DNA of 64,000 nt from contig NZ_CP086727.1 in the NCBI RefSeq assembly GCF_020906275.1, positions 2,728,001 through 2,792,000 on the forward strand, given 5' to 3'. This stretch comes from Parasphingorhabdus litoris DSM 22379. GTDB lineage: Bacteria; Pseudomonadota; Alphaproteobacteria; Sphingomonadales; Sphingomonadaceae. The translations under genes were made by a program, and so were the position numbers. This document shows, piece after piece, positions 1-64,000 of this stretch (position 1 is its first letter; the number at the start of each line of letters is the position of its first letter). The notes under the pieces are model-generated. The model had not been told where the DNA came from and searched no databases. It saw only the letters and a program-made list of their open reading frames with translations.

Positions 1-34
1 CAATCAGAATGTCGAGCTTCTGGTTAGACATCAT
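1..34 (-). CDS. Response regulator, N-terminal fragment (probably LytTR type)
   Basis: Only the first eleven codons are in the window (MMSNQKLDILI), reading out of the left edge on the minus strand. The start overlaps the stop of the upstream LytS-type kinase by four bases (ATGA), the usual layout of a kinase-regulator pair. The hydrophobic run LDILI after a short polar start fits the first beta strand of a receiver domain. Kinases of this family normally pair with LytTR-type regulators, so that type is inferred; the output domain is outside the window. Confidence 0.55.
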   Translation of the reverse strand, partial: MMSNQKLDILI

Positions 35-1191
35 AGACAATAATCTCTGAAAATCTGTTTTTCGTCCGGAATGATGATCGTCGCTACCATCTTGTTTTCG
101 TCATCAATGCCGGTGAACAAAGCGGCAGCCGGCCCATAAAGAGCTGCCAGTCGCTCGCTTATATTCGCCAGCCCCATGCCATTGCCGCTGGTAGTATCAT
201 CGCTGGCCCCTATGCACCCATCATTGGAGACTACGAGCTTCAGGCGATCTGTATCTTTCGAGGCAGAGATAGTAACCGTGACCGGGTTACAGGTGCGCGC
301 GACGCCATGTTTGATAGCATTCTCAACCAGCGGCTGAATGATCAGAGTGGGGATTTTCCAATTGCGCACATCATCTTCAATATGCACTTCGAAAGACAGG
401 CGTTTGGGAAACCGGACCTGCTCAATCTCTAGATAACGAACCTGTTGAGCAATTTCCTGTTCAACGGTCATCATGTCATCGTCTTCATCATTAAGTACCG
501 AGCGCATATAGTCGGCCAACCCATCAACCAAGTCTTCGGCTTGGCTGTTTTTCTGATCGATGATCAGGCTGCTGACCGAATTCAACGCGTTAAAAACAAA
601 ATGAGGATTTAGCTGGTAGCGCAAGGCGCGCATTTCGCTCTTTCGAGTAACCCGTTCGAGATTTCGGCTGTGTATCAGCGCAGCTTGTGTTTTGCGGCTG
701 TTGGCCATCGCCAAATATAACCCGCCCCAGCCTACTAATATAAGGTAGTCTACAAATGCCGTATCAAAAAAATGAGACAATGCCTTGCCAGGCGGAAGAT
801 TGTGATTGGTGCTGATATGATCCAGTATTGGCATGGGAAAAGCCAATATGAAGTCGGTCAAATAGGCGATGGCCAGTGCCAGAAATATGGTTGGCATCGT
901 CAAAATCAACAACGCGCTCGTCGTGCGATCACCAACAAGGATCAAACAGCGATACAAAGCCCAGGTGACGGTGACCGAGATGATCGCGGTTATCAAATAT
1001 GTCGTAAGCGAATGGCTGTGATCAGGTGCACCCCAGAGTATCGCCCTCAGCGCATTAACCATAAAGTAAGCCGACCAAACCCCAAAGATACTCTTCATCG
1101 CCAAATCGATATTGATCGGGAATATCCGGTGCCAGAAAGGCGACACTCTTGGCGATAAATTGTCGGCAAGTGGGATCGGTTGCGTAGCCAT
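31..1191 (-). CDS. LytS/YehU-type sensor histidine kinase
   Basis: Membrane sensor kinase of 386 residues. The first 165 residues carry about four hydrophobic segments. The phosphoacceptor motif NPHFVFNALNSV follows at about 195-206 with His197, as in the His_kinase family PF06580. The ATPase part shows the N box (QPLVENAIKHG, near 290) and a glycine-rich end (GNGMGLANISERL). It should autophosphorylate and pass the phosphate to the regulator that begins at its own stop codon through an ATGA overlap. It starts six bases after the stop of the DUF2891 lipoprotein, so the three genes look like one operon. The signal sensed is unknown; having a surface lipoprotein as the first gene suggests an envelope-related cue, which is inference. 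Confidence 0.9.
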   Translation of the reverse strand: MATQPIPLADNLSPRVSPFWHRIFPINIDLAMKSIFGVWSAYFMVNALRAILWGAPDHSHSLTTYLITAIISVTVTWALYRCLILVGDRTTSALLILTMPTIFLALAIAYLTDFILAFPMPILDHISTNHNLPPGKALSHFFDTAFVDYLILVGWGGLYLAMANSRKTQAALIHSRNLERVTRKSEMRALRYQLNPHFVFNALNSVSSLIIDQKNSQAEDLVDGLADYMRSVLNDEDDDMMTVEQEIAQQVRYLEIEQVRFPKRLSFEVHIEDDVRNWKIPTLIIQPLVENAIKHGVARTCNPVTVTISASKDTDRLKLVVSNDGCIGASDDTTSGNGMGLANISERLAALYGPAAALFTGIDDENKMVATIIIPDEKQIFRDYCL

Positions 1192-1197
1192 GGCCGT

Positions 1198-2445
1198 TTA
1201 CTCCGTTTCCGCTACTGAAGCGGACGGACGGGTCTGATCTTGCTGGTCATTCACCACCGGTTCGCGATTTAATCCCCTTTCAGTGCGCCAATATGTGGCG
1301 AAACTGGCCAACCAGTGGCTCCCGGCATAATGAGGAGTGCGAACGGATTGCTCCCCGGCATCTCCATGCAGTTTTGCAGACGCCAGCAGAGCGGCTTTAC
1401 GGCTGTCTCCTTCCGGCAGCGCTGTGGCTATCCCTTCCAAAGCCCATGCGCGCGAAAGGTTCAAACCATCGAGATGTACAAGTTTGCCATCGGTTGGATC
1501 CCTGACGATGCCGACCTCCAGCCAATCAGCGCTGCCATCTGTTGGTATATCTGGCAGAAAGGCGGTCAACCACTCGGCAAATTCCCTTTTAGTCAAAATC
1601 CGACGCATCAAATCTGCTTCCATCAGGCATGGCGACAGAAAATCTTCACCTGATGGTTCATACGCGAGCGGACAACTATTGTCGTAGACATGGAACTCCA
1701 TGCTTTTATCCGCAATCAATTTTACCATCTGGTCATCGCCAGTAATCCGAGCCCAATCCAGAAACAGGCCGAAAGCAAAGGCAGACTGGTTGTGAGTGCC
1801 CAGCCGGATCGGATAGGCAAGTTTGGGAACCCAAGAGGTAATGCGATCCTTGATAGCCGCCTCCAGTGGCTTCAACCGGTCCAGCCATATCTGCGCCTGC
1901 TCCGCCTTGGTATTACCCCGGGACGCAATTTCGCTAAGCTCTGCGGTCAATTGTAAAAACCAGGCAAGACCATAGGGCCGCTCAAACGAAGCCCTGCCCT
2001 CACCATTGAAATAAGCAACCTCTCCGGCAATTTTCTCGACCGTGAAATTGATAGAGAGCGCAGAAGCAATCTCTTCCTCCATTTCCGGCACCGAGCCATT
2101 GCCCCACAACCGCGTCAGCAGCCAGTGACCATGCACCGCACTGTGCCAGTCATAACATCCGTAAAATACGGGGGTCAGCCGAACAGGTTCTTGCACATCG
2201 CTGGCGCTGTTCATCACATGGCTGATTTTATTGGGATATTGTTTGTTCACACAGTCCAATGCGATCCGGGCATAAGCATGTTCGGGCTTGCGCGGCGACT
2301 GGCTATTCTCTGCTGGATCGGGAGCTACATTCTTGCGCTCAAAATATCCTTGCTCAGATATATCTCGCTGCCCTTCCTCATCGCTCACGGAACAAGACGA
2401 CATAATGATCGTCATCGACAACAGAAAACTAAAGCGCAGTAGCAT
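1198..2445 (-). CDS. DUF2891 family lipoprotein
   Basis: A 415-residue protein starting at the ATG at 2445, chosen because GGGGAG sits six bases upstream and a lipoprotein signal follows directly (hydrophobic FSFLLSMTIIM, then SSC with the lipidated Cys at 18). The frame is open much further upstream, but that part is antisense to the MATE gene and is not coding. The body resembles DUF2891: HSAVHGHWLLTRLWG near 105, FERPYGLAWFLQL, and repeated Trp-rich helices of an alpha/alpha barrel. The family has no established reaction. It is the first gene of an operon with a LytS kinase and its regulator, and its start lies only 39 bases from the divergent MATE start. Location is probably the periplasmic face of a membrane. 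Confidence 0.82.
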   Translation of the reverse strand: MLLRFSFLLSMTIIMSSCSVSDEEGQRDISEQGYFERKNVAPDPAENSQSPRKPEHAYARIALDCVNKQYPNKISHVMNSASDVQEPVRLTPVFYGCYDWHSAVHGHWLLTRLWGNGSVPEMEEEIASALSINFTVEKIAGEVAYFNGEGRASFERPYGLAWFLQLTAELSEIASRGNTKAEQAQIWLDRLKPLEAAIKDRITSWVPKLAYPIRLGTHNQSAFAFGLFLDWARITGDDQMVKLIADKSMEFHVYDNSCPLAYEPSGEDFLSPCLMEADLMRRILTKREFAEWLTAFLPDIPTDGSADWLEVGIVRDPTDGKLVHLDGLNLSRAWALEGIATALPEGDSRKAALLASAKLHGDAGEQSVRTPHYAGSHWLASFATYWRTERGLNREPVVNDQQDQTRPSASVAETE

Positions 2446-2484
2446 ATATTGCTCCCCAAAAAGCAATTCTAGCATAGAGAGGAA

Positions 2485-3915
2485 TTGACCGGATGGCAAA
2501 ACGCTATAGTGCAAATATTCGATAGAATTTTGCCGATTCCGGCCAACATATTCATTTTTCAGGATCATCTTATCGCCAGCCAGCCTGCTATATTTCTTAC
2601 CGGCAATCCGATGCGGCATATTACGGTGATGACACTTACGGCAAGCATCGGCTTGCTGACCATGTTCATCGTCGATTTTGTGGATTTGCTCTACATTGCG
2701 CAGTTGGGCGACAACGCACTGACCGCAGCCATGGGTTTTGCCGCTACCATCCTGTTTTTCGGCACCGCTTTCAATATCGGTTTGATGATCGCCGCAAGCG
2801 CCCTGGCGGCCCGCAAAATTGGGCAAGGTGACGCCGATTATGCACGGCGGTATCTGACCAATATACTCGCACTGAGCATGCTGCTTATCATCCCACTCGC
2901 AATCATATTCTTCGTCTTCGCTCCACAAATATTGTCGCTAGCCGGGGCCACAGGAACCGCCAAGGAAGCCGCTATTGGTTACATCCGGATCGTTTCACCG
3001 TTCATGCCATTCAGTGTCACCGCAATGGTCTGTTCCGGATTTCTTCGCGCCCATGGTGCTGCACGGCGCGCGATGACAGTGACGCTGAGCATGGGTATTG
3101 CCAATGCCATATTGGATCCGATTTTCATCTTCGGCCTTGGGCTCGGTATCAACGGCGCCGCCATGGCCACCGCCTGTGCAGCTATTGTCTCATCCATTCT
3201 TGCCGTTGTACCGATCATCAAGCATTATGGTGGCTTTCAGCGGCTTTCATCCGTCCTTTTCAAAGAGGATTTGAAACCGATTATCGCGATCCTTGTACCG
3301 GCCATATTGACCAATGTCGCAACCCCGGTGGGCGGCTTTATTTCCTATCGATTCATCGCCAGCTATCCCGATGAAGTTATTGCAGGATTTGCGGTTATAG
3401 GACGTGTTGTTCCCGTTGCCTTTTGCTTGCTCTTTTCTCTTTCTGGCGCTGTTGGCCCCATTATTGGCCAGAATTTCGGGGCCCTGAAATTTGATCGTAT
3501 ACGCCTGACCATCAATCAAGCCATGGGCTTTGCGCTTGGTTATACGCTACTTATTTGGCCGCTATTATACCTGCTCCAAAATCCGATCAGTGATATTTTC
3601 AACTTGCAGGGCGAAGGACGCGATGTTTTCTGGCTTTTTGCCGTGTTCCTTACGCCGCTATTCTTTTTCAACGGCATTTTGTTCATCTCCAATGCTGCTT
3701 GCAACAATCTGGAACGCCCGACCTGGTCGACGGTAATGAACTGGTTACGCAACACGGTCGGAATCTATCCGTTCCTTTTGGTCGGAGGTGCGTTATATGG
3801 CCTTCCCGGCATTGTTATCGGACCCGCCATTGGCGGCGTCCTATTTGGCATTATCGGCTATGCTGTTGCTCGCTATCTGGTAACGGTTCAGGAAGCGAAT
3901 CACACTTTGGATTAG
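2485..3915 (+). CDS. MATE family efflux transporter
   Basis: Multidrug and toxin extrusion transporter, 476 residues from a TTG start preceded by AGAGAGGA. Twelve hydrophobic segments form two related halves; the first begins at GNPMRHITVMTLTASIG (about 41-57), followed by DFVDLLYIAQLGD, typical of this family. It exports organic cations or drugs by sodium or proton antiport. The start is uncertain: the roughly 40 residues before GNPMRH are unusual, the ATG at 2493 gives only ten codons in another frame, and in-frame GTG 2509, TTG 2530 or ATG 2611 are alternatives. The divergent DUF2891 gene starts 39 bases away, leaving little room for two promoters and arguing mildly for a downstream start. 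Confidence 0.88.
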   Translation: MTGWQNAIVQIFDRILPIPANIFIFQDHLIASQPAIFLTGNPMRHITVMTLTASIGLLTMFIVDFVDLLYIAQLGDNALTAAMGFAATILFFGTAFNIGLMIAASALAARKIGQGDADYARRYLTNILALSMLLIIPLAIIFFVFAPQILSLAGATGTAKEAAIGYIRIVSPFMPFSVTAMVCSGFLRAHGAARRAMTVTLSMGIANAILDPIFIFGLGLGINGAAMATACAAIVSSILAVVPIIKHYGGFQRLSSVLFKEDLKPIIAILVPAILTNVATPVGGFISYRFIASYPDEVIAGFAVIGRVVPVAFCLLFSLSGAVGPIIGQNFGALKFDRIRLTINQAMGFALGYTLLIWPLLYLLQNPISDIFNLQGEGRDVFWLFAVFLTPLFFFNGILFISNAACNNLERPTWSTVMNWLRNTVGIYPFLLVGGALYGLPGIVIGPAIGGVLFGIIGYAVARYLVTVQEANHTLD

Positions 3916-3976
3916 GAAATCATGGCAGTGACAGCCGCTTTTTTACCAAGCTGTTCCTATCGCCCGCACATTGATT

Positions 3977-4015
3977 TTCTGCAGATTCTGGTTCTCTTGG
4001 GGGTGATCTGCAGAA
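3977..4015. repeat. Inverted repeat after the MATE gene
   Basis: Perfect ten-base arms (TTCTGCAGAT at 3977-3986 and ATCTGCAGAA at 4006-4015) separated by 19 bases. It lies between the MATE stop and the cell-wall hydrolase. No T-run follows on the plus strand, so it is not a classic terminator; it may be an operator or a weak 3' hairpin. Confidence 0.4.
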
Positions 4016-4075
4016 TTGCGGCGTTAACCAATTAACACCCGGCCATGCCGCGTCCCATCATGAAACAACCTGATT

Positions 4076-5521
4076 TTGATCAGCGATTGCAGCAAAGATA
4101 GGCTGTATTTGTGGTCTTTCCAGCCCGCTTGGGCCTTTGCAGGTGTTTCGAAAATTACCCAACGTGTTCCTCCTCCCTACGTGCCGCAGTTAAGCAGCTG
4201 TCATTCAGCGGTTGCTGGACCAGCAGGATATGCGCTGTCGCCATCTCCAGAACGCGGACGGAAGGACAGTGGCGAGGATCAAAAACCGGCACCCCAACAG
4301 GCTGATTCCGATGACCCGGAGATCAGTTTGTCTCAAACAAAGCCGACGACAGCATGGCATCTTCCTGATTGGCTGACGTTAAATGCCCGTGAACGGATAT
4401 TATTGGGCCTACTGATTTTCAGTCTTGTGATGATTCCTGCGACCATGCCGCAAGCCGGCCTTGATGCGCAGTCATATAATCCCAGTGATCCCAACTTGCA
4501 GCCTGTTGAACGCGCAGAAGAAAATTTTGCGGGCTCTGCTTTTTACTTTATCGATCCTGGCTATGCGATACCGCAGAATTACGGTGATCTCGCAATTGAT
4601 CCGCTGGCGGAGCAGGGTAGCGACGGAATAGACGGTCTACTCACAAATGGCGACGGTACCGCCACTAGCCGCAACCAAACCGCATCGGCCCATTTGATTC
4701 ACCCGATCGCCTTTCGCGCATCCTCTATCGACAACAGCCGTGCTCTCCAATGCCTGACGTCGGCCATCTATTATGAGGCTGGGCTGGAACCTGATGCCGG
4801 GCAACGTGCCGTCGCGCAGGTCGTACTAAACCGCGTACGCCACCCCAGCTATCCCGGTACCATCTGCGGCGTCGTTTTCCAGGGCAGCGAACGCAGCACC
4901 GGATGCCAATTTTCTTATACATGTGACGGGTCACTGCGCCGTAAACCATCGAGATTTCATTGGAATCGTGCCAAGAAAGTTGCCGCTTTGGCACTTGCCG
5001 GCAAAATTGCATCACCTGTGGGCACGGCCACCCATTATCACACGACCGAAATTTATCCCTATTGGGCGCCCAGTCTGCGCTTTCTCGGTACCATTGGCGC
5101 GCATCGCTTTTACAGCTGGAAAGGCAGCGCCGGCAAAGCGTTGGCGTTTAATCAGCAATATCGAGGTGGCGAGCCCCTGCCCGCCCCCAAACCACGCAAA
5201 TATGATTCAAAGTCAGTATCTTCGCTTGATCCCATAGCGCTCGAAAAAGCTTATGAAGCCGGACGGCGCAAGGCGCAGGCAGAGGCCCAGAAAGCCCAAA
5301 AAGCTGCCGCCATCGCAGCCGACAATGCGCGGCGACACAACTTACCGATATCGTCTATCAACAGCAATACGACCAAAACCTATCAGACACCCAATTACAG
5401 TAGGGAGGCGATGAAAAAGGGCGGAGAAAGCGCCTTTGCAGGTCAGAAACTACCCCATGTCGGACAGGTGAAACAGCAATATCGCAATGCCGGTACGTGG
5501 AAAGACAAACCGGGCAGCTAG
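4076..5521 (+). CDS. SleB-like cell wall hydrolase
   Basis: Predicted peptidoglycan hydrolase of the Hydrolase_2/SleB family (PF07486). The catalytic-type domain spans about 222-345 and shows AIYYEAGLEPDAGQRAVAQV with the conserved Glu, followed by VLNRVRHPSYPGTICGVVFQ and a Cys pair (GCQFSYTCDG). One membrane segment lies near 108-125 (ILLGLLIFSLVMIP), placing the domain outside the inner membrane. The C-terminal 120 residues are low complexity, rich in Lys, Ala and Gln. The true start is uncertain: the frame opens at a TTG at 4076, but the first roughly 90 residues have little protein-like character and no clear ribosome site, so translation may begin further down. Confidence 0.82.
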   Translation: MISDCSKDRLYLWSFQPAWAFAGVSKITQRVPPPYVPQLSSCHSAVAGPAGYALSPSPERGRKDSGEDQKPAPQQADSDDPEISLSQTKPTTAWHLPDWLTLNARERILLGLLIFSLVMIPATMPQAGLDAQSYNPSDPNLQPVERAEENFAGSAFYFIDPGYAIPQNYGDLAIDPLAEQGSDGIDGLLTNGDGTATSRNQTASAHLIHPIAFRASSIDNSRALQCLTSAIYYEAGLEPDAGQRAVAQVVLNRVRHPSYPGTICGVVFQGSERSTGCQFSYTCDGSLRRKPSRFHWNRAKKVAALALAGKIASPVGTATHYHTTEIYPYWAPSLRFLGTIGAHRFYSWKGSAGKALAFNQQYRGGEPLPAPKPRKYDSKSVSSLDPIALEKAYEAGRRKAQAEAQKAQKAAAIAADNARRHNLPISSINSNTTKTYQTPNYSREAMKKGGESAFAGQKLPHVGQVKQQYRNAGTWKDKPGS

Positions 5522-5641
5522 CCCTGCAACCGAGATGATCTGTTAGTTTCGGCCGCAACCAAACGGTGCTTTTGCTTGCCATTTCCCTTGAAACGAGCCT
5601 AAAGCCACCCGATTTTAAGTGAAAGACATTGGAGTGTGCTC

Positions 5642-7015
5642 ATGGCGACAAATTGGACGCCGAACGGTTGGAGAAATTTTGAAGGGCTGCAAATGCCTGA
5701 CTATCCGGATGCGACGAAGCTCGCAGATACGGAACAACTGCTTGGCACCTATCCTCCATTGGTATTTGCCGGAGAAGCGCGCAGCCTGAAAAAGGACCTG
5801 GCGGAAGTTGCAGAAGGCAAGGGTTTCCTGCTGCAAGGTGGTGATTGTGCGGAGAGTTTCGCGGAATTTCATCCGAACAATATTCGCGACACATTCCGGG
5901 TCATTCTCCAGATGGCCGTAGTACTCACCTACGCATCGAAAATGCCGATCGTGAAGCTGGGCCGGATGGCCGGGCAATTTGCCAAGCCACGCTCTGCACC
6001 GACTGAGACACAAGATGGCATCGAAATGCCCAGCTATCGCGGCGATATTATCAACGGCATCGAGTTTGACGAGGGCCGTCGTCAACCCGATCCTGATCGG
6101 ATGATCCGCGCCTATAATCAGGCAGCGGCCACACTGAACCTGCTGCGCGCCTTTTCAACCGGCGGTTATGCGAATCTGCAACAGGTTCATGGCTGGACCC
6201 ATGATTTTATGAGCCGTAGCCCTTGGGCCAAGAAATTCGAAGAAATGGCAGATCGCATCGGCGAGGCTCTCTCTTTCATGGAAGCATGCGGGATTAATCC
6301 CGACACCGTGCCGCAACTGAAAGCGACGTCCTTTTATACCAGCCATGAGGCGCTTTTGCTCCCTTATGAAGAAGCATTGACGCGTCAGGACAGCCTAACC
6401 GGTGAATGGTATGATACCAGCGCTCATTTCTTGTGGATTGGTGATCGGACTCGCTTTGAAGGATCAGCGCATGTTGAGTTCCTGCGCGGTATCGGCAACC
6501 CAATTGGCATGAAATGTGGTCCATCGCTGAAAGCTGATGACCTGTTGAAAATGCTCGACACCCTAAACCCCGGACGGGAAGCGGGCAGGATCACGCTGAT
6601 CTCCCGCTTTGGTCATGATAAGGTCGAGAGTGGATTGGCCCCACTGGTTCGTGCCGTCAAACAGGAAGGCCATCCGGTCATCTGGTCCTGCGATCCAATG
6701 CATGGCAATGTTATCAAGGCGGATAGCGGCTATAAAACTCGTCCGTTTGAACGCATTCTTGCTGAGGTTCGCGGCTTCTTTGCGGTGCATCGCGCGGAAG
6801 GCACTTTTGCTGGTGGTATCCATTGCGAAATGACCGGCCAGAATGTCACCGAATGCACCGGCGGCGCTGTTGCGATTACTGATGCGTCGCTTGGCGATCG
6901 CTACCATACGCATTGCGATCCACGGTTGAACGCAGCACAATCTTTGGAATTGGCTTTCCTTTTGGCAGAGATGCTCAATCAGGAACTATCAGATCGTGCG
7001 CAGGAAGCCGCTTAA
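5642..7015 (+). CDS. aroG: Class II 3-deoxy-7-phosphoheptulonate synthase
   Basis: First enzyme of the shikimate pathway: it condenses phosphoenolpyruvate and erythrose 4-phosphate to DAHP in the cytoplasm. The sequence is the plant/mycobacterial type II form (PF01474), 457 residues, its normal length. Recognisable parts are [20 protein letters not shown] (about 73-92, metal and substrate site), [15 protein letters not shown], the later WSCDPMHGN, and the metal-binding [17 protein letters not shown] near 396. The ATG at 5642 is preferred to the GTG at 5636 because GGAG at 5631-5634 is well spaced for it. A small membrane-protein frame follows three bases after its stop. Feedback control by aromatic amino acids is common in the family but cannot be read here. 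Confidence 0.95.
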
Positions 7016-7081
7016 AACATGGCAGAGAAAATCAAGCCGGAACGCATGCGGCCAGAGGATTATGCAGAAGGAGGATCACCG

Positions 7082-7252
7082 ATGAGCAGAGGGGCCACCT
7101 ATGTTCGCAAGGAAATTGTCAGCAAAGGCGTGGGCTTTGGCAGCGCATTGGCGATTGCGATCAGCTTCACCACGCACAAGTCGATCCTCTGGGCCATTAT
7201 TCACGGCTTCTTCTCTTGGTTCTATGTTATCTATTACGCCCTGACACGATAG
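7082..7252 (+). CDS. Small conserved-looking membrane protein
   Basis: A 56-residue protein starting at the ATG at 7082, seven bases after a near-perfect ribosome site (AAGGAGG, 7068-7074). The same frame is open from an ATG at 7019, three bases after the DAHP synthase stop, giving 77 residues; the strong ribosome site favours the shorter form. The sequence has a Gly/Ala-rich segment (GVGFGSALAIAIS) and a second hydrophobic stretch rich in aromatics (ILWAIIHGFFSWFYVIYYAL), so it should sit in the inner membrane with one or two crossings. I do not recognise a named family, and its function is unknown. It is probably cotranscribed with the DAHP synthase. Confidence 0.7.
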   Translation: MSRGATYVRKEIVSKGVGFGSALAIAISFTTHKSILWAIIHGFFSWFYVIYYALTR

Positions 7253-7264
7253 TCTGTTCAAGTG

Positions 7265-7287
7265 ATTGGCCGATGGCTTTGGCCAAT
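7265..7287. terminator. Possible 3' hairpin after the small membrane protein
   Basis: Seven-base arms ATTGGCC (7265-7271) and GGCCAAT (7281-7287) with a nine-base loop lie just after the stop at 7252. No T-run follows, so an intrinsic terminator is possible but weakly supported. Confidence 0.35.
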
Positions 7288-7353
7288 TATCGTGACATTA
7301 CAGAGCTTTCTCGTTATTGATACGCGCGGTTACAAACAAACCAGAGGACTACC

Positions 7354-7902
7354 ATGCGCCTTGCCATCTTGTTGATACCGCTTTTGGCCATCACCGCGAG
7401 TTGCAGTGGCCCGATAGAAACCCGTATTCAAACACAGTCTGCGGCCCCTCTGCTCGCCCAAAACCAATATAACTTCTCCCCAAAACCGGAGCAGAACAGT
7501 CCAGCCTATAAAAAGGCGCGAACGTTGGTTACTGAGGCGCTTGCAGCCAAAGACCTCACCGCCGTTGAGCAGGCATCGGTAACTGTTCATATTGCCTTGG
7601 CTAACCGGCCTGCATCCATTGCGATGACGGTCGGAGAAGATAATGATATCGAAACGATCGCCGCACAAAAGGAGCGGAAGCCCCTGCAGTCGTGCGACGA
7701 CTTTGAACACCGCCTTACCATAACGATGGTCAATTCAGCTGATGGATCTATTCTATATTCCGGTACGGCCGCTGAGTATCATTGCAAAGGCACTTTGGAA
7801 CAATCCTTACCCTATCTGATCGATGGTGCGCTTTCTGGCCTGGGCGACACGCCGAGCCAGATACCGAACGAAAAAACGCGCACGCGGACCGGCTTGGAAT
7901 AG
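7354..7902 (+). CDS. Hypothetical lipoprotein
   Basis: A 182-residue protein with a lipoprotein signal: MRLAILLIPLLAITASC, with the lipidated Cys at 17. The mature part has a repeating pattern of alternating polar and hydrophobic strands (VTVHIALANRPASI; HRLTITMVNSADGSILYSG), reminiscent of the small beta-sheet domain of DUF4136-like envelope lipoproteins, but the match is too weak to name it. Two Cys (QSCDDFE and EYHCKG) could form a disulfide in the periplasm. AGAGG lies about nine bases before the ATG. It stands alone, tail to tail with the CHASE2 kinase gene. Function unknown. Confidence 0.75.
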   Translation: MRLAILLIPLLAITASCSGPIETRIQTQSAAPLLAQNQYNFSPKPEQNSPAYKKARTLVTEALAAKDLTAVEQASVTVHIALANRPASIAMTVGEDNDIETIAAQKERKPLQSCDDFEHRLTITMVNSADGSILYSGTAAEYHCKGTLEQSLPYLIDGALSGLGDTPSQIPNEKTRTRTGLE

Positions 7903-7938
7903 GCAATCCTCGACTAACCCACGCCGAAAAATACTGAT

Positions 7939-10224
7939 TCAGACCAGTTCCTCGGGTTCCGGTGCAAGCGGCAGTAAAACTGTGAAACGCGCACCACCTT
8001 CTCGGACGTTCTCTGCACGTATAGACCCGCCGTGGCGCGCCATGACGGCTGAGACAAAATTCAATCCCAATCCAGTCCCTTTCACAGTGCCATGAGAATC
8101 ATCATCATTGCTGGCAAACCGCTCAAACAGCTGATCCAGCATATCTTCTGCGATACCATTGCCCTGATCGGTGATCGTCACTGATACAAAAGCTTGCTTG
8201 TCAAGATCGATAGAGCGAAGCACAATCTCAATGTCACTGTCATCCGGACTATATTTGATCGCATTATCAATCAGATTGGCAAATGAACGATAGAGACTAG
8301 ATGGTTCACCAATGATGAAGGCGCCCTCTGTATAATCCTCCACCGTTGACTTGATTCCGCGCTGTTTGGCCAGCGGCCATAGACTGTCATTCGCCTCGAT
8401 CACAAGATCGGAGAGCAATATCTCTTCACCGGAAAATTCGCTGGATTTAATCCGCGCCAGACCGACAAAATTGTCGGCCAAGGCCAGTGTACGGCGCGCA
8501 TGGCTCTCTATTCGTTTATTCTCGTCCGTCGCATCCTGACCATCGAGCAGCGCCAAAATGGCGGCCTGCGGCGAGCGCATATCATGAGACAAAAGCTGTA
8601 GCACTTCTTCACGCTCCTGCGCGGCATTGGCGACTTCCGTAATGTCCGCGAGATAATGGATATGCCCGCGTAGCTCACCTTCATCGGACAAAATTCGTGC
8701 CCGGCGCATGGCGAAAATCTCGTCTTTTACAGACGTGAAATCAACATAGTCATGTTCTCGCAGCTCCTGGTCGATCGCCAGATAGTCTTTGACATCCTCT
8801 AGGCCTTCTGGTGCCACGAAGCGCTCCAGCATATCATCAAGAGCCAAATCCTGCACACCATCTTCTACGCCAGATTGGGCAAGCTTGTTGACGAACTTCA
8901 CTTTCCCATCGAGGTCAGTGATAAACATCGGATCGGGTAAATTCGTCAACGCATCGGTAATGAACCGCCGCAAATCACGTACATGTTTAATGGCATGCGC
9001 CAATTCTTCGGCTTGTTCCGTTACCAGATCGACCGGACCAAGCGGCACCTGAAGCACTGGTATATCGGGTGTTTCAGTACGATAGTTCTTCAGCTCACCA
9101 TCCATGAAATCGCTAGTTGCTTGCAAGCGCCGCCAACCCCAGACCGGGTAGACAAGCGCCAGGCCAACCAATGCCGCGCCCGGAGCGAACCAAATTTGCA
9201 AAGACAAGAGGATCGCGCTGGCCGACAAAATGAATATCACCAATCCAACTGAGACAAAAATCGTTGTCCGCGGCCGCCAGCGCCAAAACCCGATCAGCAA
9301 TATCCATGTCGGAATCAAGGACAAAGCGATTTGCATTGTTGTCGAGACCGGCATCACAAATCTGTCAGCGGTTATATCATTCAACAGATTGGCCATAATC
9401 TCGACACCGGCCATTGTGCCGCCATCCCCTAACGGAACCGGATGTTGATCCCCCAAGCCTTGTGCCGTGGCGCCGACCAGAATGGTCTTGTCCTTGAGAA
9501 ACGCTCTGGGAATTTCCCCATTCGCTACCGCGGCATAAGAAACCTGAGCAAAATCGCCACGGTTCGCATAAGGCATCAGCAGGGGTTGCTGACAATCACC
9601 AAGACGGCGAAATATTGCGGAACTCTCTCCATTGATCTGCCGATAAACCTGTTCCATCAAATGCGGCCAGACTATCTCGTCGTTAGAGGTACCATTCGCA
9701 GTATCCTTGAAACAAAGAGATGTCCGGCGAACCACGCCATCACGATCAAACAGCAGATTGACATGACCAATGGCTGCCGCTGCCTGCTTCAAAGACGCAA
9801 TGGGTTCTTTGATATCAAATGCCGCACCATTGGTTCCCGGAAAGACGAAGTGTAAAGGAAACAGAAGATTGTCGGTTTGTGCCGCCGCGTTGGCCATCGC
9901 CATATCTTCCTCACTATCGCCAGGCTCGCTCAACAATATATCAAAAGCGATGGCCTTTGGCTCAGCATCAGCCAGCTGGTTCAGCAGTGCCGCGTGACGG
10001 GATCGTGACCATGGCCATTGCCCAAAGGTGGCCAGGCTGTCTTCGTCAATGGCGACTATCAAGACATCATCTGGCGCTTCCGGCCTGTCATATTCCGAGA
10101 GGCGATCATAAAGCAGATTGTCAAAGCCTGACAGGCTGTTCCAGTATATCAGCCCGCATACAATTAGCGAGGCCGCCAAAGCCACACCGGTCCATTCAAT
10201 TCCAAGGCGGCGGCGTAGTTTCAT
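7939..10224 (-). CDS. CHASE2-domain sensor histidine kinase
   Basis: Hybrid-free membrane kinase of 761 residues. A first membrane helix (about 12-28) leads to a large periplasmic CHASE2 domain (about 32-280; DDVLIVAIDEDSL, FDILLSEPGD, FLKDKTILVGATAQGLGD). Three close membrane helices follow (about 297-360). Then come a PAS-like domain (DALTNLPDPMFITDLDGKV, 424-442), a HisKA domain with His547 (LLSHDMRSPQA) and a HATPase domain (NLIDNAIKYSP; DQGNGIAEDM; GTGLGLNFV). It should phosphorylate the OmpR-type regulator two genes upstream. The FecR-LysM gene lies between them, 63 bases upstream, and all three read the same way, so the FecR protein probably shapes or relays the periplasmic signal. Confidence 0.93.
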   Translation of the reverse strand: MKLRRRLGIEWTGVALAASLIVCGLIYWNSLSGFDNLLYDRLSEYDRPEAPDDVLIVAIDEDSLATFGQWPWSRSRHAALLNQLADAEPKAIAFDILLSEPGDSEEDMAMANAAAQTDNLLFPLHFVFPGTNGAAFDIKEPIASLKQAAAAIGHVNLLFDRDGVVRRTSLCFKDTANGTSNDEIVWPHLMEQVYRQINGESSAIFRRLGDCQQPLLMPYANRGDFAQVSYAAVANGEIPRAFLKDKTILVGATAQGLGDQHPVPLGDGGTMAGVEIMANLLNDITADRFVMPVSTTMQIALSLIPTWILLIGFWRWRPRTTIFVSVGLVIFILSASAILLSLQIWFAPGAALVGLALVYPVWGWRRLQATSDFMDGELKNYRTETPDIPVLQVPLGPVDLVTEQAEELAHAIKHVRDLRRFITDALTNLPDPMFITDLDGKVKFVNKLAQSGVEDGVQDLALDDMLERFVAPEGLEDVKDYLAIDQELREHDYVDFTSVKDEIFAMRRARILSDEGELRGHIHYLADITEVANAAQEREEVLQLLSHDMRSPQAAILALLDGQDATDENKRIESHARRTLALADNFVGLARIKSSEFSGEEILLSDLVIEANDSLWPLAKQRGIKSTVEDYTEGAFIIGEPSSLYRSFANLIDNAIKYSPDDSDIEIVLRSIDLDKQAFVSVTITDQGNGIAEDMLDQLFERFASNDDDSHGTVKGTGLGLNFVSAVMARHGGSIRAENVREGGARFTVLLPLAPEPEELV

Positions 10225-10287
10225 TGGTCGTCGGTTCTCCCCAAATGGGCTATAGACAAACCCCCATCAAAACCTGCGATTAAGCGC

Positions 10288-11655
10288 CTAGCCAGCGACC
10301 GTCAATTTCTCGAAATCTGTCCATTTCTGAAAGACATCTTTGTCTTCCGGATCAGAAGAATATTGGGTGACGCCAACACGCCAAAAATATTCGCCATCCG
10401 GTAGATCCGATAAAGTGATCACATCTCTTGTCAGACCCGCTTCATCGACAATCGGCACCGTGTCCGTTCCGCCGAGCATCAATTGAAAACGATATGTCCG
10501 CTTTCCGCTGCCAGCACCAACCCACTTGAAACGATAGCCAAAATCACCGCTGTCAGCACTGCCACTGAGAGTGCTAAGCTGGCGTTTGAACGAATAGTTG
10601 AAGGGCATACCTTCAAAGCCATCTTCATCAATGGCAGTCGCTTTCCCAAAATAGCGACCATCGGGAATGCTGGCCAGAGAGATAGTCTGTCCGTCACCAA
10701 GCTGCTCGGTAACAACATCAACAAAACCAGCATCGGATGATATCAATATACGATGGGCTTTTGCAGTAGCGCGCGGAGCAATAGAAAAGTCCAATGTTTC
10801 TTCGGATTGCACTTTCGCCGGATCTACAATTTCTGGCGGCGTCAGCAGATCAGCCGTCGCGAGCTCGCCAGTCACTGTTGCTGCGGCTCCTACACCTTCT
10901 GGTACCGAAACGCTGGCAGCTCCATCAAAACTCTCGCCAGCCGCTACATCGATTGAACCTTCGACTGTTTCGGAGAAAGCCGTACCCGTTTCCTCATCCA
11001 CACGCGTTCTGTAGTCGGTTCCACGCACGGCAGAAACAGCAACCGGTGTTCTAACCCGGTACCGGTCAGCTTTCTTGTCAAAGGGCGTCACTTTTGAACG
11101 GACCCGGCCGCTATCGACCGCAAGTTCATAGTCGATGCTGTCGGTAAGCAGAATCTGACGCAGCCGCGTAATCCGCATCTTGCTGTTTGATGGCATCGAT
11201 ATGCGCGAACCATCTTCAAGTTGCAGCGTCAGGAAGCTGCCGGCCGATGTCGCCAGTCGGCTACCCTCGCCAATTGCAAGCCCTCTTACAGGTGTAATGT
11301 TGCGGCCACCATCGGCTATCGCGACATTGCCGCGAAACGCACTCAAACTTGCCTCGCTCTCGCGATATTTTAACAGACGAAACGGAATGGAAATCGTTTT
11401 TCCAACGGGAATGAAACGGGGGTTGGCTATCCGGTTCAGCCGCTGAACCGTGACATAGTCCGACCGCTTGCGCATATATTTTTGCGCAAGTTCAAACAGC
11501 GTATCACCCTTTTTGAAAACATAGTCCACGCGCATATTATCCGCGCTGGTCTGCGCCTGCGCTGCCAGAGGCGTGATGGAAATTGGGGCTATTGAAACAA
11601 GAGCGAAAAGCCGCAAGTAGCTCGAAACTTGCCGTTTACTGGTCCCTAAGGCCAT
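10288..11655 (-). CDS. Periplasmic LysM-FecR domain protein
   Basis: Exported 455-residue protein. The signal peptide ends near residue 35 (SIAPISITPLAAQAQT). A LysM peptidoglycan-binding domain follows at about 46-91 (FKKGDTLFELAQKYM, then IPVGKTISIP). A FecR domain occupies about 105-245 (GSFLTLQLEDGSRISMPSNS; VRTPVAVSAVRGTDYRTRVD; VEGSIDV). The C-terminal 150 residues look like repeated beta-sandwich modules (DGRYFGKATAIDEDG; LPDGEYFWRVGV). It starts two bases after the stop of the response regulator gene and precedes the CHASE2 kinase, so the three are cotranscribed. This is not the iron FecR anti-sigma factor: no cytoplasmic anti-sigma region is visible. A role as wall-bound sensor partner of the CHASE2 domain is inferred. 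Confidence 0.88.
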   Translation of the reverse strand: MALGTSKRQVSSYLRLFALVSIAPISITPLAAQAQTSADNMRVDYVFKKGDTLFELAQKYMRKRSDYVTVQRLNRIANPRFIPVGKTISIPFRLLKYRESEASLSAFRGNVAIADGGRNITPVRGLAIGEGSRLATSAGSFLTLQLEDGSRISMPSNSKMRITRLRQILLTDSIDYELAVDSGRVRSKVTPFDKKADRYRVRTPVAVSAVRGTDYRTRVDEETGTAFSETVEGSIDVAAGESFDGAASVSVPEGVGAAATVTGELATADLLTPPEIVDPAKVQSEETLDFSIAPRATAKAHRILISSDAGFVDVVTEQLGDGQTISLASIPDGRYFGKATAIDEDGFEGMPFNYSFKRQLSTLSGSADSGDFGYRFKWVGAGSGKRTYRFQLMLGGTDTVPIVDEAGLTRDVITLSDLPDGEYFWRVGVTQYSSDPEDKDVFQKWTDFEKLTVAG

Positions 11656-11657
11656 GG

Positions 11658-12353
11658 TTACACCCCTTTGTTTAAGGTCTCCAATCTGTAGCCATAGCCG
11701 AAAACAGTGAAAATCCGAAACCCGTTCTCGGGCGTCAGCGATAATTTTGACCTTATACGCGACACATGCATGTCAAGCGTCCGGGTCGCCAGATGCGCAT
11801 TGGTGCGCCAGACGGTTTCCATGATGTAGCGTCGCGACAAGGTTCGGTCGCGATTGCGGAACATCAAATCGGTCAGCTCAAATTCTTTCGCCGTCAGCGA
11901 AACTTCATTTTCCTTGTGCCGCACCTTTTGCTCAATACGGTCAAGTATATATTCGCCATATTGCGCAGTCGTTTCCATCGCGGTTGCACCGCTGCTGCGC
12001 CGAAGGATAGCATTAATCCGTGCCGCAATAACATTGGGATCTTCCGGCTTGGTAATATAGTCGTCCGCTCCTGCGTTCAGGGCATCGCTGATATCCTGCT
12101 TCGCCGTGCGGCTTGTCATCATCATGACCGGTGGCCGCTCATCCACGGCATCTTCCATCCATTCCAGGATCTGCATGCCGGTCTTACCAGGCATATTCCA
12201 ATCAAGGATCACCAAATCAAAAGTATCTCTGAGCAGCGCATTGGTCAAAGCGTTGCCCTCAGCAAAGCCAACAAAAACATGGCCCTGACCTTCAACAATT
12301 TTTCCTAAATATTCGACGATCTCTTTGTCATCGTCCGCAATAGCTACACGCAT
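11658..12353 (-). CDS. OmpR-family response regulator
   Basis: A 231-residue two-domain regulator. The receiver domain (1-120) has acidic residues DDD at 7-9, the phosphoacceptor Asp51 in VILDWNMPGKTG, the conserved Thr/Ser region MMTSR and Lys in DDYITKPEDP. The winged-helix DNA-binding domain follows from about 130 (EVSLTAKEFELTDLMFRN, RTLDMHVSRIRSKL, FGYGYRL). It is the first gene of a three-gene operon with the LysM-FecR protein and the CHASE2 kinase, whose phosphate it probably receives. Its promoter should lie in the stretch between its start and the tRNA-Gln gene (12354-12624), where I see no further gene. Confidence 0.93.
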   Translation of the reverse strand: MRVAIADDDKEIVEYLGKIVEGQGHVFVGFAEGNALTNALLRDTFDLVILDWNMPGKTGMQILEWMEDAVDERPPVMMMTSRTAKQDISDALNAGADDYITKPEDPNVIAARINAILRRSSGATAMETTAQYGEYILDRIEQKVRHKENEVSLTAKEFELTDLMFRNRDRTLSRRYIMETVWRTNAHLATRTLDMHVSRIRSKLSLTPENGFRIFTVFGYGYRLETLNKGV

Positions 12354-12624
12354 ACTTTTTCCCCGGTAGCGAATAGCAACATCCCATTTGCTTTCGCTTC
12401 TTAATAAGTCCCTACCCAGAGTCCGTTTACATCTATGTTCATTGATTTTACCAGCACTACTACAAGTAATTTACAATCATTTACATGATTCCGGTGAAAC
12501 ATGCTAATTCGGCGACCAAATAGAGGTTCAGCCGGCGAATCCGAGAAGGATCCTATGATATGCTGCTTGTCGGCAGGTATAAGCCTACAGAAGATAGGGA
12601 GCGGCCGACATGTTTTTTGGAAAT

Positions 12625-12699
12625 TGGTTGGGGTGGCAGGATTCGAACCTGCGCATGGCGGCATCAAAAGCCGCTGCCTTACCACTTGGCGACACCCCA
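12625..12699 (-). tRNA. tRNA-Gln (anticodon TTG)
   Basis: Cloverleaf read on the minus strand: acceptor TGGGGTG (12699-12693) pairs with CACCCCA (12635-12629). The anticodon loop CTTTTGATG gives anticodon TTG, and the T arm carries GGTTCGAATCC. The discriminator A and a genome-encoded CCA end are present. The 271 bases between it and the response regulator, and the 91 bases between it and ilvE, hold no gene that I can see. Confidence 0.96.
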
Positions 12700-12790
12700 A
12701 CACTTGCTGCTTCGTTGGTCAGCGAAGGGCCTAATATCCAACTTACCCCCATGGGGCAAGAGCCAGTTACAGCTTATTTCAGATCATTGT

Positions 12791-13888
12791 TCAGAACAGA
12801 CGTTTCACCCAGCCATGCTGGTCTTCGACAAGACCGCGTTGAATATCCACTAACCGCATCCGCAGTTTCTCCGTCAACTGGCCCGGACCGCCGCTGCCGA
12901 TGGTGAAATCGCCACTTTCCGATCGAACCGTTCCGACAGCCGTCACAACCGCAGCCGTTCCACAAGCAAAAGTTTCCAGTAATTTCCCGCTGGCAGCATC
13001 TTCGCGCCATTGTTCGATGGAATAAGGTTCCTCACTGACATCCAGACCCTCTTCTCGTGCCAGAATCATGATCGATTCCCGTGTGATTCCAGGGAGAATT
13101 GTGCCGGTTAGCGGTGGCGTAATCAATCGGCCATCATCCATCACAAAAAACAGGTTCATTCCGCCCAGCTCTTCAACCCAGCGTTGCTCAGCGGCATCAA
13201 GAAAAACGACCTGGTCGCAATCCTGAGCGATGGCCTCGGCCTGCGCAACGAGGCTGGCGGCATAATTCCCGCCGCATTTGGCAGCGCCCGTGCCGCCTGG
13301 CGCAGCGCGGCTATAATCCTGTGACACCCAGATGGTGATCGCCGAAGCGCCGGCCTTGAAATAAGCGCCGACCGGAGAGGCGATAACCATGTAGAGATAT
13401 TCTTTTGCCGGACGAACGCCCAGAAATACCTCGCTGGCGAACATGAAGGGCCGCAAATAAAGCGAACCGCCCTCTGCCGAAGGGAACCAGTCGCGATCAA
13501 TATCAACCAGCATTTCGACCGATTTCAGAAACAGCTCTTCAGGCAGTTCCGGCATCGCCATGCGCTGCGCCGAGGCCTGAAAGCGCCGGGCATTTTGTTC
13601 CGGCCGAAACAAGGCCGTTGTCCCGTCCGCGAGGCGATAGGCTTTCATGCCTTCGAAGATTTCCTGGGCATAATGAAGCACCGACGATGCAGGATCCATA
13701 GGAATTGGCGCGCGCGCTTCAACCTTGGCATCATGCCAGCCCTGTCCTTCCGTATAGCGGATGATCACCATGTGATCGGTGAACAGATTGCCAAAACCGG
13801 GATTTTCCAACAGCTTTTGTCGGTCGGAATCGGGCACGGGTTGAGGGTTTTGTTCGACAAGGATTTCCAGACTGTCGCTGTTCGCCAT
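12791..13888 (-). CDS. ilvE: Branched-chain amino acid aminotransferase
   Basis: PLP-dependent class IV aminotransferase of 365 residues, the length of the longer BCAT form. It interconverts leucine, isoleucine and valine with their 2-oxo acids, using glutamate/2-oxoglutarate. Visible motifs: VLHYAQEIFEGMKAYR (70-85), the catalytic Lys204 in GAAKCGGNYAAS, the family signature EELGGMNLFFV, and GTAAVVTAVG near the phosphate-binding site. It is divergent from a MarR-type regulator 69 bases away, which may control it. No other branched-chain biosynthesis gene is adjacent. Confidence 0.95.
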   Translation of the reverse strand: MANSDSLEILVEQNPQPVPDSDRQKLLENPGFGNLFTDHMVIIRYTEGQGWHDAKVEARAPIPMDPASSVLHYAQEIFEGMKAYRLADGTTALFRPEQNARRFQASAQRMAMPELPEELFLKSVEMLVDIDRDWFPSAEGGSLYLRPFMFASEVFLGVRPAKEYLYMVIASPVGAYFKAGASAITIWVSQDYSRAAPGGTGAAKCGGNYAASLVAQAEAIAQDCDQVVFLDAAEQRWVEELGGMNLFFVMDDGRLITPPLTGTILPGITRESIMILAREEGLDVSEEPYSIEQWREDAASGKLLETFACGTAAVVTAVGTVRSESGDFTIGSGGPGQLTEKLRMRLVDIQRGLVEDQHGWVKRLF

Positions 13889-13957
13889 ATCCCGTCTCTT
13901 TCACTGTGCTGATTGGAGGATTCGTAGACTAGTTTATCTTGCAATCACCTAAACAGC

Positions 13958-14488
13958 ATGTCAAGATACGTCAACATGGCTGACATATCTCGCCCCTCTA
14001 CCTCCCCGGGAGCATCGCCGCTCTTTCTTCGCGAAGACGAAATCAGGCGCGGTGTAGAGCTTCTCTATTTTGGCTATACCCGCCTTACCAACGCGATTGA
14101 TCAGGAACTCGCCAAACAGGGGCTGGGCCGGGCCCATCACAGAGCCCTCTATTTCATCGCACGCCAACCGGATTTAACGGTGGGAGAATTGCTGCGGCTG
14201 CTCGCCATTACCAAACAATCTTTGGGCCGGGTGTTGAAAGAGCTCCATGACCGCGGCCTGGTCGTGACCAAAACCGGCGCACTGGACCGTAGGCAGAAAC
14301 TGTTACGGCTGACCGATGCCGGTGCAGCCCTCGAAGCAGAATTATTTGCACAATTGCGAGCCCGCCTGTCCGCCGCCTATGTGACCGCCGGACAGGAATC
14401 CGTCACCGGCTTCTGGCATGTGCTGGAAGGCTTAGTCCCGGAATCAGACCGTCAAATGGTGTTTGATCTGCGCAAAGATAAAGACTGA
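13958..14488 (+). CDS. MarR-family transcriptional regulator
   Basis: A 176-residue regulator with the winged-helix core of MarR proteins: helices around LLYFGYTRLTNAIDQEL (35-51), DLTVGELLRLLAITKQSLGR (recognition helix region, about 71-90) and the wing GLVVTKTGALDRRQKLLRLT. A second in-frame ATG lies seven codons in, so the N-terminus could be slightly shorter. It sits back to back with ilvE with 69 bases between starts, an arrangement that suggests it acts on that shared region. The ligand is unknown. It should bind DNA as a dimer in the cytoplasm. Confidence 0.9.
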   Translation: MSRYVNMADISRPSTSPGASPLFLREDEIRRGVELLYFGYTRLTNAIDQELAKQGLGRAHHRALYFIARQPDLTVGELLRLLAITKQSLGRVLKELHDRGLVVTKTGALDRRQKLLRLTDAGAALEAELFAQLRARLSAAYVTAGQESVTGFWHVLEGLVPESDRQMVFDLRKDKD

Positions 14489-14699
14489 ATCTGATACGAA
14501 GTTCACAAAGTTCCCAATGTCCATTGGGGTGTTTTCTGCTGCGCTATATGGCTTTCAAAGTTCACACTATAGGCGCGCGCCTCATGCGCGCAGGATCATG
14601 AAACGGTCAACATTTAAAACTGTGGAAGAGCGCAGTCTGACTATCACGACGCACATATTGTAGGAAAGCTATCAGGATAACCAAATTAATTCACTATCG

Positions 14700-15134
14700 T
14701 TAATCCAGCGACTTTTTCATAAAATATTGTGGATAGATCGGGGGAGCACCATCAAACTGGGCAAACACCTCAAATCCATGTCGCTCATAAAATGGCCGCG
14801 CTTGAAAAGCATATGTATCCAGCCACATCAAACTGCATTGCCGATTGCGAGCTTCGGCTTCCGCCATTTCCATCAATTGTGATCCCAGGCCTTGGCCACG
14901 CAAATCGCCTGCCACGCTCAAAATATCTACAAAAAAGATGTTCCAGCGGGATTGTCCCCACAGGCCTCCCATAAGATCGCCTGTCCGGGGATGACTAAGT
15001 GTAATGGCAAAGTCGCGATTGTTGGGCAAGCCCACAGCTTCAGCGGTGGATTGCCGAAGCAGACTCAAGAGTCTATCCTGAATACCCGTATCGGGGTCTT
15101 GCTTGACATCTAATACAGGCGATATTTTCGGCAA
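14700..15134 (-). CDS. GNAT family N-acetyltransferase
   Basis: A 144-residue acetyltransferase of the GNAT fold. The acetyl-CoA pyrophosphate-binding loop is seen at DLRGQGLGSQLMEMAE (about 77-92, the Q/RxxGxG/A motif), followed by the family's strand and loop AFQARPFYERHGFEVFAQF. It would transfer an acetyl group from acetyl-CoA to an amine; the substrate cannot be told. The start is a TTG at 15134, supported by AAGGA about eight bases upstream. It is a single gene; the 211 bases downstream to the MarR gene hold nothing recognisable. Confidence 0.88.
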   Translation of the reverse strand: MPKISPVLDVKQDPDTGIQDRLLSLLRQSTAEAVGLPNNRDFAITLSHPRTGDLMGGLWGQSRWNIFFVDILSVAGDLRGQGLGSQLMEMAEAEARNRQCSLMWLDTYAFQARPFYERHGFEVFAQFDGAPPIYPQYFMKKSLD

Positions 15135-15246
15135 TTCCGCTTCCTTGGATCAAATTTGTGATCCTATTTATCACACAAAATATGATATCTGAAAACCGCA
15201 TCAATACCGGTGTTCAGGTAACAGACCGCTCCGTTAGTTGCGATCA

Positions 15247-16059
15247 TCAGGCCTTCGCTTCTTCTGCCATTTCCCGATTGCGTTCCATCGCCGCTTTTAG
15301 GACATCATGAAGCAACTGATTAACCCGGCCATCAGCATCCAGCACATCCAACCCCTTGCGGGTAACGCCGTTGGGGCTGGCCACTTGATCGGCAAGTTCG
15401 CCCGGACTGTCATCCGATCCGGCCGCCAATGTCGCTGCACCATCAACCATCGCCAATGCCAAACGCGCGGCCTGATCCTTGTTCATGCCGAGCCCGGCTG
15501 CCGAAACCGACAGCGCATCAATGAACCGGAACAAAAAGGCTGGCCCAGAACCAGACAAAGCGGTTGCAAGATGCATCTGGTCTTCATTCTCCAACCATTC
15601 GGGTGGTCCGAGCGGAGAGAATAGCTGATCCATTTGGTTTTTCAGGGCGACTTCATCGGTTTCGCTGATCAGGATCATCGGTGACTTGGCAACGGTAACC
15701 GCCATATTGGGCATTAAGCGAATGATCTTGCCGGCCCTTGGGAAAGCTTTCCGCAATATCGCAATCTCGGTTCCCGCGAGCACCGATACGACATGCGTGT
15801 TATCGCCGACCAGAGGCGCGAGATCCGCTGCCACGTCGTCCAGCTGATAAGGCTTCATGGCCAGCATCACCAGATCAGGTGAAACGCCCTTGGGATAGTC
15901 AGGCTGTGATTGCAGTCCTCCGGGCAATGGTGATTGATGGGGTTTGACAATGGTGACTTTCGCGCTGTCCAAACCATTATCGAGCCAGGCTTGCAAAATC
16001 GCTCCACCCATGTTGCCGCAGCCGACAAACCAGATGCTGTTAAAGCCGTCTCCGATCAC
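15247..16059 (-). CDS. proC: Pyrroline-5-carboxylate reductase
   Basis: Last enzyme of proline biosynthesis: it reduces 1-pyrroline-5-carboxylate with NAD(P)H. 270 residues, normal length. The N-terminal Rossmann motif is GCGNMGGAILQAWL (about 13-26). The C-terminal dimerisation domain has the signature GSGPAFLFRFIDALS and the conserved VASPNGVTRKGLDVL. It starts 11 bases after the stop of the YbjN-like gene, so the two are probably cotranscribed in the order ybjN-proC, an association common in alphaproteobacteria. Confidence 0.95.
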   Translation of the reverse strand: MIGDGFNSIWFVGCGNMGGAILQAWLDNGLDSAKVTIVKPHQSPLPGGLQSQPDYPKGVSPDLVMLAMKPYQLDDVAADLAPLVGDNTHVVSVLAGTEIAILRKAFPRAGKIIRLMPNMAVTVAKSPMILISETDEVALKNQMDQLFSPLGPPEWLENEDQMHLATALSGSGPAFLFRFIDALSVSAAGLGMNKDQAARLALAMVDGAATLAAGSDDSPGELADQVASPNGVTRKGLDVLDADGRVNQLLHDVLKAAMERNREMAEEAKA

Positions 16060-16070
16060 GTTTCAATCCC

Positions 16071-16577
16071 TTATGCTTCACCCTGCGTATCGATCATTGC
16101 ATGTTCTATCGCATCTTGCGGGCTTTTGTCGCTCCACAAGACAAATTGGAAAACGGGATAAAAGCGCTCCCACTCATCTATCGCCATATCAACGATGGTC
16201 TGCGCCTGATCAAGGCCCAGCATACCGCTGCCACCCAACATGATCGCATGACGGAATAGTAAAAGATTGTTTGTCGACCATAGATCAAAATGACCGAGCC
16301 AGAGCTGTTCATTAATCAGACCCAATGATTCATAAATGGCGATTTTCTTATCATCAGGGACACGAATGTCGGGCAGCAAAAGCAGTTGCAGCACATGGTC
16401 TTCGTTACGCCAGATCGCGCGCAACTGATAGCTGGTCCAATTGCCCTTAATTTCTACCGATATTTCTTCTTCACTGATGTGATCGACGGACCAACCACGC
16501 GCTTCGAAAAAAGCGACCAGCATATCAACTGGCGGCGCCTCTTCCTGATCGAGCTCAGACCAAACATCGTCAAGCAT
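16071..16577 (-). CDS. YbjN domain-containing protein
   Basis: A 168-residue cytoplasmic protein of the YbjN family (PF10722). Features seen are the N-terminal strand-helix part (DMLVAFFEARGWSVDHI), the central YQLRAIWRNEDHVLQLLLLPDIRVPD and NEQLWLGHFDLWSTNNLLLFRHA, which resemble the type III secretion chaperone-like fold of the family. No enzyme activity is established; family members are described as putative sensory transduction regulators. It lies immediately upstream of proC (11 bases). Confidence 0.85.
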   Translation of the reverse strand: MLDDVWSELDQEEAPPVDMLVAFFEARGWSVDHISEEEISVEIKGNWTSYQLRAIWRNEDHVLQLLLLPDIRVPDDKKIAIYESLGLINEQLWLGHFDLWSTNNLLLFRHAIMLGGSGMLGLDQAQTIVDMAIDEWERFYPVFQFVLWSDKSPQDAIEHAMIDTQGEA

Positions 16578-16762
16578 TACGGTTCCACATCATTTGCATC
16601 ATTGCCCCTGCGTCACGAGCCTTAGTGGCCCAGCCCACGAGTCAGGGCAAGGCAGCGCGAGGTCTCAGATCACATTGTTTGTGGGAAGACTGTGGATAAT
16701 CACCGGGGATAATCACCGGGGACATCCGATGCCCCAACAGTCGGTCAATAATGGGACGGAAT

Positions 16763-17125
16763 CTAGCTTTCGGATTTTGGCGGCGTTGTTTTCTTGGGTG
16801 CAGCCTTGCGCGCTGCTGGCTTGCGAGCGGCCGGTTTAGCTGCAGCAGTCTTCCGCGCCGCTGGCTTCTTAGCTGTGGTTTTGGGTGCCGCTTTCTCCAA
16901 ATCATCGAGACGCTTTTTCAGCGCATCGGCCTCAGCGCGAGCATTGGCCGCCATTTCCTTAACCGCTTCAAATTCTTCCCGAGAGACGAAATCCATCCCG
17001 CCAAACCATTCCTTTGCCCGTTCACGTGCGCTGGCTTCCGCTTCGCGGCCAACACCCGCTACAGTGCCCGCCAAGCCATTTAGCACTTTGGAAAGGTCAT
17101 CGAAAAATCTGTTTTGGCTTTGCAT
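16763..17125 (-). CDS. UbiK-like accessory factor (BMFP family)
   Basis: A 120-residue protein. The first 80 residues match the UbiK/BMFP family: a short amphipathic start (MQSQNRFFDDLSKVLNG), then MDFVSREEFEAVKEMAANAR and a coiled coil (ADALKKRLDDLEK). UbiK in E. coli assists aerobic ubiquinone synthesis and interacts with lipids. The last 40 residues are an unusual tail of Ala, Lys and Pro repeats (AKKPAARK-type units), like histone H1-type tails, not part of the core family. It is followed downstream by 185 bases without a gene. The tspO gene ends 37 bases upstream of its start, so they may share a transcript. Confidence 0.8.
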   Translation of the reverse strand: MQSQNRFFDDLSKVLNGLAGTVAGVGREAEASARERAKEWFGGMDFVSREEFEAVKEMAANARAEADALKKRLDDLEKAAPKTTAKKPAARKTAAAKPAARKPAARKAAPKKTTPPKSES

Positions 17126-17162
17126 GTCAATTACTCCGTCTGGGGGTCAGGATCTGGCTAGA

Positions 17163-17711
17163 CTATATTTGGGTACTCGCAGCCGGGACGACAAGGGTTT
17201 CGGCACCCGGGTTAAGGTCAACTATCTGCTTGTTCAATATCGCAGCGAAACAAAGCCACGCCAGATAGGGAACCATCAACCATGCAGCAGCTTTACGCAC
17301 CCGTCCGAATATCAATGTGGTAACAAAAGCGGTTGCGAAAATCGAAATCAGTAACCAAAAGGCCGCGGATACCTGATGCATGCCGAAAAATAGCGGTGAC
17401 CAAAACAGGTTCAATGCATATTGGATCAGGAAAAATGTAATGGCGAGCCCACGCAGCGGGGCACCGCGCGCATGCAATATCATCGAGAGTGCAATGCCCA
17501 TCATGATGTAAAGGATCGTCCAAGCCACACCGAACATCCAACCAGGTGGCTGTGCCTCGGGCTTGGTCAAAGCCTGAAACCAGCGGTTTTCCTCGCCGGA
17601 GCCGGCTACTTGCCCCGATATAAAGCCAAGCACAACGATCACCGGAACAACGAACAAGGCCCAGCGCAAAAGCGACATGCGCAGCTGACCTTTGGATGCG
17701 ATTTGGTTCAC
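17163..17711 (-). CDS. tspO: TspO/MBR family protein
   Basis: Five-helix membrane protein of 182 residues, of the tryptophan-rich sensory protein family that binds porphyrins and cholesterol-like ligands. The family hallmarks are present: WFQALTKPEAQPPGWMFGVAWTIL in two conserved blocks (about 44-67), LNLFWSPLFFG (near 108) and the last helix AWLMVPYLAWLCFAAILN. In photosynthetic alphaproteobacteria TspO modulates tetrapyrrole-dependent gene expression; here no photosynthesis genes are nearby. It reads toward the UbiK-like gene, 37 bases away. The 298 bases to the next upstream gene show nothing convincing. Confidence 0.92.
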   Translation of the reverse strand: MNQIASKGQLRMSLLRWALFVVPVIVVLGFISGQVAGSGEENRWFQALTKPEAQPPGWMFGVAWTILYIMMGIALSMILHARGAPLRGLAITFFLIQYALNLFWSPLFFGMHQVSAAFWLLISIFATAFVTTLIFGRVRKAAAWLMVPYLAWLCFAAILNKQIVDLNPGAETLVVPAASTQI

Positions 17712-18009
17712 GGTTTCATTCCCCTAACCCAGCCGCTCTATCCGGATTGATCGCCGGATAAAACGAATCATACAGCGGAAAACCGCCACGTTTCTATGGT
17801 TTCTTAGGCAATGTTACATCGCTTTGCCAGTGGCTTGGGAACCATATGTCAGACGATCCCGATTTGGGCCGATTATTGCCCCCGGTGCTTGGCATCGGGC
17901 AATTACACCCTATGTTAGAAAAACAGGTGTGACGGCATGCGTGATTTTACGTTTGCTGATGATTGCCAACAGGATTGTCGGCCCATAGGCGGGCTGCTAG
18001 GGGCCTTGT

Positions 18010-19839
18010 ATGAGTGAAATTACCAATGACAATGCCCCTGAACAGGAGCCGTCAGAGATAGACAAGCCATCGGCCAAGAAAATCGGCAATTTGCGCATGG
18101 TCTGGGACCGCGCGATTCAATATCCGAGGCAGATAACCTTTGCTGCGATTGCCCTGTTCGTTGCTGCGATGGCGACACTCGCCATTCCCTGGGGTTTCAA
18201 GTCGATTGTCGATGAAGGTTTTGCTTCTGGTGTTGGTGATATTGCCCCCTATTTTCAGCTGCTGCTGGTGATCGTCGGCATATTGGCGGTCGCGACAGCG
18301 CTGCGTTTCTATTTTGTCAGTTGGCTTGGCGAACGTGTGGTTGCGGACATTCGATTGGCCGTCCAGCGTAATTTGTTGCGCCTGGCACCCGGTTTTTTTG
18401 AAGAAAACCGGCCATCAGAAATCGCATCACGGATGACTTCGGACACGGCCATTATCGAACAGGTTGTTGGCACAACTGTATCTGTGGCTCTGCGCAACAT
18501 CATTATCGGTATTGGCGGGATAATCTTCCTGTTCACACTGGCACCGGCGCTCACCGCCGGATTATTGCTGGGCATTCCCATCGTCATTTTGCCAATTGTA
18601 TTTATCGGCCGCAAACTGACCAATGTATCGCGATCCAGCCAGGACCGGGTTGCGGATGTGGGGGCCATGGTTTCAGAAACATTGGGCGCCATGAAAATCG
18701 TGCAGGCCTTTGGTCAGGAAAATCGCGAGCATGAACGGTTTGGCGGTGCGGTTGAACATACATTTGATACAGCAAAGCGGCGCATAAGACTGCGCGCGGC
18801 ATTGACTGCCGTGATTATTGCGCTGGTATTTACCGGGATCACCCTGTTGATGTGGCGCGGTGCCATCGGCGTGGCGGAAGGCACCATATCCGGCGGTACA
18901 ATCGCTGCTTTCGTGCTAACTGGCGGCCTAGTCGCCGGTGCTTTCGGAGCGTTGACAGAAGTGTACGGCGATCTATTGCGCGCCGCCGGCGCAGCTGGCC
19001 GTCTGGCTGAACTCCTGTCGGAAGAGCCCGGCATTGCTGCCCCGACCTCCCCGATAGCATTACCCGAACCGCCGCGTGGGCAAATCTCCTTTGACAATGT
19101 CACCTTTACTTATCCAACGCGCCCAGAGGTTGCAGCGCTCAAGAATTTCTCATTGAAAGTAACGCCCGGTGAAACGGTAGCGGTTGTTGGACCGTCGGGT
19201 GCGGGTAAATCCACCTTGTTTCAGCTGGCGCAGCGTTTCTATGATCCAGAGGGCGGTAGTGTCCGGATTGATGGCGTTGCCCTGCCCTCCGCCGATCCTG
19301 CCGACATTCGCGAACGCATGGCGCTGGTGCCGCAAGATACGGTATTATTTGCTGCCTCGGCCCGCGACAATTTGCGCTATGGCAAATGGGATGCGACGGA
19401 CGAAGAAATTTGGGCCGCAGCGCGTGCCGCCAATGCCGAGAAGTTTCTTCTCGAGCTGCCTGACGGGCTGGATAGCTTCATGGGTGAAGCGGGAACACGA
19501 TTGTCTGGCGGGCAGCGGCAGCGGGTGGCGATAGCTAGGGCCCTGCTCCGTCAAACGCCTATTCTGCTGCTCGACGAAGCGACATCGGCGCTGGATGCGG
19601 AGAGTGAAAAGCTGGTACAGGATGCGCTCGATCGATTGATGCGCGATCGTACGACAATCGTCATAGCCCACCGTTTGGCAACAATTCGATCAGCGGATCG
19701 CATCATCGTGATGGATGAAGGGAAGATTGTCGAACAAGGCAATCATGACAGTTTGATCAGCCAAAACGGCCTTTATGCCAAGCTCGCCGAGTTGCAGTTT
19801 AACGGCGGCGATCAACCGAAGGCCGCTGTCGCCATCTGA
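18010..19839 (+). CDS. MsbA-like ABC exporter (fused permease-ATPase)
   Basis: A 609-residue half transporter that should work as a homodimer in the inner membrane. Residues about 35-320 form the six-helix type I exporter domain (first helix ITFAAIALFVAAMATLAIP). The ATPase domain follows, with Walker A GPSGAGKST, Q-loop VPQDTVLF, signature LSGGQRQRVAIARALL, Walker B PILLLDEATSALD and switch His in IVIAHRLAT, all intact. The general type is MsbA/lipid or multidrug exporter; the substrate cannot be read from the sequence. It stands alone; a divergent tspO lies 298 bases upstream. Confidence 0.92.
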   Translation: MSEITNDNAPEQEPSEIDKPSAKKIGNLRMVWDRAIQYPRQITFAAIALFVAAMATLAIPWGFKSIVDEGFASGVGDIAPYFQLLLVIVGILAVATALRFYFVSWLGERVVADIRLAVQRNLLRLAPGFFEENRPSEIASRMTSDTAIIEQVVGTTVSVALRNIIIGIGGIIFLFTLAPALTAGLLLGIPIVILPIVFIGRKLTNVSRSSQDRVADVGAMVSETLGAMKIVQAFGQENREHERFGGAVEHTFDTAKRRIRLRAALTAVIIALVFTGITLLMWRGAIGVAEGTISGGTIAAFVLTGGLVAGAFGALTEVYGDLLRAAGAAGRLAELLSEEPGIAAPTSPIALPEPPRGQISFDNVTFTYPTRPEVAALKNFSLKVTPGETVAVVGPSGAGKSTLFQLAQRFYDPEGGSVRIDGVALPSADPADIRERMALVPQDTVLFAASARDNLRYGKWDATDEEIWAAARAANAEKFLLELPDGLDSFMGEAGTRLSGGQRQRVAIARALLRQTPILLLDEATSALDAESEKLVQDALDRLMRDRTTIVIAHRLATIRSADRIIVMDEGKIVEQGNHDSLISQNGLYAKLAELQFNGGDQPKAAVAI

Positions 19840-20120
19840 GCAAAGAGTGCGACCGGCACATCCTTCGAGGAGACAGAGCGGGCCTGCTCGCGTGCGTGAT
19901 TGTTGGCTGACCGTAGCGCCTGTTTCTGATTTCGATCACCTTGAAAAACATGCCTAGTGTACGACCAAATGATATCCGGGTTTGGGTTTAAGAACACGCT
20001 GAACCAATAACGCCATCCTTAATGCGATGTGGTTATCCGATATTCACTTTACCCAGGCCACATTCTTCCGCCAAATAACGGCCAAGAGGCGTCAAATGAA
20101 GATGCTCAACAAGGCAATAA

Positions 20121-20150
20121 AAAAGGCGATGGATCGCTCCACCGCCTTTT
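20121..20150 (-). terminator. Intrinsic terminator of the tonB-exbB-exbD operon
   Basis: A 13-base stem: AAAAGGCG and CGCCTTTT arms extended by four more pairs, with a four-base loop. On the minus strand the single odd pair is a G-U wobble and a T-run (TTTTTTATT) follows, so it fits termination of the minus-strand operon ending at 20171. It may also stop plus-strand reading from the ABC exporter. The rest of the 331-base gap (19840-20170) holds nothing else that I can see. Confidence 0.85.
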
Positions 20151-20170
20151 AAAATTGATATTAGCCGCTC

Positions 20171-20623
20171 TTAGTTTGGCAGACGTGATGCCTTGCCGAA
20201 GCTGCTATATTGTTCGTTACCAACAAAACCGAATTTTGTTACGCCGCTATCCTTAATCTCCGCGAGAACGCGATCGACAGTCAGATAAGCACTAACCGCA
20301 TCTGGCTGGAACTGGAGCTCAGGCTCTGGAACCATTGATTTGGTCTGCGCGAGATATTGCTTCACTTGCTCCAGCGACACTGGCTGGTCGTTCCACAAAA
20401 TCTGGTTGGTCGGGGTAATACCCAGACGGTTTTTAACGGGATCAATGTCCGGTGGTGGTGGTGGATTTGGATCATCCACCGGCAGATCCAGCTTTACCGC
20501 ATGGGTCTGGACCGGAATTGTAATGATGAACATGATGAGGAGAACGAGCAAGACGTCGATCAACGGCGTCGTGTTCATTTCCATCATCGGCTCACCATCA
20601 TCTTTGCCGCCGCTCATGGCCAT
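20171..20623 (-). CDS. exbD: ExbD-type biopolymer transport protein (second copy)
   Basis: A 150-residue inner-membrane protein of the ExbD/TolR family. The single membrane helix (about 20-38) carries the essential Asp within TPLIDVLLVLLIMFIITIP, followed by a periplasmic domain with a proline-rich linker (DDPNPPPPPDIDP). With ExbB it forms the proton-driven motor that energises TonB. It is the last gene of a tonB-exbB-exbD-exbD operon, 44 bases after the first exbD, and is followed by a strong terminator. The two ExbD copies differ in length and periplasmic sequence, so they are not a recent duplicate. Confidence 0.92.
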   Translation of the reverse strand: MAMSGGKDDGEPMMEMNTTPLIDVLLVLLIMFIITIPVQTHAVKLDLPVDDPNPPPPPDIDPVKNRLGITPTNQILWNDQPVSLEQVKQYLAQTKSMVPEPELQFQPDAVSAYLTVDRVLAEIKDSGVTKFGFVGNEQYSSFGKASRLPN

Positions 20624-20667
20624 TAGTGCGTCTCCTTAAAAATTCTATTTTTCATGCCGTATCAGGG

Positions 20668-21189
20668 CTATTCCATTGCAACCGGTGTCGACAGAAATCC
20701 GACCTTGGCAAAGCCTGCACGTTGCATGGCGAAAATTGCGCCGCCAATGCACCGATAAGGTGTATTAATGTCACCGCGAATATGCACTTCTGGCATATCT
20801 TCGGCCGTCATATTTTCTACACCGCCAAAGGCTTCGATCTGATTTTCCAGTTGTTCAACAGCTCTTTGTACCAGTTCATTGGAATCGATTGGCGTTGTGT
20901 TCCAATAGATTCGGCAATTACCGCCTGGATTGGCACCCGAATATTCCGGATCACCAGGATCTCGTCCTGCCGAGTCCGTCGTCGTAACGGCAAGCAGAAC
21001 ATTCTCCGGCTTTGTCGTGGTCACTTCAAATTCCAGAACCGGTAATTCCAGCTCCACTGTTTGGATCACAACCGGAACAGCGATCAAGAAAATGATCAGC
21101 AAAACGAGCATGACGTCCACCAGCGGGGTCGTGTTAATGTCCGATAGGGGAGTTTCTGCTCCACCTCCGCCGCCAACATTCATCGCCAT
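20668..21189 (-). CDS. exbD: ExbD-type biopolymer transport protein (first copy)
   Basis: A 173-residue ExbD/TolR family protein. A Gly-rich N-terminus (NVGGGGGAETPL) precedes the membrane helix with its conserved Asp (INTTPLVDVMLVLLIIFLI, about 18-36). The periplasmic domain is about 25 residues longer than in the other copy and contains two Cys (GNCRIYW and PYRCIGG), which could form a disulfide. It lies 127 bases after exbB and 44 bases before the second exbD. It is part of the TonB energising complex in the inner membrane. Confidence 0.92.
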   Translation of the reverse strand: MAMNVGGGGGAETPLSDINTTPLVDVMLVLLIIFLIAVPVVIQTVELELPVLEFEVTTTKPENVLLAVTTTDSAGRDPGDPEYSGANPGGNCRIYWNTTPIDSNELVQRAVEQLENQIEAFGGVENMTAEDMPEVHIRGDINTPYRCIGGAIFAMQRAGFAKVGFLSTPVAME

Positions 21190-21316
21190 AAGATTCTATC
21201 CTCTTATAATTATACTCTATCGAACGAGCGGTATAAGCCCGCGCATCCGAAAATCAGGAGCTGGCCAAGCCGTCTGCGCAAACTTAAATGTCCGGCAAAC
21301 GGCTTTGGCTAGCGCC

Positions 21317-22078
21317 TTACTTCTTTGCCGCTGGCTTTGCTGCAGCTGCCGTTGCTGGCTTTGCTGGTGCAGCACCTTTCATTGTTGTTGGCTTAACCGC
21401 ACCGTCAGATGAGATGTAACCAAGAACATCATTAGCGAAATCGCTCAAGTCTTCAGCAATACGCTTGTTGCGACCTTGCAGCCAGTTATAGGCCAAAACA
21501 GCGGGAACAGCCACACCAAGACCAAGCGCGGTCATGATAAGAGCTTCACCAACCGGACCAGCAACAGCATCAATCGATGCCTGACCAGCGATACCGATTT
21601 TGATCAGTGCGCGGTAAATACCGATAACCGTACCGAACAGACCGATAAATGGTGATGTAGCACCAACGGTTGCGAGCCAAGGCAGACCAGTTGCCAGCTT
21701 GGAGTTGATCAGACCCTGAGAGCGATCAAGCGAACCGTGCAGCCAGTCATGCGCTTCAACAGGATCGGTCAAACGTGCGTGATCTTCTTCAGCTTTGATG
21801 CCATCGTCAACAATCTGACGATATGCGCTGTTCTTGTCGAGCTTCGCTGCACCTTCTTTCAGGCTGTTCGCTTTCCAGAAAGATGCGCGTGCCGCCTGTC
21901 CCTGTTTCATCACTTTGTTTTGTTCAAACAATTTAGAGAACAGGATGTAGAAGGACGAAACGGACATAATGGCCAAAACGCCAAGCGTGAACCAGGCGAT
22001 GACACCGCCTTGTTCCATTGCTTCCCAAAAGCCGAACTGATTCTGCGGTGCGCCCGCTGCTAAAACTTCAATCAACAT
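21317..22078 (-). CDS. exbB: ExbB/TolQ-type proton channel protein
   Basis: A 253-residue protein of the MotA/TolQ/ExbB family. The first membrane helix is near 25-48 (GGVIAWFTLGVLAIMSVSSFY). The second and third lie in the conserved pair ATGLPWLATVGATSPFIGLFGTVIGIY and ALIMTALGLGVAVPAVLAYNWL. Together with ExbD it conducts protons and drives TonB. The last 25 residues are an Ala/Pro/Lys-rich tail (PAKPATAAAAKPAAKK), an addition to the family core. It is the second gene of the operon, 78 bases after tonB. TonB operons are often iron-controlled, but I saw no convincing Fur site. Confidence 0.93.
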   Translation of the reverse strand: MLIEVLAAGAPQNQFGFWEAMEQGGVIAWFTLGVLAIMSVSSFYILFSKLFEQNKVMKQGQAARASFWKANSLKEGAAKLDKNSAYRQIVDDGIKAEEDHARLTDPVEAHDWLHGSLDRSQGLINSKLATGLPWLATVGATSPFIGLFGTVIGIYRALIKIGIAGQASIDAVAGPVGEALIMTALGLGVAVPAVLAYNWLQGRNKRIAEDLSDFANDVLGYISSDGAVKPTTMKGAAPAKPATAAAAKPAAKK

Positions 22079-22156
22079 TATTTTTTCCCCTCAAGGATAG
22101 ATTAGAATTCAAAAAATTAGCAGCGAACCGGCACATGGCCGCTCCGCTGCGACATA

Positions 22157-22819
22157 TTATTTCGGTATTTGCCAACGGACCCGGCTAGCCCATGTTCCTG
22201 TTGTCGGGTTTCCTTGCGAATCAAGCGAGGGGCGAAAACGCGCCCGGCGTTTGATATTCTTACAAGTTGCCGCATCAAGATCAGCATGGCCACTGGATCC
22301 GGTAATCTGACAATTATCCACTCTGCCTTTGGCGTTAACCGTAACGCGGAAACTCGTCGTGCCTTCGCGTTCCTCACGCAGGGCGCGTGATGGATAGTCG
22401 TTGGCATTCGCCCAGTTACCAGGGTTACCACGCGGCTCAGGATTGGCCCGTTGCGGTGGTGGCGGTGGTGGTGGTGCCGGTGGTGGAGCCGGAGCAACAG
22501 GTGCAGGCGCCGGAGGCGGTGTTTGCACTTGCTGAATAACTGGACGCGGCGCTGCGGGCGGCGTCACAATTGGCGGCGGCGTTACCACTGGTGGTGGTTC
22601 AATAGGCTGATCCGGTGGCGGTGGAGGTGGTTCCTCTATCTCTTCCGGGGGTTCTTCTTCTTGGATATCGATCATATCAAGCTCTGACGCCACTTTCTTG
22701 ACTGCACTATAAGCCAATCCGGTGACCAAAGCATATCCAAACAGCGCGTGGATAAGAACAACAAGCACAATAGATATCAGCTTGCTCGAACTCATCTGTG
22801 GTTGGTCAGCATAAGCCAT
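22157..22819 (-). CDS. tonB: TonB energy-transducing protein
   Basis: A 220-residue TonB. Residues about 12-38 are the membrane anchor (KLISIVLVVLIHALFGYALV, with the conserved His in the helix). Residues 45-135 are the Pro-rich periplasm-spanning region, with runs of PPPPPP. The C-terminal domain starts near 140 (NDYPSRALREEREGTTSFRV) and ends with RVRWQIPK. It contacts TonB boxes of outer-membrane receptors to power uptake of siderophores, vitamin B12 or glycans. It is the first gene of tonB-exbB-exbD-exbD. The 262 bases upstream are shared with a divergent exported protein and should hold both promoters. Confidence 0.94.
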   Translation of the reverse strand: MAYADQPQMSSSKLISIVLVVLIHALFGYALVTGLAYSAVKKVASELDMIDIQEEEPPEEIEEPPPPPPDQPIEPPPVVTPPPIVTPPAAPRPVIQQVQTPPPAPAPVAPAPPPAPPPPPPPQRANPEPRGNPGNWANANDYPSRALREEREGTTSFRVTVNAKGRVDNCQITGSSGHADLDAATCKNIKRRARFRPSLDSQGNPTTGTWASRVRWQIPK

Positions 22820-23081
22820 TCAGAAATATAACTCCTTTTCTTCCCTAAGGAATCGAAACCTCGCAAAAGATTTTTTCGAGAATTGCTGAGATGTAACCCG
22901 CACCAATCCCTAGATTCCCCACGACCGCTTTTCGTTGCAATGAAAGCCGTCTTAAAAATGTTTTAACGTGGTCGGTAGGGACAGGCAATCGCTTTGTTAG
23001 TTCAGGGTTGATTAAGCTGTCAAAAAGACAAGATGCAGAGTAGAGAATTGCGTATCAGAAGCGGAAAATTACAGGATAATC

Positions 23082-23933
23082 ATGCGTCCCATATCTTATT
23101 TGTTCACCGGCTTTTTGCTTGCGCTAACTGCGTTTTTCCCTGCTTTTTCGCAATCGGACACCAATGCTGACCCACTTCAATATGCAGACATTGCTGACCT
23201 TAGTGTCAGTGCGCCGCTGATCGCACATGTCACGATCAAGGAAGCGATTAAAGTTGACCCAAAAAGGGTCACTAATGCTCCTCCGGGAACGCAAAGATAT
23301 TATATTGTGGCGACAACCAATGCTCTGATTCGGGGTCAGGGCGGGATACCGGAAACGATTCGCTATATTATCGATCTGCCGCTCAATGAACGCGGACGTG
23401 CACCAAAGATAAAGAAGAAACAATTTATCATTTTTGCGCGCAATCTCACCGGTTCCAGCGGCGATATTCAGCTCGCCGCGCCCGATGCACAGATTGACTG
23501 GACACCGGCGAGGGACCAACGCGTGCGATCTCTGGTGCGTGAAATCGTTGCGCGCAACGCGGCCCCGGCCATTGCGAGAGTCGGTAGCGCGTTTCATGTT
23601 CCCGGCACGATCATCGGTGAGGGCGAAACCCAGATTTTTCTCGAAACCAACAGCGGTGATCCTGTTTCGATAACGATACTGAGCCGCGAAGGACAAAAGA
23701 AGGTTTGGGCGGTATCCCTAAGCGAGATTGTTGACGAAGCCGCACGTGCACCGGTTCGCAACTCTTTGCTATGGTATAGGCTGGCCTGCTTTCTGCCAAA
23801 ATCCCTTCCAGAAGAATCGCTGGCAGGCGATTCGGCGGCCAATGCCAACCAGGCCCGCCGGGATTATGATCTCGTGATCCAGGATCTCGGCAATTGCCCG
23901 CGGACACGCCCAGCCCAATATCGCGTACGCTGA
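23082..23933 (+). CDS. Hypothetical exported protein
   Basis: A 283-residue protein with a clear signal peptide (YLFTGFLLALTAFFPAFSQ, cleavage near 24). The mature part opens with a strand-rich region (DLSVSAPLIAHVTIKEAIK; RYYIVATTNALIRGQGG; KKKQFIIFARNL), suggesting an OB-like or beta-barrel fold, and ends with two Cys (YRLACFLP and LGNCPRTRP) that could pair in the periplasm. I do not recognise a named family. It is divergent from tonB, 262 bases away, and precedes hom by 128 bases. AGGATAATC before the ATG is a plausible ribosome site. Function unknown. Confidence 0.75.
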   Translation: MRPISYLFTGFLLALTAFFPAFSQSDTNADPLQYADIADLSVSAPLIAHVTIKEAIKVDPKRVTNAPPGTQRYYIVATTNALIRGQGGIPETIRYIIDLPLNERGRAPKIKKKQFIIFARNLTGSSGDIQLAAPDAQIDWTPARDQRVRSLVREIVARNAAPAIARVGSAFHVPGTIIGEGETQIFLETNSGDPVSITILSREGQKKVWAVSLSEIVDEAARAPVRNSLLWYRLACFLPKSLPEESLAGDSAANANQARRDYDLVIQDLGNCPRTRPAQYRVR

Positions 23934-24061
23934 TCTGGCATCATATGAGTTTATGTGCTCAGCCTGAAAGACGGGCTGGCATTATAGTGCGACGACGTTA
24001 TTAAACGGGCGCGAGCACATGTTCGCCCATCGCATCATCCCGAAATCAAGGTTTCATTATC

Positions 24062-25360
24062 ATGACAACTCCTCTTCGTATCGCTCTGGCCGGTCTTGGC
24101 ACTGTCGGATCGGGAGTCATTCGCCTGATTAACGAAAATGGCGCAATGATCGCGCAGCGTGCCGGGCGTCCGATAGAGGTTGTCGCGATTTCTGCGCGCA
24201 ATCGGGATCAAGACCGTGGCGTCGATCTCACCCCCTATAAATGGGTGGATGATATGACCGACTTTACCAGCGATCCGGACGTCGATTGCGTGGTTGAGAT
24301 GATTGGTGGGTCCGATGGCCCTGCTCTTGAACTGGCCCGTAACAGTTTGAAGGGAGGGAAATCCTTTGTCACTGCGAACAAAGCAATGATCGCGCATCAT
24401 GGCATGGAGCTGGCCAGCCTGGCCGAAAACCAAAATCAGGCGTTAAAATATGAAGCTGCCGTTGCTGGTGGAATCCCGGTCATCAAAGGCTTACGCGAAG
24501 GTGCTTCGGCCAATCGTATTGAGCGTGTGTACGGGATTCTCAACGGGACTTGCAATTATATCCTCACCACTATGGAAAAGCATGGCAGCGATTTCGGTGC
24601 AGTATTGAAAGATGCACAGGACCTTGGTTATGCAGAGGCCGACCCCGGCTTCGACATTGATGGCGTTGATGCGGCCCATAAACTGGCCATTCTCGCTGCC
24701 CTTTCCTTTGGCACAGCGGTTGATTTTGATGGCGTTGAAATTGCCGGCATTCGTAACATCATGGCCGCAGATATCGGACAAGCCAAAGCACTGGGATATC
24801 GCATACGCTTGCTCGGAATGGCGCGTATTGACGATGGCAAACTATTCCAGCGCGTAAACCCCTACCTGGTTCCGGAAAATCATCCGCTTGCCCATATTGA
24901 TGGATCGACCAACGCTGTCGTTGCTGAAGGCAATTTCTCCGGACGGCTGATGTTCCAAGGTGCCGGGGCCGGCGATGGCCCCACCGCCTCTGCTGTTGTT
25001 GCCGATCTGATAGATATCGCCCGCGGCGAAAGTGGAACAGTTTTCGCCATGCCAGTCAATGACATGACCGAAAGCACGCGTGCCGAAAGCGGCAATCGCA
25101 GAGGCAAGAGCTATATCCGCTTTGTTGTGGCCGACAAACCCGGTGTGCTGGCAGAAATCACGGCAGCAATGCGGGATGCAGAAGTATCGATCGAAAGCCT
25201 GATCCAGACCGAGAAAACTGACGAAGGGTCTGTATTAATCTCAATGGTCACGCACCAAAGTCTGGAGCGCGATGTAATCCAGAGCCTTCAAAAGCTATCT
25301 GATTCCAGCAGCCTGCAAGGCGCGCCGGTCGTTATGCATTTGCTGAGCGACGAAGACTAA
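24062..25360 (+). CDS. hom: Homoserine dehydrogenase
   Basis: Reduces aspartate semialdehyde to homoserine with NAD(P)H, the branch point to threonine and methionine. 432 residues, the long form with a C-terminal ACT domain. Motifs: NAD-binding GLGTVGSGVIRL (11-22), KSFVTANKAMIAHHG (near 100), AAVAGGIPVIKGLREG, GILNGTCNYILT, and FDIDGVDAAHKLAIL. The ACT domain begins near 353 (DKPGVLAEITAAMRDAEVSI) and suggests feedback control, usually by threonine. It stands alone, with a short hairpin (CAGCC/GGCTG) in its upstream region; I saw no recognisable riboswitch there. Confidence 0.95.
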   Translation: MTTPLRIALAGLGTVGSGVIRLINENGAMIAQRAGRPIEVVAISARNRDQDRGVDLTPYKWVDDMTDFTSDPDVDCVVEMIGGSDGPALELARNSLKGGKSFVTANKAMIAHHGMELASLAENQNQALKYEAAVAGGIPVIKGLREGASANRIERVYGILNGTCNYILTTMEKHGSDFGAVLKDAQDLGYAEADPGFDIDGVDAAHKLAILAALSFGTAVDFDGVEIAGIRNIMAADIGQAKALGYRIRLLGMARIDDGKLFQRVNPYLVPENHPLAHIDGSTNAVVAEGNFSGRLMFQGAGAGDGPTASAVVADLIDIARGESGTVFAMPVNDMTESTRAESGNRRGKSYIRFVVADKPGVLAEITAAMRDAEVSIESLIQTEKTDEGSVLISMVTHQSLERDVIQSLQKLSDSSSLQGAPVVMHLLSDED

Positions 25361-25371
25361 ACAGTCGCTCT

Positions 25372-25863
25372 TCATTCCGGCTCCTTCGCCTTTATCTGTA
25401 CCTGTTTGACATAATCATCATCCGGCACAGTCGGCTTTATAATGCGCCACAGCCGTCCCCCCGCTGGGCCGCTGACGCCGCTGCCTGCGCCACCAAAGGA
25501 CACGGTCACCAAAGGCAAGCCTTTGAAACATTGCCGCTCGCTGGCATCAATATAGCATCGCCCTGTATTCACATATTCGGCATTCCCCTTGGGAATAAGT
25601 TCGCGAACCCGTTCGCCGCGCGGCAAAAGGTCGGGAAATGGTATTCGATGTTTCCTATTGGCATCAAATGTTGCGCAGACAACGATTTCGTCTGGATCAG
25701 AGTTTTTCAGACAACCATCTGCATCAACGGCGACCAGACGGTTGGCATTTTCGATTAATTGAAGGGTTCGATCATCCGTCGCTATTTGTGCATTGGCTGT
25801 CTCGAAAACCGCGCCTGATGTCAGGAATAAGGACAAGATTACAAGGCTTCTCGACATTGTCAT
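25372..25863 (-). CDS. Hypothetical exported protein
   Basis: A 163-residue protein with a signal peptide (SLVILSLFLTSGAVFETANAQ, cleavage after residue 25). The mature part has four Cys in two pairs (DGCLKNSDPDEIVVC and GRCYIDASERQC), which fit periplasmic disulfides. The pattern DPDEIVVCA followed by RHRIP-like residues resembles small secreted proteins seen in sphingomonads, but no named domain is evident. It is tail to tail with hom (11 bases apart) and divergent from glpX (57 bases between starts). Function unknown. Confidence 0.75.
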   Translation of the reverse strand: MTMSRSLVILSLFLTSGAVFETANAQIATDDRTLQLIENANRLVAVDADGCLKNSDPDEIVVCATFDANRKHRIPFPDLLPRGERVRELIPKGNAEYVNTGRCYIDASERQCFKGLPLVTVSFGGAGSGVSGPAGGRLWRIIKPTVPDDDYVKQVQIKAKEPE

Positions 25864-25920
25864 ATCGCTCCCCTATCGAGAGTTCAAAATCTGCCCCTTA
25901 GAGAAGGACTAGACGTAAAA

Positions 25921-26892
25921 ATGCCTAAATCAAGTGATATTCTGGAACGCATCCTTGTATTGGAAATGGTACGCGTTACCGAGGCGGCTGCGGTTTCTGC
26001 AGCAAAACTGATTGGCCGCGGTGATGAAAAAGCGGCTGATGCAGCGGCCGTTGAAGCCATGCGGGCTGCACTGAACGGACTGGATGTCTGCGGAACCGTA
26101 GTCATTGGTGAAGGCGAGCGCGACGAAGCGCCGATGCTGTTTATCGGTGAAAAAGTGGGCCATGGTTGCGAGGGCGAATCACCGGAAATTGATATTGCGC
26201 TTGATCCGCTGGAAGGCACGACGATTACAGCCAAAGCTGGCCCCAATGCTCTTGCTGTTCTGGCCATTGCCGAAAAAGGCAATCTGCTGAACGCGCCAGA
26301 TGTTTATATGGACAAGCTCGCCGTTGGCCCGGGCTATTCCGACGATATTATCGATCTCAACAAGTCGGTGCTGGAAAATGTCACCGCCGTGGCCAACGAG
26401 AAAGGTGTCGAACCCGCCGACATAATCGTTTGCGTCCTCGATCGTCCACGTCATGAGAAAATCATCTCAGAGCTGCGCGAAATTGGCTGCGGTATCATGT
26501 TGATTCCCGATGGCGATGTTGCTGGCGTTATTGCAACCACCGATGAAGAAACGACGGTCGACATGTATATGGGCAGTGGCGGCGCACCCGAGGGCGTATT
26601 GGCCGCTGCAGCGCTGCGCTGTGTTGGTGGACAGTTTAAAGGTCGTCTGACCTTCCGCAATGATGACGAGCGCAAACGTGCCCATAAATGGGGCATTGAA
26701 GATCTCGACAAAATCTATGATCTGAAAGAACTCGCAAAAGGCGATGTCATTTTTGCTGCAACCGGTGTCACCGATGGCTCCCTTCTGGAAGGCGTCAAGA
26801 AATTGCGCAGCGGCGTTATGACCACTGAAAGCGTTGTGATGCGCGCCTCGTCAGGTACGGTTCGTTGGGTCAAGAGCGAGCATCGTTCCTGA
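25921..26892 (+). CDS. glpX: Class II fructose-1,6-bisphosphatase
   Basis: Gluconeogenic phosphatase of the GlpX type, 323 residues. It removes the 1-phosphate from fructose 1,6-bisphosphate with a divalent metal in the cytoplasm. Motifs: VIGEGERDEAPMLFIGE (metal-binding acidic residues, about 61-77), the phosphatase signature DPLEGTTITAKAGPNA (99-114), and GGAPEGVLAAAALRCVGGQ (near 220). A lipoprotein-hydrolase gene starts three bases after its stop, so transcription probably continues through that gene and the UDG-like gene beyond. Confidence 0.95.
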   Translation: MPKSSDILERILVLEMVRVTEAAAVSAAKLIGRGDEKAADAAAVEAMRAALNGLDVCGTVVIGEGERDEAPMLFIGEKVGHGCEGESPEIDIALDPLEGTTITAKAGPNALAVLAIAEKGNLLNAPDVYMDKLAVGPGYSDDIIDLNKSVLENVTAVANEKGVEPADIIVCVLDRPRHEKIISELREIGCGIMLIPDGDVAGVIATTDEETTVDMYMGSGGAPEGVLAAAALRCVGGQFKGRLTFRNDDERKRAHKWGIEDLDKIYDLKELAKGDVIFAATGVTDGSLLEGVKKLRSGVMTTESVVMRASSGTVRWVKSEHRS

Positions 26893-26895
26893 CAT

Positions 26896-28143
26896 ATGAC
26901 AGGCGGCGCTTTCAAAGCCTTGGCGGATCGTTTCAAACCTCTGCTACTCGGCCTACCGCTGTTGGTCACCGCCTGCATTTCTCCGGTCGACTATGGTGCC
27001 ATTCGGCACGCTGACTATGTCGCAAACGGACGCTGCGATCCGGCGGCGGACAAAGGCATGGATAATGGTTCGGATACAGCCGAGAAACCGTTTTTTGTCG
27101 TCACCAGCCGGCTACCAGATTGCCGCGCCAATGACATCAAACTGCTCCATCATCGCGGTGACAAGGTTCGCTTTGGCCGCTTTGGCGCCCCGCAAGACAA
27201 GTTGAATGAAAAGGGTAAAGTCGACGGGCAGCGCATCCCTTTCGCCATATCCAATGAAACACAATGGTGGGCGGACCTGTCCAAAACCATGGGCAATCGC
27301 GAAGGCCGTGTCCTGCTCTATGTTCATGGCTATCGGGAGACATTTTTCTCCAGTTCCCGCGACACTGCCCAAATTGCGCGGCTGACCAATTTTTCTGGTC
27401 CCGTCATCCAGTATAGCTGGCCTTCGCAGGGACAGTTGCTGAAATATGCGGTCGATGAAACCAACATGTATTGGGACGAGCGCAATTTTCGCAAATTTCT
27501 GACTAAACTTGCGCAGCAATCATGGACCAAAGAAATCGTTTTGGTGTCTCACTCGCTCGGTGCGCGGCTGGTACTGCCAGCGGTCGAGTTTGTAGACCGC
27601 AACAGCTCCAATGCGGATTCCAGCAATATTTCCAACATCATCATGGCTTCACCGGATGTCGATCGCCAGGACTTTGAGCGGGATATTGCAGAAGAAATCC
27701 TCTCCGCACGCCGTGTGAATAATGACCGGCGAATTACCGTTTACGCGTCGGCCAAGGACAGGGCTCTGTCTTTGTCGGACGATGTGCACGGCTATCCCCG
27801 TTTGGGCAATCCGCGCTGCTTCGATCCGTTCAAAGCCGACGAGCTCAAGGCCAAGGGTCTGCCGGAACGCTGCTACGCCGCAAAGTCGCGATATGATGTG
27901 CCACCGGAAAAAAGTGGTCTCACTATCGTCGATACCACCGCCGTCAGCCAGGGACGGGTCGGCCATAGCGATTATTTGCGCAGCGCGGCCGCATGCACAG
28001 ATTTTGCGGCAGTTGTTAACGGTGAACGCGGGGCGGTGAAGGGCCGTGAGGCAACCCACTTATCCTATGTTTTTGCATTGATACCTTCTGTCGATGACGA
28101 AGAACCTGACCACATGACAATATGTAACCGTGATCGAAAATAG
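26896..28143 (+). CDS. DUF900-type alpha/beta hydrolase lipoprotein
   Basis: A 415-residue protein with a likely lipoprotein signal after a longer basic start (KPLLLGLPLLVTAC, lipidated Cys27). The hydrolase domain spans about 130-345: LLYVHGYRETFFSSSRD holds the oxyanion-hole strand, VIQYSWPSQG is typical of DUF900 proteins, and VLVSHSLGARLVLP carries the nucleophile Ser in an SxSxG context. A late His (GRVGHSDYL) could complete the triad. It should act on an ester or lipid at the outer membrane or periplasm; the substrate is unknown. It is tightly spaced with glpX upstream (three bases) and the UDG-like gene downstream (zero bases). Confidence 0.85.
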   Translation: MTGGAFKALADRFKPLLLGLPLLVTACISPVDYGAIRHADYVANGRCDPAADKGMDNGSDTAEKPFFVVTSRLPDCRANDIKLLHHRGDKVRFGRFGAPQDKLNEKGKVDGQRIPFAISNETQWWADLSKTMGNREGRVLLYVHGYRETFFSSSRDTAQIARLTNFSGPVIQYSWPSQGQLLKYAVDETNMYWDERNFRKFLTKLAQQSWTKEIVLVSHSLGARLVLPAVEFVDRNSSNADSSNISNIIMASPDVDRQDFERDIAEEILSARRVNNDRRITVYASAKDRALSLSDDVHGYPRLGNPRCFDPFKADELKAKGLPERCYAAKSRYDVPPEKSGLTIVDTTAVSQGRVGHSDYLRSAAACTDFAAVVNGERGAVKGREATHLSYVFALIPSVDDEEPDHMTICNRDRK

Positions 28144-28743
28144 ATGGTAAGCAACACCAGCACACTCGACAAACTTCTCGAAGATGTCCGTGCTTGCACC
28201 ATTTGCAATGAACTTCCCCTCGGTCCCAGCCCCCTGCTGCAAGCTGGATCAGGTGCAAAAATCCTGATCGCCGGACAGGCACCAGGTAGCAAGACCCATG
28301 AAAAGGGCCGACCGTTTGACGATCAAAGCGGCAAGCGCCTGCGTACATGGCTTGGCGTGACCGAGGACCAATTTTATGATCCAGAGCTGTTCGCGATAAT
28401 CCCGATGGGATTTTGTTTTCCCGGAACCGGTAAAGGCGGTGATCTCCCGCCACGCAGCGAATGTGCACCGCAATGGCGAAGGCCTTTGCTTGATCGCTTG
28501 CCGGCAATCGAACTGACACTGATCCTTGGTCAATATGCGCTGGATTGGCATCTCGGTGATGCCAAATCCAAGACACTGACCGGAACAGTCGAGCGGTGGC
28601 AGGAATTCTGGCCAGATGCCCTGCCCTTGCCGCACCCCAGTCCGCGCAATATCCGCTGGTTCAAAGCCAATCCGTGGTTTGAAGCCGATGTTATCCCAGT
28701 GCTGCAAAAACGGATCGCCAATTTGATCAAAAAACGCCCATAG
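28144..28743 (+). CDS. Uracil-DNA glycosylase family protein
   Basis: A 199-residue member of the UDG superfamily. The uracil-binding loop motif is ILIAGQAPGSKTHEKGRPFD (about 39-58), in which GQAPG is the diagnostic part, and the C-terminal motif is LPLPHPSPRN (near 162). An N-terminal Cys pair (CTICNE) could suggest an iron-sulfur site as in family 4/5 enzymes, but only two close Cys are seen, so this stays open. It would excise uracil or a related base from DNA. It begins at the base after the stop of the hydrolase lipoprotein, and its end overlaps the convergent flavodoxin-like gene by 17 bases. Confidence 0.87.
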   Translation: MVSNTSTLDKLLEDVRACTICNELPLGPSPLLQAGSGAKILIAGQAPGSKTHEKGRPFDDQSGKRLRTWLGVTEDQFYDPELFAIIPMGFCFPGTGKGGDLPPRSECAPQWRRPLLDRLPAIELTLILGQYALDWHLGDAKSKTLTGTVERWQEFWPDALPLPHPSPRNIRWFKANPWFEADVIPVLQKRIANLIKKRP

Positions 28744-29218
28744 CAAGACCAGCAGCCAAAGTGGCACCAATTTCACCACATTGCGCCTTGTCCGTTTCCC
28801 TTATCGTCTTGGGAGCCAATATCGCTTCCTCAGTCTGCCCATGAGTACAAATAATGGGCGTGTCGATAATCTTCTTCAACCGCCAGCCCGTGGCGATCCT
28901 TTCCAGCTGATTCCGAGCATTTTCGCCGTCAGACCCCGCACAGATCATCGCAGCATAAGGGCGCCCTTCTATTTCCCCTAACAACGGATAATAGCAGCGA
29001 TCGAAAAAAGCTTTCATGACCCCAGCTATGGCCGCCAGATTTTCGGGTGTCGCAAAAATATAACCATCAGCAGCCAGCATATCCGAAGGTCCGCAGTCTT
29101 CCGCACGCATCAGTACGGTTTTGACGTCCTGTTCCCCTCGGGCTGCGGTCGCTGCCGCCTCCGCCATCTGCCGCGTACCGCCGGTATAGCTGTGATAGAC
29201 AATAAGCAGTTTTTTCAT
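28727..29218 (-). CDS. Flavodoxin-like NAD(P)H oxidoreductase
   Basis: A 163-residue flavodoxin-fold protein. The start is the ATG at 29218, preceded by GGGG, rather than the ATG eight codons upstream. The FMN phosphate loop is IVYHSYTGGTRQMAEA (about 5-20). GYIFATPENLAAIAGVMKAFFDRC (middle residues) matches the second flavin contact of the NADPH-dependent FMN reductase group. It would reduce quinones, nitro compounds or a protein partner; the substrate is not evident. The start of recJ lies 65 bases away on the other strand, so the two share an upstream region. Confidence 0.87.
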   Translation of the reverse strand: MKKLLIVYHSYTGGTRQMAEAAATAARGEQDVKTVLMRAEDCGPSDMLAADGYIFATPENLAAIAGVMKAFFDRCYYPLLGEIEGRPYAAMICAGSDGENARNQLERIATGWRLKKIIDTPIICTHGQTEEAILAPKTIRETDKAQCGEIGATLAAGLAMGVF

Positions 29219-29283
29219 GCCCCCTGCCCTAACAGCGATCAAAGCAATTGTCAGCGGACCATGGTTCGCGCATAGCTATTGCT

Positions 29284-31050
29284 ATGAATGCAGTTCTCAA
29301 TGTGACTCAATCCCTGTCCGGCCAATCCTGGCAATGGCGTAGCACAAGCGCCGACGCGCGCGACCCCGGTTTTCAGCCGGATGATCTGGTTACGCAGCTC
29401 TTATTGGCACGCGGCGCTACGCGCGAAAACCTGGACATAAACAAGGAACCCACGATCCGCGGTTTCATGCCTGACCCGTCGGTTTTTCAGGATATGGATG
29501 TCGCGGCAGAGCGGTTGGCGAAAGCCGTCCTCAATGAAGACAAGGTCACAATATTCGGTGACTATGACGTTGATGGTGCGACCAGTGCAGCCCTGCTCAT
29601 CCGCCTGCTCCGCGATCTCGGACTGGAAGCGGACTATTATATCCCGGACCGGTTGATGGAAGGCTATGGGCCATCTGGAGAAGCCTTGGTGAAGCTGGGC
29701 GAACAAGGCTCTGATCTTGTGGTCACAGTGGATTGCGGAGCGATGGCCTTTGATGCTCTCGACATGGCTCATGCAGCCGGCGTGGAAGTGGTTGTGGTCG
29801 ATCATCATAAATGTGCGCCCGAGCTTCCCAAGGCGAGCGCGCTCGTCAATCCCAACCGTCTTGATGAAAGCGATGCCGGGGCCGAACATGGTCACCTCGC
29901 GGCCGTTGGCATGGCTTTTCTGCTGGGTGCGGCTTTGGTCCGCAATTTACGTGGCAAAGGCTTTTTCCAAGACCGCCCGGAGCCGAAACTGCTTGAACTT
30001 CTGGATATTGTGGCGCTGGGCACGGTCGCCGATGTCGCCCAGTTGCACGGGCTCAACCGAGCCTTTGTGGCGCAGGGGCTAAAGGTTCTCGCCAATCGCA
30101 AAAATATCGGACTGGCAGCGCTTATCGATGCCAGCCGTCTCAAACGCGCACCGATTTGCTCCGATCTCGGTTTTGCCTTGGGACCGCGTATCAATGCTGG
30201 CGGGCGGGTCGGCAAATCTGATTTGGGTGTTCGCTTGTTGACGACGCAAGACCCTGAAGAAGCGCAGAAAATTTCGGCCGAGCTCGACCATTTCAATCAG
30301 GAACGCCGCGCGATCGAAGCGCATGTGCTGGAAGAAGCCGAAGCGATGTGCTCCTCTCAACAGAATCAAGCGGTTGCGGTTTTGTCTGCCAAAGGATGGC
30401 ACCCCGGCGTGATAGGCATTGTCGCCGGGCGGATCAAAGAGAAGCTCGGTCGTCCCGCGATCATTATCGCAGAGGATGATGAAGGCATTGGCAAAGGGTC
30501 CGGACGATCGATTTCCGGCGTTGACCTGGGCGCGGCCATAATCGCGGCGAAAGAGCAGGATATCCTCATCGCCGGTGGTGGTCATGCAATGGCGGCAGGC
30601 GTCACCATAGATGCTTCCAAGATTGATGCATTCAGCGAATTTCTCAACGAACGACTGGCGGAAACCGTTGCTAAGGCCCAAGCCGGTAAGGCTTTGCTGC
30701 TCGACGCGGTATTATCTCCTAAAGGAGTGAATCCGCTTTTCGTCGAGGCCATGGATGGCGCTGGCCCCTATGGCATGGGCTGGCCAGCACCGCGTATTGC
30801 AGCTGGACCGGTGCGGATCATCAAATGCGATATAGTCGGCAAAGATCATGTTCGCACCATTGTAGCGGGCGATGATGGTGGCTCAATCAAGACCATCGCC
30901 TTTCGTGCAGCGGATAGCGCCTTAGGCCAAGCCCTGCTTAGCGCACCCAAAAACCGGAAATTATGGATAGCGGGGCGTGCAAAGATAGATGATTGGGGTA
31001 GCCGCCCTGCAGCTGAAATCCATTTGGAAGACGCGGCTTGGGCCGATTAA
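29284..31050 (+). CDS. recJ: Single-stranded-DNA-specific exonuclease RecJ
   Basis: 5'-to-3' exonuclease on single-stranded DNA acting in recombination and mismatch repair; 588 residues from the ATG at 29284. An in-frame TTG at 29248 would add 12 residues. DHH-family motifs are intact: FGDYDVDGATSAALL (about 92-106), VVTVDCGAMA, VVVDHHKCAP, and the DHHA1 glycine motif AGGGHAMAAGV (near 440). The later OB-fold part ends with AEIHLEDAAW. It stands alone and is followed by tRNA-Glu. Confidence 0.94.
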   Translation: MNAVLNVTQSLSGQSWQWRSTSADARDPGFQPDDLVTQLLLARGATRENLDINKEPTIRGFMPDPSVFQDMDVAAERLAKAVLNEDKVTIFGDYDVDGATSAALLIRLLRDLGLEADYYIPDRLMEGYGPSGEALVKLGEQGSDLVVTVDCGAMAFDALDMAHAAGVEVVVVDHHKCAPELPKASALVNPNRLDESDAGAEHGHLAAVGMAFLLGAALVRNLRGKGFFQDRPEPKLLELLDIVALGTVADVAQLHGLNRAFVAQGLKVLANRKNIGLAALIDASRLKRAPICSDLGFALGPRINAGGRVGKSDLGVRLLTTQDPEEAQKISAELDHFNQERRAIEAHVLEEAEAMCSSQQNQAVAVLSAKGWHPGVIGIVAGRIKEKLGRPAIIIAEDDEGIGKGSGRSISGVDLGAAIIAAKEQDILIAGGGHAMAAGVTIDASKIDAFSEFLNERLAETVAKAQAGKALLLDAVLSPKGVNPLFVEAMDGAGPYGMGWPAPRIAAGPVRIIKCDIVGKDHVRTIVAGDDGGSIKTIAFRAADSALGQALLSAPKNRKLWIAGRAKIDDWGSRPAAEIHLEDAAWAD

Positions 31051-31183
31051 TCACCTGCTTTCAACATAGTAGAGAAAATATCCGATAATATACTTGGAAA
31101 CCGCCAATAAGGGGTTGACCAAAGCGCCCGATACCCCTAATCGCCCGAATTCGCTGCTTAGCGATGCCGTCCGGCATTAGTGT

Positions 31184-31258
31184 GGCCCCTTCGTCTAGCG
31201 GTTAGGACGCGGCCCTTTCACGGCTGAAACACGGGTTCGATTCCCGTAGGGGTCACCA
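31184..31258 (+). tRNA. tRNA-Glu (anticodon TTC)
   Basis: Acceptor GGCCCCT (31184-31190) pairs with AGGGGTC (31248-31254, one G-U). The anticodon loop CCTTTCACG gives TTC and the T arm reads GGGTTCGATTCCC. A CCA end is encoded at 31256-31258. Flanks: 133 bases back to recJ and 204 bases forward to the fatty-acid-hydroxylase gene hold no further gene; the stretch after the tRNA is AT-rich and probably carries the next promoter. tRNA 3' ends are common integration sites, but no direct repeat of it was noticed in the window. Confidence 0.97.
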
Positions 31259-31462
31259 CACCTTCCTCTCTTTTACAAAATATCTGTCGATTACACGTCC
31301 ACCAATGGCTCGGTGATTCTTTCCAATTATCGAAATACAGACTGATAGATGGGAATAAGACAAATTTCGCCATCAATTAAATTGACATCGTTGTAACATC
31401 GCATGGCTTTCAAACGAAGATCATGCTGTATAGTTCCTATTCCGCAGTAGATCGACGGTGTA

Positions 31463-32410
31463 ATGATGACGAATGATTCCAATACTGGCAGCCAGCCGCC
31501 GGAGCAATTGGGCTTTGGGCGGTTCGTTTTGATTTTTGCGATACTGTTGATCGCCGCGGAACTGTTGCTTCATGCTGTTGGATGGCTGCAACAGCAGCTG
31601 GGCTATTTCTTGCAAGATATCGAAACAGCACCCGTAGCTACTGATATATTTGTAGCGCTGTCGAATGGGATATTCACTTTTTTGACGGTGGCCGCGCTTT
31701 TTGTTTTCATCGAATGGCGGCAACTACGCTTTTCTGATTTTCGAATCCGATATCGCGATGGCTTGATCTACAGCGTGGTAGCGCTGGCGATTTCTATATT
31801 GGTTCAAGCGGCAGAATTTAGCTTGCTTCGGTCATGGGGCGTAGAACCAATATTTGCCGCCGATGATCTGGGGCCCGTACTTGTGGCCTTTCCGCTAATA
31901 TATCTATTGTTACTAGGCCTGATGGAATATTGGCTGCATCGCGCGCTGCATCACTTTGATTTCCTATGGCGCTTTCACGCGATCCATCATCAAATCGAAG
32001 ACCTAAATGCCGCGCGCAGCTATTCCCATTTCGGACAGGATGTAATCTATATATTGCTGATCACCACGCCGCTGGTACTTTTGATCGACGCGCCGCAGCA
32101 GCACATTATGTTGGTCACAACATTTTTTCTGATATCCAATTACTACATGCATTCGGATGCCCCGGCGCTGTCATTTCCTGCGCCCCTACGTCATATTTTT
32201 GCCGACAATGTCTACCATCATCATCATCACACACGCGACGTTCGCCACATCGGCAAAAATTACGCGTCCTTTTTCTCATTTTTTGACCGGATATTCGGCT
32301 CGCAATATATGCCGAAAGACGGAGAATTTCCGGAAACTGGTATCGATGGATATCTGCCAATCGCTTCACTAAGCGATTATGTGTTGCGCCCTTTTGGACC
32401 CAAAACCTAG
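31463..32410 (+). CDS. Sterol desaturase / fatty acid hydroxylase family protein
   Basis: A 315-residue membrane di-iron enzyme. Four or five hydrophobic segments precede the histidine clusters HRALHH (about 160), HAIHHQ (about 173) and YHHHHHTRD (near 253) that bind two irons in the FA_hydroxylase family (PF04116). It should hydroxylate or desaturate a lipid or isoprenoid; the substrate is unknown. It is the first of four same-strand genes: the rhodanese follows after nine bases, then the PiT transporter and the MTA-phosphorylase-like gene. Membership in the arsenic-related group downstream is possible by position only. Confidence 0.88.
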   Translation: MMTNDSNTGSQPPEQLGFGRFVLIFAILLIAAELLLHAVGWLQQQLGYFLQDIETAPVATDIFVALSNGIFTFLTVAALFVFIEWRQLRFSDFRIRYRDGLIYSVVALAISILVQAAEFSLLRSWGVEPIFAADDLGPVLVAFPLIYLLLLGLMEYWLHRALHHFDFLWRFHAIHHQIEDLNAARSYSHFGQDVIYILLITTPLVLLIDAPQQHIMLVTTFFLISNYYMHSDAPALSFPAPLRHIFADNVYHHHHHTRDVRHIGKNYASFFSFFDRIFGSQYMPKDGEFPETGIDGYLPIASLSDYVLRPFGPKT

Positions 32411-32419
32411 GAACACGGG

Positions 32420-32968
32420 ATGAAGTGGAAAGCCAAAGCTTCAATCGCACTGCTGCTTTGCAGCTCGGTAACCGCTGCAGGCTTCATGCTGTTCTCAGGC
32501 GATGATAGTGGTCTTGCGAAAGTCCATGACGGCATAGAAAGCCAATTTACCGAAGTGAGCCATATAGATGGCGATGGCCTGTCGGCCCTGAACCAGGAGA
32601 ACACCATATTGTTTGATGTGCGTGAGGCACCAGAATTTTCCGTCAGTCATTTAAAGGGTGCAATTCATGTCGACCCGGGGATGTCGGAACAGGATTTTAT
32701 CCAGCAATATGCTGATCTCTCTAAAGGCAAGACAGCGATATTCTATTGTTCAGTTGGGCAGCGATCATCTGATCTGGCCAATCGGGTGCAGAAAGCTTTG
32801 ATATCCTCAGGTGCAAAAGCGGCCTATAATCTGGAGGGAGGTATTTTCAAATGGCACAATGAAAGCCGCCCGCTCTTCACTAAAGGAACTGAACGGACTT
32901 CATACGTGCATCCCTATAACCCGATTTGGGGGCGCTTGGTCAAAGATCAGGAAAACACACGATATTAG
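32420..32968 (+). CDS. Exported rhodanese-like domain protein
   Basis: A 182-residue protein with an N-terminal signal or anchor (SIALLLCSSVTAAGFML, about 8-24) and one rhodanese domain (about 48-150: TILFDVREAPEFSVSHLKGA, then the active-site loop FYCSVGQRS). The Cys opens a six-residue CxxxxR-type loop, as in sulfurtransferases, not the seven-residue loop of rhodanese-fold arsenate reductases such as yeast Acr2. The C-terminal part has an extra extension (TSYVHPYNPIWGRLV). It should act in the periplasm on sulfane sulfur. It lies nine bases after the hydroxylase gene and 69 bases before the phosphate transporter. Confidence 0.87.
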   Translation: MKWKAKASIALLLCSSVTAAGFMLFSGDDSGLAKVHDGIESQFTEVSHIDGDGLSALNQENTILFDVREAPEFSVSHLKGAIHVDPGMSEQDFIQQYADLSKGKTAIFYCSVGQRSSDLANRVQKALISSGAKAAYNLEGGIFKWHNESRPLFTKGTERTSYVHPYNPIWGRLVKDQENTRY

Positions 32969-33037
32969 CGTTTGAATCCAGCGATATGTAACAATCTCTT
33001 CTACCAGACCGAACCCTTGCCAATAGACAAAGGGTAG

Positions 33038-34123
33038 ATGATGATAATAACATTGGTCATAGTCGCAGCGCTGTTCCTTGCCTTCGCAAATGGCGCAAAC
33101 GACAATTTCAAGGGTTTCGCGACAGTATGGGGCTCGGCGACTCTTGATTATCGCAAGGCGTTGATAATCGCGACGCTTGCGGCGCTAGCCGGCAGCCTGC
33201 TTTCAATATTACTTGCGCACGGCTTAGTAAAACAATTTTCAGGCAAAGGATTAGTGCCGGACGAAATTGTTGCCTTACCATCTTTTGCGCTTGCAGTGGC
33301 TAGTGGTGCCGCAGCAGCGGTATTGGTCGCAACCCGGGTAGGTCTACCCATTTCAACAACCCATGCCCTGGTTGGCGGTCTGATTGGAGCCGGACTTGCG
33401 AGTAGCGCAGGCGCGGTCAACGTCGGTAATCTGGGTTCGGCGTTCATTCTACCTTTGCTCGTCAGCCCGTTCATTTCGGCTTTTATTGGCTATTTGGTTT
33501 ACCGCTTTTTGCCAGAGAGGAACGTCAATAAGGATTGTATTTGTGTAGTGAAAACGGCACCGCAAGCAACCAGTAACGGCACATTGAAACGCGCCCTGAC
33601 CATGCCTGCGGTTGTCATTGATACGGATGAAGCATGCGCCGTCCACGGGACTGAAGCGGCTCGTGCTTCGGTAAGCAAGACACTGAATTCTGCCCATATC
33701 GCGTCTGCGGCAACCATCTGTTTTGCCCGCTCGGTCAATGACACGCCAAAGCTGGCAGGTTTGATGGTAGTGGTGAATGTTGGCAATACAACATTGTCGT
33801 TAGTCGCCATCGCGATTGCTGTGGCTATGGGTGGGCTATTGCTGTCGCGCCGTGTTGCCGAAACTATGAGCCAGAAGATCACCACCCTCACCCCAACACA
33901 GGGACTAACCGCCAACCTGACCACTGCAGCCTTAGTACTCGCCGCGAGTTTCAAAAGTTTACCCGTGTCTACAACCCATGTCAGTGTAGGTGCGATTACC
34001 GGCGTCGGTGCTGGTGCGCAGACATTATCCGGCTCAACGGTCCGGACCATCCTGCTTTCATGGCTTGGCACATTGCCAATGGCAGGCGTAATCGCGTGGA
34101 TCGTAATGTCACTTGCGGCATAG
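33038..34123 (+). CDS. PiT-family inorganic phosphate transporter
   Basis: Inner-membrane transporter of 361 residues. Both halves carry the PiT signature: FANGANDNFKGFATVWGS (about 15-32) and FARSVNDTPKLAGLMVV (about 228-244), with the repeated P-I/V-STTHA/V motif (GLPISTTHALVGG and LPVSTTHVSVGA). Between the halves lies a cytoplasmic loop with two Cys (NKDCICVV) and EACAVHG. PiT proteins import metal-phosphate with protons and generally also admit arsenate. Located 55 bases upstream of the MTA-phosphorylase-like gene and close to arsM, it could supply phosphate or arsenate to the local pathway, which is inference. Confidence 0.92.
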   Translation: MMIITLVIVAALFLAFANGANDNFKGFATVWGSATLDYRKALIIATLAALAGSLLSILLAHGLVKQFSGKGLVPDEIVALPSFALAVASGAAAAVLVATRVGLPISTTHALVGGLIGAGLASSAGAVNVGNLGSAFILPLLVSPFISAFIGYLVYRFLPERNVNKDCICVVKTAPQATSNGTLKRALTMPAVVIDTDEACAVHGTEAARASVSKTLNSAHIASAATICFARSVNDTPKLAGLMVVVNVGNTTLSLVAIAIAVAMGGLLLSRRVAETMSQKITTLTPTQGLTANLTTAALVLAASFKSLPVSTTHVSVGAITGVGAGAQTLSGSTVRTILLSWLGTLPMAGVIAWIVMSLAA

Positions 34124-34178
34124 GAAAGCTGCGGTCATATCCGGCCAACAATATTTCAACCAAGGCGGAGTCTCGACT

Positions 34179-35048
34179 ATGAGCGAATGGACATTGGGTA
34201 TTATCGGCGGATCAGGGTTGTATCAGCTGGATGCTTTAGAGGATGCGCAATGGATATCAGTGGATACGCCCTGGGGTGCGCCATCCGATGATCTGTTGAT
34301 CGGACATATAGCGGACGTCAAATGCGTATTCCTGCCGCGTCATGGCCGCGGACATCGACTGGGGCCAAGCCAGCTGAATTTTCGCGCCAATATCGATGCC
34401 ATGAAGCGAGCGGGTGTAACGGATTTGGTGTCGATTTCGGCCGTCGGTTCACTCGCCGAAGATATCGCGCCCGGTCATTTCACAGTGGTGGATCAATTTA
34501 TTGACCGCACATTCGCCCGGGAGAAAAGCTTCTTTGGCGACGGCTTGGTCGCTCATGTATCAATGGCCGATCCGGTCTGTCCGCGGCTGTCATCCTATGC
34601 GGCTGATGCCGCGCGCAAGGCCGGAGCAACCGTGCATTATAGCGGCACCTATCTTGCGATGGAGGGGCCGCAATTTTCGACACGCGCTGAAAGTCATATG
34701 TACCGCCACTGGGGTGCTGACATTATCGGCATGACCGCCATGCCAGAAGCAAAATTGGCGCGAGAGGCTGAACTCCCTTACGCATTGATCGGCATGGTCA
34801 CCGATTATGATTGCTGGCGCGAAAATGAAGCCCCTGTTGAAGTCGAAGCCATTATTGCGCAGCTGGGTGCGAATGCTGCAGCAGGTCGCGCGCTTGTCGA
34901 ACATCTGGCAAGATCATTGCCGGAAAAACGGGAAGCGAGTCCGATCGATACCGTGCTCGACTATGCTTTGATCACCGACCCATCGGTTCAAGATCCGGCA
35001 CTAAAGGCAAAACTGGATGCCGTCGGAGGGCGCGTTTTCGGGGCTTAA
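34179..35048 (+). CDS. mtnP: S-methyl-5'-thioadenosine phosphorylase-like enzyme
   Basis: A 289-residue PNP/MTAP-family phosphorylase starting at the ATG at 34179 (AAGGCGGAG upstream). It splits 5'-modified adenosines with phosphate into adenine and a ribose 1-phosphate. Motifs: GIIGGSGLYQLDAL (8-21, phosphate loop), FLPRHGRGHRLGPSQLNFRA, YLAMEGPQFSTRAE (base and sugar site) and MVTDYDCWRE, where the Asp pair indicates 6-aminopurine (adenine) preference. The usual role is methylthioadenosine salvage. Its stop codon overlaps that of the convergent radical SAM gene by four bases, and arsM is next, so the substrate could instead be an arsenic-bearing 5'-deoxyadenosine; that is a hypothesis. Confidence 0.9.
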   Translation: MSEWTLGIIGGSGLYQLDALEDAQWISVDTPWGAPSDDLLIGHIADVKCVFLPRHGRGHRLGPSQLNFRANIDAMKRAGVTDLVSISAVGSLAEDIAPGHFTVVDQFIDRTFAREKSFFGDGLVAHVSMADPVCPRLSSYAADAARKAGATVHYSGTYLAMEGPQFSTRAESHMYRHWGADIIGMTAMPEAKLAREAELPYALIGMVTDYDCWRENEAPVEVEAIIAQLGANAAAGRALVEHLARSLPEKREASPIDTVLDYALITDPSVQDPALKAKLDAVGGRVFGA

Positions 35049-36004
35049 GCCGAGCAACTCGCTCCGCCGAGCACGCAAAAACGCGCGCAATGCGGGTGGT
35101 TTAATGCCACGCTTTGGCTCGCCTCCTTCAACGTTCCGCCCATATCAAATTGTGGATCATAGGGCAGCAGCGTGCAGGCCGCCACACGCGGAGCGGCTTC
35201 TCCCTTGCGCTTTACGACCATACGGCTGGATGAGCACATTATACTAGCCGGATCGACGCTCAATATGCTCCAGCATGCGTCCGTAATTTCGGCAATATCG
35301 GCCTGCGCATCCATTTCGGGGAACAGCATCAATTGTGCAGGATCATCTACTCCGATAGGCCAGCTTTTATGAGCAAATAACGCACGATATCCCGCGCGAG
35401 CCTGTGTCTCGTTCTCGCCCGCTAAATGCCGTCCGGCAACCGAGATGTTAAATCCGTTCGTCGACAGCCAATCCAGCCCATCCAACGCCTTGTCCCAGCT
35501 ATTGGGCCCGCGCTCTGCTTCATGTACGGACTTTGAGAAATGATCGAGACTGACGCGGAAGGTCAATCGCTCACGCTCTTTCAATGCTAGCAAGTCCGTC
35601 TCGAACCGTCGCATGGGTCGCATGGCATTGGTCAGCACCAGCACCTCAAACCCGCGCGAAAGGCAAAGGCGCAATATCGCCATCATATCCTTGTTCATAA
35701 AAGGCTCACCGCCGGTAAAGGCGATTTCGCGCGTTGGCAGATTCTCTGCCGCAATCTCATCCAGAAATGCCTCGACCTCGGCCAGCGTGATATAGACCAA
35801 CGCATCGTTGGTCGGCGAACTTTCAATATAGCAGTTTTTGCAAGCCAGATTGCACAAGGAGCCGGTGTTGATCCACAATGTTTCAAGGTCCGACATATCA
35901 ACGCGCGCGCGCGTTTCGCCCTTGGCGGTTACATCCGGATCAAGAAATTTTTTCGGATCGAGTTTCGGTACATTGGTGACGGAAAATGGAGAAGTCTCTG
36001 ACAT
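35045..36004 (-). CDS. Radical SAM protein beside arsM (not ArsS-like)
   Basis: A 319-residue radical SAM enzyme. The cluster motif is CNLACKNC (Cys51, 55, 58), followed by FTGGEPF (96-102) and LVLTNAMRP. The C-terminal 65 residues hold five more Cys (257, 277, 306, 310, 317; ends HCARFCVLGGASC), suggesting an auxiliary iron-sulfur cluster. The known arsenosugar enzyme ArsS has a different CHVEAGPxR-type continuation after its motif, absent here, so this is another subfamily. It is back to back with arsM (108 bases between starts) and shares its stop region with the phosphorylase gene. The reaction is unknown; adding a deoxyadenosyl group to a methylated arsenical is one possibility, and activating or maturing a small peptide another. 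Confidence 0.85.
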   Translation of the reverse strand: MSETSPFSVTNVPKLDPKKFLDPDVTAKGETRARVDMSDLETLWINTGSLCNLACKNCYIESSPTNDALVYITLAEVEAFLDEIAAENLPTREIAFTGGEPFMNKDMMAILRLCLSRGFEVLVLTNAMRPMRRFETDLLALKERERLTFRVSLDHFSKSVHEAERGPNSWDKALDGLDWLSTNGFNISVAGRHLAGENETQARAGYRALFAHKSWPIGVDDPAQLMLFPEMDAQADIAEITDACWSILSVDPASIMCSSSRMVVKRKGEAAPRVAACTLLPYDPQFDMGGTLKEASQSVALNHPHCARFCVLGGASCSA

Positions 36005-36112
36005 ATAGTCCTATTCGCGATATTTAATCCATTCGTTACATGCAGTGGCAAGTAACTGTAACCCCTTGGCTATATTTTCCGAACCAGTGGTGTAAAATTG
36101 TGGAGCCACTTG
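36005..36112. promoter_or_regulatory. Divergent promoter region between the radical SAM gene and arsM
   Basis: The 108 bases between the two divergent starts must hold both promoters. They include an interrupted inverted repeat GTTAC (36035-36039) and GTAAC (36052-36056), with a further GTAAC just after. A ribosome site (TGGAG, 36101-36105) precedes the arsM ATG at 36113. No ArsR gene is nearby, so what would bind here is unknown. Confidence 0.4.
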
Positions 36113-37168
36113 ATGAATCTCGAAAATAGCCAGAAATATTACGGAGAAGTCCTTGCCGGATCATCCGATCTGCTGACTGACGCTTGCACCATGACCGATG
36201 CGCCGGATGCACGCGTCAGAGCGGCATTGGATAACGTCCATGAAGAAGTGAAGAGCCGTTACTATGGTTGTGGCCTAGTAACACCACAACTAATTGATGG
36301 TACGCGCATATTGGATCTGGGTTCCGGATCAGGGCAGGATGCCTATCTGCTCGCACAGCTTGTAGGCGAACACGGCGCTGTTGTGGGTGTCGATGCCACG
36401 CCCGCGCAGCTAGACATCGCCAATCGGCATATCGAATGGCACCGGGAACGCTTTGGCTATGCGCAAAGTAATGTCCGCTTTATCGAAGGCGATATTGAAA
36501 AGCTTGACGAATTGGACCTCGAACCGAACAGTTTCGATATCATCGTCTCAAACTGTGTCATCAATCTGGTGGCGGACAAAGCTGCGGTTTTCCGAGCAGC
36601 GTTTGATCTCTTGAAACCGGGCGGTGAGCTATATTTTTCCGATGTCTATGCCGATCGCCGCGTGCCAGCACATCTGCTCGATGATCCAGTGCTCCACGGC
36701 GAATGCCTTTCCGGTGCGCTATATTGGGGTGATTTCATGGAGCAGGCGAAGCGCGCCGGTTTCGACGACCCGCGTTTGGTAAAGGATCGTCCTCTCGGTA
36801 TTGGTGATGCGCGTATTGCGGAGATGCTGGACGGGATTAATTTCTACTCTGCAACCTATCGGCTTTTCAAACTGGAAGGGTTGGAGCCCGAGTGCGAAGA
36901 TTACGGTCAGGCTGTTATCTACAAAGGCGGCATAGCAGGACAAGAACGCCTGTTTGAGTTGGACAAGGGTCATACTATCGAGATTGGCCGGGTGTTTCCG
37001 ATTTGCGGTAATTCATGGCGCATGCTGTCTGACACGCGCTTTGCACCCTATTTCGATTTTATAGGGGATTTTTCTCACCACTATGGCGTGTTTGAAGGCT
37101 GTGGCAGCGGCATGCCTTATACAACCACGGCCCATGGCGTGACAGAAGACCCAGCGTTTTGCTGCTAG
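36113..37168 (+). CDS. arsM: Arsenite S-adenosylmethionine methyltransferase
   Basis: A 351-residue ArsM of the long form. It methylates arsenite stepwise to mono- and dimethyl arsenicals using SAM. All four As(III)-binding Cys of well-studied ArsM enzymes have counterparts: Cys25 (LTDACTM), Cys53 in the hallmark YYGCG, Cys148 in VSNCVINLV, and Cys198 in GECLSGALYW. The SAM motif is ILDLGSGSGQDAY (66-78). The N-terminal KYYGEVL block and a C-terminal domain rich in Cys, ending FCC, match the cyanobacterial-type enzyme. The start is the ATG at 36113; a TTG 15 bases upstream is less likely. The SDR gene begins four bases after its stop, so both share a transcript. No arsR or efflux gene is in the window. 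Confidence 0.93.
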   Translation: MNLENSQKYYGEVLAGSSDLLTDACTMTDAPDARVRAALDNVHEEVKSRYYGCGLVTPQLIDGTRILDLGSGSGQDAYLLAQLVGEHGAVVGVDATPAQLDIANRHIEWHRERFGYAQSNVRFIEGDIEKLDELDLEPNSFDIIVSNCVINLVADKAAVFRAAFDLLKPGGELYFSDVYADRRVPAHLLDDPVLHGECLSGALYWGDFMEQAKRAGFDDPRLVKDRPLGIGDARIAEMLDGINFYSATYRLFKLEGLEPECEDYGQAVIYKGGIAGQERLFELDKGHTIEIGRVFPICGNSWRMLSDTRFAPYFDFIGDFSHHYGVFEGCGSGMPYTTTAHGVTEDPAFCC

Positions 37169-37172
37169 GATT

Positions 37173-38255
37173 GTGAACATACTGCTTACAGGTGCGACGG
37201 GAACCATCGGCGGTGAGCTTGCAGCGCGTTTGGTTGCCGCCGGCCACGCTGTCGTTGCACTGGTCCGGAAAACCCGTGACATATATGCAAATGACGGCCG
37301 ATTGTTAGATGCAAGTGATTATGCGGATGTCATGCCCGCGGCTGGCTGTGTCGCCAAATTGACTGGCGATGTGACTTTGCGCGGCCTCGGTCTTGATGAT
37401 CGCTTCATGAAATTGCTCCAGCGCGAGATTGATCTGGTCATTCATTGCGCCGCAACCACTGATTTTAACGCCGGTGCAGATGTGTATCGGAAGGTCAATA
37501 TTGACGGTGTCGTCAATGTTCTTGCAGCCTTGCCCGATGCCCGTTTCCTCCACGTGAGCACAGCCTATGTTTGCGGACTCAAAGACGGACCGATCCCCGA
37601 AGCACCATGTGCACCTGATCAAAATTTCGCCAATGGCTATGAGCGATCAAAGGCGGCAGGTGAAGCACTTGTGCTCGCTGCCGGCAGACGCGCGGTCATT
37701 GCCCGGCCCAGCATTGTCGTGGGGGCGCATGATGACGGCAGCTATCATCGCTTCGATAGCTTTTATCAGCTGTTCCGGCTAATTGCCGAAGGTCATATTA
37801 CGCGGCTGCCCGTGGCGACCGAAGCGACGCTGGATTTTGTTCCTATCGACCATGTTGTGGGCGGACTGATGGATATTGTCAGCCATTGGGAAAAAGCTGA
37901 AGGGAAGATCATTCACCTTACGTCAGAGGCTGCTGTTCCAACCGCTATGCTTGTTGAAGCGATTAGCCTTTTTGACCATCTGGATTCGCCCAAGTTGCTG
38001 GCTCCCGAGACGTTCGCCGTTCAAGACCTGCCTGAATTGGAACGCCGATTATACACACATGTTGCCGCTTTCTACGCCAGTTATTTTCAACGCTTTCCTG
38101 ATTTTGAGACAGAAAACCTGCGTCAAATTAGTGGGCGGATCTGCCCGACAGTTGATCTAGCGGCTTTGAAAAGAATGATAGAATATTGCATCACTAGCGG
38201 CTTCATCCGTGATGCGCGGCCTATCGGTAGTACAACCCAACAGACACCAGTCTAG
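37173..38255 (+). CDS. Extended SDR, thioester-reductase-like
   Basis: A 360-residue NAD(P)-dependent short-chain dehydrogenase of the extended type. The Rossmann motif is LLTGATGTIGGEL (4-16). The middle resembles the NAD_binding_4/thioester reductase group (IDLVIHCAATTDFNA; NIDGVVNVLAAL; HVSTAYVCGLKDG), and the active-site pair is in YERSKAAGE (Tyr and Lys). LDFVPIDHVVGGLMDI is typical of acyl-thioester or fatty acyl reductases. The start is a GTG at 37173, four bases after the arsM stop. The tight link with arsM suggests action on a metabolite of the arsenic pathway, for example making the fatty aldehyde or alcohol part of an arsenolipid; that is inference. Confidence 0.85.
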   Translation: MNILLTGATGTIGGELAARLVAAGHAVVALVRKTRDIYANDGRLLDASDYADVMPAAGCVAKLTGDVTLRGLGLDDRFMKLLQREIDLVIHCAATTDFNAGADVYRKVNIDGVVNVLAALPDARFLHVSTAYVCGLKDGPIPEAPCAPDQNFANGYERSKAAGEALVLAAGRRAVIARPSIVVGAHDDGSYHRFDSFYQLFRLIAEGHITRLPVATEATLDFVPIDHVVGGLMDIVSHWEKAEGKIIHLTSEAAVPTAMLVEAISLFDHLDSPKLLAPETFAVQDLPELERRLYTHVAAFYASYFQRFPDFETENLRQISGRICPTVDLAALKRMIEYCITSGFIRDARPIGSTTQQTPV

Positions 38256-38268
38256 CATATATCGGGGC

Positions 38269-38997
38269 CTAGCGAATATCGGGATACTCGTCAGCCAGCC
38301 TTTCGCGAGCACCCATAGCCCACATCAATCCGACTTTCAGATATATCCAGTTGGCCCGCCAACGGCCCCAAGCAGTAATCCGTCTGTCCGATGTCCAGAC
38401 CCAGCGCGGTATCATACGAATTTTGCCAAAGCGCGACAGTTTGATGCAAAGGTCCGCCTCTTCCATCACCACCACCCGCTCATCGCAGCCGCCGATTTCC
38501 AGAAACTGTTCCCGCCTGAAAAACATCGCATGGTCACCGAACAATAGCCGCACACCGCGAATGAACAGATGCGGCCGGGTGAGCAATGGCGCATACCAGG
38601 TCTTGATCCAGTTGTGCAGCGTCGAACCCCAGCGTGTTCCCTTTGGCCCTGCAATACGCGGTGTGAAGCTGGCCAAACCGGTTTTCCCATCGGCCATAGC
38701 GGTGCGCATGACCGTCACGGCGTCCTTAGGCAATATACTGTCGGCATGGAGCACGCAGACGATCTCGCCCTGCGCTTTCTCCACTCCGAAATTAATTTGT
38801 GCACCGCGTCCTTTTTTGGGTGCAGCGATCACTTGCACTCCTGCGGCCTGTGCAAGGGAAACAGACGTATCGGAACTGCCGCCATCCACAACCAGAATCT
38901 CATCCGCCGGTGGATCCAATGATTTGACGCAGTCCAAAGTGTCCGGCAGCGCCCGCTCTTCATTGAGCATTGGGATCAATATGGTAACCCGGTTCAT
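38269..38997 (-). CDS. Family 2 glycosyltransferase (rSAM/selenodomain-associated transferase 2 type)
   Basis: A 242-residue GT2 enzyme starting at the ATG at 38997, which overlaps the stop of the partner transferase by four bases (ATGA). Motifs: TILIPMLNEERALPDTLDC (about 4-22, nucleotide-binding strand), ILVVDGGSSDTSVSLAQAAG, KGRGAQINFGVEKAQGEI and the metal-binding region LHADSILP. This sequence type corresponds to TIGR04283, named for its co-occurrence with a radical SAM protein now tied to arsenosugar synthesis. It probably attaches or extends a sugar on the arsenosugar, which is an inference from the family association and the neighbouring arsM. Confidence 0.88.
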   Translation of the reverse strand: MNRVTILIPMLNEERALPDTLDCVKSLDPPADEILVVDGGSSDTSVSLAQAAGVQVIAAPKKGRGAQINFGVEKAQGEIVCVLHADSILPKDAVTVMRTAMADGKTGLASFTPRIAGPKGTRWGSTLHNWIKTWYAPLLTRPHLFIRGVRLLFGDHAMFFRREQFLEIGGCDERVVVMEEADLCIKLSRFGKIRMIPRWVWTSDRRITAWGRWRANWIYLKVGLMWAMGARERLADEYPDIR

Positions 38998-39578
38998 GAA
39001 GTCAGCCATGGCCATCGATCCAGATCTTCGGGGCGGTCGCAGTCATGCAATGTTTCCAATAGCTCAAATCCAATCTTTTGCTGCCGCAAACGATGGAGCG
39101 TATCGGGCATAACATGTTCTGTACTCCAGCGCATATTCTCAAACAGAAAAGGATAAGGCTTTGCTATGCCAATTAGATAATAGCCACCATCATCGGCCGG
39201 CCCAATAACCACGTCGGATTTTTGCAGTGCATGAATCGCTGCATTCACATGGTGGGCCGATAGGTCGGGTGTATCGGAGCCCAGAAATATGACCGGCGCA
39301 GGATTGATTGCCGCCAACAGACGTTCAGTCAGATCGCCATCCACCTGCGGCAAATAAGAAAGATCGTTTCCCAACCAACTAGAAAAACTATTGGTGTCGC
39401 CGCCGCTAAACCGGATTTCGACGGACTTACCCGTTTGCTTCAGTGTCTCCACTGTCCTTTCGGTCAGTCGCTTATGAACAGCGGCAGCCGCGTCTGCGCC
39501 CAATGCCGGGATCAAGCGTGTCTTCGCAGATCCTGGCACCGGATAGCGGGTGAAGAGCACCAATCGAAGAGTGTTCAT
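38994..39578 (-). CDS. rSAM/selenodomain-associated transferase 1 (TIGR04282 type)
   Basis: A 194-residue nucleotidyl/glycosyl transferase-like protein with the MobA/CofC fold. Key parts: LVLFTRYPVPGSAKTRLIPALG (about 5-26), PVIFLGSDTPDLSAHHVNAA (substrate-binding acidic residues) and VVIGPADDGGYYLIGI, the signature of TIGR04282. The family is named for pairing with TIGR04283, which follows here through an ATGA overlap. The pair is usually found near arsenosugar radical SAM genes, and here it converges on the arsM-SDR pair with 13 bases between the ends. The likely role is handling an activated sugar for the partner transferase. Confidence 0.88.
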   Translation of the reverse strand: MNTLRLVLFTRYPVPGSAKTRLIPALGADAAAAVHKRLTERTVETLKQTGKSVEIRFSGGDTNSFSSWLGNDLSYLPQVDGDLTERLLAAINPAPVIFLGSDTPDLSAHHVNAAIHALQKSDVVIGPADDGGYYLIGIAKPYPFLFENMRWSTEHVMPDTLHRLRQQKIGFELLETLHDCDRPEDLDRWPWLTS

Positions 39579-39770
39579 AAGCCAGTTCCGGCCAAAATAA
39601 GCATGCGTTCGTGGTCCTTATGATGGCAGCTGAGTAGCCCATGGTTCGATTGAGACGGCTATATCGTTACATAAATTTCATTATTTTCAAACCAGCCTGT
39701 AACAAATCGCCATGTTTCTCCGAAGTTGTTCTAGGGTCCAAAACCCTGACCGAAGATTTAGGAGTATGAT

Positions 39771-40103
39771 ATGAAAAAGCTGAGCTTATTTTTGGCAGCA
39801 GCATCTGTTATGGTCGCGGCGCCTGCATTGGCGTCAGGCGGTGGCGGCGGCGGTGGTTATAGTGGAGGCGGTTTTGGCGCGTCTCAACCACGTGATCCTC
39901 GTGCTGCGGCATTTAGCCAAGGCAAAAGAGCTTTCAAAAAGCGCATTACTTGCAAGAAATGCGAGTATAAGGGCGGCTTTACTGATGGCAAAACGGCGCG
40001 TGAAGTTGCTGCCCGGGTGAAGGCTGGCGAGTTTAATCTGAAACCCAGGCAACGACAAGCTGTGCTCTATTACATGTCGGAACGCTATAGTATCGTCCCT
40101 TGA
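39771..40103 (+). CDS. Small exported Gly-rich protein with a CxxC motif
   Basis: A 110-residue protein with a signal peptide (LSLFLAAASVMVAAPALA, cleaved near 21). A glycine stretch (GGGGGGGYSGGG) follows, then a compact domain: RAFKKRITCKKCEYKGGFTD, KTAREVAARVKAGEF and QAVLYYMSERY. The CKKC pair could bind a metal or form a disulfide; heme binding is unlikely because no CxxCH is present. A ribosome site (AGGAG) precedes the ATG by about five bases. Its stop overlaps the TTG start of the large membrane glycosyltransferase (TTGA), so the two are translationally coupled. The family is unknown to me. Confidence 0.8.
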   Translation: MKKLSLFLAAASVMVAAPALASGGGGGGGYSGGGFGASQPRDPRAAAFSQGKRAFKKRITCKKCEYKGGFTDGKTAREVAARVKAGEFNLKPRQRQAVLYYMSERYSIVP

Positions 40104-42121
40104 GCCAACAGTCATCTGTCGCCGGGCATAGCAACGAGGCGATTGGCTATTCCACAATATTGACGGTGGTAGCGACAATTGCTGCTACCACCGGGCTTGT
40201 ATTGTTATCACAAAATGATGACAGCGCCGTCGTGCCCTATGTGGCATTGCTGAGCCTTGGTAGCTTGGCTGTATTTATTGGGATCTGGCGATCAATGGCA
40301 CTGACAGCCAAAATGGTTTTTGGCGTTGCCCTGATTCTTCATATCGTGGCGATCTTTGGCTTTGCGGCCTTCGAAGATGATTATTTCCGATTTGTTTGGG
40401 ATGGCTGGCGGCTGATAATATCGGGTTCTCCCTATGGTGTCGCGCCTGCAGAGTTTTTTGGAAAATCGCTTCCTGATAACGGTCTTGCACTGACTTTGGA
40501 CGGGATAAACAATCCGCATCTGCCCACAATCTATGGCCCGACGCTGCAATTCATATTCTCGCTTGCCTATATTTTCGCCGGTACAGACCCGTTGGGGTTG
40601 CGGATTTTTTTTGCGGCAATCAACCTGATTCTGGTGGCTTTGCTGCTGCGATGGACCAGTCCAGAGAAAGCGGCTCTTTATGCCTGGTGCCCGCTGGTAC
40701 TGGCAGAAACAATCATCCACATCCACCCCGATGGAGTGATGGCAATGCTATTGCTCGCGGGCATATTGTTGGCAAAGCGCCATCCGCTGTTCGCTGGCCT
40801 GTTCTTTGGACTAGCGGCTGGTGCAAAGATTGTCGCGCTCGCCCTTTGGCCCCTGCTGTTGCGCATGGGATGGCGAGCCTTGATATCGGCTATCGGTACA
40901 TTGGCATTTATCTACGGCATTTTTCTGATTCAGGGACAGGGTGCGGGATTTGATTCAACCGGCATTTTTGCAGCCGATTGGTATTATAATCCCATGGGCT
41001 TTGCGTTGCTTAATGTGCTGCTGCCGTCATCAATAGCAAGGTTAAGCGCTGCGTTGATTGGCATTGTTATCATCTTGGTGCTGCATGCGCGTACACGCAG
41101 TTTGGAAGTCGCTCCTATCGCGATGATATTCGGCACAATATTGCTGTTCGCCCCAGCGGTGAATGCCTGGTATTTGTTGTGGATATTACCGTTTGCGACA
41201 AAGAGCCGTATGGTCTGGCCGTTCGCGGCGGCCGTCGCATTGCCGCTTAGCTACCTAACCGGGCTTAACCTTGAAAACCCGGCGCTGAGGGACTTCGAGG
41301 TGCATTGGATGGCCTGGTTAGCTCAGATCATTATATTGCTGACCGCTATTTTCTGGGACTGTTGGCGTTTCCAACGAGAGAAAAAGGTTGGTAACCCTGC
41401 AGAGATTTCGCGCACACCCATAAAACAGCCCCAAATTACGGTCATCATCCCGGCACTGAACGAAGAAAATTCAATTGGAGAGGTCGTTCGTGATATTGGG
41501 TCACAGAACTGGTCTAATCCACCGCGCATCATCGTCGCGGACAATGGCTCTGCGGACGGAACTGTCGAACACGCCCTGGCCGCCGGAGCGATAATTATAC
41601 GCGAACCGAAGCGTGGCTATGGCGCTGCATGCCTGGCCGGCATCGCTGCTGCCCCACCAGACACGAATATATTTCTGTTCATGGACGGAGATGGAGCTGA
41701 TGTACCGGAGGAAGGGCCTGCCTTGGTTGAACCGCTAACAGACGGCTCGGCCGATCTGGTTATCGGGTCACGGGCCCTGGGGCAAAAGCAGACTGGGGCG
41801 ATGACCTTCCCGCAACAATTTGGTAATTGGCTGGCGACTAAACTGGTTTGGCTGATTTGGGGTAAGAAAATGACTGACCTCGGACCATTTCGCGCCATTC
41901 GTGCTGATGCGCTTGACCGCCTGAATATGGCAGATCTTGATTTCGGTTGGACCATCGAGATGCAGGTTAAAGCCGTGCAACAGAATATGCGTATAGCCGA
42001 ACGTCCGGCCGATTACCGTCGCCGCATCGGTACATCAAAAATATCCGGTACAGTTCGCGGCGTGCTGCTCGCGGGGAATAAAATACTATATGTGATCGGA
42101 CGGGAAGCGTTTTTCCGTTAA
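40100..42121 (+). CDS. GT-C membrane transferase fused to a GT2 domain
   Basis: A 673-residue fusion. Residues 1-430 are a polytopic membrane protein with about ten to eleven helices and an early acidic loop (FEDDYFRFVWDGWRLIISG) typical of GT-C enzymes that use polyprenyl-phosphate sugars (GT87-like). Residues about 448-673 are a soluble GT2 domain of the dolichol-phosphate mannosyltransferase type (ITVIIPALNEENSIGEV, ADNGSADGTVEHA, FLFMDGDGADVPEE, GTSKISGTVRG). One chain could thus make a lipid-linked sugar in the cytoplasm and transfer it across the membrane. The start is a TTG at 40100 coupled to the upstream CxxC protein. The stop overlaps that of the convergent DUF547 gene (shared TTAA). 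Confidence 0.88.
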   Translation: MSQQSSVAGHSNEAIGYSTILTVVATIAATTGLVLLSQNDDSAVVPYVALLSLGSLAVFIGIWRSMALTAKMVFGVALILHIVAIFGFAAFEDDYFRFVWDGWRLIISGSPYGVAPAEFFGKSLPDNGLALTLDGINNPHLPTIYGPTLQFIFSLAYIFAGTDPLGLRIFFAAINLILVALLLRWTSPEKAALYAWCPLVLAETIIHIHPDGVMAMLLLAGILLAKRHPLFAGLFFGLAAGAKIVALALWPLLLRMGWRALISAIGTLAFIYGIFLIQGQGAGFDSTGIFAADWYYNPMGFALLNVLLPSSIARLSAALIGIVIILVLHARTRSLEVAPIAMIFGTILLFAPAVNAWYLLWILPFATKSRMVWPFAAAVALPLSYLTGLNLENPALRDFEVHWMAWLAQIIILLTAIFWDCWRFQREKKVGNPAEISRTPIKQPQITVIIPALNEENSIGEVVRDIGSQNWSNPPRIIVADNGSADGTVEHALAAGAIIIREPKRGYGAACLAGIAAAPPDTNIFLFMDGDGADVPEEGPALVEPLTDGSADLVIGSRALGQKQTGAMTFPQQFGNWLATKLVWLIWGKKMTDLGPFRAIRADALDRLNMADLDFGWTIEMQVKAVQQNMRIAERPADYRRRIGTSKISGTVRGVLLAGNKILYVIGREAFFR

Positions 42122-43071
42122 GCTTGGACTGCTTTTGTGCGCCGACGACGACGGATGAAAAATACAACCCCGCCAACTAGCACCAACAGAACGCCGCCAG
42201 CTGCGGCGCCCAGTATCGGGTTTGACCTTATCAGCCAGATTGGCGAGATGAAGTTCGAATTCTCGGCGTTTCCCGGTCCTTTGCTATCGTTGAGCCGCCA
42301 GTCATATTCCAGAAATGTGATTTCCATGTCTCCGCTATCAAGTGCTTCGATATCCTCAGCGGATAAGCCGAGACTGTCTGCATAGAGTGCGAAAAATTCA
42401 TCCAGCGTTTCGGCACCACGCCAGCCTTGTTCAAAATCACCGCCATACCAGTTGAAGATGCTCGACACTGCGAGGTTTCCGTCCTCAAGCCGATTACGGC
42501 TGCGGTCGCTCAAAAAACCCTTGGTCATCATGTCCAATTGTTGGTCCAATTTGCTGCCGACAAAGGCTTCATTGAGCAATGCTGGGCAACCAATGCTCGC
42601 GCAGTTTACGCCAAAATGAATGCGTGGGTCATTATAGAGTCCGCTGCCACGGATCATATCATGCTCGATATTATCCAGAGATACTGTCTCGCCTAAGAGC
42701 GGGATGAAGGCTTTTTGCCAAGGCGACTGGGTTAGTGATCCCAGTTCCTTAATCGACACCAGATCTGGATAACGGGTGAGAATCAATTCAACCGTCCAGG
42801 CGTTATAGGCATTGATCAGGAAAGCGAGTTGATCCGGTTTCGACCAACCATCAAACTCCGTACGGCTGACTTTTGCCATCGCATCCAGGTAGGATTTCAG
42901 AGCAACGCGATCCTCCTCAAATTTTCCATAATTTACGGTTGAGGAACTGCCATCGGGCACCATCTCAACGTTATCGGTCAGAAGCGCATTCCAGCTGGAA
43001 TGGTCAAAATCTGCCGCCTGTGCGGGCGCAGAAACGAGAAGGGATAATATTGCGATATAGCGATGTTTCAT
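42118..43071 (-). CDS. DUF547 domain protein with C-terminal membrane anchor
   Basis: A 317-residue exported protein. The signal peptide ends after AQA (IAILSLLVSAPAQA). The DUF547 domain covers about 55-230 and shows QLAFLINAYNAWTVELILTRYP, PRIHFGVNCASIGCPALLNEAF (conserved Cys pair) and SSIFNWYGGDFE. A single helix near 282-305 (ILGAAAGGVLLVLVGGVVFF) followed by RRRRR anchors the C-terminus, so the domain faces the periplasm. DUF547 has no settled function; its conserved His, Cys and Asn suggest an amidase or transferase-like site. From memory, such genes recur near ArsM and rSAM-associated transferases, which fits its position here. Confidence 0.88.
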   Translation of the reverse strand: MKHRYIAILSLLVSAPAQAADFDHSSWNALLTDNVEMVPDGSSSTVNYGKFEEDRVALKSYLDAMAKVSRTEFDGWSKPDQLAFLINAYNAWTVELILTRYPDLVSIKELGSLTQSPWQKAFIPLLGETVSLDNIEHDMIRGSGLYNDPRIHFGVNCASIGCPALLNEAFVGSKLDQQLDMMTKGFLSDRSRNRLEDGNLAVSSIFNWYGGDFEQGWRGAETLDEFFALYADSLGLSAEDIEALDSGDMEITFLEYDWRLNDSKGPGNAENSNFISPIWLIRSNPILGAAAGGVLLVLVGGVVFFIRRRRRTKAVQA

Positions 43072-43195
43072 GTCGAGCCTTGCGGAATGATTATGTGATG
43101 TGTTCGGGATGTATGACTAATATTCGTCCCAAAACCGGCAAGCGTTACAATGCGCCAAAAAATTGGTCAGATGCGAATATTGCCACCGTGCTCCT

Positions 43196-43777
43196 TCATT
43201 TTGTGTCAACGATATAGACAGCCTGCTGGTAAAATTTTGCCAATCTATGGATTGCGCTATGGCGAAGGGTGAAGCCCATTCGATCAAAAGTGTCGAGCCA
43301 TTCGGCATGTGACCGGTTGCTATGGGGATGGCCAATAAATTCCATATTGGTAATCTTGTCAGTCAGCTTTGTATAAGCGGCCTGAAACGGAGTGTCATAG
43401 ACATCTTCCATAATGATCAGTCTTTTTGACACGCGCGCGGCTTCCTGCAAAGTTTTGTCGGGCTCAGCTATATGGTGCAACACGGTCAGGATCAACGCGA
43501 CGTCAAATGACCGGTCTTCAAATGGCATGACATCGCCATCATATATAATGGGTTCCAGGTCATCGGTGATGCTGTTGTCCGCGATATCTAGCGCCGTCAC
43601 ATCGAGCCCTTGTTTGCGAAAAACCTTTACAACGCTGCCGGGACCGGAACCAACTTCCAGCAGACGGTCTCCGCGCTCGATCCAGTCTTTCGTCAGCCGG
43701 TATTTTCTCTGAGCATCCATTTTCCAAATAGCGAATATGGTCGCACCAAGGAGAGGAGTTTTCCAAAACAGCTGCAT
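43196..43777 (-). CDS. Class I SAM-dependent methyltransferase
   Basis: A 193-residue methyltransferase from the ATG at 43777; the frame is open 24 codons further but that part is not protein-like. A short hydrophobic start (KTPLLGATIFAIWKM) suggests membrane attachment. The SAM site is DRLLEVGSGPGSVVKVF (about 38-54), with LDVTALDIADNS as motif II and FDVALILTVLHHIAEPDKTL as the post-motif. The substrate is unknown; UbiE/COQ5-like lipid or small-molecule methylation is possible. It lies 124 bases upstream of the DUF547 gene on the same strand and closes the arsenic-related group. Confidence 0.85.
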   Translation of the reverse strand: MQLFWKTPLLGATIFAIWKMDAQRKYRLTKDWIERGDRLLEVGSGPGSVVKVFRKQGLDVTALDIADNSITDDLEPIIYDGDVMPFEDRSFDVALILTVLHHIAEPDKTLQEAARVSKRLIIMEDVYDTPFQAAYTKLTDKITNMEFIGHPHSNRSHAEWLDTFDRMGFTLRHSAIHRLAKFYQQAVYIVDTK

Positions 43778-43881
43778 TTGGCTTCGCTCAATAACAGAAA
43801 TATCCAATATTGATACTGTCAGCAATGCCGGTCGAGCCCGCAAGGACATCAGCTATTGGCCGGTTGGTTTTAGCTATATAT

Positions 43882-43904
43882 TCGATTCTGCAAGGCAGAA
43901 TCGA
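43882..43904. promoter_or_regulatory. Perfect 23-base palindrome in a divergent intergenic region
   Basis: Ten-base arms TCGATTCTGC and GCAGAATCGA flank a three-base centre (AAG). It lies in the 396-base gap between the methyltransferase start (43777, minus strand) and the P-loop gene (44174, plus strand), about 105 bases upstream of the former and 270 upstream of the latter. No T-run follows on either side, so an operator for a dimeric regulator fits better than a terminator. The rest of the gap is AT-rich and holds no gene that I can support. Confidence 0.5.
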
Positions 43905-44173
43905 GTCGAACTTGAAGATGTAGAAGCAAGACCAGCTCCAAGATTCTTACTGTTATATTAACAAAAAATGACAGTTAATCAGTGGTTAACGCAATGGTTC
44001 AGCCAGCCGTCATCAACATGAAAATTCTATGAAACGAAAGTGAAGGTGCACTTAAATACCGCCTTATCCCGTTTACACCGCTGTCACTTTTCGGACATCA
44101 GGGGGCGGGGCAATTACTGAGCGGAGATCTTACAGGGATCAAAGCGGATTGCATGACTGAAAGGGTATTAATC

Positions 44174-45304
44174 ATGAGTTTCAAAACGATGGAGAGTATG
44201 AATTTCAAGACCGCCAAGCGGGCTTTTGTTACAAGGAATGTTCGGATCGGCGATGCCAAAGGCTATCGCAGCGACTTGAAACCGCGCAATGGAGATCTCT
44301 GTGTTGCTCGGGTGAGCAAGATTGGGCATCATCAGCGCATAGAACAACCGGATGGTCGGCGCGCACGGATGTTTCCAGGCGACATAATCATCGTCGCCTA
44401 TTCAAACCGCTACGCGACGGATCAGTTTGAGGGCCGTGTACCCGACAGCGTCGAACCTTGCTCGCTGGTGGCTGCCGGTGGAATAGCCGCCAGCTTAATT
44501 TCGCGGCACAGCAGCACCAAAAAACCAACTGCTATCGAACCACTTGGAATTTTGTGCAGAGCCGATGGCAGTGCGATGAATGTGATGGACTATGCGCTCG
44601 AACAGACCGCTGTTGGGCGTGCCGTACGTCCTCATATGGCGCTTGTGGTCGGATCTGGCATGAACGCTGGTAAAACCACCACCGTCGCCGCGATTATCAG
44701 GGCAGCAAAACAGGCTGGTCTTAAAGTGGGCGCGATCAAAATAACCGGCACAGGCGCTGGCGGTGATCTTTGGTTTTACAAGGACTCCGGTGCCAAGGTC
44801 ACAATTGATTTTACCGATGCAGGCTATGCCGCAACGGTTGGTCTTACGCTGCCTCAGCTCGAAACAATCGCACAAAAACTTTACACAGAGGCCAGCAAGA
44901 CCTGTGACATCATCATCGCCGAAATAGCTGATGGATTGTTCCAAACCGAAACTGATCTGCTGATGAAGTCTCCGAGATTTCAGGCGATGGTTGACAGTGT
45001 GTTGTTCGCCAGTGGTGATCCCATGGGTGCGCTGGCCGGTGTTCGGCACCTTCGAGCATTGGGTTTAGTACCTAGCGCCATATCGGGAGCTCTGACAGCG
45101 TCTGATCTTGCCGCAAAAGAAGCAGCGAAGGCTACAGGCTTGCCAGCTCTGACGTTGAGTGAGTTTGCGCAAAATGAGCAGGTGCTGAGCACAATCATGA
45201 AACCCGCTCGCATTGCGAAAACGCCGGTTCCCGTGGAAACCGTCGAAGGCTTTGGACTTGCAAGGGAATATTCCGATGACAGCCTGTTTACCGCAGCTAG
45301 TTAA
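44174..45304 (+). CDS. P-loop NTPase, first gene of a six-gene operon
   Basis: A 376-residue cytoplasmic protein. The N-terminal part (about 1-110) looks like a beta-barrel domain (GDLCVARVSKIGHHQRIEQ; MFPGDIIIVAYSNRYA). The C-terminal part is a P-loop domain with Walker A GSGMNAGKTTT (160-170), an IKITGTG strand, a possible Walker B (CDIIIAEIADGLF) and a later NTP-binding loop. It resembles MobB, BioD or DUF1611-type NTPases more than kinases, but I cannot name the family. The start at 44174 is preceded by GAAAGGG; an ATG seven codons upstream is possible. Its 3' end overlaps the ABC exporter gene by 29 bases. The role is unknown: synthesis or activation of the exported compound is one guess. 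Confidence 0.8.
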   Translation: MSFKTMESMNFKTAKRAFVTRNVRIGDAKGYRSDLKPRNGDLCVARVSKIGHHQRIEQPDGRRARMFPGDIIIVAYSNRYATDQFEGRVPDSVEPCSLVAAGGIAASLISRHSSTKKPTAIEPLGILCRADGSAMNVMDYALEQTAVGRAVRPHMALVVGSGMNAGKTTTVAAIIRAAKQAGLKVGAIKITGTGAGGDLWFYKDSGAKVTIDFTDAGYAATVGLTLPQLETIAQKLYTEASKTCDIIIAEIADGLFQTETDLLMKSPRFQAMVDSVLFASGDPMGALAGVRHLRALGLVPSAISGALTASDLAAKEAAKATGLPALTLSEFAQNEQVLSTIMKPARIAKTPVPVETVEGFGLAREYSDDSLFTAAS

Positions 45305-46961
45305 CCGCAATCGCGGAACCATCTTGGCCATATTGGTCTTGAATGGTTTCGCGCAGGCGGCGGCCATAGGTGGCATCGGTCTGGCATTAAAGTCCCAGTT
45401 TGATGCAATGCAAAATGCCGCCAACAGTCTAACCACTTTGGTTGCGCCTACCGCCATCATGGCTACCCTGGCGTTAGTCATTGCTGCTCTGAAATGGCGT
45501 GAACGTATCGATATGGAAAGACTTGGTCAGGACTATGTCTTCGAGACGCGGATGCGAATTTTCAGTCACATAAGCGGGATGTCCGCTCAAGGTATTGAAG
45601 AGCTTCGCAAAGGCGTCGTGATGTTGCGATTTGTGAATGACCTTACAGCCCTGCGCCAATGGATCAGCATGGGTATCGCAAGCGCCATTGTCGCCATGAC
45701 AATTTTGGTGGGCGCACTGGCATTTCTAACCATGATCAATCCAATGATCGGGTTAGTTTGCCTGGCTGTAATGTTTGCCGGCGCTGGATCGATTTTGCTG
45801 ACAGGCAAGCATGTGGATCACACCATTCGTGAGGCGCGCCGCCGTCGAGGCAATATCGCTGGCAATATCGCGGAAAAGCTCAGCAACATGGTAATGATTC
45901 AGGCGTTCGGACAACGGCGCACAGAGCGCAAGAAGCTTCGCCGGCAATCGAAGAGCCTTAAAAACGCGATGGAAGCGCGCGCATCTGCGACCGGACTTGT
46001 CCGCGCTCTGGCCTATCTGGTTACCAGCCTGACGCTGGTTGCTGCCATGAGTGTTGGTGCCTTTGCAATATATAACGCAACGGCAACCATGGGAGAAATC
46101 GTGGCGGCTTTCGGGATTGTGACGCTTGCAGCACCGGCATTGAGCGGATTTGGACGATTGTTCGAATATTGGAAAGATGCGGGCGTTGCACAAGAAAAAA
46201 TCGGTTCGATATTCCAAAGGGGGCCGGCCATTTCCCCTTCCTCCAGCCGCGAGCCTTTGCAGAATGTCAAAGGGGAACTGCGCTTCGAAAACGTGTCTTC
46301 GGGATCGGTAATCAAGAATTTTTCAGCAACTGCCAGCCCGGGCACTGTGATCGCTGTCAAAGGAATTAGCGGTAGCGGTAAGACAACTTTATTGAGACTG
46401 GCCCAGCGGTTGATCGATCCAGATTCCGGCATTATCCGGCTCGACGGCCGAGACATATTGTCAATCCGTACCGGCGAGTTGCGAAGGACGGTCTCAATTG
46501 CGTCCAGTCTAATGCCACTGATACGCGGAACCATATGGTCCAATATAGCCTATGGATGCGTCAAAGCTACGCCGGAAGATATTCGTCGGGGAGCGCAAAG
46601 AGCCGGAATAGCAATCGATAATCCCGGCGCCGCGCTGCATTCGGAACGTGCAGTACATGAGCAAGGGACGAATTTGAGCGCGGGCGAGCGCGCTCGCATC
46701 ATTCTCGCACGTGCTCTCGTCTGCAATCCAAAGGTGCTGTTGTTGGACGAACCGGAGCAGAATCTGGATGAACTTGGAATAGCGGCTTTACGGAGGGTCA
46801 TCCGTACCTTCGAAGGTACGGTCATCATGGCCACCCACGATCAACATCTGCTTGGCATGGCAGACAATATCTGGACGCTCGGAAAGCAACGCGGCCAATC
46901 GCAGGATTGCAATCAGCATGATCAACAAACGCAAATCGGCCTTGCCGGAACTTTAAAATAG
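45276..46961 (+). CDS. ABC exporter half-transporter with degenerate motifs
   Basis: A 561-residue fused permease-ATPase. Six membrane helices lie in residues about 15-290. The ATPase domain has Walker A GISGSGKT (363-370), signature LSAGE (467-471) instead of LSGGQ, Walker B VLLLDE (487-492) and a switch His (MATHDQHLL). The Q-loop Gln is missing: where VPQ is usual the chain reads SIASSLMP. The D-loop is EQNLD instead of SALD. Such changes are seen in exporters with specialised coupling, or in a degenerating site. The start at 45276 follows AAGGGAA and lies within the end of the P-loop gene. The substrate is unknown. Confidence 0.88.
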   Translation: MTACLPQLVNRNRGTILAILVLNGFAQAAAIGGIGLALKSQFDAMQNAANSLTTLVAPTAIMATLALVIAALKWRERIDMERLGQDYVFETRMRIFSHISGMSAQGIEELRKGVVMLRFVNDLTALRQWISMGIASAIVAMTILVGALAFLTMINPMIGLVCLAVMFAGAGSILLTGKHVDHTIREARRRRGNIAGNIAEKLSNMVMIQAFGQRRTERKKLRRQSKSLKNAMEARASATGLVRALAYLVTSLTLVAAMSVGAFAIYNATATMGEIVAAFGIVTLAAPALSGFGRLFEYWKDAGVAQEKIGSIFQRGPAISPSSSREPLQNVKGELRFENVSSGSVIKNFSATASPGTVIAVKGISGSGKTTLLRLAQRLIDPDSGIIRLDGRDILSIRTGELRRTVSIASSLMPLIRGTIWSNIAYGCVKATPEDIRRGAQRAGIAIDNPGAALHSERAVHEQGTNLSAGERARIILARALVCNPKVLLLDEPEQNLDELGIAALRRVIRTFEGTVIMATHDQHLLGMADNIWTLGKQRGQSQDCNQHDQQTQIGLAGTLK

Positions 46962-46973
46962 AAAGACTTAGAT

Positions 46974-47864
46974 ATGGCTTATCTCGAGAAACTAAGTGTA
47001 GGGGAAAATGACATACCCTGTCAGGACATAAGGGATAGAGTACACATTCGTGGGCGTATAACAGCCTCAACCACGCGGGGGCCGTGTGGACTTTCCTATT
47101 TCATCTATCGTCCAAGACGTACTTTCGGGCGCCCCGAACAGGTGATCTTTTCCATTCATGGCTATACGCGCAACGCACTACAGCATGCCGTAGTTCTGCA
47201 GGAACTGGCGGAAGAAAAAGGGTTGACGATCGTCGTTCCGCATTTCACCCGAAAGAAATTTCGACGCTATCAACAAGTCCGATCACATGGGCATAATCCT
47301 TCTCCCGACATCGCACTAATGGAACTGATAGATGAACTGCGAGAGATCGATGATCTTGATCTGTCAACCATCAGGGCAGTTGGCTATTCTGGCGGCGGTC
47401 AGTTTCTTCATCGCTTCATCATGCTTCGTCCCGATATAATTGACCGGGCCGTTCTTTTTGCCCCTGGTTGGTACACGATGCCATATAGTGGATACGCCTA
47501 TCCATTGGGGCTGGGAGATTCCAAGCACCTGGAAAATCGCTCTCTGTCACTGGACGGGTTTCGCAGATCAGAAGTTCTGGTTTTGGTCGGCGATAACGAT
47601 ATAGGGCGGAGCGCAACACTGAATCAAAACAAAGAAATCGACTTTTTGCAGGGCCGCACCCGTGTGGTTAGAGCCAAAACCTGGGTCAAGGCGATGAATG
47701 CGGAACTTCCATCAGAATGTAGTCTCAAGTTGCAATTGCTTAAGGGCTTGCGCCATGGCTTCCGCAGGAATTTCGAAACAAAAGGCTATGGCCGCCTTGT
47801 TTTTGATCAACTGTTGGATGAAGGTCCGGCACCGTTGAGCACTGAGGAAAGCCAGAGCTCTTGA
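46974..47864 (+). CDS. Alpha/beta hydrolase
   Basis: A 296-residue cytoplasmic hydrolase without a signal peptide. The oxyanion loop is VIFSIHGYTRNALQHA (about 57-72) and the nucleophile Ser139 sits in AVGYSGGGQFLHRF, a GxSxGG form. LVLVGDNDIGR offers the Asp and KGLRHGFRRN the His. The closest general type is the prolyl-oligopeptidase/dienelactone-hydrolase-like group. It begins 12 bases after the ABC exporter gene and overlaps the porin start by four bases (TTGA), so it belongs to the operon. It might release, process or inactivate the compound that the operon handles; this is inference. Confidence 0.87.
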   Translation: MAYLEKLSVGENDIPCQDIRDRVHIRGRITASTTRGPCGLSYFIYRPRRTFGRPEQVIFSIHGYTRNALQHAVVLQELAEEKGLTIVVPHFTRKKFRRYQQVRSHGHNPSPDIALMELIDELREIDDLDLSTIRAVGYSGGGQFLHRFIMLRPDIIDRAVLFAPGWYTMPYSGYAYPLGLGDSKHLENRSLSLDGFRRSEVLVLVGDNDIGRSATLNQNKEIDFLQGRTRVVRAKTWVKAMNAELPSECSLKLQLLKGLRHGFRRNFETKGYGRLVFDQLLDEGPAPLSTEESQSS

Positions 47865-49024
47865 AGCATGCACTCGGTTTGCTCGCCGGTGGCCTTGTAA
47901 GTTGTTCACCGGTTGCTGCCCTTGCAGGTGAGATCAGCGCGGGTTCTGACGGAATCGTATTGGAGTCGGGAGATTTTCGTCTGACACTGGGAGGGAGGCT
48001 CCATCTTGACGCAGTGATTTCCGACAATGATGTGACAAATATTGAGGATGAAATCGACATACGCCGGCTGCGCTTCGATGCCACGGTCGAGATTGGCGAT
48101 GACTGGCGTGCCAAATTTGATACGGATGTTGGAGGCATCTCTACCGGCCTGCGAAACGTCTGGGTCTCCTATAGTGGAATCGACAATCTGACGATCCGGG
48201 CGGGTAACTTTACAACGCCATTTCTCGGCGAAAGACAGAAAAGCTCCAACAACTTGAAATTCCTCGAAAGATCGCTGTCGGCGGCGCTGGCCCCGAATTT
48301 TCGCGCCGGAGCTTCAGCGACCTATGTTGGCGATAATATCGCTGTAGCAGCCGCCTATGTTGGCAATGCGATTGACGCCGGAGATGACAGGCAGCCGCGG
48401 GAAGATGGCACAAGTCTAGTCGGGAAACTAGTCTGGGCGCCGATCAGAAAACGCAGTGAAACTCTATTTGCGGCCGCGGCCATTGATCACCGCGATCTAA
48501 ACGCCGGAGCCCGGAGCCGCGTGCGTTCGACGCCGGAATTTGGACTCAGTTTTACGCGTCTGATCGACACTGGCAATCTTCGGAATGTGGATGGCTATAC
48601 AAATATCGCTCTCGAGGCTGGGTTCGCACAGGGCCCATTTGCTGTATCTGGGCAATATTTACATCGCTTCAACGATTCAACTGATCTCGGCAATCCCGAA
48701 TTCTCGGGCGGGTCGCTTGAAGCTGCTTATGTTCTGACGGGCGAAAGACAAAGGTTTAATCTTTCGAGCGGAAGCTTTGGAGCAATACGGCCATCTGGAA
48801 AATGGGGAGCAGTAGAGCTGGCCGCAAGACTGAGCTTTCTTGATCTTGATGATGGCGCAGTAACCGGCGGCAAGGAAACGAATATCAGTTTGGGCGCCAA
48901 CTGGTACCTAGGAAAAAATGTAAAAATCGCGTTAAACTATGTGCACGCAAGGGCTGATCCGGGTCGTTTTGGATTTTCCGAATCCGTTGATGCTTTGGCG
49001 ACTCGGTTTCAGCTGACGTTTTAA
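47861..49024 (+). CDS. OprO/OprP-like outer-membrane porin
   Basis: A 387-residue exported beta-barrel protein. A signal peptide (LGLLAGGLVSCSPVAALA) precedes GDFRLTLGGRLHLDAVISD, typical of phosphate-selective porins O and P (PF07396). The strands alternate through the length (RRLRFDATVEIGDDWRAKFD; NVWVSYSGIDNLTIRAGNF) and the chain ends in RFQLTF with the terminal Phe needed for outer-membrane insertion. The start is a TTG at 47861 overlapping the hydrolase stop, so it is translationally coupled. Specificity cannot be read; OprO/P-type barrels carry phosphate, polyphosphate or other anions. It gives the operon an outer-membrane exit or entry. Confidence 0.9.
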   Translation: MKHALGLLAGGLVSCSPVAALAGEISAGSDGIVLESGDFRLTLGGRLHLDAVISDNDVTNIEDEIDIRRLRFDATVEIGDDWRAKFDTDVGGISTGLRNVWVSYSGIDNLTIRAGNFTTPFLGERQKSSNNLKFLERSLSAALAPNFRAGASATYVGDNIAVAAAYVGNAIDAGDDRQPREDGTSLVGKLVWAPIRKRSETLFAAAAIDHRDLNAGARSRVRSTPEFGLSFTRLIDTGNLRNVDGYTNIALEAGFAQGPFAVSGQYLHRFNDSTDLGNPEFSGGSLEAAYVLTGERQRFNLSSGSFGAIRPSGKWGAVELAARLSFLDLDDGAVTGGKETNISLGANWYLGKNVKIALNYVHARADPGRFGFSESVDALATRFQLTF

Positions 49025-49130
49025 AGACAAAACCGATGTGTTTGTCATGCCATGTTCACCAGAATAGTCCTATTCCGGCATCTTGGTCAAAACGAATCCC
49101 GGAAGGTCGTAGACATGAATCCCTCATTTT

Positions 49131-50765
49131 ATGATAGATTTGAACAAAATGTTTTTTAGCTCTCGCAAATTGAAGATGTCGTTCCGTGTACGGCTGTTTA
49201 CGACGCTCGGTGCTTTGCTGATACTCGCAATTTCGGCCAGCATAGCGAATTTCTATGGCACAACCCGGTCTAGCTTGCTGTTCGAACGCAACCAACTCGC
49301 GAATGATGTCGTCCACAGTTACGGCGAAGCAGCGATGCTCACGGAACGGCTTGTAAAAAAAATGACCGTGGCCGTCTATCAACCACCAAACAGTTCGATC
49401 GCGCATATCACCGAAATTAAATTACAGATCCAGACCCAACTCGACATGGCCCGGCAAAATATTGCTAAGGAAGTGGAGCTGGTCGGCAAAATTGAAGATG
49501 AAGCAGAAGAGCTGGAACAACTAGCGGGGTTGGAACGGCTGATTAGCAGAGCGATCAACCAGTTTGACGAGATTTTGCTGCTCCGAGATTCCGGCCAAAC
49601 GGAAATGGCTCAGGAACGATTTATCGCCGTTTTGGCCAGCCAGATTGAAAGCGAGTTTTCGGAATCTATCAACGCCCTGCTTGCTGAAGAACGGTCGGAA
49701 ATTAACGAAGCACAACGCGATATCGAAGTTCTCGGACAGCAATTGAAGATTTTCGCCAGTATCATAATCGCACTGGCGTTGCTTTTCATCATGCCCGCAG
49801 TCCTGCAACTCGCACATATCTTCAACCGGTCAATGAACCAATTGCAGGATGGCCTAGACAAATACGGCCAGAATCGCTTCGACTACAAAATACCACATTT
49901 ACCGGCACGCGAATTTGACTATCTGGGGCATCGGTTCCACTGGATGGCAGAGCAGATCGGATCGGCACAGGAAAAGCTTCTGACTGCCAATGCCGATCTC
50001 GAAGCTACTGTATCCTCGCGCACAGAAGAGCTGGAACAGGCCAACAAATCTCTGGTCGAGAAAGACGAAGGCCGGAAAAGATTGTTTGCTGACATCAGCC
50101 ACGAATTGCGCACACCGCTCACCGTCATCCGCGGAGAGGCCGAGATCAGTCTAAGGGGAAAAAAGAAAACGCCGGAGGAATATGAGTCCAGTCTGCAGCT
50201 GATCGTTGATCAAGCGATTCACACAGGGCGCTTGATAGATGATTTACTATTTGTTGCACGTTCTCAGGCCGGGGAACTGAAACTGGTCAAAAAGCCGCTA
50301 GATATAGTCCGCTTGGTTGAAGAGAAACACCACGCGTTCGAAGCTCTTGCCGCTCGAAAGAATATCTCAATGGCGATGGAACGAAATGTATCCGGACTTA
50401 TAGTTTCAGGAGATAAAGGACGGATTGGCCAAGTTCTTGCTGTTTTGTTGGACAACGCCATTCGATATGCTCCGCAAGGTACTGATATCTCGATCTATTT
50501 AAATCGCTCGCCCAGGGGGATCGCAATTATCGTCGACAATGTCTCCGACGCGGTAAGTGAGGAAGATATGCGTTATATTTTTAATCGCTTTTACCGCGGA
50601 GGTAATGCCGGAGAGATCGATGAAGGTACCGGATTGGGGCTTCCCGTCGCGAAAGCCATTGTCGAAGCTCATGATGGAACCATCACCATCGAGCAGAAGG
50701 ACAATGACATAATCTCGGCGACAGTCGTTCTGCCGGCAGAAAAGCAGATGAGGATCGTGTCATGA
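49131..50765 (+). CDS. Sensor histidine kinase of the six-gene operon
   Basis: A 544-residue membrane kinase. Helices at about 22-42 and 208-230 bracket a helical periplasmic domain with coiled-coil character (EVELVGKIEDEAEELEQL). A HAMP segment follows, then HisKA with His324 (FADISHELRTPLTVIRG) and a HATPase domain (LLDNAIRYAP; GTGLGLPVAKA). The G1 box is degenerate: the usual DNGPGI reads DNVSDAV, which may weaken ATP binding. ATG codons at 49149 and 49176 are alternative starts; no clear ribosome site decides. Its stop overlaps the response regulator start (ATGA). It lies 106 bases after the porin gene and probably senses the compound moved by the upstream genes. Confidence 0.9.
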   Translation: MIDLNKMFFSSRKLKMSFRVRLFTTLGALLILAISASIANFYGTTRSSLLFERNQLANDVVHSYGEAAMLTERLVKKMTVAVYQPPNSSIAHITEIKLQIQTQLDMARQNIAKEVELVGKIEDEAEELEQLAGLERLISRAINQFDEILLLRDSGQTEMAQERFIAVLASQIESEFSESINALLAEERSEINEAQRDIEVLGQQLKIFASIIIALALLFIMPAVLQLAHIFNRSMNQLQDGLDKYGQNRFDYKIPHLPAREFDYLGHRFHWMAEQIGSAQEKLLTANADLEATVSSRTEELEQANKSLVEKDEGRKRLFADISHELRTPLTVIRGEAEISLRGKKKTPEEYESSLQLIVDQAIHTGRLIDDLLFVARSQAGELKLVKKPLDIVRLVEEKHHAFEALAARKNISMAMERNVSGLIVSGDKGRIGQVLAVLLDNAIRYAPQGTDISIYLNRSPRGIAIIVDNVSDAVSEEDMRYIFNRFYRGGNAGEIDEGTGLGLPVAKAIVEAHDGTITIEQKDNDIISATVVLPAEKQMRIVS

Positions 50766-51445
50766 GAATTTTGATTGTTGAGGATGATCTCCGCGTAGGT
50801 GACTTTATCAGTCGCGGACTGAAATCTGAAGGCTATGTGGTAAAGCTGATAGACAATGGCGTGGCTGGATATCGAGATGCGCAATCCAATGAATATGACG
50901 TTATTATTTTGGATTTGATGCTGCCGGACATGTCCGGAACCCAAATCTGTCAAGCGTTGCGCAGCGAAGGCATCTCGACGCCTATTATGATGTTGACTGC
51001 CATGGATTCGATGAATGACAAAATTACCGGCCTCCGCATGGGCGCTGATGACTATATGACCAAGCCATTTTCATTCGATGAGCTGGTTGCGAGGATAGAG
51101 GCTTTGGGACGCCGATCCATTGGTTATAGCGAGGGCAACAGCGTTCTCGAAGTCGATGATCTGAGATTTGATCTCAAATCCGTACGCGTATGGTGCTGTG
51201 ACAAAGAGCTTACCTTGACTGATAAAGAGCTCGCAATTTTGGAACTTCTGATGAGCAAGCCCGGGGACTTGTTCAGTCGCGAACGGATATTGAGCAATGT
51301 TTGGGGTATGGATACCGACCCCCTGACCAATGTTGTCGATGTTTATATCGCCAAGCTACGCAAGAAAATTGATTGTAATCCCAAAGTACCTCATATCGAA
51401 ACTGTACGTGGCCGCGGTTATCGGCTTTCCAAACGGCATGACTGA
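50762..51445 (+). CDS. OmpR-family response regulator of the six-gene operon
   Basis: A 227-residue regulator with a receiver domain (acidic pair ED at 7-8, phosphoacceptor Asp51 in VIILDLMLPDMSG, Lys in DDYMTKPFSF) and a winged-helix output domain (LTLTDKELAILELLMSKPG, DVYIAKLRKKI, RGRGYRLS). It overlaps the stop of its kinase by four bases, so the pair is translationally coupled. It probably controls the operon it belongs to; the palindrome at 43882-43904 upstream of the first gene is a candidate site, though OmpR-type proteins usually bind direct repeats. The following gene is convergent, with 109 bases between. Confidence 0.92.
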   Translation: MRILIVEDDLRVGDFISRGLKSEGYVVKLIDNGVAGYRDAQSNEYDVIILDLMLPDMSGTQICQALRSEGISTPIMMLTAMDSMNDKITGLRMGADDYMTKPFSFDELVARIEALGRRSIGYSEGNSVLEVDDLRFDLKSVRVWCCDKELTLTDKELAILELLMSKPGDLFSRERILSNVWGMDTDPLTNVVDVYIAKLRKKIDCNPKVPHIETVRGRGYRLSKRHD

Positions 51446-51554
51446 TGCCGTTTCGATTTCATCCGGGAAAGAAGCAATGGAATCTCTTGAAACTCTCTCT
51501 CGAATACATTCCTAACTTCCGCTTAAAAACGACAATGCAAATCGTCAAGCAGGG

Positions 51555-52367
51555 CTAGTTAGCGGCGGCAGTTTTCTCAAATGCGCGCTTAGCAATATTA
51601 TGCATCGTCGATGTTGACACGATGCGGCGCAGCAGATGCTGAAATTTCAATTGCGGACTGATCAATTGATGCATGCGGCCGGATGCACTCCCATCAAGAA
51701 TTGCTGCTACCCGGTTAGCAACGTCCTCGGGAACAATGGGTTGCTTTTGTTCTTTGACATAGCCTTTCATCTGATCGGATTCAGCATCAATCATGGCTGT
51801 TTGGACAAAGGGAACGGCGATGGTCGACAGTTTTATGTTCGAGCGCGATAGTTCGATATCGAGTGCTTCGCTAAGATGTTCGACAAAGGCTTTAGTGGCG
51901 CTGTAGACCGATAATCCGCCAATGCCATGAATGGTCGAGGCCGAGGACATATTGATGATATGTTTGACGCCGGACCGCTTTTCCAAATGTGGAATTGCCA
52001 GGTGACAGCCGTTGACCACTCCGGCAGCATTGACGGCGATGGTCAGATGGTGGTCAGCCAAGGCGACTTCAGTGAAGGGACCATCGCGCAGAATACCAGC
52101 GTTGTTGAATATCGCATCGATCCCATTCAGTTCTTCCGCCAATTGATCAATTGCGCCAGAAAGAGAACTGGCATCCGAAACATCAGCACTAGCCACAGCA
52201 ACTCGGGTATCACCTAGCTGGGTCTTGATCTCAGCAAGACTGTCCTCGCTAAGATCAATCAATCCAACCCGCCAACCGTCAGCACTTAACCTTTTCGCAG
52301 TAGCCAGTCCGATTCCAGCCGCACCACCGGTAATGATAATGGATCTTTCTCGAACTCCTGTTTCCAT
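51555..52367 (-). CDS. Short-chain dehydrogenase/reductase
   Basis: A 270-residue classical SDR. The cofactor motif is IITGGAAGIGLATA (about 11-24); the Asp at LIDLSED points to NAD(H). Also seen are IDAIFNNAGIL, the active-site Ser region NMSSAS and the pair in YSATKAF (Tyr, Lys). It would oxidise or reduce an alcohol/ketone. AGGAAGAG precedes its start by six bases, and the SnoaL-like gene ends 12 bases upstream, so it is the last gene of the AraC-associated operon. The substrate is unknown. Confidence 0.91.
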   Translation of the reverse strand: METGVRERSIIITGGAAGIGLATAKRLSADGWRVGLIDLSEDSLAEIKTQLGDTRVAVASADVSDASSLSGAIDQLAEELNGIDAIFNNAGILRDGPFTEVALADHHLTIAVNAAGVVNGCHLAIPHLEKRSGVKHIINMSSASTIHGIGGLSVYSATKAFVEHLSEALDIELSRSNIKLSTIAVPFVQTAMIDAESDQMKGYVKEQKQPIVPEDVANRVAAILDGSASGRMHQLISPQLKFQHLLRRIVSTSTMHNIAKRAFEKTAAAN

Positions 52368-52379
52368 TGGTCACTCTTC

Positions 52380-52811
52380 CTATTTAGGCAGCGATGATAT
52401 TGCAGGACCTTCGTCCATCCGGATCGCTGAGTTTACACCGGGAATGTCCCAAGCCTCTGAAATCTTGCCACCCACAATCCGCCAAATCACTGCTGCATCG
52501 GTTTCAAAGGATTGTCCGTCCAAGGTCATGTTGGGGAGTGCATGCGCGATCACAAATTCATTTCCGAGCGCTTGAGCATCTTTAATGCGTACGTTGAATG
52601 AACCGCCTGTTTTGTTGGCCAGATCAATGAAAAACTGTTTCAAACCTTCAACACCCTCATAGGTCTTGTTGAGTTCGGGCAGATGTTCATTGACATAGTG
52701 CCACCGAAAATCGTCCGCAAAATAATCCCGCGCTTCGTCCAGCCGGTCGGGGATAAGTGGCGGGATAGATTTGATCATGTCAACGCTGGCCTGCTCATTA
52801 TTCATTCTCAT
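52380..52811 (-). CDS. SnoaL-like / nuclear transport factor 2-like protein
   Basis: A 143-residue small cone-shaped-fold protein. Key parts are the N-terminal helix region (ARDYFADDFRWHYVNEHLPE), GVEGLKQFFIDLANKTGG and the strands VIWRIVGGKISEAWDIPG, which match SnoaL-like polyketide-cyclase/NTF2 domains. Such proteins are hydratases, isomerases or binding modules. The start at 52811 overlaps the upstream stop by four bases (ATGA); an ATG two codons in is an alternative. Position in the catabolic operon suggests action on an intermediate. Confidence 0.86.
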   Translation of the reverse strand: MRMNNEQASVDMIKSIPPLIPDRLDEARDYFADDFRWHYVNEHLPELNKTYEGVEGLKQFFIDLANKTGGSFNVRIKDAQALGNEFVIAHALPNMTLDGQSFETDAAVIWRIVGGKISEAWDIPGVNSAIRMDEGPAISSLPK

Positions 52812-54382
52812 TCTCCATGCTTTTCGATGCTCAAACCAAAGCGGCTCAGAACATTGTGGGTGATTTTCTCGATGAAGGGGTTTCTGGCCCTAAGGCCGTG
52901 CACCCATTCTGTTGTACCGGCATTGAACACTTCACCCTTGCCACATCGGAAACTGGCCATGACGGCATGACCGCGCATCAACTTGCCGCGGTTGTCCGGG
53001 GTATCTTTACCAAACGTCACGCGAGTCAGAATCTCACGATCCTCCAGCGGAATGACCTTTGGAAATGGGCTACGGTCCGATTCCGCCAATGTCGCTGGTG
53101 TCATGGCGATAATTTCGAGGTTTTCAGGCACCCCCAGTCCGCCGCCCGGCTTCGGCAAGCCATCTTCTCCAAATTGAATCGGACAGCCGTCATTCTCATA
53201 GCCAATCAAAGGCACGTCGCCACCGATTACGTCTCCATAATAGAGATCGGTATCTTCCAGCGCCCAATGTTCATCATTGTAAATTGTGAAGGCCGCACTG
53301 CCTCGCGCGGCACACATGGCTATGCGGTGATAACCTCCATAGAGAAAGGATAGACCCAAAAAACGCGCTTCCGGTGCTTCAAATTCGGGATGCGACCAAA
53401 GGTGAGTAGCATCCTTCCGAGTTGATGGATTGGCCCAGAGCGGATCATTGTCTTCGCCCGCCCATTTATGAGCGATCATCGTTTGTCCATCATCTTCCCA
53501 GCGGACTTTCCAGTAACAGGTATTTCCGGAAAAGCTGATGAAATGACCACCCTGCTGGATAAAATGCTCGACGGCGAAACGCTGGCTCACCGACCAGTAT
53601 TCGCTGTGACCAACCACCATCGCGGTCTCATATCCGTTAAGAGCATCTGGATTGACCTCAAAATCATGGTCGGTCAGATAATCGATCTCATAGCCCTGCT
53701 CCTCGGTCCAACGAGCGAAAACATGTTCCCATTTTTTAAGGAAACAGGCTGATCCATCATAGGGCGTTGGCTGGTATTTCTGCATCCATTCCAGACTGCC
53801 CGGTATCGGCATTTCTCCGACATCGCGCGGTTCATAGTTGATGAGACGCGGCGGATCAGCTGGCGGCGCGAACATCGTTTGTGGATAAGGCCGCATCCGA
53901 GAAAGCCTTCCAATTGCTCCAGCGCGCGATTCATCCGGAGTGACCGTTCCAGCCATCAAGGCCGCAACGTCGGCATAGGAATTGCGCCCGCCCCAATAAT
54001 TGTAAGCCGCATAGGTATTTGTCGACAGGATCAGTGCTGCCTTGACCTTGGTGGCTCCATCATCATTGCGAACGCAGAAAAAATGCTGGCTCTTTGTACC
54101 GTCTGGTCCTGCCAAGGTTAGATCGTAATAGCCGGTTGACCAGTCTGCGCCAACTTCGAATGAAAAGGCTTCGGGCCACCCGCAGCCATTTACATCCGCA
54201 TCATCGGGGATATCATGATGATCAATCGTAATGTTTTCAAATTTGGCGACCTGCTTCACCTCTGCGCCGATACGGCTTACCGTCAGTGAACAGGGTGAAG
54301 CAGGTGCGCTCGCGAACAAGGTTACCGCGTCTCCCGCCGCGGCGCTTACCTTGTCCGGATAGAACCAGGGATTGTCTGTCAT
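52808..54382 (-). CDS. N,N-dimethylformamidase beta-subunit-like protein
   Basis: A 524-residue protein resembling the large subunit of N,N-dimethylformamidase (DMFA2 family). Features: an N-terminal beta-sandwich (DKVSAAAGDAVTLFASAPAS; VGADWSTGYYDLTLAGPDGT), then KAALILSTNTYAAYNYWGGRNSY in two blocks, YEIDYLTDHDFEVNP, TAMVVGHSEYWS, FISFSGNTCYWKVRW and VFNAGTTEWVHGL near the end. No small alpha subunit gene is adjacent, so true DMF hydrolysis is doubtful; a related amidase on another substrate is more likely. It overlaps both neighbours by four bases, within a six-gene minus-strand operon. Confidence 0.83.
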   Translation of the reverse strand: MTDNPWFYPDKVSAAAGDAVTLFASAPASPCSLTVSRIGAEVKQVAKFENITIDHHDIPDDADVNGCGWPEAFSFEVGADWSTGYYDLTLAGPDGTKSQHFFCVRNDDGATKVKAALILSTNTYAAYNYWGGRNSYADVAALMAGTVTPDESRAGAIGRLSRMRPYPQTMFAPPADPPRLINYEPRDVGEMPIPGSLEWMQKYQPTPYDGSACFLKKWEHVFARWTEEQGYEIDYLTDHDFEVNPDALNGYETAMVVGHSEYWSVSQRFAVEHFIQQGGHFISFSGNTCYWKVRWEDDGQTMIAHKWAGEDNDPLWANPSTRKDATHLWSHPEFEAPEARFLGLSFLYGGYHRIAMCAARGSAAFTIYNDEHWALEDTDLYYGDVIGGDVPLIGYENDGCPIQFGEDGLPKPGGGLGVPENLEIIAMTPATLAESDRSPFPKVIPLEDREILTRVTFGKDTPDNRGKLMRGHAVMASFRCGKGEVFNAGTTEWVHGLRARNPFIEKITHNVLSRFGLSIEKHGE

Positions 54383-55122
54383 GCTATGTTCTCCTGGTTC
54401 GAGGAAGCCGTGATCCGAATTGGTTGAAGGCGAAGAAGTGATATCCCAAGCCAGACCGACCAGAGTGGTGAAAGCAGAACGACCAGCGTCAGAGCAGCAT
54501 CCGAAGCTTCATCCAGACCAAGGTGCCACAAAGTGAACTGCGCTAGCCAGATAACTGACAGGAACATGGCGCCTAGACCCAGGCCTCTGAGGCCAGCAAT
54601 CGCCAGTAGTCGGCCGAGACCGCCGAGCCAGACGGCTGCCAACACTGCTTCCAACAACCAATAGCCGCGCCAGTTGCCTGCTATGGTAGCTTGCCATGCA
54701 GCAACAGCCTGGGCCTGTTCCGACGCTGATGCGGTTGCATAGCCCCCATACAGGGAATCAAAAGCGCCCGCCATATTCACTGCACCAAATGACCCCAATA
54801 GGCAGTAGATGAGCCCGCAAAGGAAACTGATGTCAGTCAGGCTCTCATTAACCTCCCGCAAGATTTTCCATGCATAAATGATCACGGGCAGAAAAATCAG
54901 ATAATAACCCAATATATCTGTCCACATAGCAGCATAGAACATACTGGCATTATCGGATGCGAGATTCAGCATCTGATGCCCATCATGAAAAATGGCGACA
55001 TCTCCATCTGAAGCCATCACGAAAAAGAACTGTGTCAGATAGGCAAATGGCATTGATAGGATTGCTGTTATCGCTGCCAGCTTTCTGCCGGGAATTACGG
55101 GGTTCAAATATGCCATGGTCAT
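54379..55122 (-). CDS. Multi-pass membrane protein, unnamed
   Basis: A 247-residue inner-membrane protein starting at the ATG at 55122; the frame is open further upstream, into the FAD gene, but that part is not used. Six hydrophobic segments are seen, among them LAAITAILSMPFAYLTQFFF, ILGYYLIFLPVIIYAW, FLCGLIYCLLGSFGAVN and the last VVLLSPLWSVWLGISLLRL. A DUF4386-like protein is one possibility. It overlaps the dimethylformamidase-like gene by four bases and follows the FAD oxidase gene by 28 bases. It may be a transporter or sensor for the operon's substrate; nothing in the sequence decides. Confidence 0.72.
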   Translation of the reverse strand: MTMAYLNPVIPGRKLAAITAILSMPFAYLTQFFFVMASDGDVAIFHDGHQMLNLASDNASMFYAAMWTDILGYYLIFLPVIIYAWKILREVNESLTDISFLCGLIYCLLGSFGAVNMAGAFDSLYGGYATASASEQAQAVAAWQATIAGNWRGYWLLEAVLAAVWLGGLGRLLAIAGLRGLGLGAMFLSVIWLAQFTLWHLGLDEASDAALTLVVLLSPLWSVWLGISLLRLQPIRITASSNQENIA

Positions 55123-55150
55123 GTGTCCGTCATATGGTTGCGAATTCGGT

Positions 55151-56476
55151 TCAAGCAGCAAGTTTCTGCTTTTCTTGGTCAAAACGTTTAATGGCACGCT
55201 CCACGCTCCAAAGTGCGCTTTCCATATATCCGCCGGACATATAATCACCGCAGAAAGAGACACCGGGTCGCTGATCGACGGAATTCAGAAAAGTGAGCGT
55301 CCTCTCATTATGTCCTACAGATGATTGTGGGATAGCATGCTGGTGCCGGGTAACGGCATATCCCTCAACATGGTTGTCGACGTGCGGCAGATATTGAGCG
55401 ACGTCACGGCGTGCGATTTGCGCTAGCTCATCATCCGTTTTGCTAAGCAAACTCTCAGATTGTGGACTTATAATCCATGCTTGAAGCGTGGCTTTCCCGG
55501 ATGGGGTATTACCTGGACTTTTTTGGTGGGTATCTACACAGAATGTTACGTTGCTTCGATTTTCTCGATCTTCAAATGGAAAGAAGTAAGTCCAAACATC
55601 CTTTTCCAGTTCGCAGTCGAGAAACAGGGAAACCAGAATGGCCGGTGGCATTTCGATACCCGACAGATAGTCTTTTTCCAGCGCCCATTCTGTCGGCAGG
55701 ATATCGGCTGCTCTAGGTGCATGGGCTGCGACCACCACATGGTCAGCGGCAACGGTATCACCGTTTTCAAGCGTGAGACCAGCAATGTTGCCATTGTCAG
55801 TTTGCAGCTTCTTTACTGGGCTATTATAGTGAATATTTGCAAGCCTCGCCAACTCCTGATGCAACGTGGCAGTGCCGCCTTCCAAAGATACATAATCGGT
55901 CAACATGATGATCTTCAACAACCGGTAAATCTGAAGCAGATTAACCTGCTTGTCAGCCGGTTCACTCAGTCCGCCAACAAGTGTTAGCATCCGCACGATT
56001 TGGTCTTGCACAAATTTGTCTGATGTCGAGTCCATCGCCAATTGTGCGTCATAGGCCGCCTGCTCTACCTCCGCTCCAAAAGTATGAGACCGATTTTTTA
56101 GCAGAAGCTTGATCGAATAAAGGGCAACCTTCAAATTTCCGGATAGGCCGCCCGGATTAATCCACGGTAACCGGGGACTCAGTAAATAGCTTTCTCCAGG
56201 GCTGCTGCCCGTAAACATACGGCTACTACCTTTGATTTTTTTTAACTTTGGAGTGAGCCCCAGTTCATCGATAATCCGTAGGCCATTGCTGTAATTGGAA
56301 TGGAAATACTGAGATCCAACATCAGCCCAATCGTTGGTTCCCGGGCGATTGAGTAATTTTCCTCTACCGCCAGCGCGATCCGATGCTTCATAGATTTCTA
56401 CATCATGGCCACGTTTCGACAATTCGTGGCTAGCAGCCAATCCAGCAATGCCTGCTCCAACAACTGCTATCTTCAT
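55151..56476 (-). CDS. FAD-dependent amine oxidase-like oxidoreductase
   Basis: A 441-residue flavoprotein. The ADP-binding loop is IAVVGAGIAGLAASHELSK (3-21), followed by VEIYEASDRAGGRGK, the classic start of the amine oxidase/protoporphyrinogen oxidase group. The C-terminal flavin motif is FCGDYMSGGYMESALWS (about 411-427). Substrates in the family range from amines to carotenoids. GGAG precedes the start. The gene is the second of the operon, 21 bases after the cupin gene. No signal peptide, so cytoplasmic. Confidence 0.89.
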   Translation of the reverse strand: MKIAVVGAGIAGLAASHELSKRGHDVEIYEASDRAGGRGKLLNRPGTNDWADVGSQYFHSNYSNGLRIIDELGLTPKLKKIKGSSRMFTGSSPGESYLLSPRLPWINPGGLSGNLKVALYSIKLLLKNRSHTFGAEVEQAAYDAQLAMDSTSDKFVQDQIVRMLTLVGGLSEPADKQVNLLQIYRLLKIIMLTDYVSLEGGTATLHQELARLANIHYNSPVKKLQTDNGNIAGLTLENGDTVAADHVVVAAHAPRAADILPTEWALEKDYLSGIEMPPAILVSLFLDCELEKDVWTYFFPFEDRENRSNVTFCVDTHQKSPGNTPSGKATLQAWIISPQSESLLSKTDDELAQIARRDVAQYLPHVDNHVEGYAVTRHQHAIPQSSVGHNERTLTFLNSVDQRPGVSFCGDYMSGGYMESALWSVERAIKRFDQEKQKLAA

Positions 56477-56497
56477 CGTTCCACTCCAAAAATATTC

Positions 56498-57007
56498 TTA
56501 TCCGAAGGAAAAACCGGCTGAAGCACCGGGTTTTATGTAGCGCGGCGCATCACGCTGCATCATTTGGCATACCCCCATGATTGCCCGCTCAATGGCTCCA
56601 GCATCGGTAATGTCGATCAAGTTGTCATCATCATCAAAATTCACATTGGCTCCGGTTACAACCATGAAGCCTTCGGCGCTTTCCGTTGCATCCTTCGGCA
56701 CAGAGAATTGGTGAATTGAGCCGCCAGGTTCATAAAGATAGCTGCCAGCTGTCTGCTTATCTTCGGGATATTCAACATAGTTCCATGTTCCTTTGGTGGT
56801 GAAGAAATGGACTGTGCCGGTGTGGAAATGGCGGGGTAGCAATGTGCCTGGCGGGAATTTGGCATGTAAAACCCAGGTGCCATTTTCCGGGTCAAGAAAT
56901 AGCGGCTGGATAAAATAGCCATCTGTCGGATGCTGGACAGGCTCCTGTTCATTGATATTGACCGAGAGCAATCTGTCCTGATGATTGATGGTTTCGGGTA
57001 TAGCCAT
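56498..57007 (-). CDS. Cupin dioxygenase, 2,4'-dihydroxyacetophenone dioxygenase-like
   Basis: A 169-residue cupin. The iron-binding His residues appear in GTLLPRHFHTGTVHFFTTKG (about 53-72), and a later His in GGSIHQFSVP. The overall pattern (TDGYFIQPLFLDPENGTWVL) matches the 2,4'-dihydroxyacetophenone dioxygenase family, which cleaves a carbon-carbon bond next to a keto group with non-haem iron. AGGAG precedes the start. It is the first gene of the six-gene operon and lies 99 bases from the divergent AraC regulator, which likely controls it. The substrate here is not necessarily an acetophenone. Confidence 0.87.
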   Translation of the reverse strand: MAIPETINHQDRLLSVNINEQEPVQHPTDGYFIQPLFLDPENGTWVLHAKFPPGTLLPRHFHTGTVHFFTTKGTWNYVEYPEDKQTAGSYLYEPGGSIHQFSVPKDATESAEGFMVVTGANVNFDDDDNLIDITDAGAIERAIMGVCQMMQRDAPRYIKPGASAGFSFG

Positions 57008-57106
57008 GTTTCGCTCCTGTGTTTGTTCTAACGCCGGTTTACGCTGGTGTTTTCAATGACCAAAGGTTAGCAAGGGACAATTAGAGATCATTTTCGGACA
57101 AGCGCT

Positions 57107-58120
57107 TTGGACAATCGGCTAGACATATTTGATCGCTCGGTTCTTTCCAACCAAATTGCCAAATTGATGCTAGACATCCTTGAAAGTCAGGGGATCGGTC
57201 AAGATGAGCTTTTTGATCGGCTCGATTTTGGCGATGAAAAAATCACCGATAGCGAAGCACTGCTAACCTTTCATGAAATGTTTGCCCTGATTGATGTGGC
57301 GCTAAGGCTTTCTCCAACTCCGTGGCTGGGTCTGAAGGTGGGGGATGCAGAAACCGTTGGCACCTGGGGTGCTCTAGGATATGCTATCATGAGCAGTGCG
57401 ACCGAAAAAGAAGCCGCACAGATCGGCCCCAAATATTATCAGGCCGCGCCCAGCCTTATGCATTCTGAATCAAGCATAGACGCCGGCAAGCAGCGGATTC
57501 AAATGCACCCCATTTACCCTAACCAGAGGTTGCTACCCTTTTGTGTCGAAGAAAATATCGTTGGTATATGGCGTGTGTCATCTGAATATCTGGAAGAACC
57601 GATGCGACCTTTGGAAATTCACTTGAGCTACCCCAAACCCATCTATGCTAAGAAGTATGACGAATATTTTGACTGCCCTGTTTATTATGAACAGCCGGAC
57701 AACATCCTGTGGACCAGAGCTCCAACGGATCGTCCTTTGCGAACGTCTGATCCAGCCAGCGCAAAAATTTGCCTCCAGCTGGTTGAACAGATGGTTCAGA
57801 GATACCGCGGCGAGGATGATTTCATCTTGCTTATCAGAAGGGAACTATTGCGCAATCCAGGAGAAATGCCGGATATGGAAGAAATTTCCGCTATGCTTGC
57901 CATGAGCTCAAGAACATTACACCGCAAGCTCAGCGAACTTGATACTTCCTTCAGAAAAATTCAGGATGATGTCAGGAAAAACCTTGCCATCGACTATATT
58001 CAGAACACAGGTATGAGCATCGACCAGATCGCCGCACGACTGGGATATAGTGAGACGACAAACTTCCGCCGCGCTTTCAAGCAATGGACCGGCAAAGCGC
58101 CCAGTTTGTATCAGGTATGA
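57107..58120 (+). CDS. AraC-family transcriptional regulator (AraC/OruR type)
   Basis: A 337-residue regulator. The N-terminal ligand domain (about 10-190) is of the arabinose_bd type seen in OruR and related proteins (ALLTFHEMFALIDVALRLS; LGLKVGDAETVGTWGALGYA). The C-terminal double helix-turn-helix (about 250-337) shows ISAMLAMSSRTLHRKLSEL and MSIDQIAARLGYSETTNFRR, then FKQWTGKAPSLYQ. The start is a TTG at 57107; the ribosome site is weak, so it may vary. It is divergent from the cupin operon with 99 bases between starts and is the natural activator of that operon. Confidence 0.9.
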   Translation: MDNRLDIFDRSVLSNQIAKLMLDILESQGIGQDELFDRLDFGDEKITDSEALLTFHEMFALIDVALRLSPTPWLGLKVGDAETVGTWGALGYAIMSSATEKEAAQIGPKYYQAAPSLMHSESSIDAGKQRIQMHPIYPNQRLLPFCVEENIVGIWRVSSEYLEEPMRPLEIHLSYPKPIYAKKYDEYFDCPVYYEQPDNILWTRAPTDRPLRTSDPASAKICLQLVEQMVQRYRGEDDFILLIRRELLRNPGEMPDMEEISAMLAMSSRTLHRKLSELDTSFRKIQDDVRKNLAIDYIQNTGMSIDQIAARLGYSETTNFRRAFKQWTGKAPSLYQV

Positions 58121-58266
58121 AACTTCGCTTTGTATGTAAAAGCGATCATTTGATGCTGCGATATACGGTCTGATCCGCGTTCAACATAGTTGTCAAAAAC
58201 CCTGCTCCATTTTCTTTTCTTACCACTGCAACTAGGATCAGAACAGCGATAGCAAGTATGAGCCTG

Positions 58267-60057
58267 TTAATCGATAGCCACAGGAAGTTCCAGAACGCTT
58301 GGATATTCGGCATTGTGATGTAACTTAATCTGCGCGACACGGGCATCATCTCGGGTTTCAAATCCGAGCGCGCCGCCCGAGTTGTAGTTCTTCTGTGCAG
58401 AAGGATCATTATAAGGACCAACGCTAAGGCGCACCCGCGTTCCTTCGGGTAGCGCCCAGGCATTCCAGAGGAAATTTTTAAATTCATAGGCTTCCACCGC
58501 TCCTGGCTTTACCGGTGACGGCTTAAGGCCGTCGCGAAACCTGGCGCGCACGACATCTCCACCGAGGTAAAGCGGCTGGCCATCCGGGAAGATGGCATAG
58601 ACTGTTACGAAGATATCCGCATCAGGTGCATCCATCTCCAGGTAAAGCTTCAGGCGCATTTTTCCAGCCAAGGTAAGTCCTTTAGCCAAGGGAGGTGAGT
58701 GAAAAGTCAGCGTTTCCGGCATGTGGGCTGGTGCTATCGACCGGAGATTACCATCTCGAATAGCATTCCAATCAATATCCGTCAGGTCAGCGGGACTGGT
58801 ATCCAGAGGATCGCTTTTGAACTGGTGCGGAGTCTCGCCACCTATGGCTGCATCGACAAGATGACCCGAGCGAAACACATCATAAGCTTCATCAGGCGTC
58901 GCAGAAAGATAAAGCATGCGTTTTTCGTTGGCGATCTCATCGAGCGCATCGGCATAGCGCCATTCTTCGACTCCTCCGACATAATATACGATCCGGCGTT
59001 TCAGAAACTCCGGCTTCGAACCGCGGCCGAGGTGCCAATCAAACCAGTCCAAGTTAAACTTGTCCATATCAAAGACCGCTGCCGGTCCGAATTTAACGCT
59101 CTCGCTCAACTTCTGCCTTGGTTCACGGGTTCCGCCATGGCTCCACGGCCCTATGACCAGATAGTGATTTTTCGCGGCACTTTGAGGAGCGCTTGCCTGA
59201 TGCTCTCGAAAATAGCGAAGTGCGCCTGGTTGGTCGCCGTCATAATGACCAGTAATTGTCAGAACAGGCATTTGCATTCGCACATAGTCTTTTGGCTTCC
59301 ATGCCGAAGACTCCCAGGCTCCTGGCTCCGAAAGCGTCTTCACCCACGCCTGGAAATGCTCAGATGGCATACCAATAAAGGTATCATACTCATTGAAGGG
59401 GAGATGCTCACGATAAGATTTAAGCTCCCGCTCTTTCCAATACTGACGGTCTGCGTAGAAATTTGAATTCATCGCAGAGCCCGCCACAAAACCAAGCCAC
59501 CCAGCTATATATTTTTGGCTGCGATGACCGCCTACGATAGGAAAATCATGCCCAGGATATACCGACGCAGTAGGGACTATGGTCCTAATCTTATCAGGGC
59601 ATGACCGCGCGGCCATCCATTGGGTCATGCCGCGATAAGAGCCACCTCGCATCAAGACATTACCATCCGACCACGGCTGTGCCTTAATCCAGGCAATTGC
59701 GTCGCAAATGTCGGGACCATGGTCGCTGAATGGAAGAAACTGACCTTTCGATCCGCCTCGTCCGCGAATATCCAGGCTCGCCATAGCATATCCTCGATCG
59801 GCATATTTCCGGGCGCGTGGGTGCGCTTCATCCGAGACGTAAGGCGTAGCAACAAGCACGGTCGGATAGCGCTGATTGTCCGACTCAGGTTTCCAGATCG
59901 TTATGGCGAGCGCCGTTCTATCTTTAGCCTCAACGGTACTGTGAAGAAGAATATCAATTGGCTTATGGCCCGTTTCTGCCTGTTGTGCGCTGAGCTCGAC
60001 GCTCCAGGTAAGTGCCATAGAGATAACGGCGATCAATATTAGCAAGTCATGTTTCAT
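58267..60057 (-). CDS. Exported CocE/NonD-type hydrolase
   Basis: A 596-residue S15-family hydrolase with a signal peptide (LLILIAVISMALTWSVELSAQ). The triad is visible: Ser140 in MRGGSYRGMTQW, Asp in TGHYDGDQPGALRYF and His in IGPWSHGGTREP. The C-terminal jelly-roll domain (SPADLTDIDWN to the end) is that of CocE and X-Pro dipeptidyl-peptidases. It would hydrolyse an ester or amide, such as a beta-lactam acyl or a peptide, in the periplasm. The start at 60057 follows GAGG. It ends 146 bases from the convergent AraC gene; I see nothing in that gap. It follows the dehydratase gene by 97 bases on the same strand. Confidence 0.92.
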   Translation of the reverse strand: MKHDLLILIAVISMALTWSVELSAQQAETGHKPIDILLHSTVEAKDRTALAITIWKPESDNQRYPTVLVATPYVSDEAHPRARKYADRGYAMASLDIRGRGGSKGQFLPFSDHGPDICDAIAWIKAQPWSDGNVLMRGGSYRGMTQWMAARSCPDKIRTIVPTASVYPGHDFPIVGGHRSQKYIAGWLGFVAGSAMNSNFYADRQYWKERELKSYREHLPFNEYDTFIGMPSEHFQAWVKTLSEPGAWESSAWKPKDYVRMQMPVLTITGHYDGDQPGALRYFREHQASAPQSAAKNHYLVIGPWSHGGTREPRQKLSESVKFGPAAVFDMDKFNLDWFDWHLGRGSKPEFLKRRIVYYVGGVEEWRYADALDEIANEKRMLYLSATPDEAYDVFRSGHLVDAAIGGETPHQFKSDPLDTSPADLTDIDWNAIRDGNLRSIAPAHMPETLTFHSPPLAKGLTLAGKMRLKLYLEMDAPDADIFVTVYAIFPDGQPLYLGGDVVRARFRDGLKPSPVKPGAVEAYEFKNFLWNAWALPEGTRVRLSVGPYNDPSAQKNYNSGGALGFETRDDARVAQIKLHHNAEYPSVLELPVAID

Positions 60058-60154
60058 ACTGACCTCGGTTTCCAAAATTTCAAATTTCGCTGGTGCGTTT
60101 CGTCGCGATCCGCAGTTATGGGTTCGATCAGATCATGAGAAAATGTCCAATTGA

Positions 60155-61111
60155 CTATTGGATCCATGTTTTAACCTGAGATTCCGATACATTTCCTCCG
60201 CAGAGTATCGTCGCTACTTCTGTCTCTGGGATCGCATCTGGATGTTCGATGAGCGCGGCCAATCCCGCAGCGCCTGACGGTTCAACGAGCAAGCCTAGTT
60301 CATTGAAGCAATGCTGCACGGCCTGGATCATGGCTCTATCACTAACCAGGAGCATGTCGTCGGCAAGTTCCTGCATCAATTCCACAGCTTCAGGCACCGG
60401 CTCTCTAACAGCAATACCTTCCGCCACCGTCGATGTTTCGGCTGTTGAAATCGGCCTACCCGCTTTCCAGCTCATCGCCATGGCTGGAGCAGCTTCTGAA
60501 CAAACCCCAACAACACGAATGCCGGGTTGATGCGTTTTAATCCATGAAGCCACACCGTTGAGCAGCGCGCCGTTTCCGACGGGAACATAAACAGCTCCAA
60601 ATTCTTCTTTGCCGGCGAGCATTTCCATTCCGATCGTTCCCGCCCCGATAGTGATTGCTGACGCAGCGCCATCTTCCACAAATGAATGCCCTTTAGTGTG
60701 CGCAAACTCTCTTGCGGCAAATTTGGCCGCATCAAAATCGAAGCCAGTTTGAATAACCGTTGCGCCAAGCGATCGTATCCGATTGACCTTTAGCGGATTT
60801 GCATTCTCAGCTAGGAAAACCGTTATCGGTACCTCACGAACGCGCGCTGCATAAGCCATCCCCTGACCAAAATTTCCGACACTCGCACAGACCAATGATG
60901 CATTTGGTTTTGCGGCATCGACCAGCAAGCAAGCGCCCCGCCCCTTAAAGGATCTAATGGGATTTATCGTTTCGACCTTCAGTAAAGGTGCTTTTCCCAA
61001 CTGGGGAAGTAAGGTTTCAGCTTTAAACTGCGGTGTATCCAGAAAGACCTTATCTATACAGGAACGTGCGGTAAGGATTTGATCCTGAATGTTAGCGCTC
61101 TCCATTTTCAA
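60155..61111 (-). CDS. PLP-dependent threonine/serine dehydratase-like enzyme
   Basis: A 318-residue fold-type II PLP enzyme. The cofactor Lys is in PIRSFKGRGACLLVD (about 51-65); the phosphate-binding loop VCASVGNFGQGMAYA replaces the more usual SAGNHAQG. GTIGMEMLAGKEEFGAVYVPVGNG matches threonine ammonia-lyase, and the C-terminal regulatory domain is absent, so this is the short catabolic form. It would deaminate a hydroxy amino acid to a 2-oxo acid. The start is a TTG at 61111 overlapping the GntR stop (TTGA); an ATG at 61105 is an alternative. It follows a racemase and GntR regulator in one operon. Confidence 0.88.
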   Translation of the reverse strand: MKMESANIQDQILTARSCIDKVFLDTPQFKAETLLPQLGKAPLLKVETINPIRSFKGRGACLLVDAAKPNASLVCASVGNFGQGMAYAARVREVPITVFLAENANPLKVNRIRSLGATVIQTGFDFDAAKFAAREFAHTKGHSFVEDGAASAITIGAGTIGMEMLAGKEEFGAVYVPVGNGALLNGVASWIKTHQPGIRVVGVCSEAAPAMAMSWKAGRPISTAETSTVAEGIAVREPVPEAVELMQELADDMLLVSDRAMIQAVQHCFNELGLLVEPSGAAGLAALIEHPDAIPETEVATILCGGNVSESQVKTWIQ

Positions 61112-61794
61112 TGCAGTTTGCCTGCAGCAATTGCAGCGCTTTCCGCTGTAAGCTTGAGAACCACGGCCTCCATACCAAATTTATAGTGGCGCTTTAACTC
61201 AAGCGCGAGTTCATCCTGGCGGGCGTCGCGGAGAAGTTCGATAAGCTTGGCATGCTGTTTAACGGATTCTGCTATCAACGCCGTATCTGACATATAGTAT
61301 GTTTCGTAGCGATAAACTGTACACCTCAGGGTGCTGACCCATGATTGAAGCCGATTATTTCCGCAGCAAGAAATCAGCGTATCGTGCCACATGGAATCAA
61401 TTTGAATACCTGCGGCAATATTCTTTGCCTCTGCCAGTTTCCTGTTCAAACTTATGAGCTTATCGACGATGGTCGGGAGCAGCGGTCCAGATTCTTCGAT
61501 TGCAATGACTTCGAGGCCTGCAATCAGAGGGTAAACCTCTCGGGCTTCTCGCTCGGTCAAGGGCGATACTGAAAAACCTGACCCGGATGAGCTGGTTGCA
61601 AATCCTTCTTGCTCCAACTTGAACAGTGCTTGCCTGATCGGTGTTCTACTAACCCCAAGAGTTTCAGCCAACCTTGCCTCAACAATCGGCGCGCCTGGCT
61701 GAATATCGCCAGCGAGTATCCTATTCAAGATGAGCTCGTAGGCTTCAGTGCCACGTGGCTTTTTGAGATTTTCGTTCTGATCTTTCTTCATCAT
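61108..61794 (-). CDS. GntR-family regulator (FCD type)
   Basis: A 228-residue regulator. The winged helix-turn-helix (about 15-80) shows AYELILNRILAGDIQPGAPI, EARLAETLGVSRTPIRQALF and KLEQEGFATS. The C-terminal helical FCD domain (about 88-215) has REAREVYPLIAGLEVIAIE and IDSMWHDTLISCCGNNRL, the metal/ligand-binding form. It binds a small carboxylate or amino acid and releases DNA. It overlaps the racemase upstream and the dehydratase downstream by four bases each, so it is inside the operon and probably autoregulates it through the inverted repeat at 63062-63116. Confidence 0.92.
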   Translation of the reverse strand: MMKKDQNENLKKPRGTEAYELILNRILAGDIQPGAPIVEARLAETLGVSRTPIRQALFKLEQEGFATSSSGSGFSVSPLTEREAREVYPLIAGLEVIAIEESGPLLPTIVDKLISLNRKLAEAKNIAAGIQIDSMWHDTLISCCGNNRLQSWVSTLRCTVYRYETYYMSDTALIAESVKQHAKLIELLRDARQDELALELKRHYKFGMEAVVLKLTAESAAIAAGKLH

Positions 61795-63044
61795 ACCAGC
61801 TTTCTTGGCAACAGTGCATTGAGACGGCTCATGAGCGAATAGTGACCGATGCCAGCCTGTTTTGCCACAGCCCTCGGTTCGATTTCCTTATGGTCTGGAT
61901 CAACCAGTGTGGCGACATCGCCTATGCTGACATCCGGCTTCTCGCTCACATCAACAATCGTATGCGCAGAGCTCATGGAGCCAACTACCGGATAGAGATG
62001 ATCACCAATCATAACCTTGCAATTGTTCACAGCCGAGCTTGGATAACCATCAGTCGATCCGACTGGGAGCAAAGCTAGTGTCGTTGGTTTTTCAACAGTA
62101 TATTTAGGTCCAAAACCGACTGTCTCACCCCGTTGAAGCTGCTCAAGCCTAACAATCCGTGCCCGCAATCGCCAAACATATTTCAAGTCGGCCATCGAAA
62201 CGGCATTCGCATCAGGATATAATCCAAACAATGCCGTCGCGGATCGGACTGAATCGAAACGCGCTTCTGGAAGATAGAAGGTGGTGTAGGAAGGTGATGC
62301 GTGGACTAATCCCAGGGGGATATCTTCTTTTCGGGCCTCTGCAATTAGCCGATTGAATCGCATCAACTGTACTTTATCATGCTCAATGTCGTGGATAAAC
62401 ATCGTGTAGATTCCGGCGACCTTGACTGACGGTCGTCGCGCCAGATCTTGCATCCACGGCAGCGCCCGGTCATACGGCATCCCTTCGCGGTTGAGCCCTG
62501 TATCGATAAAGAAGTGCACAGGGATAGGTTTGCCTAGCCGTTTGGCAACGCGATCCAATCTCTCGCCTGCGTCATCGAGCCAGCACGTGATCTCAATGTC
62601 ATTCAAGACGAGCTCTTCAATTTCCTCCTCAGTTACTTCGCTCATGTTCAAGATCGGTTTCCTCACCCCCGCCGCCCGTAACGCGAGCCCCTCTGAAACC
62701 CTTACACAGGCAAGTCTCGATACTTCCGGCATAGAAGCGAGAAGCGGCCCAACAACAGTATCACCTAGGCCATAAGCATTGTTTTTGACCGGTGCCATGA
62801 TTGGTGTACCGCCTGCCATACGCGATACTTCACGAACATTATTCCGAAACGCCTGTGCATCTATCTCGACCCACGGATCATTGCTGTTGGCACTGCCACC
62901 TTTTCGCAGACGTGAAATGTTCGCTGCATTGGATATGACGCTCTTGCTCCGAGGTGCGACAGTGCTGTTCGCGCTGCCAGCACTTAAAGCACCTCCTGCA
63001 CAAGCGGCCATCCCCGCTAAAAAACCGCGTCTCGTCTTGTCCAC
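61791..63044 (-). CDS. Exported alanine racemase-like enzyme (Tat signal)
   Basis: A 417-residue PLP racemase. The start is placed at a GTG at 63044 (GGGAG upstream), giving a twin-arginine signal KTRRGFLAGMAACAGGALSAG, so it should be folded before export. The frame is open further upstream, into the operator region. The PLP Lys lies in MAPVKNNAYGLGDTV (family VxKANAYGHG); the second catalytic Tyr region is FGPKYTVEKPTTLALLPVG, followed by STDGYPSS. Ala/Ser racemases of this exported kind (like broad-specificity racemases) make D-amino acids outside the cytoplasm. It is the first gene of an operon with a GntR regulator and a threonine-dehydratase-like enzyme. Confidence 0.87.
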   Translation of the reverse strand: MDKTRRGFLAGMAACAGGALSAGSANSTVAPRSKSVISNAANISRLRKGGSANSNDPWVEIDAQAFRNNVREVSRMAGGTPIMAPVKNNAYGLGDTVVGPLLASMPEVSRLACVRVSEGLALRAAGVRKPILNMSEVTEEEIEELVLNDIEITCWLDDAGERLDRVAKRLGKPIPVHFFIDTGLNREGMPYDRALPWMQDLARRPSVKVAGIYTMFIHDIEHDKVQLMRFNRLIAEARKEDIPLGLVHASPSYTTFYLPEARFDSVRSATALFGLYPDANAVSMADLKYVWRLRARIVRLEQLQRGETVGFGPKYTVEKPTTLALLPVGSTDGYPSSAVNNCKVMIGDHLYPVVGSMSSAHTIVDVSEKPDVSIGDVATLVDPDHKEIEPRAVAKQAGIGHYSLMSRLNALLPRKLV

Positions 63045-63061
63045 CGCAAACACTCCCAGCA

Positions 63062-63116
63062 GCAATTCAATGATTGTATTCAATACATAATAAATTGGAT
63101 ACAATCATTGAATTGC
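63062..63116. promoter_or_regulatory. Inverted-repeat operator, probably for GntR
   Basis: Two 23-base arms (63062-63084 and 63094-63116) are inverted repeats with one mismatch, separated by nine AT-rich bases. Each arm contains ATTGTATNCAAT, itself an imperfect palindrome of the kind bound by FCD-type GntR dimers. It sits directly upstream of the racemase start at 63044, placing two sites for the regulator encoded in the same operon across the promoter. The rest of the gap to HxlR (63117-63328) holds no gene I can support. Confidence 0.7.
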
Positions 63117-63328
63117 GAGATTGTCAAGTATCGTCATTTCAAGTTGCTTCGGAGCATCGTCCTTGGGTCCGCAGGCTCACCAATCGGCGTTTAAGCAGGA
63201 TTTACGAACGGCTTCTGAAATGGGGAAGTTTTGGAATGTATCAGATATGCATTTTTATCAGGTTGAAAATGGCAAGGCTTCTGCACATCGGTCAGAAAAT
63301 CAGAACAGAATCATCGATAGAAGGTGTG

Positions 63329-63691
63329 CTATTTTTTCTCGGGAGGATTATCTTTTATCCACCAATCATGCATGGCCAAGAACACTGCCTCCAGATCATG
63401 CGCACGTTTGGTTGCTCGATATTCCACTCTGGGCGGCACTTCCGCGTAGATTTTTCGCTCAACTAGACCGTCCGCCTCCAGCGCTCGCAATTGTTTCGTG
63501 AGCATTGTTTGAGTGACGCCGTCGATCATCCGGCGCAGTTCATTAAAGCGTTTCATGCCGCGAAAGATCAATATTTGCAGAATGATGAGTTTCCATTTTC
63601 CTCCAATGAGCTTGGCAATATCTGGCATCGGACAAAGCTCATCTCCATCCTCGGAAAATTGTCGCTTCTCTATTGATATAGGTTTGTTCAT
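63329..63691 (-). CDS. HxlR-family transcriptional regulator
   Basis: A 120-residue winged-helix regulator of the HxlR type. The family Cys is present in DGDELCPMPDIAKLIGGKWK (about 15-34), followed by MKRFNELRRMIDGVTQTMLT (recognition helix) and the wing RKIYAEVPPRVEYRATKRA. In YodB/HypR-like members this N-terminal Cys senses quinones or electrophiles. It is divergent from a glutathione S-transferase gene with 130 bases between, a pairing that fits control of electrophile detoxification. The gene it controls besides GST is not seen. Confidence 0.9.
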   Translation of the reverse strand: MNKPISIEKRQFSEDGDELCPMPDIAKLIGGKWKLIILQILIFRGMKRFNELRRMIDGVTQTMLTKQLRALEADGLVERKIYAEVPPRVEYRATKRAHDLEAVFLAMHDWWIKDNPPEKK

Positions 63692-63715
63692 TTTAAACTC
63701 CGAAAATCCATGTAG

Positions 63716-63812
63716 GTATCTTTTTTGATACTATATACACTAATTCTGCCTTCTTGCGAAAGAATACCGAATCCATACTTTCTTTGTAGTGACCACCAAT
63801 TACCAAAGAAAG
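63716..63812. promoter_or_regulatory. Operator candidates between hxlR and the GST gene
   Basis: Two inverted repeats lie in the 130-base divergent region: GTATC and GATAC (63716-63720 and 63727-63731) around a T-run, and perfect nine-base arms CTTTCTTTG (63778-63786) and CAAAGAAAG (63804-63812). HxlR proteins bind GTAC/GTATC-like palindromes next to their own gene, so the first is the better candidate; the second lies just upstream of the GST start. Confidence 0.45.
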
Positions 63813-63821
63813 AGCCCCCCT

Positions 63822-64000
63822 ATGACCATGACAGTATATGCCGTATCTGGTGCGCCTCGACCTTGGAGGGTCTTGGCAGGCCTAACATTCAAAGAACTTG
63901 AATATGATATTCACTACATGGAGGCCTCAAAAGCCGAACATAAAGCGCCTGAATATCTGAAAATCAATCCCCGCGGAACCGTACCATCCTTGGTCAAAGG
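63822..64000 (+). CDS. Glutathione S-transferase, N-terminal part (cut by window end)
   Basis: The first 59 codons of a glutathione S-transferase. The thioredoxin-like N-terminal domain is recognisable: MTMTVYAVSGAPRPWRVLAG, then LEYDIHYMEASKAEHKAPE and the glutathione-binding NPRGTVPSLV, where the cis-Pro contacts glutathione. The start is the ATG at 63822. It is divergent from the HxlR regulator, which probably controls it. The C-terminal helical domain is beyond the right edge. Confidence 0.88.
   Translation, partial: MTMTVYAVSGAPRPWRVLAGLTFKELEYDIHYMEASKAEHKAPEYLKINPRGTVPSLVK

Follow-up and report, generated by a model that had tools for sequence, protein, structure and literature searches.

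A probable arsenosugar-type gene set with a non-ArsS radical SAM enzyme in Parasphingorhabdus litoris DSM 22379

A gene cluster of Parasphingorhabdus litoris DSM 22379 (NZ_CP086727.1) probably directs the attachment of methylated arsenic to a sugar by a radical enzyme other than the known ArsS, and related gene sets are present in other alphaproteobacteria. We lean, with some reserve, towards the view that an arsenosugar-type pathway is encoded here and that its C-As bond is formed by a radical SAM enzyme not belonging to the ArsS family, the chemistry and the product being deduced from sequence. An earlier note on this DNA had proposed an arsenosugar or arsenolipid locus with a different radical SAM enzyme; the core of this proposal is supported by the co-occurrence of TIGR04282 proteins with the enzyme and by ArsS operons that contain the same partners, whereas the case for the wider list of genes is weak. 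All coordinates are positions in the window, that is, the whole stretch of 64,000 nt that was analyzed.

Organization of the locus

Profile searches with 19 proteins of the interval 28.7-49.0 kb recovered every gene previously named at 33038..43777 (Table 1). As originally noticed, arsM adjoins the radical SAM gene (its start is 108 bp away), the SDR gene is coupled to arsM, starting 4 bp after it, and the TIGR04282/TIGR04283-type pair is present, the two genes overlapping by 22 bp; likewise, arsR, arsC and genes for arsenic efflux are absent from the set of 19. The order of all 13 genes is kept in four relatives (L003, L004, L005 and L036), at 79-95% protein identity; hence, the arrangement is not due to chance. 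The conserved run extends beyond the interval first delineated and includes the hydroxylase and rhodanese genes. The hydroxylase gene opens a hydroxylase-rhodanese-PiT-MTAP run.

Table 1. Genes of the conserved block, with window coordinates and the matches behind each assignment
Feature	Coordinates	Strand	Evidence
Fatty-acid-hydroxylase family membrane protein (OlsE-like)	31463..32410	+	PF04116 1e-21; NF052566 63.7 bits (cut-off 475)
Rhodanese-domain protein	32420..32968	+	PF00581; best model NF045521 'rhoda_near_glyco', 95 bits (below cut-off 145)
PiT (PHO4) anion transporter	33038..34123	+	PF01384 3e-62; PHO4 211 bits
S-methyl-5'-thioadenosine phosphorylase (MTAP)	34179..35048 (likely ATG at 34179)	+	PRK08931 449 (cut-off 437); TIGR01694 297 (cut-off 275)
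Radical SAM enzyme (rSAM-A)	35045..36004	-	PF04055; CxxxCxxC
ArsM-type arsenite methyltransferase	36113..37168	+	5evj E 3.6e-102
SDR / thioester-reductase-like, NAD_binding_4 (fatty-acyl-reductase type)	37173..38255	+	PF07993 3e-39
TIGR04283-type GT2 glycosyltransferase	38269..39015	-	177.5 bits (cut-off 182)
TIGR04282 protein, CofC/nucleotidyltransferase-like	38994..39578	-	189 bits (above cut-off 134)
Small protein with CxxC motif, adjoining the GT2-fusion gene	39771..40103	+	no family match
Membrane protein with C-terminal GT2 domain	40100..42121	+	PF00535 1.8e-22 at 447-606; AglJ model 123 bits (below cut-off 325)
DUF547 protein	42118..43071	-	PF04784 1.1e-23
Second class I methyltransferase	43196..43849	-	PF08241 5e-15

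The ArsM-type protein aligns over most of its length with solved arsenite methyltransferases, namely, by its residues 7-340 of 351 with 5evj and, at E of about 1e-76, with 4kw7/4fr0. Its Cys 25, 53, 148 and 198 face cysteines of 5evj and 4kw7, which bears out the claim that counterparts of all four arsenic-binding cysteines are present; against PRK11873, it scores 156 bits, under the NCBIfam cut-off of 263. The phosphorylase, first described as MTAP-like, passes both NCBIfam equivalog cut-offs, carries the TDYDCW motif, and has no second copy in the genome at a threshold of E 1e-4. It thus qualifies as a housekeeping MTAP, which counts against the pathway favored here. The PiT protein could import phosphate or arsenate. 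The TIGR04283-type protein falls 4.5 bits short of its cut-off, and members from an ArsS operon (146.6 bits) and an rSAM-B operon (178.4 bits) are short of it as well. The TIGR04282 protein is read as a nucleotidyltransferase because of the match to TIGR04282 and the similarity to 3cgx ('putative nucleotide-diphospho-sugar transferase', E 2.9e-24), its one solved relative at E 0.01. In the supposed GT-C/GT2 fusion, the GT2 half is confirmed by Pfam; the GT-C label comes from inspection of the long N-terminal half, which has no Pfam match.

The radical SAM enzyme

Hereinafter, the radical SAM type of the window, which seems to occupy the slot of ArsS (TIGR04167), is denoted rSAM-A, and its divergent sister type rSAM-B. 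The suggestion that this enzyme differs from ArsS holds: the window rSAM-A scores 64 bits against TIGR04167 (cut-off 300), and the C-terminal DUF3641 domain (PF12345), present in the canonical ArsS of the L205 locus (185 bits), was not found by Pfam search in the window rSAM-A or in two rSAM-B proteins. The best NCBIfam match of rSAM-A is the Rv1681 family (NF049973; 98 bits, cut-off 380), with ArsS ranking second, and among the matches of rSAM-B the ArsS model ranks 4th (L121) and 17th (L118). The HpnH model gives 36.7 bits with rSAM-A (cut-off 225), and there is no ArsL radical SAM model among the best 25 of the 45 families matched. In 29 sequences, the CxxxCxxC core of rSAM-A (Cys 51/55/58) is invariant; nine cysteines are conserved and eight of these are invariant. 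The C-terminal cysteine set ends in GxxC, with GGASC in rSAM-A as compared to GSSC in the ArsS consensus, a correspondence that was judged by eye and lies where the AlphaFold model (mean pLDDT 86) is of low confidence (316-319). For TIGR04167, GxxU is listed in an excerpt of PMC13188914.

In an ArsL-like reaction, As(III) would receive the 3-amino-3-carboxypropyl moiety of SAM, yielding an arsinothricin-like amino acid, and MTAP, the partner to be expected where methylthioadenosine is set free, would recycle that compound. The arsinothricin cluster also has ArsM adjoining a radical SAM gene, as described in an excerpt of PMC8552651. Nevertheless, such a reaction appears very improbable: MTAP is found also beside canonical ArsS (L102, L117 and L205), which is reported as adenosylating; the sugar-active partners fit a riboside; no arsQ-like permease was found among the 19 proteins scanned; and the same excerpt gives three conserved cysteines for BgArsL, as opposed to the nine in rSAM-A.

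Partners shared by three radical SAM types

Neighborhoods were counted at 108 rSAM-A, 8 rSAM-B and 20 ArsS loci, some counts being made over 81 loci. The ArsS operon of L205 comprises TIGR04282, an FAD/TVP38 fusion, ArsS, MTAP and TIGR04283, its partners scoring under the curated cut-offs (TIGR04282, 126/134; TIGR04283, 147/182; MTAP, 263/275); a sister operon (L121) comprises TIGR04282, rSAM-B, MTAP and TIGR04283, and L203 contains ArsM, TIGR04282, rSAM-B and TIGR04283. Since some ArsS and sister-enzyme operons thus hold the same partners, the three radical SAM types (ArsS, rSAM-A and rSAM-B) seem to fill one metabolic slot. The radical SAM gene is abutted by ArsM in 19/108 rSAM-A, 4/8 rSAM-B and 4/20 canonical ArsS loci, and has MTAP at 300 bp or less in 25/108, 3/8 and 2/20, respectively. 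Within 9 kb, the SDR is encoded at 33/108 rSAM-A loci and at none of the 8 sister or 20 ArsS loci, and PiT at 6/108 rSAM-A and 2/8 sister loci.

MTAP-type enzymes are able to recycle 5'-deoxyadenosine, and MTAP might merely clear this compound from the radical SAM enzyme, the true product being unrelated to ribosides. Excerpts of PMC8102628 and PMC6079011 describe 5'-deoxyadenosine as a toxic or inhibitory radical SAM by-product that needs recycling. However, adenosyl transfer should leave little free 5'-deoxyadenosine, and yet MTAP is part of the L205 ArsS operon; this explanation, which also leaves the tie to TIGR04282 unaccounted for, is improbable in our judgment.

DUF547 (within 9 kb at 15/108 rSAM-A, 3/8 sister and 0/20 ArsS loci), the GT2 fusion (14/108 rSAM-A and 0/20 ArsS loci, same distance), the rhodanese (9/108 rSAM-A loci, same distance) and the OlsE-like hydroxylase (8/81 loci) are lineage extras; the second methyltransferase occurs in 5/81 loci and the small CxxC protein in 13/81. 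Accordingly, the wider reading of the earlier note, with DUF547, the GT-C/GT2 protein and the second methyltransferase as parts of the pathway, is weak, these genes being confined to few loci. The same restriction of the second methyltransferase, DUF547 and the hydroxylase is what an ordinary arsenic methylation gene amid unrelated neighbors would lead one to expect; but linkage is conserved and partners co-occur, and we give this explanation hardly any credence.

Co-occurrence across genomes

Two samples were used: 296 Sphingomonadales genomes, 83 with rSAM-A or the divergent sister and 213 without, and 162 alphaproteobacteria; TIGR04282 was counted at E 1e-15 unless the curated cut-off is named. 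TIGR04282 is present in 81/83 Sphingomonadales genomes with the radical SAM enzyme versus 8/213 without it (Fisher 1.6e-60, the genomes being related rather than independent), or, by genus, in 31/32 versus 3/47; over the curated cut-off only, a hand count gives 62/83 versus 6/213. Among other alphaproteobacteria, TIGR04282 was found in 18/18 tested genomes with the enzyme versus 1/17 without (16 versus 0 over the cut-off), and in all 18 the two genes are either on separate contigs or separated by 169 kb or more. An rSAM-A-type enzyme is encoded in 46/162 alphaproteobacteria, the window genome and one genome with the divergent sister type included. Canonical ArsS exceeds its cut-off in none of the 296 Sphingomonadales genomes (one control genome is over it) and in 2/162 alphaproteobacteria, neither of which has an rSAM-A-type enzyme. 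On the other side of the balance, G254, a genome from the same genus as P. litoris, has neither the radical SAM enzyme nor ArsM nor TIGR04282.

ArsM follows the enzyme less closely: it is present in 49/83 Sphingomonadales genomes with the radical SAM enzyme versus 1/213 without (Fisher 3e-32, again among related genomes), so that a close ArsM is missing from 34/83. A second search with PRK11873, covering 28 of these 34, revealed another clear ArsM-like protein in 5 genomes, that of G023 being a short frame, and none in 23. ArsM can be missing from genomes with canonical ArsS, too: 7/20 give no match at 1e-15 to NF038099, a model other than PRK11873; therefore, absence of ArsM may reflect imported methylarsenic, or arsenic may not be the sole substrate of either family. 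Of the co-occurrence that the earlier note had asked about, the tie to TIGR04282 stands, and the phosphorylase and transferases are part of some loci; DUF547 is confined to few. The scattering of genes that it had named as contrary evidence is partly seen, in that many genomes have a lone radical SAM gene with the transferases elsewhere, besides those without a close ArsM.

These 23 genomes, along with the many rSAM-A loci where the FAD oxidoreductase, SDR and transferases are kept without ArsM, would fit a set of radical SAM enzyme, TIGR04282, TIGR04283 and MTAP that makes a 5'-modified riboside, non-arsenical in most genomes, with ArsM as an optional add-on or detoxifying neighbor. We regard this as unlikely, albeit a serious contender, given the near-confinement of ArsM to genomes with the enzyme, its adjacency to all three radical SAM types, and the arsenic adenosylation reported for ArsS in an excerpt of PMC12159101.

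Proposed pathway

In the arsenosugar-type pathway that we favor, arsenate would enter via PiT or another route, and ArsM would methylate As(III) to methylated As(III), to which rSAM-A would join a 5'-deoxyadenosyl group. MTAP, besides its usual MTA salvage, could then release adenine by phosphorolysis, leaving 5-deoxy-5-dimethylarsino(yl)-ribose-1-phosphate; the TIGR04282 protein would activate this arsenoribose-1-phosphate to NDP-arsenoribose, and the TIGR04283-type GT2 enzyme would transfer the arsenoribose to an acceptor, e.g., glycerol or a glycerolipid. Phosphorolysis followed by an inverting transferase would yield a beta-riboside, as in natural arsenosugars. The end product may be a free arsenosugar or a lipid, or may be neither of the two. 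Tentatively, one might extend this scheme to a second radical SAM class, missed by the ArsS model, that serves an arsenosugar pathway across Alphaproteobacteria, including genomes without ArsM that use environmental methylated arsenic, with MTAP, then TIGR04282 as arsenoribose-1-phosphate nucleotidyltransferase, and then TIGR04283 as the middle steps.

If rSAM-A is, indeed, an arsenic adenosyltransferase, most carriers among the alphaproteobacteria escape surveys based on TIGR04167, one metabolic slot is occupied by two or three lineages of radical SAM enzymes, and the view of the origin of organoarsenic in waters and food webs would have to be revised. To our knowledge, the steps beyond the adenosyl-arsenic intermediate have not been assigned to genes; the recurring set of MTAP, TIGR04282 and TIGR04283 opens them to gene-by-gene testing.

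Comparison with known systems

A similar logic is that of HpnH/HpnG, where adenosylhopane is made and a phosphorylase then takes off the adenine: here, too, radical SAM adenosylation would be followed by a nucleoside phosphorylase, although the families and the substrate differ. The Rv1681 family, top match of rSAM-A by score, is nevertheless far under its cut-off. With the arsinothricin cluster arsQML of Burkholderia gladioli, the window shares ArsM adjoining a radical SAM gene, but has sugar-active partners and more conserved cysteines in the radical enzyme, and arsQ is absent from the 19 proteins scanned. The arsenosugar pathway of ArsM and ArsS, which operates in Synechocystis and further bacteria, has ArsM, a radical SAM enzyme, TIGR04282 and TIGR04283 in common with the window; some ArsS loci also contain MTAP and the FAD oxidoreductase/TVP38, of which the window has MTAP but no FAD oxidoreductase. 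Unlike that pathway, the window employs a radical SAM enzyme outside TIGR04167, without DUF3641, and adds the SDR, DUF547 and GT2-fusion proteins.

Gene organization of the locus

All genes named in the earlier note, which had proposed a variant arsenosugar or arsenolipid locus here, were found at their positions. The starts of the radical SAM gene and of arsM are separated by 108 bp. The 13-gene block from the hydroxylase (31463) to the second methyltransferase (43849) is complete and in the same order (13/13) in four close relatives (loci L003, L004, L005, L036); among named homologues, the one closest to the radical SAM protein comes from a Parasphingorhabdus MAG (89% identity).

Gene runs in and beside the locus
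Run	Position	Strand	Remark
hydroxylase-rhodanese-PiT-MTAP	31463-35048	plus	
radical SAM gene	35045-36004	minus	3' end shares 4 bp with MTAP
arsM-SDR		plus	4 bp between genes
TIGR04282-TIGR04283-type	38994-39578, 38269-39015	minus	22 bp overlap
small protein-GT2 fusion		plus	genes overlap
second methyltransferase-DUF547		minus	
MobB-like, ABC exporter, hydrolase, Porin_O_P (phosphate-selective-porin family) porin	44153-49024	plus	separate run, outside the locus

Neighbours of three radical SAM types

Three types were compared: rSAM-A, comprising the window's enzyme and its relatives; rSAM-B, a sister clade with 35-41% identity to the window protein, set apart from rSAM-A in the tree by a long branch with full support; and canonical ArsS (TIGR04167), the known arsenosugar enzyme. 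To the window's own locus, the rSAM-A set adds the 80 best of 224 named loci and 27 stretches from further genomes; since these 80 are the window's nearest relatives, the rSAM-A fractions are biased towards the window, and at least one genome is counted twice (L035 and L127 are identical).

Loci with a given neighbour within 9 kb, counted by similarity clustering of the proteins and not by curated family; rSAM-A biased towards the window; ArsS, 20 of 116 genomes
Neighbour	rSAM-A	rSAM-B	ArsS
TIGR04282	62/108	6/8	8/20
TIGR04283-type	61/108	7/8	7/20
FAD oxidoreductase	35/108	8/8	9/20
ArsM	27/108	8/8	5/20
MTAP	37/108	3/8	3/20
SDR	33/108	0/8	0/20
DUF547	15/108	3/8	0/20
GT2 fusion	14/108	3/8	0/20

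In the alphaproteobacterial ArsS locus L205, genes for TIGR04282, a FAD/TVP38 fusion, ArsS, MTAP and TIGR04283 follow one another, all overlapping or abutting, with the partners slightly below the curated cut-offs (TIGR04282, 126/134; MTAP, 263/275; TIGR04283, 147/182). The order in the rSAM-B locus L121 is TIGR04282, rSAM-B, MTAP, TIGR04283 (overlaps of 4 and 8 bp, one 11-bp gap), and that in L203, an rSAM-B locus from another family, is ArsM, TIGR04282, rSAM-B, TIGR04283. These three loci are especially informative: all three radical SAM types seem to occupy a single slot.

In profile comparisons, rSAM-A and rSAM-B align along their entire length (E 2e-78), and the match of rSAM-A to ArsS reaches a probability of 99.1% (E 7.5e-18), with low confidence in its C-terminal part; judged by eye, all three share the motif MC...[AD]C...C..C...G.SC. 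No special kinship is claimed, because radical SAM families generally share a core and, with rSAM-B as the query, ArsS comes only 4th (L121) or 17th (L118) in the model ranking.

Several further neighbours were observed. A TVP38-like gene abuts rSAM-A at L201 in G636, a one-contig 1.2-Mb alphaproteobacterial genome, where a TIGR04282-like gene under the cut-off (E 3e-22) lies elsewhere. Stand-alone rSAM-A genes of Sphingomonadales groups f4 and f8 (L137, L146, L147, L148, L149, L155) are followed by a conserved four-gene run whose members, named by reading the proteins, look like sulfhydrylase (MetZ-like), ApaG, GTP cyclohydrolase I and TrkH. Near ArsS, rSAM-B or ArsM, genes read as an ECF-type sigma factor (L103, L110, L121, L123, L124, L143) and as DUF3047-like (L046, L102, L103, L106, L107, L110, L143) recur.

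Co-occurrence with TIGR04282

Among 296 Sphingomonadales genomes, the radical SAM enzyme (either clade, E 1e-20) was found in 83, ArsM in 50, TIGR04282 (E 1e-15) in 89, and canonical ArsS over its cut-off in none. TIGR04282 is present in 81/83 genomes with the radical SAM enzyme versus 8/213 without it (Fisher, 1.6e-60) or, over the curated cut-off and counted by hand, in 62/83 versus 6/213. Kinship among genomes inflates such p-values; fairer measures are the count by genus (31/32 versus 3/47) and 18 genomes (17 genera) outside the order.

The latter come from a survey of 162 alphaproteobacteria, the window genome included, where 46 have the radical SAM enzyme (one, G771, as rSAM-B), two have ArsS and none has both. 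Outside the order, 36 genomes were examined: 18 with the radical SAM enzyme, one with ArsS and 17 with neither, the last being the first listed unmatched genomes, several of them small, minus two of the window's family and the ArsS genome. TIGR04282 was found at 1e-15 in 18/18, 1/1 and 1/17, respectively, and over the cut-off in 16/18, 0/1 and 0/17. In all 18 the two genes either occupy separate contigs or are separated by 169 kb or more, so that their co-occurrence is not a by-product of linkage. We are highly confident that TIGR04282 and the radical SAM enzyme serve a single pathway.

One of the eight Sphingomonadales genomes with TIGR04282 and no radical SAM match at 1e-20, G227, still has the transferases, SDR, DUF547 and FAD oxidoreductase (L172), perhaps as a decayed or differently supplied version. 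Searches of G254, from the window's own genus, found no radical SAM enzyme, ArsM or TIGR04282.

Presence and absence of ArsM

In Sphingomonadales, ArsM is present in 49/83 genomes with the radical SAM enzyme (in G015 as a weak, partial match) versus 1/213 without it, the exception, G104, being 69% complete. The other 34 of the 83 lack a close ArsM. A scan of 28 of these with the ArsM-related model PRK11873 revealed a distant ArsM-like protein in five (G021, G023, G045, G048, G060; a 147-residue frame in G023) and no match better than about 1e-18 in 23. The FAD oxidoreductase, SDR and transferases persist at many loci of genomes without a close ArsM. Likewise, 7/20 canonical ArsS genomes show no match to another such model, NF038099, at 1e-15; the window's ArsM matches it at 4e-26. 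The label "ArsM nearby" switches 15 times on the radical SAM tree, so that ArsM comes and goes. Genomes without ArsM might either take up methylated arsenic or indicate that part of both enzyme families has another substrate. Where ArsM is present, as in the window, we regard arsenic as the substrate with good confidence.

Distant ArsM-like proteins (205-215 bits on the ArsM profile) also accompany stand-alone rSAM-A in f8 (L166, L168), and such a gene lies about 18 kb from TIGR04282 in G015.

A possible pathway

The relatives of the window's TIGR04282 protein that have a named activity are nucleotidyltransferase-like, and the NCBIfam label "arsenosugar biosynthesis glycosyltransferase" may thus be misleading. 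Conversion of an adenosyl product to an arsenosugar would take three steps: adenine loss, for which MTAP is a candidate; activation, possibly by TIGR04282; and, last, glycosidic transfer, possibly by TIGR04283. Phosphorolysis is inverting, activation proceeds with retention, and GT2 enzymes are inverting. This sequence would end at a beta-riboside; arsenosugars are beta-ribosides, judging by the compound name in the title of PMC6656958. As a guess, the SDR and the hydroxylase hint at a lipid acceptor.

Two known chemistries can be envisaged for the radical SAM step: arsenic adenosylation, reported for ArsS in oxo-arsenosugar biosynthesis, and aminocarboxypropyl transfer, reported for ArsL (PMC12159101 and PMC8552651, respectively). 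The partner genes shared with ArsS loci favour the ArsS-type adenosylation. Taking the mechanism as a whole, we consider it slightly more probable than the contrary that the window carries an arsenosugar-type locus with a radical SAM enzyme other than ArsS.
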